This document shows positions 1 through 26,051 of a DNA stretch of 26,051 bases, piece by piece. The notes beneath the pieces were generated by a model. It did no database searches. It saw nothing but the letters and a program-made list of their open reading frames with translations, and had not been told where the DNA came from. Each line of letters begins with the position of its first letter. The stretch's first letter is position 1. This DNA is from a virus. The stretch lies in IMG/VR virus record IMGVR_UViG_3300001589_000144, positions 1 through 26,051 of that record; one strand, written 5' to 3'. A program made the translations under genes and the position numbers.

Positions 1-696
1 AGTGATTTATATCAAGATCACATTCATTGGCCTTTTTATAAATTAACTCAAAATATAATCCATACTTTTAAATTTTATTATACTGAAGTTGAAAATTTAG
101 AAGATTTACAACATGAATTAATGGTTTTTTTATTAAGTAAAATCCATTTATTTAATCCTGAAAATGGAGCTAAAGCATATTCTTATTTTGGAACTATAGT
201 AAAACGTTGGTTAATAGTATATAATACTAAAAACTATGGTAAAAAAATTCAAAATATACAAATAAATGACATTAATAATTATTCAAATTTAGACCAATTA
301 TCCCCTGGATTTATAACATCTCCCAAAATGGAAGAAGGCATTTCAGCATTTACAGAAAAGGAATCTGAACATGATGATTTGGCTATGAAAGGTTACAAAT
401 ATGAAGATAAATTATCTATATTTATAGACCAATTTGTTAAGGATTGTACTGATAGAATATATACTATTTTTCCTAAAGGAAATGATGCTCAAATAGCAGA
501 TGCCATTTTAGAATTATTTAGAAAAAGAGAGAATATAGATATATTTAATAAAAAGGCATTATACATTTATATAAGAGAAATGGTTGATGTTAAAACCCCT
601 AAAATTACTAAAATAGCTAATGTTTTATATAAAATATTTAAAGAAAAATATTTAGTATATCTAGAACATGGTTATTACCCTTCCTCAAAAATATAA
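1..696 (+). CDS. Late-transcription sigma factor, gp55-like (5' end missing)
   Basis: The reading frame is open from base 1, so the gene starts upstream of the window and 231 codons remain. The ATG at 121 is internal, because the frame upstream of it is coding-like and forms one helix with it. The segment LEDLQHELMVFLLSKIHLF followed by NPENGAKAYSYFGTIVKRWL (about residues 33-71 of the visible part) has the look of sigma region 2 in T4 gp55-type factors: an acidic LQxE helix, then FxPxxGxKAxSYF. In T4, gp55 directs host RNA polymerase to late promoters with the sliding clamp. The C-terminus (KITKIANVLYKIF onward) is helical and basic; I see no obvious clamp-binding tail. The gene lies directly upstream of tail genes that carry late-promoter-like sites. 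The assignment is by motif recognition and is fairly sure; the exact start is unknown. Confidence 0.72.
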   Translation, partial: SDLYQDHIHWPFYKLTQNIIHTFKFYYTEVENLEDLQHELMVFLLSKIHLFNPENGAKAYSYFGTIVKRWLIVYNTKNYGKKIQNIQINDINNYSNLDQLSPGFITSPKMEEGISAFTEKESEHDDLAMKGYKYEDKLSIFIDQFVKDCTDRIYTIFPKGNDAQIADAILELFRKRENIDIFNKKALYIYIREMVDVKTPKITKIANVLYKIFKEKYLVYLEHGYYPSSKI

Positions 697-702
697 TTTT
701 TT

Positions 703-713
703 TATATTTATAA
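703..713 (+). promoter_or_regulatory. Putative late promoter box TATATTTATAA
   Basis: The sequence TATATTTATAA sits in the 26-base gap after the sigma gene, 9 bases before the ATG at 723. The same TATTTATAA core recurs before the genes at 4028, 16817, 22155 and 25474. A promoter role is inferred from position and recurrence. The leader of the transcript would be very short. Confidence 0.5.
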
Positions 714-722
714 CCAAAAAAT

Positions 723-1064
723 ATGGGACAGTTAGATTCAATAATATTTGGTGATAAAAAATTTTCGGACATTTTAGAAGAAATTTATAACAACCAACGA
801 AAAAAATCAGAACAAGTAACAGCATTAATATCTGAGTTAAAACCATTAGTACAAGAAATAGGAGATGCTACTCTTATTGTACCTTTAATTAAAGAATATA
901 TGGAAATTGGTGTTAAAAATGATGATGCATTGATTAAAATGGCTACTATTATACAAAGAGCAGTAAATACAGAGAGTGAAGATGGTGGATTTGGTATAAG
1001 TGATGAAGAAAAAGATCAATTAATGGCTGAAATGGAAAAATTACAAGTTAAAAAAGAAGATTAA
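723..1064 (+). CDS. Small acidic helical protein of unknown function next to the late sigma gene
   Basis: This gene encodes 113 residues with no transmembrane segment, signal peptide or Cys motif. The N-terminus (MGQLDSIIFGDKKFSDILEE) and the rest look helical; the C-terminus is strongly charged (DEEKDQLMAEMEKLQVKKED). It follows the gp55-like gene after a putative late promoter, and its TAA overlaps the ATG of the gp5-like gene (TAATG), so translation of the two is probably coupled. I recognise this as a type of small conserved phage protein but cannot name a function. Its size (T4 gp33 is about 112 residues) and position beside gp55 make a gp33-like co-activator conceivable, but no sequence motif supports it. 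A baseplate-assembly role is equally possible. No GGAGG-like ribosome site precedes the start; the upstream bases are A-rich. Confidence 0.6.
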   Translation: MGQLDSIIFGDKKFSDILEEIYNNQRKKSEQVTALISELKPLVQEIGDATLIVPLIKEYMEIGVKNDDALIKMATIIQRAVNTESEDGGFGISDEEKDQLMAEMEKLQVKKED

Positions 1065-2299
1065 TGGCTGTTAGACCTACAACATCATTAGCAAATCAAG
1101 GATCAAAATCCTCATCTGGAGCAGGTTCAGGTGGAGTATTTTCTGGGAGGGTTATGGCTGTAATGTTAGATGATCAAACAAATGCTCAAGCCTTTAAAGA
1201 TTTTGGAGAGTGGAGTTCGATGGGATGTTTATTTTTTGATAAATTAAATAAACCAAATGCATCTCCTCAATTTACATCTGATAACTTTGCAAGACCACTA
1301 TTCCCCAATCAATCAATAGTACCACTTGAAAATGAAATAGTTTATTTAATGTCTTTACCTAATAGTAATGTACAAGAAAATGTAAATGAAGTTGGTTATT
1401 ATTATTTTCAACCTATTAATATATGGAATAGTGTACATCATAATGCAATACCAGATCCTATTACTGGAACTATCTTACCTCCATCTCAACAACAGGATTA
1501 CGAAGAAACACAAGCTGGGGCTGTAAGAAGAGTAACAGATGGTGGAACTGAAATTGATTTAGGTGATACATTTCAAGAAAAATTAAGTATTAGAAATCTT
1601 CTCCCTTATGAAGGAGATAACATATTTCAAGGTAGATGGGGAAATACCATTAGATTAGGATCAACTGTTTTAGATCCAAAAATAACAAATCCCTGGTCAC
1701 GTGATGGTGAAAATGGAGATCCTTTAATAATAATAAAGAATGGCCAACATGAGGAAGATACAGATCCTTGGGTACCTCAAATAGAAGATATTAATACAGA
1801 TAAATCTAGTATATATTTAACTTCTACTCAAGCTATTCCTATAGAAGTATCAAGTAAAAAATATAATTCTTATTTTTCTCCACCTACATCTACTGATAAG
1901 TTTGTGGGAGAACAAGTAATATTAAATTCTGGAAGATTATTATTTAATTCTAAAAGTGATTCAATTTTATTAAGTTCATTTAAATCAATTAATTTAAATT
2001 CTTTAGAAAGTATTAACATAGATTCACCTGAAACTGTAATCCAATCAAAGAAAATTTTATTAGGAGATAAATATGCTACTGAACCTATTATTTTAGGTGA
2101 TAAATTCTTAGCAGATTTTCAAGACTTATTAATGAAAATGATTTCATTAACAGCAGCATTACAGACACCAATAGGATCAGGACCCCCATTTGCTATTAAT
2201 GGGGCTATTCCTGTACCAGCAGTGCAAGTACAACAATCAGCTCAAAAAATGATAGGTCAAATAGCTCAATATAAATCTAAAGTAAGCAAAAGCAAATAA
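1064..2299 (+). CDS. Baseplate central spike/hub protein, gp5-like, without a lysozyme domain
   Basis: The 411 residues fall into three parts. A low-complexity Ser/Gly start is followed by a barrel-like region (GRVMAVMLDD at 28-37; NEIVYLMSLP near 90-99; LLPYEGDNIFQGRWGNTIRL at 179-198), as in the OB-fold/VgrG/gp5 class. Residues 292-331 form five consecutive octads (LLFNSKSD, SILLSSFK, SINLNSLE, SINIDSPE, TVIQSKKI), the periodicity of the triple-stranded beta-helix needle of T4 gp5. A helical and Pro/Ala-rich tail ends in KSKVSKSK. In T4, gp5 pierces the outer membrane and carries a lysozyme between barrel and needle; I see no such domain here. The gene is TAATG-coupled to both neighbours and heads the baseplate block. 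Class is likely; exact equivalence to gp5 is inferred. Confidence 0.68.
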   Translation: MAVRPTTSLANQGSKSSSGAGSGGVFSGRVMAVMLDDQTNAQAFKDFGEWSSMGCLFFDKLNKPNASPQFTSDNFARPLFPNQSIVPLENEIVYLMSLPNSNVQENVNEVGYYYFQPINIWNSVHHNAIPDPITGTILPPSQQQDYEETQAGAVRRVTDGGTEIDLGDTFQEKLSIRNLLPYEGDNIFQGRWGNTIRLGSTVLDPKITNPWSRDGENGDPLIIIKNGQHEEDTDPWVPQIEDINTDKSSIYLTSTQAIPIEVSSKKYNSYFSPPTSTDKFVGEQVILNSGRLLFNSKSDSILLSSFKSINLNSLESINIDSPETVIQSKKILLGDKYATEPIILGDKFLADFQDLLMKMISLTAALQTPIGSGPPFAINGAIPVPAVQVQQSAQKMIGQIAQYKSKVSKSK

Positions 2300-3996
2300 T
2301 GGGTTTAGAAAAAGTAATAGTAAAACAAGTAGTTAAAGTAGCTAAGGATACTGGTAAGTTAGAAACTGCTCTTTCTTTAATGGATGAAAAGATAAAAGGT
2401 TTAGGAAGAAATGCTATTGAAAAAGCTGGGATAGATCCTTCAACTTTACCTATTAATTTAGATGATCTTTTAGAGGGAAGAGCAGATGATGCTGGGTCGT
2501 TATTAACACCTCAAGCAATTTGTAGTGTACCTCCTTTAACCCAATCCCAAAAAGAAGAAGCTATATCTAATGTAGATAATACCTTAACAACTCTTAATAA
2601 TATAATTGAAAATAAAAATAAAATAGCAATAGCATTACAAACTATACAACAACCGTTACGAACATTAGATGCATCAGCATCAGCATTAGATAATATTATA
2701 TCTACAGTAAAGGTAGCTATAAAAGTAATAAAAGCTATTCCAATACCTACATCAGTCCCACCTGGAGTAGGTATCCCTATAAATGTTTTAACAATACTTT
2801 CAGATTCTTTAGATCAGTTAGATAAATTATTAACATATGGTAAGGGAGTTACAACTGTTGTGCCTTTATTAATTAGAGCGGTACTTAACATGATCACTGC
2901 TATTATTAATAAATTAAATTCTTTAGAATCAGTTATAGAACCAACAATAATTACATTACAATTTGTAAAAACAATATCAGAAGTAGGGGACCAATGCCCC
3001 AATTTACCCCAAGATGAAATAAATAAAGTAAAAACAGCAATTATAGCTACTATAACAGAATCTATTGCGGCCTCTGGTGAAAATTCATCTTTGGGGGTAA
3101 ATGTATCATCAGATGAACAATTAGCATCTCAATTAACACCCAATGCATCACCTGGGATATATTACAAAGGATTTAGATTAACATTAGAAAATGAACCTGA
3201 TAATGAATTTTCCTTTCCATCAAGAAGAATATCAGCTACAAGGGATTTTGCAAAAGATCCTTCTACACAATATATTTATGGGGGGTTAAAAGAATTAGGT
3301 GGGTTTAAAGCACCAAAGATATTAGGTGTAATAACAATATACAATGCTCCCGAAAGAGAACCTCAAGGAAGATATTCTTACAGTGCTTCTACTCAAGTTT
3401 TATTTGAAGAAATGAAATATGCTATTGATTTATATGTAAATAAAATATCAGTAAGTAGAAGAGTTGAGAATGAAATTCTAAGAGAAATTCCAACTGGGGG
3501 AGGTGAAAATCTACCTTTAAATCCATTTGGACCAAATGGTGAAAATAATTTAAATCCTTATGTTTTAAATGGTCCTAATATAGTAACTCCTGTAGATGAA
3601 TTTACAGGTAATCAAGTATCAGGAACAATAGTAGTTAATGAACCTATTAGGGTGATAATGACAACTAATGGTGGAAATACATCAATGAGTTTAACCAATA
3701 CTATAATTACATTTCAAAAAGGAAATAAACCTATGAATGCCCAATTAAGTCGGGAAGCATATGTTACAAGAGGTATTGTTTCATCAACAGCTCCTTCAAT
3801 ATTAACAGAAAAAGGTATATGGAATTATACTATGACAATAGTAGAAAATCTTGGAAATACTGGTAACCAATCCAATTTTCAAATAATGCCTGTTTTACCT
3901 CAAGGAGGTGATAATAGCGGAGGTGGAAGTGGTGGAGGTGTAGGTAATGACACTGTAATTATAAATAGTGACGATAGTTCCACTACTTTACTATAA
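2299..3996 (+). CDS. Tail/baseplate structural protein of unknown role, helical N-half and beta C-half
   Basis: The protein has 565 residues in two halves. Residues 1-260 are helix-rich, with long hydrophobic-amphipathic stretches (about 130-230, interrupted by a Pro/Gly-rich turn at 148-160), as in hub or tape-measure-like proteins. From about 286 it becomes beta-rich, starting with YYKGFRLTLENEPDNEFSFP and a SRRISATRDF turn. Near 350-400 comes a STQVLFEEMKYAIDLYVNKI helix. The last 40 residues include a GGGSGGG linker and an acidic Ser/Thr tail. There is no signal peptide. It is TAATG-coupled to the spike gene and upstream of gp25 and gp6 homologues, so a hub or inner-baseplate role is likely. 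I do not recognise a named T4 counterpart; gp29-like or gp27-like functions are possible but unproven. Confidence 0.6.
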   Translation: MGLEKVIVKQVVKVAKDTGKLETALSLMDEKIKGLGRNAIEKAGIDPSTLPINLDDLLEGRADDAGSLLTPQAICSVPPLTQSQKEEAISNVDNTLTTLNNIIENKNKIAIALQTIQQPLRTLDASASALDNIISTVKVAIKVIKAIPIPTSVPPGVGIPINVLTILSDSLDQLDKLLTYGKGVTTVVPLLIRAVLNMITAIINKLNSLESVIEPTIITLQFVKTISEVGDQCPNLPQDEINKVKTAIIATITESIAASGENSSLGVNVSSDEQLASQLTPNASPGIYYKGFRLTLENEPDNEFSFPSRRISATRDFAKDPSTQYIYGGLKELGGFKAPKILGVITIYNAPEREPQGRYSYSASTQVLFEEMKYAIDLYVNKISVSRRVENEILREIPTGGGENLPLNPFGPNGENNLNPYVLNGPNIVTPVDEFTGNQVSGTIVVNEPIRVIMTTNGGNTSMSLTNTIITFQKGNKPMNAQLSREAYVTRGIVSSTAPSILTEKGIWNYTMTIVENLGNTGNQSNFQIMPVLPQGGDNSGGGSGGGVGNDTVIINSDDSSTTLL

Positions 3997-4013
3997 AAAA
4001 TATAAAAACTTAA

Positions 4014-4025
4014 TATTTATAAATA
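4014..4025 (+). promoter_or_regulatory. Putative late promoter, perfect palindrome TATTTATAAATA
   Basis: The 12-base palindrome contains an exact T4 late box TATAAATA (4018-4025) as well as the TATTTATAA core shared with four other gaps. It ends only two bases before the ATG at 4028, so a transcript starting 5-7 bases downstream would miss that start codon. Either initiation is unusually close to the box, or the functional element is the upstream half. Confidence 0.5.
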
Positions 4026-4027
4026 AA

Positions 4028-4378
4028 ATGAAGACATCAGCATTAAAAGCAATTATTAAAGAATCAGTAAAAGAAGCAATTCAAGAAGAATTGAAAGAGA
4101 TTTTATTGGAAGCTGTTAAAACTCCAAAAGTTATATCACAAATACCAGTTGCACCTGTAGTTGAAAATTATACCCCACCAACTCCTACGCAACCTGTAAT
4201 GTCCGCAGAAGATAAAAGAACAGCATATCAAAATATATTAGGAGATACAAATGCAACTTTAAATAGTAGTAATGCTCATTCATTTCAACCTCAAGCAGGG
4301 ATGGATGTAGCTAACGGTACACTACCAGCAGGGGAAGTAGATATGTCTCAAATAATGGGATTAATGAATAATAAATAA
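4028..4378 (+). CDS. Small structural-cluster protein with an amphipathic N-terminal helix
   Basis: I choose the ATG at 4028 (116 residues, MKTSALKAII...) over an in-frame ATG at 3968. The earlier start would overlap the end of the preceding gene and translate the promoter-like palindrome, giving an unlikely extension. Residues 1-31 (MKTSALKAIIKESVKEAIQE, then ELKEILLEAVK) form a strongly amphipathic Lys/Glu helix. A Pro/Val/Thr-rich linker (about 32-60) and a polar Asn/Gln-rich end with SQIMGLMNNK follow. The gene is TAATG-coupled to gp25, so it is probably made with the baseplate. Similar lysine/glutamate helical starts occur on packaged or scaffold-associated phage proteins, but the role here is unknown. 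Confidence 0.6.
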   Translation: MKTSALKAIIKESVKEAIQEELKEILLEAVKTPKVISQIPVAPVVENYTPPTPTQPVMSAEDKRTAYQNILGDTNATLNSSNAHSFQPQAGMDVANGTLPAGEVDMSQIMGLMNNK

Positions 4379-4785
4379 TGGCAAGAATTATACAAAATAA
4401 ATGGCCTATAGATCTACAAAAAAGTAGAGCTATTGGTTTTGGCTTTCCCTTAAATGGGGATGCTGTTTTTGTGCCAACATATTATACAAGAGATCAAATA
4501 AAGGCAAATTTAGTAAATTATTTACTAACAAATAAAGGAGAAAGAGTATTTAAGCCTAATTTTGGGGCTGATTTAAGAAGTTTATTATTTGAAAATATGC
4601 AAGATATTTCAAATGATGACCTAAAAAATACAATTCAAGATGATATTACTTTATTTTTTCCAAGTGTAATAATTAAAGAAATTAAATTTAATAACATACC
4701 AGATGAAAATACTGTTAACTTTACATTAATATACCAGATTGTGAATTTTGGGGTAAACGATGAAATAAACATATTATTACAATAA
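4378..4785 (+). CDS. Baseplate wedge protein, gp25 family
   Basis: The 135-residue protein has the size and hallmark segment of the gp25/GpW-gp25 lysozyme-like wedge family: TNKGERVFKPNFGADLRSLL at 51-70, then FE at 71-72. In this family the conserved G-E-R-x-x-x-P-x-F-G stretch packs the wedge against the sheath/gp53 interface; despite the family name, enzymatic activity is not expected. The N-terminus (IDLQKSRAIGFGFPLNGDAV) leads into a helix beginning TRDQIKANLVNYLL. The gene is TAATG-coupled to the upstream small gene and to the gp6 gene downstream, an arrangement that fits joint wedge assembly. This is one of the most secure identifications in the window. Confidence 0.88.
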   Translation: MARIIQNKWPIDLQKSRAIGFGFPLNGDAVFVPTYYTRDQIKANLVNYLLTNKGERVFKPNFGADLRSLLFENMQDISNDDLKNTIQDDITLFFPSVIIKEIKFNNIPDENTVNFTLIYQIVNFGVNDEINILLQ

Positions 4786-6647
4786 TGAGCAAACTAAATA
4801 GAGACATAAGATATATAGATAGAGATTTTGATACTCTAAGAAATAATTTAATACAGTATTCTAGAACATACTTTCCAGATACTTATAATGATTTTACTGA
4901 AACTTCAACTGGGATGCTATTTATGGAAATGGCAGCATATGTAGGTGATGTTTTATCTTTTTACTTAGATAATCAAATCCAAGAAACATTTATACAAAAA
5001 GCAAGACAAACAACAAATTTATATTCTTTAGCTTATTCTATGGGGTATATTCCGAAAGTAACAACAGTAGCATCTGTCGAATTAGACTTTTTCCAACAAC
5101 TACCATCAAAATTAAGTGCAAGTGTTTATGTCCCGGATTATGACTATGCTTTAGTAATACCTGAAAATACACAAATTTCTTCAAATGTAGATTCAAATAT
5201 GAATTTTATAATAGAAGATGCAGTAGATTTTCAATCTTCTAGTTCATTAGATCCTACAGAAACTTCAATATATCAAATATCAGGTGTTAACCCAACATAT
5301 TTCCTTTTAAAGAAAAAAAGAAAAGCTATATCAGCTACTGTAAAATCACAAACATTTACTTTTAATAATTCAGTAAAATTTGACACTAGAAATATTATAT
5401 CAGGTAATATTATAGGCGTATTAGATGTAATAGATAGTGATGGTAATATTTGGTATGAAGTGCCTAATTTAGCGCAAGAAAACGTATTTAATTCGATTAG
5501 AAACACAAATACAAATGACCCCAATTATTCAATAGATACTGAGGTTCCCTATTTATTAGAATTAAAATCAGTACAAAGAAGATTTGTAACAAGATTTTTA
5601 AATGAAAATACTTTACAATTACAATTTGGAGCAGGTAGTACACGAAATGTAGATGAAGAAATAGTCCCTAATCCTGATAATGTTGGTTTAGGATTACCAT
5701 TTGAAAAAACAAAACTAACAACCGCATTTTCTCCTTTAAATTTTGTGTATACTAATACTTATGGTATTGCTCCTTATAATACAACTTTAACTGTAAGATA
5801 TCTAACAGGAGGAGGCGCATCAGCAAATGTAGAAGCTGGGGTATTAACAGCTGTAGATGATACAAATATTACTTTTATTAATCCGGATTTAGCAGATACT
5901 ACTTTAGCTGATAATATATTTAGTTCTGTAGCATCTAATAATGTAAGAGCAGCTGATGGTGGTATGGATGGAGATACAGTTGAAGAATTAAGACAAAACT
6001 CATTAGGTAATTTCCAAAATCAATTAAGAACAGTAACATCTCAAGATTATTTAATTAGATCATTATCTATGCCTTCTAATTTAGGAGTAGTTGCAAAAGC
6101 TCATGTTCAACCTAATAAAGTAGGAGAATATGAAGCTGGTACTTTACCTTCTGTTTTAGATTTATATATTTTAACTTATGATATAAATAAAAAATTAAGA
6201 ACTGCATCTGATATTTTAAAAAGAAATCTTCAAACATATCTATCAGAATATAGAATGATAAATGATTCAATTAAAATTAAAGATGCATATATAATTAATA
6301 TAGGTGTAAATTTTGAAATAATAGTAAGACCAAATTTTAATAATGCTGAAACTATAACAAAATGTATAGATTCACTAACGTCATTTTTTAAAATAGATAA
6401 ATGGCAAATTAATGAACCTATTATGATGAAAGATATTTCAGTACTTTTAGATAAAGTACAAGGTGTTCAAACTGTAAATAATATAGAAATTGTTAATTTA
6501 GCAGGAGAAAGTTTAGGTTATAGTAAATTTTCATATGATGTTAATGGATCTACTATAGATAATGTATTATATCCATCAATTGATCCAATGGTTTTTGAAG
6601 TTAAAAATCCAACTCAAGATATTAGAGGTAGAGTAGTACCAATATAA
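4785..6647 (+). CDS. Baseplate wedge subunit gp6 (baseplate J-like)
   Basis: The 620 residues compare with about 660 for T4 gp6. The N-terminal region (residues 1-91) is typical: DRDFDTLRNNLIQYSRTYFP, then ETSTGMLFMEMAAYVGDVLS with FYLDNQIQETF, and SLAYSMGYIPK. The middle holds the beta-rich J-like part, including TLTVRYLTGGGASANVEAGV. The conserved NNVRAADGGMDGDTVEELRQ and SQDYLIRSLSMPSNLG follow, where J proteins have their GxDxExxxxLR...R...YE segment. The C-terminal third alternates helices and strands. In T4, gp6 dimers form the inner ring that ties the wedges together. The gene is TAATG-coupled to gp25. The assignment is strong. Confidence 0.88.
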   Translation: MSKLNRDIRYIDRDFDTLRNNLIQYSRTYFPDTYNDFTETSTGMLFMEMAAYVGDVLSFYLDNQIQETFIQKARQTTNLYSLAYSMGYIPKVTTVASVELDFFQQLPSKLSASVYVPDYDYALVIPENTQISSNVDSNMNFIIEDAVDFQSSSSLDPTETSIYQISGVNPTYFLLKKKRKAISATVKSQTFTFNNSVKFDTRNIISGNIIGVLDVIDSDGNIWYEVPNLAQENVFNSIRNTNTNDPNYSIDTEVPYLLELKSVQRRFVTRFLNENTLQLQFGAGSTRNVDEEIVPNPDNVGLGLPFEKTKLTTAFSPLNFVYTNTYGIAPYNTTLTVRYLTGGGASANVEAGVLTAVDDTNITFINPDLADTTLADNIFSSVASNNVRAADGGMDGDTVEELRQNSLGNFQNQLRTVTSQDYLIRSLSMPSNLGVVAKAHVQPNKVGEYEAGTLPSVLDLYILTYDINKKLRTASDILKRNLQTYLSEYRMINDSIKIKDAYIINIGVNFEIIVRPNFNNAETITKCIDSLTSFFKIDKWQINEPIMMKDISVLLDKVQGVQTVNNIEIVNLAGESLGYSKFSYDVNGSTIDNVLYPSIDPMVFEVKNPTQDIRGRVVPI

Positions 6648-6656
6648 AAAAAAACT

Positions 6657-8531
6657 ATGGCAATATATAAAATTTTTCCTACAAAAGATACATCACTATA
6701 TAGTGAAAAAAAGGCAATGAATACCGGTTTGGATGAGGTAATAGAAGCATCAACTTATCTTAAAAATAGCAATCCACAAGTTAGTAGATATTTATTAAAA
6801 TTTTCACAACCAGAAATTAATGGTTGGGTTAACACTTATATATCAGGATCAGGAGTAACAGTACTTAATACAGATATAGGTGGATCTGATCTTTTATATG
6901 ATCAAACAATGACATCATCTGCTAACTACCCAACACAATCAGATGGTGTAGGATATATAACACCTTCATGGGATTTAATACCATCTTCCTCAACAGGAAA
7001 TGGAAGAGGACAACATTTTAATGTTCAAACACATGGAACTTACTTTATACCTAATAGAGATATAGTAGATGATTTAGTAATTACTCCTACATTTACAGCA
7101 AATGATGGTACTTATGGTCCTTTTATTATATCAAATGATGATGTACAAAATACAGTTACAACATCTTCTTTAAGTGCTTCAATAAATTTAGTAGTTAAAG
7201 ATAATAAAGTAATATCTGCACCCATAGTAAATAATGGATCTGCTTCATATGTAAGTCAAGATTATTTTTCATATTTTGATAATAATGATATTTATTTAAC
7301 ACCTGCAGCTATAGATTCAACTGTAGGAGCAGGAGTATTTACATTTGCTGCAGCTTATCCTGATGATACTTTTTATTTTAAAATTCATGCTGATGATTTA
7401 GTAACAACAGTTACAGTTTTAGAAGCACAACCACCTTATGGAATAGGTTACAGACCCGGAGATAAGTTAATATTTAAATCTGAATCATTTGTAGGTTACC
7501 CAATGTCAGATGATATAAAAATAACATTATCATCACCAGCCATATCGTCATCTAATTGGAGTGATAGAGAATTTGGAGTAGATTTAAGAAACTCAGCGGC
7601 AGTAGTTAATGGTTTAAATATAGATCAAGAATTAAAAGTATACCCAATATCAGGAAGTTGGGGAATGGGTAGTGGTAAATTTTTCAATAAACCCCAAACT
7701 ACAGATGGTGCAAGTTGGATATTTAAAACTTATTCTGGATCAGATGCTGGTGCTTTAAAATGGCAAACTACAGGGGTATATGGAGATAAAGCAACTGCTT
7801 CTTTTATAGTAGGAGAAGAAGGAGGAGGTAATTGGTATACAGGTTCAAATGTTAATTTAAATGTTATTCAATCTCAAGTATTTTCATATGGTATAGGTGT
7901 TGATTTAAATGTAGATGTAACAAATACTATAAAAACTTGGACAACTAATTCTTTAAATGATAATAATAAGGGTTTTCCAAATGATGGTTTTTTAGTAAAA
8001 CAATCAAGTTCAAAAGAATTCATTAATAGTAAGGCAACTACAGCAACTTTTAGATATTTTTCGATTGATACAAATACTATATATCCCCCATTATTAGATT
8101 TAAAATGGAATGATTATTATTATGATACAGGATCTTCAAGTAATACTATATTAACAACACCTGAAGCATTTATGTCTATTTATAATAATAATGGTACATA
8201 TTATTCTCAAAGTGTTGAAAGATTTAGAATAGCAGCTATTCCTAAATACCCAGATGTAGTTTTCCAAACATCATCATTATACACAACTAATTTTTATTTG
8301 CCAAAAGATTCATCTTCATATGCTATTAAAGATACAGATACTAATGAATTTGTAATTCCTTTTGATAATACTTACACACAAATTAGTTCAGATGCAACTT
8401 CTAGTTATTTTGATGTTTATATGAATGGTTTAGAACCTGAAAGATATTATACAATTTTAATAAAAACCGTAGTTGATGGAACTACTCACGTATTTGATCA
8501 AGACACAATATTTAAAGTAGTCAATGGATAA
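6657..8531 (+). CDS. Baseplate/tail-fibre-like structural protein with a recurrent beta module
   Basis: The protein has 624 residues. The N-terminus (YKIFPTKDTSLYSEKKAMNT) and the segment VDVTNTIKTWTTN plus DGFLVKQSSS (about 417-455) resemble DNRLRE/carbohydrate-binding-type beta domains: a stabilising Asp-Thr start and a DVTxxIxxW...GFLxK finish. Inserted between them, at about 165-296, are one clear copy (GIGYRPGDKLIF near 261-272) and one weaker copy of a beta module also found in the giant protein and the 441-residue protein. The C-terminal 100 residues (RFRIAAIPKYPDVVFQTSS onward, with PFDNTYTQISSD and GLEPERYYTIL) form a separate immunoglobulin-like unit. The position just after gp6 suggests a peripheral baseplate role. 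The next gene overlaps its end by 8 bases. Confidence 0.65.
   Translation: MAIYKIFPTKDTSLYSEKKAMNTGLDEVIEASTYLKNSNPQVSRYLLKFSQPEINGWVNTYISGSGVTVLNTDIGGSDLLYDQTMTSSANYPTQSDGVGYITPSWDLIPSSSTGNGRGQHFNVQTHGTYFIPNRDIVDDLVITPTFTANDGTYGPFIISNDDVQNTVTTSSLSASINLVVKDNKVISAPIVNNGSASYVSQDYFSYFDNNDIYLTPAAIDSTVGAGVFTFAAAYPDDTFYFKIHADDLVTTVTVLEAQPPYGIGYRPGDKLIFKSESFVGYPMSDDIKITLSSPAISSSNWSDREFGVDLRNSAAVVNGLNIDQELKVYPISGSWGMGSGKFFNKPQTTDGASWIFKTYSGSDAGALKWQTTGVYGDKATASFIVGEEGGGNWYTGSNVNLNVIQSQVFSYGIGVDLNVDVTNTIKTWTTNSLNDNNKGFPNDGFLVKQSSSKEFINSKATTATFRYFSIDTNTIYPPLLDLKWNDYYYDTGSSSNTILTTPEAFMSIYNNNGTYYSQSVERFRIAAIPKYPDVVFQTSSLYTTNFYLPKDSSSYAIKDTDTNEFVIPFDNTYTQISSDATSSYFDVYMNGLEPERYYTILIKTVVDGTTHVFDQDTIFKVVNG
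7355..7545 (+). repeat. Shared beta module, copy in the 624-residue protein
   Basis: The encoded segment follows the pattern of strands ending in a G-x-G-Y-x-x-G-D-x-hydrophobic turn (GIGYRPGDKLIF) and then a strand (DDIKITLSS). The same pattern appears in the giant tail protein and the 441-residue protein. A weaker, more diverged copy may lie just upstream at about 7150-7335. Boundaries are approximate. Confidence 0.4.
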
Positions 8532-9024
8532 TTATAATGATATAGAAAAAAAAGCAGTTGATTTTACAAATACTAGTGAATTAGTACTTGTAGGAACTGC
8601 AAGTATTCCTCAAGAAGGAACTAATGTAACTTTAATTAGAACAGCATTTAATAGAGAAGCATTTGATGCTACTATTAATACAAAATTTACTGAATTGGGA
8701 GTAGCAGAAGAAGATTTAAGTTTTTTTGATCCTAATTTGGCTACTGTAGAAGATTTTTTTAATATATATAACAATTTATTTTTTATTATCCCTGATTTTG
8801 GGGAAACAAATTCACATGAATTTTTAATTAAAGAAAGTAGTGAAAAAATAGAATATCAAGCAAATCAAGAAGAAATTCAAGCTTTGTTAGATGAAATAGC
8901 GGAATTAAGAGAAACAAATTTACAATTACAAGTAGATATGGCTGGAATATTAGGAGCTAAAAAAGAAATAGATAGAGCTTTAGTAGAAGCTAATAGATTT
9001 GAAAATGTAGAAACTACAGGATAA
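8524..9024 (+). CDS. Coiled-coil virion-cluster protein of unknown function
   Basis: The gene encodes 166 residues. Residues 1-100 are mixed alpha/beta (for example TSELVLVGTASIPQEGTNVT and EDFFNIYNNLFFIIPDFGE). Residues 105-160 form a likely coiled coil with heptad-like Leu/Ile spacing (EEIQALLDEIAELRETNLQL). The start overlaps the preceding stop (ATGGATAA), giving tight translational coupling, and the giant gene begins two bases after its stop. It therefore sits in the middle of the baseplate/tail set and is probably a connector or assembly partner of one neighbour. No catalytic motif, signal peptide or membrane segment is visible. I do not recognise a T4 counterpart. Its MDNYN start superficially resembles the MDNFN leaders at the right end, but the following residues do not match. 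Confidence 0.6.
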   Translation: MDNYNDIEKKAVDFTNTSELVLVGTASIPQEGTNVTLIRTAFNREAFDATINTKFTELGVAEEDLSFFDPNLATVEDFFNIYNNLFFIIPDFGETNSHEFLIKESSEKIEYQANQEEIQALLDEIAELRETNLQLQVDMAGILGAKKEIDRALVEANRFENVETTG

Positions 9025-9026
9025 AA

Positions 9027-12000
9027 ATGGCAAAAGAAATACCTATATCATCTTCAATGCAACAAGTAAACCCATCATTATTATTTGATGATGGTTTTGA
9101 ATTACAAAATAACTCAGTAATTCCAAGTTCTAACTTCTCAGGTTCTTTTACTGAAGGAGTAAATAATATTGAATTTTATATATATAATGCTCAAAAGAAT
9201 ATACAATATTCAAATTATAATTTTTCAGACTATCAAATAACTGCAAATTCACTACCTGCAGGAACCCCACCCGTTGGTCAAACTCAACAACAAGCTTTAA
9301 CTGGATCTTATACAACAAATGAGGTAAGTATAAACCCTGAAAGTGATATATATAACGCTGGATACGGAAATGGTACCTTATATGGTGTTTATAATTTTGT
9401 TAATTATCAATTAAATTCAAACGCATTTGGAAATGGAGATCAATATTACTTATCAGAAATTTCAGGAGATAGAACAGAAATAAGAATAAAATCAAATTAT
9501 ATATCAAATGATCAAATTCAATTATCATATATTCAATTTGAACAAACTATAGTATCAACAGATTTTTTTGATGAGTTTTATATTTCCTTTGGAGAAAATG
9601 AATACCATATTGGTATAAATAGCCAATTAGAATTTGGTAAAGGTCAACCATCTGATGAAGATTATATACAATCATCAGTTTTAATAAAGTTATATGATGC
9701 TCTACCCCCAAATTATCAAATAGGGGATGAATTATATGTTGTTACTAAAACAGCAGAAACTCAAGTATTCGAAGTAGAATTTGAAGCTGATTTAAGTGTA
9801 ATTGATGATACTATAAGTCTAAAAGGCCCTAACACTAATCTATCAATTAAAGATTTTATAAATAATTCAACAACTTATAAAAATAAACAAGAATTATTAG
9901 GTACAAATTCAACTGGTTCTAAAGACCAGTTTATAAATGTTTTAAATAGAAAAGGAATTACATTAACTCCTAATTATTCTACTTCATCATTTGGAGAATT
10001 TGTAAATTTTTCTTCTGCAAAACAAAGAACACAAAACTTTTACGAAAAATTATCTAGAATACAAACATATGAGAATGATATAAATAATATTAACCCAATC
10101 ACATCATCAAATGATACATCTGAAGTTTCATCTAGTATAGCTAGTTTGTATACTAAAATAGAAAATGAAATAAAAAACTTTGATGGTTGGGATTACTATT
10201 TATATTATAATACATCTTCTGATTCATATCCAAAAGATACATCAGATGGGCAAATATATCCTTATCGTCTTTTAAATACTGGTAGTGCTACAGCTTTAAG
10301 ATGGTTAGGTAGTGATGTTGAAAATGATCAATATTATGGGGGAACTTTATTCTCGGCTTCTAGATATGATGATAATAATCAAAATTGGTTATATTATACA
10401 ATACCTACTTTCATTACAGAACAAAGTAATAATGACAATTATGTTGAATTTTGCAATATGGTTGGTCAATCTTTTGATGAGTTATGGTTATATACAAAAA
10501 CTATAACAGCAAAATTAAATACAACAAATGTATTAGATGAAGGAGTTCCTTTATCATTAGCTGATGATGTAATTACATCTTTGGGTTATACAGGATTTGG
10601 AAATAATTATAACAACCAAGATAATTTTATTGGAATGGTTGGTAATGATGATGGAACATTTGTTCCTCCTACAGGGAGTGAATTAATATTAAATTACATT
10701 GCTATAAATAAAGGACAAATAATAAATTATTGGGATCCTGAGTATACGTTTGAAGGATACGTAGAACAATTAATTACTAAAGGATTTCCTTATCCTATCG
10801 ATGCTGTTAGTAAAGAAATATTTAAACGTCTTTATCATAATATGTCTTCTCTTGTAAAAAGAAAAGGTACAGTATCTGGATTAAGACAATTAATTAATAT
10901 TTGGGGTATACCAAATACTATATTAAGAATAAATGAATTTGGGGGTAAAAATAAAGACCAAACAGATGATTATGATTTATGGTATGAGAGATATAGTTAT
11001 GCCTTTACTCCAGTAGCTAATTCTTACAGAGCAAGTGCATCAGCTATAGTTCCATGGATGCCTTTAGAAAGAAATTATATAGCAGATTCAAATGCTTACA
11101 TAGTTCCAGATGGGGTTGCCTTTAGATTTAAAACCACAGGTTATCCATCATCTTCATTTGCTGGGAGTTTTAATAGTCAATCTTTAGCAGTAAAAAAATC
11201 AAATGGTTTAGATGATGATGAGTTTGATTGGGGTATAATGTTAAATTATACAGGATCAACATCAGGATCCTATAGAGGAGCAGGAAATAGTGATTATAGA
11301 GATTGGGCAGAAATGAAATTTTATATTTCAGGAGCTGCTTCAGATGGAGGAAATATAATATCAGACCCAATTTATTTACCATTTTTCGATGGTGGTTGGT
11401 GGTCAGTACTTTTACAAAGAGATTCACATTTACCTTATACAAATAATACTACAAGAACTACTTACACATTATATGCTAAAAATAAAATATATAATGGTAA
11501 TGATGGTAATAGTTTAGGATTTGAAGGATCATCGAGTATAATAAATTTTGATACGAGTTCAGGGGGTGTGTATGGGACAGATGAATATGGAACTGCATTA
11601 TATGGAGCTTATATATCATCATCTATAAATTATGCTTGGAATAAATTTGGAGTCAAACCAGTTGATGGGGTTTATATTGGGGGTAGAATTAAAGGTTCAA
11701 AAGTAGGAACTACTCTAGTAACAAATATACCAGGTCAAGCCTTTTCAGGATCTTTTCAGGAATTTAGATATTATTCTAATGATATAAGTGAATCTGTATT
11801 TAATGATTTTGTAATGAATCCTGAATCTATTGAAGGGAATAATATAACAGGATCAGAGAGTTCATTTGATGTAGTTAATTTTAGAGCCCCTTTAGGTAAT
11901 GAATTAGAAAATTTCTTTACATCTTCTGATCAAGTAACCCAATCAGCTTATATTGAACATTTATCCTCGTCTCACCCAGCAATAACAGGATCTTCGGATT

Positions 12001-15000
12001 TATTAATAACCGGGTCATTTATAAATCCTGCTGATAATTCTATAACATCAAGTTATAATATTACATATGAAGAAAACTCACAAAGGAGAACATTTAGTAA
12101 AACTAATGTAGAAACTTACTTTTTAGATCAACCTGCTATTGGTTTTAGAAATAGAATTTCAAATAAAATTCAAAATACTCAAGATTTAAATTTTGGAAAT
12201 ACATTATCAGGTTTAGTAAGTATAGAAAAAGATCCATTTATAAGTCAAAGTTATACTGAAAATTTAAATCAATTAGAAGTTGCTTTTTCACCCCAGGATG
12301 AAATAAATGATGATATTATTCAATCTTTAGGATTTGGTGCTATACAAGAAGTATTAGCTGATCCTAGATTTAGATCAAGTACATCTGATTATTATCCACA
12401 ATTAAGAAAAATTGCTGATGATTATTTTAAAAAATATCAAGGGGGTAATGTATATGATTATTTAAGATTAATAAAATTCTTTGATGATTCATTATTTAAG
12501 GCAATTAAAAACTATGTCCCAGCTCGTACAAGTGTGTCTACAGGTATTGTAATACACCAAAACATGTTAGAGCGCAATAGGTATCGAGAGCCAAAAATGG
12601 ATATAGTTACTACACAATCTTATGCTATAACTAATATACCTTTAACTGCTAAAAATTTAGAGTTAACAGGTAGTATTGAAATGTTTGAATTTACAGGTAG
12701 TACAGGAGGTAGTTTAAATAAATATAATATAACAAGTTCACAATCAGGCTATTATGGGTTTACTACTGATGACCCAATGAATATTACCCCAGAAAGTTAT
12801 ATAAATATTAATTCACAAACTTCTAATTTTATAAATTTAATCCCAGGATTTAACCCTCCAGAACTTGTAGGTGACATTTATGGAGAAATTAATAATGATT
12901 TTAGTGATGGTAGCGGAAATGATTTTAATAAAATACCTTATTTAAAATCTAAAAAAGCAATACAAACACATTTTAGCATTTATGCAAAAACCTCTAATAT
13001 TACTAATACTGATATTATTATTTCTTCATCATTAAGAGGAGAATTATTTCATAATGAGGGTACGAATTTATTCAATGGGGTTAATTTTATTACTCCTCCA
13101 ATAGATATCATTCCAGAAGAAACAATCGCTTTTTATGCCTATAATCCTAATATAAGTACAGGAACAGCTGTAATAACTGAATTTACAGCAAAAACATATG
13201 ACCCCCAATCACCACCATCATCATTCATAACTTTAGCGGAAGTACCAGATATATCATCATCTTATGATCCATCACCACAGGAATATATTGAATTTAATCA
13301 AACTCCTGTAGGATTTTTAGGTAAACCTGCTAACCAACAATATGAATTTTATGATGGAGAATTTAGTGGTAGTACTTTTTCAACTCACCTTCCTTATTCA
13401 TCTTCATATGTTAATCCATATAACCCTTATTTAAGAGTAAGTAAATATAGTATAGCAAATGATAGGACAGCTAACTTACCTACATCAACTTTTGCAGGAG
13501 GTACATCACAAAATTTTAGGTTGATAAAAAATAGGAATATGTCTAGTAGTATTACTAACTCCCCTAATACAAGTCAGTCTGGTATGTTCAATAATATACC
13601 AGTACAGATAATAACGAGTACAAGTGGATTTGGTACAATATTAGCAACAGTACAAGTAGATAGTGGGGCAATTTTAAGTTTTAAAATTACAAATAATCTT
13701 GCAATTAATTTGGAAATTGGTGACACTTTACAAGTATCATCAGGTGCATTTTCTGGGTTAACAAGTGTTATTAATTTAACAATTCAAGCTGGAGATATAG
13801 GATCGTTTGGTTTACTTGCACCTACTACAGCTACTGTAGATAATTCGGGTAATGACTTCTTTGCATTTTATACAAATGTACCAACAAACTTATTAAATAA
13901 TAGAAAGTATATGCTTTCATTTATGATTTCAAGTTATACTGGAACAGCAGGAAGTAGAATAGGATTATCTAATGTAAATTCAACAGGTGATGTAAATTTA
14001 TTTACTCAAGGGGCAGCTGCAGCTAATTCAAATGGTCCTTTTTCATCATCATTTGAAACAGCATTTATTCCAAATGGATCTAATACATTAGCAGGTAGAA
14101 TATCAATATCTCCAGGATTTAAAGGTGTTATTAGTCAATTTAATATAGCTCCTAATTATGCAGAAGATTCAAGATGGAATGAAATAGCAGCTAATATTTA
14201 TTTAAACCCATTACAACAAGATCAATGGCAAATTCAAAATACACAAAGTATAATATTTGCAAATTCTGAATATAACCCATTAAATAATAATGTAAATTTA
14301 AATAGAAGTAGTAGTACTAGAATATTATTATCATATAATGATGAACAGTATCAACCTGAAAATTTTCAACAGATTATTACTTATTCATTAGATAATACAA
14401 GCCAATCATTATTTGCCGATATCCCAGATAGTAATTATACGCAATTAGCAAGTATAAATCCTAGATATAATGGATCTACTTTACAAAGTTTAAATTATAA
14501 CTTTTTTACTACCTCAGGATCTGTAGGTATGATTAGAGCTTTACCAACATCTCGTTATAATAAAAAGGCACCTGGATATTCATCTAGTGTTGCAGATACT
14601 TTTTTAAATGGTACATCACAATCTCAAGTAACAGGAAAAAATTCCTGGACAGGAGATGTTTCTTATGGTAAAACTGCAGTTATAGATAAACATCCAAAAT
14701 ATATAGCTCATTTTAAATCATCATTTGAACAATATAATTATTGGGATTCTTATCAATATAATATTGATTCATTAATTGAAATCCCCTCAGAAAGTATTGC
14801 TAATAGACAATTTACTCCAACATCACAATTAGTTGATGGTAGTAATGAATATAAAAAAGTAGTTTCCTCTGCATTTGAACCAGGAAGAAAAATGGCAGTA
14901 TCTTATGATTCAATAAAAACATTCAAACAAGATTTAAGTACATTACCTATAGGAAATTATGACATTGGGGGAGGATCAATTGAATTTTTAACTATTAATG

Positions 15001-16757
15001 GTAATGAACAAACTAGAATTACAAATGCTTTATCTTGGTCATATAATTATAAGGGTAAAGTAACAGGTTCAAAACAAGAAGCATTTGAAACACAACTCCA
15101 AACAGGAAGTATTTCTTTTGATACTGGTGGTGAAGACGCCAAACCACAATTACCTATTAAAGGTTTTATATTACAAGGAGCTCAAAATGCTAATATTGTA
15201 TTTAATCAAGGTGTTGGAGGTGTAATTGGAAAATCAACTCCTGTTAGCTTAAATGGTTATTTACAGGTACAAGGACCACAACTAGCACTTTATCATACTT
15301 ATAATACAGCAGTAGCTAAAGAACAACATGCACCCGAACCAGTATGTGTTACCAACCCACCAGTAAACCTATATAAATTAGCATCTAGAGCATCTTGGTG
15401 TAATCAAGGTATACCTCCCTCAAACCCAGACAGTTATTATCAATGGGCCGCTTCAGCATCTCAATGCACGGCTTATTCAAATAATCAAGAACCTTTTTTA
15501 ATACAAAGGGGAGATATAATTAGAGCAGAAGGACAAAAACTAGTTAATGGAACTCCTCTTACTTCTTCAATTAATTTTATTGAAGATTTTACAGTTATGT
15601 CAATAGAAGATTATCATTATTCAGGATCATATGAATTAGCACAATTACTTACAGGAAATAATTTTGACGCACCAGGACCACCTCCAAATGGTGGTGGGGG
15701 TGGTAGATTGAAAAATGCAAGTGGAGTATTTATAGATACTTTAGGTTTAACTGGTACTAATGTTGGAAGTGTACAATTAGATTTAGGAAATACTGGTGGA
15801 GGAAAGGTACAAGTACAAGTACACCTGGTAGGAGCATCAAAAGAAGTAACAGCTTGTTTTATTGCTGATGGAGGAAATACAAATAATAAAAATGCTAACT
15901 ATGCTGTTGGTCAAACTTATACTGTAAACCCCTCAACTTTAGGTGTATCCCCATTTAATGTGGTAATTCAAGTTGGTAATATGAAAAATATAACTGATAT
16001 GTCTACAGGTGCTAGTATTTTAATATCAAACACAGGTTCAGACAATTTCTTTAGTATATCAGACACAGATAATTGTGGTTCTGGTTTTGCATCTAGTCAC
16101 CCATTGGGACAATATACAGTAAAATACCCTACATTTTTAGCAACAGATAGAAATCCTGAAGAAGTATTAATGGGATTAAATAAAGGACAAGTTCAAAGAT
16201 TTACTATAAGAAGACAAACTGAAAATGATTCAAGTGTAATGGGTTATAACATTTATCCACCATCATTAGTTAATAATGATATCTTTGAAAGAAAAACAGG
16301 ACAATTAAAAAATTCATCTACATTCAGTAACGTCACACAAGTGCAAAAAAATGTAGCAGGTGCTACAGCAGGTGATTACCCAATATTAGGAACTTATACA
16401 AGTGGAACAGGTGCTGGGGGTAGTATTACAATCACTGTAAATACATTTGGGAATATTAATCAAGTAAAAACAACACTTACAACAGAAGATACTTCTTTTA
16501 ATTATGTAGCCGGAGAAACAGTAACAATTCCAGGAAGTGTTTTTGGGGGATCAGGTACATTAAATTTTACAGTGTTTGATGATAATTTAGTTGACGATGC
16601 ATCAATAGAATTTGGTGGAGCGGCAGCCCCAACAGGAGAAGGATTTTTAATACCTAAGGATTTAAGTGAAGTCCAAAAAGCAAATGCTTTAGATATAATA
16701 AATCAAGAAAGGTCTAAAAATGCATTTCCACCTAATACACAAGCTCAAACAAGATAA
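9027..16757 (+). CDS. Giant tail/baseplate structural protein, 2576 residues
   Basis: One uninterrupted frame of 2576 codons takes about 30% of the window. Recognisable parts are as follows. The segment PIDAVSKEIFKRLYHNMSSL, then RKGTVSGLRQLINIWGIP (about 589-630), is typical of large baseplate proteins. About 695-945 looks like a LamG/concanavalin-like jelly roll (DGGWWSVLLQR, GVYIGGRIKG, FSGSFQEFRYYSNDISESVF). About 1145-1190 contains FFDDSLFKAIKNYVPARTSV and IVIHQNMLERNRYREPKM. Three beta modules like those in neighbouring genes lie at about 1528-1592, 2246-2320 and 2454-2520. A GGGGG hinge lies near 2220. TGS-type turns are frequent throughout. It follows gp6 in the place where T4 has gp7-gp10, so I infer a wedge/arm or fibre-anchoring role. 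Exact function and possible cleavage are unknown. Confidence 0.72.
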   Translation: MAKEIPISSSMQQVNPSLLFDDGFELQNNSVIPSSNFSGSFTEGVNNIEFYIYNAQKNIQYSNYNFSDYQITANSLPAGTPPVGQTQQQALTGSYTTNEVSINPESDIYNAGYGNGTLYGVYNFVNYQLNSNAFGNGDQYYLSEISGDRTEIRIKSNYISNDQIQLSYIQFEQTIVSTDFFDEFYISFGENEYHIGINSQLEFGKGQPSDEDYIQSSVLIKLYDALPPNYQIGDELYVVTKTAETQVFEVEFEADLSVIDDTISLKGPNTNLSIKDFINNSTTYKNKQELLGTNSTGSKDQFINVLNRKGITLTPNYSTSSFGEFVNFSSAKQRTQNFYEKLSRIQTYENDINNINPITSSNDTSEVSSSIASLYTKIENEIKNFDGWDYYLYYNTSSDSYPKDTSDGQIYPYRLLNTGSATALRWLGSDVENDQYYGGTLFSASRYDDNNQNWLYYTIPTFITEQSNNDNYVEFCNMVGQSFDELWLYTKTITAKLNTTNVLDEGVPLSLADDVITSLGYTGFGNNYNNQDNFIGMVGNDDGTFVPPTGSELILNYIAINKGQIINYWDPEYTFEGYVEQLITKGFPYPIDAVSKEIFKRLYHNMSSLVKRKGTVSGLRQLINIWGIPNTILRINEFGGKNKDQTDDYDLWYERYSYAFTPVANSYRASASAIVPWMPLERNYIADSNAYIVPDGVAFRFKTTGYPSSSFAGSFNSQSLAVKKSNGLDDDEFDWGIMLNYTGSTSGSYRGAGNSDYRDWAEMKFYISGAASDGGNIISDPIYLPFFDGGWWSVLLQRDSHLPYTNNTTRTTYTLYAKNKIYNGNDGNSLGFEGSSSIINFDTSSGGVYGTDEYGTALYGAYISSSINYAWNKFGVKPVDGVYIGGRIKGSKVGTTLVTNIPGQAFSGSFQEFRYYSNDISESVFNDFVMNPESIEGNNITGSESSFDVVNFRAPLGNELENFFTSSDQVTQSAYIEHLSSSHPAITGSSDLLITGSFINPADNSITSSYNITYEENSQRRTFSKTNVETYFLDQPAIGFRNRISNKIQNTQDLNFGNTLSGLVSIEKDPFISQSYTENLNQLEVAFSPQDEINDDIIQSLGFGAIQEVLADPRFRSSTSDYYPQLRKIADDYFKKYQGGNVYDYLRLIKFFDDSLFKAIKNYVPARTSVSTGIVIHQNMLERNRYREPKMDIVTTQSYAITNIPLTAKNLELTGSIEMFEFTGSTGGSLNKYNITSSQSGYYGFTTDDPMNITPESYININSQTSNFINLIPGFNPPELVGDIYGEINNDFSDGSGNDFNKIPYLKSKKAIQTHFSIYAKTSNITNTDIIISSSLRGELFHNEGTNLFNGVNFITPPIDIIPEETIAFYAYNPNISTGTAVITEFTAKTYDPQSPPSSFITLAEVPDISSSYDPSPQEYIEFNQTPVGFLGKPANQQYEFYDGEFSGSTFSTHLPYSSSYVNPYNPYLRVSKYSIANDRTANLPTSTFAGGTSQNFRLIKNRNMSSSITNSPNTSQSGMFNNIPVQIITSTSGFGTILATVQVDSGAILSFKITNNLAINLEIGDTLQVSSGAFSGLTSVINLTIQAGDIGSFGLLAPTTATVDNSGNDFFAFYTNVPTNLLNNRKYMLSFMISSYTGTAGSRIGLSNVNSTGDVNLFTQGAAAANSNGPFSSSFETAFIPNGSNTLAGRISISPGFKGVISQFNIAPNYAEDSRWNEIAANIYLNPLQQDQWQIQNTQSIIFANSEYNPLNNNVNLNRSSSTRILLSYNDEQYQPENFQQIITYSLDNTSQSLFADIPDSNYTQLASINPRYNGSTLQSLNYNFFTTSGSVGMIRALPTSRYNKKAPGYSSSVADTFLNGTSQSQVTGKNSWTGDVSYGKTAVIDKHPKYIAHFKSSFEQYNYWDSYQYNIDSLIEIPSESIANRQFTPTSQLVDGSNEYKKVVSSAFEPGRKMAVSYDSIKTFKQDLSTLPIGNYDIGGGSIEFLTINGNEQTRITNALSWSYNYKGKVTGSKQEAFETQLQTGSISFDTGGEDAKPQLPIKGFILQGAQNANIVFNQGVGGVIGKSTPVSLNGYLQVQGPQLALYHTYNTAVAKEQHAPEPVCVTNPPVNLYKLASRASWCNQGIPPSNPDSYYQWAASASQCTAYSNNQEPFLIQRGDIIRAEGQKLVNGTPLTSSINFIEDFTVMSIEDYHYSGSYELAQLLTGNNFDAPGPPPNGGGGGRLKNASGVFIDTLGLTGTNVGSVQLDLGNTGGGKVQVQVHLVGASKEVTACFIADGGNTNNKNANYAVGQTYTVNPSTLGVSPFNVVIQVGNMKNITDMSTGASILISNTGSDNFFSISDTDNCGSGFASSHPLGQYTVKYPTFLATDRNPEEVLMGLNKGQVQRFTIRRQTENDSSVMGYNIYPPSLVNNDIFERKTGQLKNSSTFSNVTQVQKNVAGATAGDYPILGTYTSGTGAGGSITITVNTFGNINQVKTTLTTEDTSFNYVAGETVTIPGSVFGGSGTLNFTVFDDNLVDDASIEFGGAAAPTGEGFLIPKDLSEVQKANALDIINQERSKNAFPPNTQAQTR
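13611..13803 (+). repeat. Shared beta module, first copy in the giant protein
   Basis: The encoded segment runs from TSGFGTILATVQVDSGAI through NLEIGDTLQVSSGAFSG to NLTIQAGDI. It matches the strand - gly turn - (Y/L)xxGDTxxV - strand layout of the module seen in the 441- and 624-residue proteins. Boundaries are approximate. Confidence 0.4.
15761..15990 (+). repeat. Shared beta module, second copy in the giant protein
   Basis: The encoded segment has GGGKVQVQVHLVGASKEVTA, then NYAVGQTYTVNPSTLG and FNVVIQVGN, the same order of elements as the other copies. It begins some 60 bases after the Gly-rich hinge (GGGGG), consistent with a discrete unit. Confidence 0.4.
16389..16590 (+). repeat. Shared beta module, third copy in the giant protein
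   Basis: The encoded segment has GTGAGGSITITVNTFGNINQ, then NYVAGETVTIPGSVFGGSG and TLNFTVFDD. It is the clearest match in the giant protein to the copy in the 441-residue protein (GIGGTVNVTVESNGTIS ... GYSIGDLIGISL ... GTGLITFTL). Confidence 0.5.
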
Positions 16758-16788
16758 TTAATATAATTTGGAGTAAAAAATAAATTTA

Positions 16789-16801
16789 CGTATATTTATA
16801 A
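16789..16801 (+). promoter_or_regulatory. Putative late promoter CGTATATTTATAA
   Basis: This site lies in the 59-base gap after the giant gene, the longest gap in the window, and ends 15 bases before the ATG at 16817. The 15 bases 16782-16796 (AAATTTACGTATATT) match 14 of 15 with the site upstream of the primase (20415-20429). Nothing else is recognisable in the gap, and no terminator hairpin is seen. Confidence 0.55.
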
Positions 16802-16816
16802 CTAAAATAATAGAAC

Positions 16817-17497
16817 ATGGGATATTTAAATAATCAAGTCATTACAGTTGACGCTATTTTAACCAAAAAAGGAAGAGAATTACTTGCATTAGGTGATGGT
16901 TCTTTTAATATAACTCAATTTGCTTTATCTGATGATGAAATTGATTATACATTGTATAATCCAAACCACCCATCAGGATCAGCTTACTATGGTGAAGCTA
17001 TAGAAAATATGCCCTTACTAGAAGCATTCCCAGATGAAAATCAAATGATGAAGTATAAACTTGTTACTTTACCAAGAGGAACAGCAGTAATGCCTTACAT
17101 ATCAGGAGTTCCTGGTAATATAAAAGAAGCACAAGGAGATTCATTTACACTTAATCCTTCTACCCAAAATTATTTAAATGGGGGAACTGAAACATCAGGT
17201 TATTCATTTACTCTTTCAGATGCTAGAATTGTTCAAGCAAATGGGTTTATAGGAAGTGGTGGAGATGAAGAAATAACGAAAAGATTAGAAGCACAAAATT
17301 CAAGTACTAGTATAACTAATGGTACTTCTACATCAATAACAACTATAGGTACTACTTGTAAATTAACCTTTACAGGAGTTGGTACTTTATTTTCAAATAA
17401 TACTCAATTATTTGCTTCTTTAATTGTTATTGGGTTAGATAGTGGAGCAAGAGTACAAATACCAATAACAGTAACTAGAAGTAGTCAAGCAAGTTAA
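16817..17497 (+). CDS. Conserved virion-cluster protein of unknown function
   Basis: The gene encodes 226 residues. The N-terminal half is the distinctive part: MGYLNNQVITVDAILTKKGR, then ELLALGDGSFNITQFALSDD with EIDYTLYN, and ENMPLLEAFPDENQMMKYKL. I recognise this as a conserved type in T4-like marine phages, where it sits among tail genes, but know no assigned function. The C-terminal region is Ser/Thr-rich beta sequence (about 160-226), ending in RVQIPITVTRSS. There is no signal peptide, Cys motif or membrane segment. The gene opens a new transcription segment behind a late-promoter-like site and is followed after 27 A/T-rich bases by the first of two paralogous genes, so the three are probably co-expressed. 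Confidence 0.62.
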   Translation: MGYLNNQVITVDAILTKKGRELLALGDGSFNITQFALSDDEIDYTLYNPNHPSGSAYYGEAIENMPLLEAFPDENQMMKYKLVTLPRGTAVMPYISGVPGNIKEAQGDSFTLNPSTQNYLNGGTETSGYSFTLSDARIVQANGFIGSGGDEEITKRLEAQNSSTSITNGTSTSITTIGTTCKLTFTGVGTLFSNNTQLFASLIVIGLDSGARVQIPITVTRSSQAS

Positions 17498-17524
17498 AAA
17501 GCTTTAAATAAAAAATAAAAAATT

Positions 17525-18592
17525 ATGGCAGATCAACCAGGAGCATATATAACATTAGACCCAGATAATGATAAAGTATTAAGTACTGACTCAGTAACGG
17601 CAGCAATGTGGAGTGCTAATAATCCAACATTAAAAACGTACTTTTCAAGCTCAATTCAAGCTTCAAGTGCAGTATCACAATATTATATATCAGTTTATCA
17701 AACAGCATCAACTGAAGTATCAGCAGAAATACAATTTGATGTTGCCTACTGTGATTCAGTAGGAAGTGGTAGTGAATTTTTAAATAATTTAGTAACAGGA
17801 TCAACTCCTACAAGAACTAATTATGGTCAATATAGAAATTTAGTATTGGGAGATGAAAATTCAACCTTTATATTTGGTAACCAATCATCATCTTATTTTT
17901 ATGCTTTACCAATAGAAAGAGCAAGATATAAACAAGAAATACTACCTGGTACATGGACAATGAATATATCAGGAACGGCTGATGGTTCTAACCAATTAAC
18001 TTTAACAGATGATAGTAAAGCTACAACTACAACAACTTTTACTGATGCAGGTAGAGTTTACAATATAGTATCAGGATCAGCAGGGGTTATTAACCAAACA
18101 GTAAATACAAGTGGTTGGACAGAAAACTCAGGATCATATGGTTGGGTTTTACCAGATGTAGATTTATTATTATTAAATGGAGAAGCGTTAGATGGTTTAA
18201 AAGCTGATGGTGGTTTACAATTAAATACTAGTCGTTCATATGATACATTAGGTAATAATCCATTTAGAATAATAGATGCTTTAAGAAGATCAGGTAATCA
18301 AATAAATAATACTTTAGGTTTTACTCTTAATTCAAAAGAAGATTTATCATCTGATTTTATATTTTGCAGAGCTAGAAATTCTGAATATAATTACTCCTCA
18401 AACCCATCATTTATTTCATCTTCAACAGGTGCCGTTGTATTTGATTCATTTATAAATAATCCAACAACATATATAACAACTGTAGGATTATATAATGCTG
18501 CTCAAGAATTATTAGCTGTAGCAAAATTATCAAGACCATTAGAAAAGAATTTTACAAAAGAACTTCTTGTAAGAGTTAAATTAGATTTTTAA
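17525..18592 (+). CDS. Virion structural protein, paralogue of the next gene
   Basis: The protein has 355 residues and is beta-rich throughout. Its C-terminal region (SEYNYSSNPSF at 286-296; TTVGLYNAAQELLAVAKLSR at 318-337; LLVRVKLDF at the end) aligns with that of the following 441-residue protein (NEYSFTSNPSS; VTTIGLYNELYQLIAVGKLS; FIVNFDTW). The middle also matches in layout: an (A/S)IPxxxxxxxIxPxxxxx strand pair, a DD turn, then VYNIVSGSAG here against IFYSQGIAIFTG there. It is probably a tail or neck component, but no T4 counterpart is apparent. A 27-base gap of A/T runs precedes it, without a promoter-like core. No secretion signal is seen. Confidence 0.62.
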   Translation: MADQPGAYITLDPDNDKVLSTDSVTAAMWSANNPTLKTYFSSSIQASSAVSQYYISVYQTASTEVSAEIQFDVAYCDSVGSGSEFLNNLVTGSTPTRTNYGQYRNLVLGDENSTFIFGNQSSSYFYALPIERARYKQEILPGTWTMNISGTADGSNQLTLTDDSKATTTTTFTDAGRVYNIVSGSAGVINQTVNTSGWTENSGSYGWVLPDVDLLLLNGEALDGLKADGGLQLNTSRSYDTLGNNPFRIIDALRRSGNQINNTLGFTLNSKEDLSSDFIFCRARNSEYNYSSNPSFISSSTGAVVFDSFINNPTTYITTVGLYNAAQELLAVAKLSRPLEKNFTKELLVRVKLDF

Positions 18593-18598
18593 AATGGA

Positions 18599-19924
18599 AT
18601 GGCTGTATTTAAACAATTCAACACTAACGAAGTAGTTATAGCTCCATTTAATGCAAATAAAAGATTTGCATATAGTGGTTTTGGGATAACAGCCTCTGAT
18701 GTAGGTATAGAATATTATCAATCACAGCAAGGACCTTACACATCCGGATCTAATCCTACAGGATTTACAACAATATTAGATGGAGTATGTTTATTTGGAA
18801 GTATTAAACAATTATATTATTCAAATTATTTAACATCATCATTTGGTGACAATGTTACAACTGGAAGTTTAGTATTAGGAGTTACTTCTGAATTTAATGA
18901 AATAGTTGGCCCTATAACAGGTCCTAGATTTGATAATTTTTTACAATCCTCAGTTACTCAATCTAGATATTTTGCACAATTTTCAGCATCAAAAACAGAT
19001 CCAACAGCTCCTATAGGACCTTCAATAATATCTATACCTTCAAATTTATTTGGTGAAGTAATACCTTGTGAACAATTTCAATTTGAATATACTTCATCTC
19101 AAAATTATACAAGAAGTTTAGTTAAAGATGATGGAGAAGGTAATTTAATGGTTACTTATAATAGTGGGGAAGCAAGACCAGGAGTAGCAAATCCATCAAC
19201 CCAAGAAAAAGTAGGAGATATATTTTATTCTCAAGGTATAGCAATTTTTACAGGACCTGATAGCGGGTCATTAAGAAATTTCCCAACACTTATGGGGGCA
19301 GATGGTACAAATTTTAATAATAATGTACAATCATCATCAATACAATTTTCTTCATCTATTCAACTTAGAGAAAATCAATATAAATGTGTTGTAAGAGACA
19401 ATGAATATTCTTTTACATCTAATCCATCATCTTTAAGACCTTTAGGACAATTAAATGTAGCACCAAACCAACTATCAGGATCAATTTCAGCAACTAATTA
19501 TAATGATGGGGGGGCTGCTGGGGTTTATGAAATTTCAATCCCATCATCTCCATCAACAAGTGGGATAGGAGGTACTGTTAATGTTACCGTAGAATCAAAT
19601 GGAACAATTTCAGATATAACAGTAATTAATACAGGGAGAGGGTATAGTATTGGAGATCTTATAGGCATTTCTTTATCTTCTACAGGAGGAACAGGACTTA
19701 TAACATTTACACTAACATTAAATGATATATCTAATTTTGGAAGTGCAGGTCTTAATGAAACTTATTATGATTTTGCAACAGGATCATATTTTTCACCTTA
19801 TGTTACTACTATAGGACTTTATAATGAATTGTATCAATTAATAGCTGTAGGTAAATTATCACAACCTATACCAATTTCATTATATGTGGATACTACGTTT
19901 ATAGTTAATTTTGATACATGGTAA
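18599..19924 (+). CDS. Virion structural protein, paralogue of the preceding gene with an inserted beta module
   Basis: The protein has 441 residues and shares its C-terminal layout with the 355-residue protein upstream. NEYSFTSNPSS (268-278) and VTTIGLYNELYQLIAVGKLS (402-421) are separated by about 125 residues here but only about 22 there. The extra 100 residues carry one copy of the recurrent beta module (about 300-378, with GYSIGDLIGISL). The N-terminus (KQFNTNEVVIAPFNANKRFA) differs from its paralogue. An alternative ATG at 18594 is in another frame. The next gene starts within its final codons (ATGGTAA). It is probably a tail/neck or fibre-attachment component; the exact role is unknown. 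Confidence 0.62.
   Translation: MAVFKQFNTNEVVIAPFNANKRFAYSGFGITASDVGIEYYQSQQGPYTSGSNPTGFTTILDGVCLFGSIKQLYYSNYLTSSFGDNVTTGSLVLGVTSEFNEIVGPITGPRFDNFLQSSVTQSRYFAQFSASKTDPTAPIGPSIISIPSNLFGEVIPCEQFQFEYTSSQNYTRSLVKDDGEGNLMVTYNSGEARPGVANPSTQEKVGDIFYSQGIAIFTGPDSGSLRNFPTLMGADGTNFNNNVQSSSIQFSSSIQLRENQYKCVVRDNEYSFTSNPSSLRPLGQLNVAPNQLSGSISATNYNDGGAAGVYEISIPSSPSTSGIGGTVNVTVESNGTISDITVINTGRGYSIGDLIGISLSSTGGTGLITFTLTLNDISNFGSAGLNETYYDFATGSYFSPYVTTIGLYNELYQLIAVGKLSQPIPISLYVDTTFIVNFDTW
19500..19735 (+). repeat. Shared beta module inserted in the 441-residue protein
   Basis: The encoded segment (GIGGTVNVTVESNGTISDIT ... GRGYSIGDLIGISLSS ... GTGLITFTLTLND) is absent from the paralogous protein upstream. That comparison supports its being a discrete insertion and roughly sets its limits. 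Similar segments occur in the giant and the 624-residue proteins. Confidence 0.5.
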
Positions 19925-20409
19925 AAATGCCAACAGTAGCTAGCTGGACATACCAGAATAAAGTTATAACATCAATAGAAGATATGCCTAAAGGCACTTA
20001 TGGGTTTATATATGAAGTAATTTACAAACCAGAAAATATAAAATATATAGGAAAAAAAGTACTTTATTTTGAAAGAAATAAAAAATTAGGTAAAAAGGCA
20101 TTAAAGTTATTACAAGAAGAAAGATCTAAACAAGGCCTTAGAGGACGTACTCCACTAAAAGAAAAAATAATCATAGAATCAGATTGGATTAGTTACTTTG
20201 GATCTCAAAAAGAAATACTTACAATTTCAAAAAAAGACAACTCAAATAAAAATTGGGAAAAGCATATACTACAATTTGTTCCTAATAAAAAATTACTTAC
20301 TTATTATGAAACTAAATATCTATTTAAAAATGGAATATTAGAAGATAAATACAGTAATCATATTAATGATAATATTTTAGGAAAGTTCTTTAGAAAAGAC
20401 TTTGATTAG
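19918..20409 (+). CDS. GIY-YIG-type endonuclease-like protein
   Basis: The 163 residues contain the paired motifs of the GIY-YIG nuclease fold: YGFIYEVIY at 28-36 and IKYIGKKVLYF at 41-51. A WISYFGSQKEIL segment (90-101), a likely metal-binding Glu in YYETKYLF (E131) and a conserved-type Asn in YSNHIND (N147) follow. Free-standing GIY-YIG proteins in T4-like phages include Seg homing enzymes; others are resident nucleases. No separate DNA-binding domain is visible beyond basic patches (for example ERNKKLGKKALK at 52-63). The start overlaps the preceding stop; a second ATG at 19927 is possible. It is the last gene before the primase and may mark the boundary between virion and replication genes. 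Its target is unknown. Confidence 0.62.
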   Translation: MVKMPTVASWTYQNKVITSIEDMPKGTYGFIYEVIYKPENIKYIGKKVLYFERNKKLGKKALKLLQEERSKQGLRGRTPLKEKIIIESDWISYFGSQKEILTISKKDNSNKNWEKHILQFVPNKKLLTYYETKYLFKNGILEDKYSNHINDNILGKFFRKDFD

Positions 20410-20414
20410 CAAAT

Positions 20415-20433
20415 AAATTTTCGTATATTACAC
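20415..20433 (+). promoter_or_regulatory. Putative host-type promoter before the primase
   Basis: The 27-base gap contains AAATTTTCGTATATTACAC, ending three bases before the ATG at 20437. Its first 15 bases match the late-promoter-like site at 16782-16796 in 14 positions, but it continues ACAC rather than TATAA. It resembles the TAnnTTTG-type -7 region of Bacteroidota promoters, read as TATATTAC. The role is inferred only. Confidence 0.35.
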
Positions 20434-20436
20434 ATC

Positions 20437-21366
20437 ATGGTAAATGAACTATTAGTTAATTTAGTAAATTCGGTATTAGGAACTGGAAAGAGGACTGCAA
20501 GAGGCAATCAAGCTTATAATTGTCCTTTTTGTAATCATACTAAACCCAAATTAGAAGTTAATTTTTCAGAAAATAAAAAAGGATATAATCCATGGCATTG
20601 TTGGGTATGTGGTAAAAAAGGAACACGCATATCTACTTTATTTAAACAATTAAAAGCTTCATCTGAAAAATTTATTGAATTATATAAATTAGTATCTGAA
20701 GAAAAAGAATATAAAAATAATGAAAATGTAATTGAGGTTAAACTTCCAAATGAATTTAAACCTGTAGATATTAAAGCAGTAGATTTAGTAGGAAGAAAAG
20801 CTTGGAATTATTTAAAAAATAGAGGAATTACTGTCGATGACATAATTAAATATAATATAGGATATTGTGAGTATGGTAATTATAAAAACATGGTAATTAT
20901 ACCTTTTTATGATGAAAATGGTAAATTAAATTATTATACAGGTAGATCATTTGAAAAAGACCCATATAGAAAATATAGAAATCCAGAGGCTTCACGTAAT
21001 ATAATTCCATTTGAGTTATTTATTAATTGGGATTTACCATTAATTTTATGTGAAGGACCTTTCGATGCTATAGCAATTAAAAGAAATGCTATTCCTTTAT
21101 TAGGTAGTAATATACAAGGATCATTAATGAAAAAAATAGTAACATCAGCCGTAAAAAAAATATATATAGCATTGGATTCGGATGCAATTAAAAAAGCAAT
21201 AAAATATGCTGAAGAATTTATAAATGAAGGTAAAGAGGTTTACATGGTAGAACTTCAAGGGAAAGACCCTAGTGAAATGGGATTTAACGATTTTACGAAA
21301 TTAATTCAAACTACCACTCCATTAACACAATATGATTTAATGGAAAAGAAATTACAACTTATATGA
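20437..21366 (+). CDS. DNA primase, gp61-like (CHC2 zinc finger plus Toprim)
   Basis: The 309 residues begin with a primase zinc-binding domain: C29-x2-C32 (NCPFCNH) and, after a strand, C55-x2-C58 with a preceding His (WHCWVCGKKG). A helical linker (about 70-130) and a Toprim domain follow. The Toprim acidic residues are visible in LCEGPFDAIA (E206 and D210) and in IYIALDSDA (D247, D249). In T4, gp61 makes the short RNA primers for lagging-strand synthesis together with helicase gp41. It is preceded by the putative host-type promoter, and its TGA overlaps the ATG of the nuclease gene, so the two form a small replication/repair pair. T4 gp61 is about 342 residues, so the length is close. The domain call is secure. 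Confidence 0.88.
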   Translation: MVNELLVNLVNSVLGTGKRTARGNQAYNCPFCNHTKPKLEVNFSENKKGYNPWHCWVCGKKGTRISTLFKQLKASSEKFIELYKLVSEEKEYKNNENVIEVKLPNEFKPVDIKAVDLVGRKAWNYLKNRGITVDDIIKYNIGYCEYGNYKNMVIIPFYDENGKLNYYTGRSFEKDPYRKYRNPEASRNIIPFELFINWDLPLILCEGPFDAIAIKRNAIPLLGSNIQGSLMKKIVTSAVKKIYIALDSDAIKKAIKYAEEFINEGKEVYMVELQGKDPSEMGFNDFTKLIQTTTPLTQYDLMEKKLQLI

Positions 21367-22133
21367 GTAAGAAAAACATCAAAAGATCCTATAATAGGAT
21401 TTTAGAAATTAGTGATGATGCTAAACAAATTACACTACCAGACTCTAGGTATTATCAAAGGAATGGAGAATATTATCCATCTATAACTTATGTATTAAGT
21501 TGTTATCCTAAAGGTAAATTTTTTCAAGATTGGTTAAAAAAAGTAGGATATAGTGCCGATTGGATTGTAAAAAAAGCAGCAGAGCAAGGAACTCAAGTAC
21601 ATGAAATGTGTGAAGATTATCTTAATGGTAAAGAATTAAATTTTTTACAAAATGGTATTCCAATGTATAATCCTGATGTATGGCAAATGTTTTTAAGGTT
21701 TGTTGATTTTTGGGAAACTTATAATCCTACTTTAATAGAAACAGAAGTCCATTTATTCTCAGATGAAATTAAAGTAGCAGGTACTTGTGATATGGTATGT
21801 GAAATTGATAATGAGTTATGGATTATAGATTTTAAAACATCAAACCATTTACAAACTACATATGATTTACAAACTGCAATTTATGGTAAATGTTATGAAG
21901 AATGTTTTGGTAAAAAAGCGGATCGTTATGGAGTATTATGGTTAAAATCCTCTAAAAGAGGACCTAAAGAAGGAGCTATTCAAGGTAAAGGATGGGAAAT
22001 GTATGAGTCAAAACGAACACAAAAAGAAAACATAGATATATTTCTTACTGTAAAAAGGTTATTTAATTTAGAATTTCCTAAACATAAACCTGTATTTACT
22101 GAATTTAAGACTACAGCTAAAAGAAAATTATAA
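21363..22133 (+). CDS. PD-(D/E)XK exonuclease, RecB/Cas4-like
   Basis: The 256 residues carry the motif series of RecB-type nucleases: GTQVHEMCEDYL (H80), ETEVHL (E127), VAGTCDMVCEI (D143), WIIDFKTS (D156, K158) and YDLQTAIYGK (Q170). D143, D156 and K158 would bind the metal. Such phage proteins process DNA ends for recombination or degrade host DNA; no Cas4-type Fe-S cysteine cluster is apparent. The N-terminal 45 residues (DSRYYQRNGEYYPSITYVLS) are as usual for the phage members of the family. Translation is coupled to the primase by an ATGA overlap, pointing to a joint role in replication/recombination. The C-terminus is basic (TTAKRKL). The fold assignment is strong; substrate polarity is not deducible. 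Confidence 0.83.
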   Translation: MSKKNIKRSYNRILEISDDAKQITLPDSRYYQRNGEYYPSITYVLSCYPKGKFFQDWLKKVGYSADWIVKKAAEQGTQVHEMCEDYLNGKELNFLQNGIPMYNPDVWQMFLRFVDFWETYNPTLIETEVHLFSDEIKVAGTCDMVCEIDNELWIIDFKTSNHLQTTYDLQTAIYGKCYEECFGKKADRYGVLWLKSSKRGPKEGAIQGKGWEMYESKRTQKENIDIFLTVKRLFNLEFPKHKPVFTEFKTTAKRKL

Positions 22134-22142
22134 TATTTATAA
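22131..22142 (+). promoter_or_regulatory. Putative late promoter TAATATTTATAA
   Basis: The box straddles the nuclease stop codon and ends 12 bases before the ATG at 22155. It carries the TATTTATAA core shared with four other gaps and shares its first ten bases (TAATATTTAT) with 4011-4020. It would place the downstream accessory block under late control. Confidence 0.5.
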
Positions 22143-22154
22143 TAAAATTATATT

Positions 22155-22982
22155 ATGGATAACTTTAACTATAAAAAATATATAGCAGAAGGTAAATTAT
22201 TAAAAGAAGCTTCCGACAATCCTAAAGCAATTATATTAGCAGGTGCTCCTGGTGCTGGTAAAGGTTATATTTTACGTGGTTTAGATTTATCAGGTTTAAC
22301 TACTTATAATTTAGATTTAGATTTTGTTCCTTTACTTAAAAAAGCAGGTGTTAGTTTAGATTTAAAAAATGCTACTCCTGAAGAAAGAAGCACATCATCT
22401 AAATTAATGAGGCAAGCAGCTTCAAAATTAAAAGATGAAGATTTACCTAAGGCAATAGCAAGTAGAGAATCATTTATATTAGATGGTACAGGAGCTTCAA
22501 GTCGTGCTACTATTAAATTAAAAGATGAATTAGAGAATGCCGGGTATGATGTATTTATGCTCTATGTTTATACAGATTTAGAACGTTCACTAAAACAAAA
22601 TCAAGATAGATTTGATAAATCTGGAGGTGAAGATAGAAGTTTAGCCCCAGCTATTGTTATGACTACTTGGAATGATGTTACTCAAAATTATAATTTATAT
22701 AAAAGTACATTTGGTAATAACTTTATATCAGTAGCAAATACTTTAAAAGATGAAAAATTAGATAATTTAGAAGATATAATAAGTAAGTACTTAACTCCAT
22801 ATAAACCACAAGGAACAAAACCTAAAGATGCTAAAGCACAAGCAAGATCAGACAAGAGAAAAGCTTCAATTAATGCTCAAATTAAGGCATTATTAGCAGA
22901 CGATGGTGTTAAAAATGTTATTGATAATTCGGTTTCAGCAGAGGAAGCTCAAGCAAAACTTAAATCATTTATAAATGGGTAA
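22155..22982 (+). CDS. Zeta-toxin-like P-loop kinase with a packaging-type leader
   Basis: The protein has 275 residues. After an 18-residue leader (MDNFNYKKYIAEGKLLKE) comes a P-loop kinase domain: KAIILAGAPGAGKGYIL with Walker A G30-x4-G35-K36 (the usual Ser/Thr after Lys is Gly), a YNLDLDFVP segment (51-59), and FILDGTGASSR (107-117). This is the layout of zeta-toxin/AAA_33-type kinases; zeta toxins phosphorylate UDP-N-acetylglucosamine and block cell-wall synthesis. The C-terminal 60 residues are Lys/Ala-rich helical. Leader residues YIAE resemble the end of T4 internal-protein leaders, which the prohead protease cuts after Glu. It is expressed behind a late-promoter-like site and overlaps the next start (ATGGGTAA). 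Other substrates (nucleotides, RNA ends) remain possible; no epsilon-type antitoxin is visible next to it. Confidence 0.72.
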   Translation: MDNFNYKKYIAEGKLLKEASDNPKAIILAGAPGAGKGYILRGLDLSGLTTYNLDLDFVPLLKKAGVSLDLKNATPEERSTSSKLMRQAASKLKDEDLPKAIASRESFILDGTGASSRATIKLKDELENAGYDVFMLYVYTDLERSLKQNQDRFDKSGGEDRSLAPAIVMTTWNDVTQNYNLYKSTFGNNFISVANTLKDEKLDNLEDIISKYLTPYKPQGTKPKDAKAQARSDKRKASINAQIKALLADDGVKNVIDNSVSAEEAQAKLKSFING

Positions 22983-24546
22983 AATTTTAGCAGCATATGG
23001 GGGTGGATTTAAACCACCAACAGGGGGTCATTTTGAAATTGTCAAAAAAGCACTACAAGAATTTCCTGAAATAGATGAATTTACTATATTTGTAGGAGGT
23101 AAAGTTCGTGATGGTATTGATCAAACCGAAGCTGTTTTAGTTTGGGATATTTATAAAAATTATTTAGCAAATAAGGTTAAAATAGAACCTGTAAAATCCC
23201 CAATTGGTGAAATTTTACGTTTAGCAAAAAATAATCCACAAGATACTATTTATTTTGTTATAGGTTATAGAGATGGCAGACAAGATGATTTAGATGATGT
23301 TTCTTCAAGAACAGATAACATACAAGAAAAATATCCAAACATTGAAGTTAAGGTAATACCAACTTTTAACCCTAATATGAGTGGTACTAATGCTAGAAAG
23401 GCATTAGACAAATCAGAAGAAGAATTTATAAAATTTTTACCTGATGAAGTTAAAGAAAAATCAGAAATATTTTCAATATTAAGACCTCCAGTAGAAGAAA
23501 ACTTAAATGAAAATGCGACATATTCTAAAAATATAGATTATAAATCTATGATAAATGATTTAACTGAATATATGTTAGAGCAAGGAAGAAATATAAAACC
23601 TCTACCTAAATTAGAATTTATAGAGGGTGATACAGAAAATGCTAGTGATTTTTTTGGTAAAACAGCGTATTATGATCCAAATACTCAAACTATAGTATTA
23701 TATACAGAAGGTAGACATCCCAAAGATATAGTACGTTCATATGCTCATGAAATGGTACACCATACACAGAATTTGGAAGATAGATTAGAAAATATTACCA
23801 CTACTAATACTACTGAAGATGAAAAATTAAATAAAATTGAAAGAGAAGCATATACAGATGGTAATATGACATTTAGAAATTGGACAGATACATTAAATGA
23901 AGCAATTGTAGGCGCTAAAATAGAATGTGATAATTGTGATTGGAGTTGGAATATTAAAGATGGTGGAGAGGATTTATATATGTGTCATGAATGTGGATAT
24001 AATAATGAACCTATGAATGAAAATAAAGATTATTTTGGTATAAATAAATTTATAAAAGAAGTAGCAGACGCAACTGAATATAAAATATTTTCTGATATGG
24101 ATGGTGTGCTGACTGATTTTGATGCTTCATTTAAAAAAAGATCTGATGGTATAGCTCCTTCTAATTATGAGAAAAAATTCGGTAAAGATAAATTTTGGGA
24201 ATTGATTGATAGTGAAGGAGTAGGGTATTGGGTAGGAATGCCCTGGATGGTAGATGGAAAACAATATTGGGATTATATAAAAAATTATAATACAGAATTA
24301 TTATCATCTCCATCAAGATCATCTACTTCTAGATTAGGTAAAAGATTGTGGGTTAGAAATAATATGCCTGGTGTAAAATTAACATTAGCCCAAGCTGCTA
24401 AAAAACAAAACTATGCTGCTCCTAATCATATATTAATTGATGATAGAGGATCAAATATTGACCAATGGAGAGCAGCTGGCGGTATTGGCATATTACATAC
24501 ATCAGCTTCTGATACAATTCAACAACTTAAAAAGTTAGGATTATGA
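22975..24546 (+). CDS. Four-part fusion: nucleotidyltransferase, HExxH metalloprotease, zinc ribbon, HAD phosphatase
   Basis: The 523 residues fall into clear parts. Residues 1-170 are a HxGH-type nucleotidyltransferase: AAYGGGFKPPTGGHFEIV (H19) and MSGTNARKAL (135-144), as in NMN/cytidylyl transferases. Residues 180-305 hold a zincin: YAHEMVHHTQ (H258-E259-H262) with a likely third ligand in EREAYTDG (E291). Residues 311-345 are a zinc ribbon (C318-x2-C321, C337-x2-C340). Residues 368-523 are a HAD-type phosphatase: FSDMDGVLTDFD (D374, D376) and ILIDDRGSNIDQW (D489, D490). Linkers carry Leu/Ile-x-Glu sites (VEENLNE, DTLNE, NKFIKE), the cut type of T4 prohead protease. It overlaps the kinase upstream and the 108-residue gene downstream (ATGA). 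Domain calls are good; substrates are unknown. Confidence 0.78.
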   Translation: MGKILAAYGGGFKPPTGGHFEIVKKALQEFPEIDEFTIFVGGKVRDGIDQTEAVLVWDIYKNYLANKVKIEPVKSPIGEILRLAKNNPQDTIYFVIGYRDGRQDDLDDVSSRTDNIQEKYPNIEVKVIPTFNPNMSGTNARKALDKSEEEFIKFLPDEVKEKSEIFSILRPPVEENLNENATYSKNIDYKSMINDLTEYMLEQGRNIKPLPKLEFIEGDTENASDFFGKTAYYDPNTQTIVLYTEGRHPKDIVRSYAHEMVHHTQNLEDRLENITTTNTTEDEKLNKIEREAYTDGNMTFRNWTDTLNEAIVGAKIECDNCDWSWNIKDGGEDLYMCHECGYNNEPMNENKDYFGINKFIKEVADATEYKIFSDMDGVLTDFDASFKKRSDGIAPSNYEKKFGKDKFWELIDSEGVGYWVGMPWMVDGKQYWDYIKNYNTELLSSPSRSSTSRLGKRLWVRNNMPGVKLTLAQAAKKQNYAAPNHILIDDRGSNIDQWRAAGGIGILHTSASDTIQQLKKLGL

Positions 24547-24869
24547 AAAATGTAAAATCGTTATCTAAAGGCTATAATAGTAAAGCTCCCTTTAATAATG
24601 ATAAAGGTAGATTAATAGAACCAACTAAACCAGACTATAAATTTACACCTATTATCGAAGATAAAATTGTTCCTTTTGAACCCTCCCCAAATGTAAATTC
24701 TATAACTAAAGAATATAAGGGGGGTTCTAAAAATTCTTCAATTCCCCAATTAACACCATCCCCAAAACCTGTTATTGTATTAGAAAAAGAAATAAAGATA
24801 TCAATACCTAAAAATAAAATTGATATAAATAGAAAAGTTAAGAGTTTAAATAATGGTTATAAAAAATAA
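24543..24869 (+). CDS. Short Pro/Lys-rich protein with three degenerate repeats
   Basis: The gene encodes 108 residues of low-complexity, probably disordered sequence rich in Lys, Pro, Asn and Ser. Three related segments recur: VKSLSKGYNSK (4-14), VNSITKEYKGG (51-61) and VKSLNNGYKK (99-108), with consensus V-(K/N)-S-(L/I)-x-x-x-Y. Two Pro-rich stretches separate them (TPIIEDKIVPFEPSP and IPQLTPSPKPVIVLE). It is TGA-coupled to the fusion gene (ATGA) and lies five bases before the next gene. No enzyme motif is visible. It could be a linker, scaffold or DNA-binding tail that works with its neighbours; this is a guess. Although short and simple in composition, it is preserved as an intact, coupled frame and is likely a real gene. 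Confidence 0.6.
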   Translation: MKNVKSLSKGYNSKAPFNNDKGRLIEPTKPDYKFTPIIEDKIVPFEPSPNVNSITKEYKGGSKNSSIPQLTPSPKPVIVLEKEIKISIPKNKIDINRKVKSLNNGYKK

Positions 24870-24874
24870 ATAAT

Positions 24875-25450
24875 ATGTCAGAAGATAATGTTTTAAAAAG
24901 AGAATTTGGAAAAAAAGATGTTACCCGTCTTAGAAATTTAATGACTGGTAAACATAATGAAAGAAATGGTGAAGGAGTAGGTTATAGTAAAAAAGATTCA
25001 TTTCATGAAGAAGGTGATATTTGGGAAGAAGATGGACGAAAGTGGACTATAAAAGAGGGTATTAAACAAAACATTACAAAATTAGATAAAGCAAAAAACA
25101 AATCTTTAGTTCCTTTATTTTGCCCTAAATGTAAAAAAATTATGAATAAAGGGATGGATCCTAGTTATTATACATTTACAGATCAATGTTTTAAATGTTT
25201 TAAATTATTTGAAACTCGTTTAAAAGCAACAGGTTTATGGGAAGAATGGAATAAAAAAATGATTAATGGTAATATAGATGGATTTATTGCTTGGTATAAA
25301 GATTGGGTAATGGATACAATAAATACTACAACCAATTCATTTATTAGTGAAAAAGGAGATGTAGAAAAATGGGATGGTGGTGTAAATAAAGCAAAAGCAT
25401 TAGAAGCACTTAATAAAACCATTATAGAATGGGAAAAAGCAAGAAAATAA
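24875..25450 (+). CDS. Zinc-ribbon protein of unknown function
   Basis: The 191-residue protein has a central zinc ribbon: C83-x2-C86 (FCPKCKKIM) and C105-x2-C108 (QCFKCFK). The N-terminal 70 residues are charged and conserved-looking (KREFGKKDVTRLRNLMTGKH; GVGYSKKDSFHEEGDIW; KWTIKEGIKQNITKLDKA). The C-terminal half is helical and acidic/Trp-rich (GLWEEWNKKM; GFIAWYKDWVMDTIN; GDVEKWDGG). I recognise this as a type of conserved protein in T4-like marine phages, but no function is known to me. It lies in the accessory block, five bases after the 108-residue gene and just ahead of another late-promoter-like site. A nucleic-acid or protein-binding adaptor role is plausible from the ribbon alone. 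Confidence 0.65.
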   Translation: MSEDNVLKREFGKKDVTRLRNLMTGKHNERNGEGVGYSKKDSFHEEGDIWEEDGRKWTIKEGIKQNITKLDKAKNKSLVPLFCPKCKKIMNKGMDPSYYTFTDQCFKCFKLFETRLKATGLWEEWNKKMINGNIDGFIAWYKDWVMDTINTTTNSFISEKGDVEKWDGGVNKAKALEALNKTIIEWEKARK

Positions 25451-25466
25451 CGTATATTTATAAATA
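25451..25466 (+). promoter_or_regulatory. Putative late promoter CGTATATTTATAAATA
   Basis: This site combines the CGTATATT start seen at 16789 and 20422 with the TATTTATAAATA palindrome seen at 4014. It includes an exact T4-type TATAAATA box (25459-25466) and ends seven bases before the ATG at 25474. It fills almost the whole 23-base gap and is the most complete version of the motif in the window. Confidence 0.6.
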
Positions 25467-25473
25467 AAATCAA

Positions 25474-26051
25474 ATGGATAATTTTAACACTGCTAAATGG
25501 TTTAAAAACCAATATTTAAAAGAAGCATATTCTAAATTAAATGAAGAATCTATTTCCCCATATGAAATGGAGAAAGAAAATGATATTCAAAAATTAATAA
25601 AAACTATTAATAATGAAACAGGGTTAGAATTTGATGATAGTGTTAGAGGTTCTATGTCAGATGGTAGAAGAGGATATTATATAAGGATGGCAGGTAGAGG
25701 TAATTATTACTTTGAAAATGATGATGTTTTAAACTTAAAAAAAGCATTTGAAAAAGTTAATAAAATAACTGATAAATTTAATTATGAGTATAGTAGTGTT
25801 TCTGATTACGAAACAGATATTGATGATGACAGATCATGGGCAGCATCAGTTTCATTTTTTGCTGTGGAAAAACCAGTAAATGAAGAGGAGATGAGTAAAA
25901 CAGGCATCATGAAACAAATTAAGGATGCAGAAGAAATTTTAGATAGTGGTGAAGCTAACGGTATGCCCCTCGATAATGAAACTGAAATGTTAGTTCAAAA
26001 TGAACTTAAAAGACTACGTTCTCTATTCAAATTAGTAAATGAAGTGGATAT
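25474..26051 (+). CDS. Unknown protein with a packaging-type leader (3' end missing)
   Basis: At least 192 codons are present and the frame runs off the window end. The start MDNFNTAKWFKNQYLKEAYS aligns with the kinase leader MDNFNYKKYIAEGKLLKEAS (identical MDNFN, a shared Lys, then LKEA). It is followed by SKLNEES, another Leu-x-Glu site. The remaining visible part is mixed: IQKLIKTINNETGLEFDDS, a Gly/Arg-rich turn (SDGRRGYYIRMAGRGNYYFE), a helix (LNLKKAFEKVNKITDKF), an acidic segment (YETDIDDDRSWAASVSFFAV) and a helical end (MLVQNELKRLRSLFKLVNEV). I recognise no enzyme motif. It stands behind a strong late-promoter-like site. I infer that it is another candidate packaged internal protein. 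Confidence 0.6.
   Translation, partial: MDNFNTAKWFKNQYLKEAYSKLNEESISPYEMEKENDIQKLIKTINNETGLEFDDSVRGSMSDGRRGYYIRMAGRGNYYFENDDVLNLKKAFEKVNKITDKFNYEYSSVSDYETDIDDDRSWAASVSFFAVEKPVNEEEMSKTGIMKQIKDAEEILDSGEANGMPLDNETEMLVQNELKRLRSLFKLVNEVD

Follow-up and report, generated by a model that had tools for sequence, protein, structure and literature searches.

Giant proteins without annotation abound among the structural genes of marine T4-like phages, and a single recognisable unit that accounted for a large part of the variation in their length would make these proteins readable. The DNA analysed here, from a marine virus of bacteria (IMG/VR virus record IMGVR_UViG_3300001589_000144, positions 1 to 26,051; hereafter the window) raises the question of whether such a unit exists, as a sequence-only reading had noted a beta-rich segment in three tail proteins of 624, 2576 (the giant) and 441 residues. 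It had further proposed that the segment is a freely moving decoration or adhesion unit. The interval assigned to it, 7150–19735, agrees with the outermost copies, namely the first one in the 624 protein and the one in the 441 protein (Table 1).

One domain family in three virion proteins

An HMM was seeded with the 441 copy alone and iterated over 1,481 distinct ORFs from 103 sources. After six iterations, the last of which still enlarged the set a little (from 68 to 71), it comprised 71 domains above 15 bits, located within homologues of the 624, giant and 441 proteins, whereas among 5,924 decoys made by reversal or shuffling none exceeded this score (best decoy 8.6 bits). The strictest test was a leave-family-out search, in which the family of the tested protein was excluded from training; cyanophage copies were included, and two low-scoring matches (L012_365_152 and L054_1581_1345) were left out, both here and in the test of L161 given below. 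Under these conditions, the 441 copy scored 39.1 bits (E 5.5e-11), with 13 of 13 module-bearing homologues recovered, and the clear giant copy scored 20.7 bits. The weak giant copy (residues ~1498–1609) reached 8.7 bits, compared to 6.9 bits for the best of 374 decoys, and the second 624 copy 10.7 bits, compared to 5.7 bits for the best of 704 decoys. The first 624 copy did not rise above decoys (5.3 bits) but is supported through three orthologues, which scored 7.5–12.3 bits at the same place. Leave-family-out searching did not recover the giant copy near residue 2254, which scored 7.4 bits by iteration, less than the best decoy. The window thus carries one clear copy in the 441 protein, two copies in the 624 protein, neither of them strong alone, and one clear, one weak and one putative copy in the giant. 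The earlier reading was largely right: the single 441 copy is confirmed, as are two copies in the 624 protein, one of which it had called clear; of the three copies it had seen in the giant, two held up, and the one near residue 2254 has no independent support.

The module spans ~70–85 beta-rich residues (core G.G..(v).v.v...g.I..i.v.n.G.GY..GD.i.i.), outside of which the hosts are, as had been stated, otherwise different proteins. Its GC content (26.7–35.2%) is near or slightly higher than that of the genes (29.4–31.1%) and uninformative on origin. When single copies were compared with 50,697 phage records by tblastn, no match was obtained at E up to 1, so that BLAST-level search is too weak and profiles are required; when Pfam and PHROGs were searched with the whole window proteins, none of the named domains lay at a module. 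The 624 protein has relatives in Flavobacterium phage immuto and Microcystis phage Mel-JY01, whose giant homologues comprise 1265 aa and 1336 aa, respectively. A likeness of the 624 C-terminus to the PhiCb5 coat protein (E 0.01) lay below the cut-off and was taken as chance.

Table 1. Host proteins, inserts and module copies, in window coordinates
Feature	Position	Strand	Remarks
Host protein 1: 624-aa baseplate-region protein	6657..8531	+	directly 3' of gp6-like baseplate wedge gene
Insert of 624 protein	6825..7562	+	residues ~57-302; 1-9 residues in most homologues
Exchanged cassette, 624 gene	6834..7436	+	gene nt ~178-780
624 module copy 1	7083..7322	+	residues 143-222 (128-241 in leave-family-out test); found by iteration
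624 module copy 2	7323..7550	+	residues ~223-298 (236-302 in leave-family-out test)
Host protein 2: 2576-aa giant tail/baseplate-region protein	9027..16757	+	
Giant weak module copy	13554..13811	+	residues 1510-1595
Giant putative module copy (near residue 2254)	15732..15995	+	residues 2236-2323; no independent support
Giant insert, site C	16266..16586	+	residues 2414-2520
Giant clear module copy (giant 2456)	16338..16601	+	residues 2438-2525 (~2424-2541 in leave-family-out test)
Host protein 3: 441-aa protein	18599..19924	+	C-terminal 40 residues common to 355-aa neighbour
441 clear module copy	19496..19732	+	residues 300-378

If beta segments rich in Gly, Ser and Thr had come to resemble each other by chance and not by common descent, this would fit the weakness of the window copies against one another: among 15 pairwise profile comparisons with hhalign, only that of the 441 copy with giant 2456 was strong (probability 94%). 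It would also fit the observation that the A1 profile, built from 24 of 39 de-duplicated copies, matches antibody light chains by composition. Chance similarity is nevertheless very improbable, given the iteration without drift, the leave-family-out scores and the finding that the 624 homologues scoring above every decoy are exactly the 13 of 64 that carry the insert. It is further opposed by highly significant cross-matches among cyanophage virion families, with gp8 and gp14 showing many matches to other virion PHROGs at the module only (E to 1e-10, 1e-12). The weak giant copy also matched A1 with an hhalign score of 20.9 over 80 columns, compared to at most 15.2 for 11 control segments. For the 441 copy and giant 2456, chance is refuted; it may still explain the giant copy near residue 2254. 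As judged from sequence comparison, the segments in the three proteins prove to be one homologous domain family, which upholds the claim of a shared segment: the 441-seeded profile finds all three families, and no decoy comes near its scores.

Among nine named phage genomes, six contained a total of 42 profile matches, with 41 located in virion-annotated genes and one in a hypothetical gene beside gp8. The hosts are baseplate (gp7, gp8, VrlC), neck (gp14) and fibre proteins of cyanophages and one pelagiphage. Module-bearing PHROGs are 438 (gp8), 460 (gp14), 6005, 701, 5342, 32294, 2885 and 697; in PHROGs and Pfam, the module is without name or function. Comparison of A1 with 24 cyanophage copies by hhalign gave a probability of 96.6% over 65 columns, the cyanophage set having been gathered with A1 and thus not being independent. 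By profile and by predicted fold, these virion proteins contain the same module as the window, often in long tandem arrays, unlike the window copies; cyanophage gp8 and gp14 are host proteins different from those in the window. Similar segments had been mentioned for marine phage structural proteins and are indeed common there, with many copies recovered beyond random beta-rich matches.

Filled and empty insertion sites and cassette exchange

After removal of incomplete ORFs, 64 of 66 homologues of the 624 protein were retained, of which 13 carry the insert and 51 cleanly lack the modules (52 of the 64, with near-duplicates left out, make up A2). The 441 family includes 13 complete homologues with the module, located at the same place in each of them, and nine without. 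Site C of the giant is filled in the window and in L026 and empty in eight other giants (2/10), and site B contains a 311-residue insert in two of ten aligned giants, inside a conserved LamG-like stretch. A 79% identical relative, L161, has an extra (third) module copy at a new site, which scored 17.4 bits with a profile trained without any 624 copy. In L050, L051 and L060, the 624 homologue is module-free, yet the giant has modules. In virion proteins that are otherwise unrelated, the module evidently interrupts conserved parts while keeping the reading frame, with each insertion site clearly filled or empty independently of the other sites.

The cassette of the 624 gene is 99.2% identical between the window and L024 (5 mismatches in 591 nt), whereas the flanks are 76–84% identical, with 43 mismatches in the upstream 177 nt and 173 in the downstream 1,104 nt. 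Conversely, L025 and L027 differ by 58 mismatches in 595 nt of the cassette and by one in the rest of the gene, the flanks being nearly identical. Synonymous differences agree with the mismatch counts: 18 of 66 sequence pairs, which are not independent of one another, were significant after Bonferroni correction, with the insert less diverged in 16 and more diverged in two. The comparisons establish, at the level of sequence, that related phages have swapped the 624 insert as a cassette, and that two independent pairs have similar breakpoints; metagenome contigs may be chimeric, yet the pattern is present in several contigs. Exchange is rare for the 441 modules, with significance in 1 of 78 pairs.

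If the module were an old, vertically inherited domain with little mobility, present in the ancestor of each protein and repeatedly lost, its constant position in the 441 family and the joint divergence of module and rest in most pairs would be expected. We give this scenario little credence in view of the cassette exchange in the 624 gene, the site B insert within an otherwise conserved stretch, the extra copy that L161, alone among close relatives, has at a new site and the three phages that combine a module-free 624 homologue with modules in the giant. The proposed mobility is instead borne out by clean presence and absence at several sites, the new-site copy and the cassette exchange. Identity between modules of different gene families is at most ~37% in this phage group and reaches 54% in a single cyanophage neck/baseplate pair, so that the supposed spread between different tail genes is seen here only as an old similarity.

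The inserts could also be functionless fillers that are tolerated in surface loops and moved along by recombination, as suggested by the many relatives without inserts and by the faster divergence of the 441-family module (51–59% identity versus 73–77% in the rest of the protein; 30–36% versus 64–66%). We consider this unlikely, because reading frame and core motif are kept across great divergence, dN/dS inside the module is well under 1 in close pairs (~0.1–0.4 in the L012–L019 set), and copies have multiplied into arrays in large proteins.

Predicted fold and proposed role

The 441 copy was the sole window copy modelled alone with AlphaFold2 (pLDDT 84.2, pTM 0.69); the confident model comprises 81 residues, with five strands and short helices. 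Foldseek comparison of this model with the PDB gave no match at E 0.001 or better, and no solved counterpart was found; the best Z in VIA was 3.2. In BFVD, the model resembles named cyanophage virion proteins, with a query-normalised TM of up to 0.72 and a best E of 0.006, which makes the fold match moderate. In the full-length 624 model, pLDDT is <50 nearly throughout residues 64–302, leaving the insert unfolded, and its diffuse beta-protein matches in the PDB (best E 0.003) are uninformative on the insert. Neither the profile search nor structure prediction, which linked the 441 copy to other phage virion proteins, refuted the earlier reading; all copies may share one fold.

Promiscuous Ig-like domains of phage structural proteins were reportedly described by Fraser et al. 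in 2006, and weak binding to host carbohydrates has been proposed for them. They are often C-terminal or added by frameshift, whereas the module sits in mid-protein loops. Both are promiscuous over unrelated structural proteins and horizontally exchanged, and this shared behaviour, as accessory beta domains scattered across phage structural proteins, would be explained if the segments were known Ig-like domains diverged beyond recognition. Such an origin appears improbable: 24 copies searched against Pfam at E up to 1 gave no Ig or BIg family beyond chance-level matches, the 441 model has its five strands and short helices, and Foldseek returned antibody chains only at E >3 and TM < ~0.32, although the module may still have the Ig Greek-key sandwich fold. 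Matches of A1 to antibody light chains in the PDB (~20 columns) were taken as Gly/Ser-rich composition. According to PMC9230969, extra domains of the Ig-like type have been acquired by sheath proteins, and such domains are exchanged horizontally.

On the whole, a promiscuous accessory domain of virion proteins is the probable explanation. Its evolutionary part, comprising one family, insertion and exchange, is very likely to be correct; surface docking or weak adhesion, which the data do not separate, is the function we favour, at balanced chances. We infer that the module would first enter a surface loop through rare illegitimate recombination and then spread between phages via homologous recombination in conserved flanks. 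It may form a compact, independently folded barrel that points outwards from the scaffold, and could perhaps be an exchangeable pad on the surface, where fibres or adjacent virion proteins dock or host glycans are weakly bound. The 624 cassette exchange shows that recombination acts within tail genes at a fixed loop. Filled and empty pairs of the same protein (624, giant, gp8, gp14) provide a direct functional test of a mobile virion domain; P-SSM4 gp14 and T4 gp8 and gp14 demonstrate that these scaffolds can function in its absence. The module is a good lead to how ocean phages remodel their outer surface.

Comparison with T4 gp18 domain I

Phage tail proteins undergo domain shuffling in baseplate and receptor-binding proteins, as surveyed in PMC10684548, whose available part uses named ECOD domains and mentions neither cyanophages nor this module. 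In the T4 genome, the only A1 match (E 0.0016) is domain I of gp18 (residues 98–188 of the tail-sheath protein; Pfam PF22639, Gp18_dom_I; PDB 3FO8), and PF22639 accounts for one Pfam match among the 24 members (E 0.0074). The hhalign probability of gp18 versus A1 was 25% with one sequence and 79% with seven, over 19–20 columns with the motif G-x-N-Y-x-V-G-D-x-I; the score was reached by 1 of 400 column shuffles, an unexplained outlier of ~130. The likeness is weak and confined to this 20-column motif, and the strand order around it appears to differ when read from sequence. Domain I is not among the Foldseek and VIA matches listed for the 441 model, but the folds may still be alike.

A bolder and doubtful reading is that the module represents a distinct, non-Ig family of mobile beta-barrels with gp18 domain I as the one characterised member. 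Such a family might cover the entire outside of marine T4-like virions, from sheath and neck to baseplate and fibres, with docking or adhesion pads that can replace one another and that pass between phages as cassettes, at fixed loop sites, while phages and hosts co-evolve. As described in PMC3004832, domain I is an inserted six-stranded barrel with a helix; it projects from the tail, where both the baseplate and the long tail fibres in their retracted state are bound by it. The 441 model has five strands and short helices; the proposed pad role would resemble this binding, and domain I and the module are alike in being inserted within another domain of a virion protein.

Gene neighbourhood and recovery of the module

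The window (a virus record of 26,051 bases) carries the baseplate and tail region of a T4-like phage, with gp25-like and gp6-like genes followed by those for 624-, 166-, 2576-, 226-, 355- and 441-residue proteins. The same order was found in Flavobacterium phage immuto and Microcystis phage Mel-JY01, in which the counterparts of the 624-residue protein (369 and 386 residues) and of the giant 2576-residue protein (1265 and 1336 residues) are shorter; the immuto counterpart of the 441-residue protein has 357 residues. The 355- and 441-residue proteins are paralogues with a common C-terminal 40-residue unit (TTIGLYN...LIAVGKLS.P). Mel-JY01 encodes five proteins with this unit, which in three of them follows a long and unrelated N-terminal part, as if it were a common attachment end. 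Judged by its sequence, a single 523-residue frame farther downstream seems to be a fusion of nucleotidyltransferase-like, metalloprotease-like and HAD-like parts, in that order.

The sequence-only reading had described one beta-rich segment scattered through the 624, giant and 441 proteins, and a profile search largely bore this out. An HMM seeded with the single 441 copy was iterated over 1,481 distinct ORFs from 103 sources. At the last iteration, 71 domains in homologues of the three proteins exceeded 15 bits, compared with none of 5,924 reversed or shuffled decoys (top score 8.6). Since iterated profiles absorb their own matches, they were retrained without the tested family, using the copies of the other two families and 24 cyanophage copies. 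All 13 module-bearing 441 homologues were recovered in this way. The copies thus form a homologous family: four of those listed in the sequence-only reading hold, the first 624 copy, itself at decoy level, is added through orthologues in three relatives (L030, L031 and L033; 7.5-12.3 bits), and the giant copy near residue 2254 is unproved. In direct profile comparisons of the window copies, the 441 copy matched the giant copy near residue 2456 strongly (probability 94%) and the second 624 copy middlingly (28%), the remaining 13 of 15 pairs being weak.

Features of the window and of compared phage sequences (L-numbers), with scores of module copies from profiles trained without the tested family
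Feature	Sequence	Nucleotides	Residues	Bits (top decoy)
624-residue protein	window	6657-8531		
First 624 copy	window			5.3 (5.7)
Second 624 copy	window			10.7 (5.7)
Giant protein	window	9027-16757		
Giant copy	window		1498-1609	8.7 (6.9)
Giant copy near 2254	window		2236-2323	not found
Giant copy	window		2424-2541	20.7
355-residue protein	window	17525-18592		
441-residue protein	window	18599-19924		
441 copy	window			39.1
523-residue frame	window	22975-24546		
Five TTIGLYN proteins	Mel-JY01 (L002)	21888-30834		
244-residue protein	L163	2623-3354		
Second segment, P-SSM4 gp14	L140	47797-48723	~203-291	
Second segment host	L144	13436-16486		
Second segment host	L141	32977-40152		

No name for the module was found in Pfam or PHROGs, and no description in the literature searched, including the accessible parts of PMC7029224, PMC10684548 and PMC3037559, with most subscription journals outside the search; other publications may hold one. 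Promiscuous accessory domains on phage virions are, as a kind, already known.

Filled and empty sites and exchange of the 624 insert

The module is an insert in its host proteins. Of the 64 complete 624 homologues, 51 have no insert; in 12 the insert holds two modules, and in one type (L036) it holds a single module. The junctions are clean: the motifs '..SRYLI.FS..EI..V' and 'L...AAVV.GL' are separated by 1 to 9 residues in the module-free proteins sampled, 98 in L036 and 234 in the window. The homologues scoring above every decoy with the profile trained without 624 copies were exactly the 13 insert-bearing ones. In the 441 family, the module was present in 13 complete homologues and missing from nine complete best-matching ones. 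Among ten aligned giants, the module at residues 2414-2520 was confined to the window and L026, and a 311-residue insert to L029 and L033; the profile detected two modules in the latter, where a third is probable, and the stretch around it looks, by its sequence, like a LamG hairpin. The sites are independent of one another: in three relatives (L050, L051 and L060), the giant has modules and the 624 homologue lacks them. A 624-module scan picked up a further relative (L161) with a 624 homologue that shares 79% identity with the window protein. This homologue has one additional module, ~86 residues long, at a new site that corresponds to window residue ~374; a profile trained on no 624 copy gave it 17.4 bits.

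The 624 insert is exchanged as a cassette. Mismatches between the 624 genes of the window and L024 number 43 over the opening 177 nt, drop to 5 over the following 591 and rise to 173 over the final 1,104. For L025 and L027, all mismatches in the gene but one fall at nt 192-786 (58 in number), and 1,490 bases out of 1,500 agree upstream. The breakpoints of both pairs nearly coincide, lying at the insert start (5', residue ~59-64) and inside module 2 (3', residue ~257-262). Synonymous differences between the insert and the rest of the gene were significant after Bonferroni correction in 18 of 66 non-independent pairs (12 genes), with the insert less diverged in 16 and more diverged in 2; as they show the same pattern, purifying selection is not the cause. 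The same test gave 1 of 78 significant pairs in the 441 family. The exchanged cassette opens with ~85 residues ahead of module 1 (residues ~57-142) that match no profile and travel with the modules.

Outside its own family, the window giant copy was nearest to the 441 copies of L019 (35% over 82 residues), and the 624 copy of L036 to the giant copies of L013 and L033 (36-37% over ~80). Similarity between the gene families is old. The module would enter surface loops through illegitimate recombination, and homologous recombination in the conserved sequence on either side would then spread it.

Occurrence in marine phages

In a PHROG scan, 24 aligned copies matched cyanophage families whose annotations are baseplate wedge, virion structural, head closure and tail fibre proteins, with phrog_6005 matched by 12 copies (E up to 1). 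Searching nine phage genomes in all six frames (cut-off E 0.01) gave 42 matches in six genomes, namely P-SSM4 (15), ACG-2014h (12), syn9 (9), P-SSM2 (3), pelagiphage HTVC008M (2) and T4 (1), and zero in immuto, Mel-JY01 and uncultured phage LR756508. All but one fell in genes annotated as virion components (41/42); the exception is a hypothetical gene that lies between gp8 and gp13. Among 22 IMG/VR relatives, 12 had a match. An insert in gp8 scored 9.9-22.9 bits in five marine phages, with none in T4 gp8 (334 residues). In the neck protein gp14, the module was detected in syn9 (16.3 bits), ACG-2014h (8.7) and, more weakly, P-SSM2 (4.6); it is missing from gp14 of P-SSM4 and T4. Residues 220-296 of syn9 gp14 match about nine unrelated virion PHROGs (E down to 9e-13), and the Pfam T4 neck family spans just residues 22-192. 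One gp14 module was 45-54% identical to P-SSM4 gp7 modules.

Two contigs of 90 and 112 kb (L164 and L165) contain a 7,523-residue gp7-like open frame with many tandem copies, about nine of them head to tail inside ~2 kb and others scattered. The 244-residue protein of L163 has one mid-protein module (30.8 bits) and represents another type of small host protein, the fourth. A second, distinct segment (F.VGE.I.G.TS....A.VKS.D..TR.L.V.N..G.F) is common to neck, baseplate-region and VrlC-like proteins, with 38-48% identity between copies across 65-85 residues, and may likewise be a promiscuous module.

Predicted fold and likeness to gp18 domain I

AlphaFold2 modelled the 441 copy, with a 24-row alignment, as five strands and short helices (pLDDT 84.2, pTM 0.69); in the full-length 624 model, the scaffold was good and the insert was not. 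Among solved structures, Foldseek found none at E 0.001 or better (top 0.96), and VIA gave no Z above 3.2. Among predicted viral proteins, the leading named matches were Synechococcus and Prochlorococcus phage virion proteins (TM up to 0.72, best E 0.006).

The module may act as an exposed accessory domain, and its occurrence in a neck protein speaks against a role limited to host contact. For sheath domains, a help in adhesion or stability has been proposed (PMC9230969, in part), and in a cyanophage chemostat under host resistance, early mutations were reported at the level of genes, in gp8 and fibre (PMC9910659, in part).

The sole T4 match was to domain I of the tail sheath protein gp18. 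Comparison of seven gp18 sequences with the module profile gave a probability of 79%, but over just 20 columns, and 1 of 400 column-shuffled controls scored equally high. According to the available text of PMC3004832, domain I is an inserted six-stranded barrel with a helix; the domain protrudes, takes no part in subunit contacts and binds the baseplate and the retracted long tail fibres, and mutations in it block fibre retraction. It is taken here as a lead that offers the best functional analogy for the module, rather than as a member of its family. Both are inserted domains of virion proteins.
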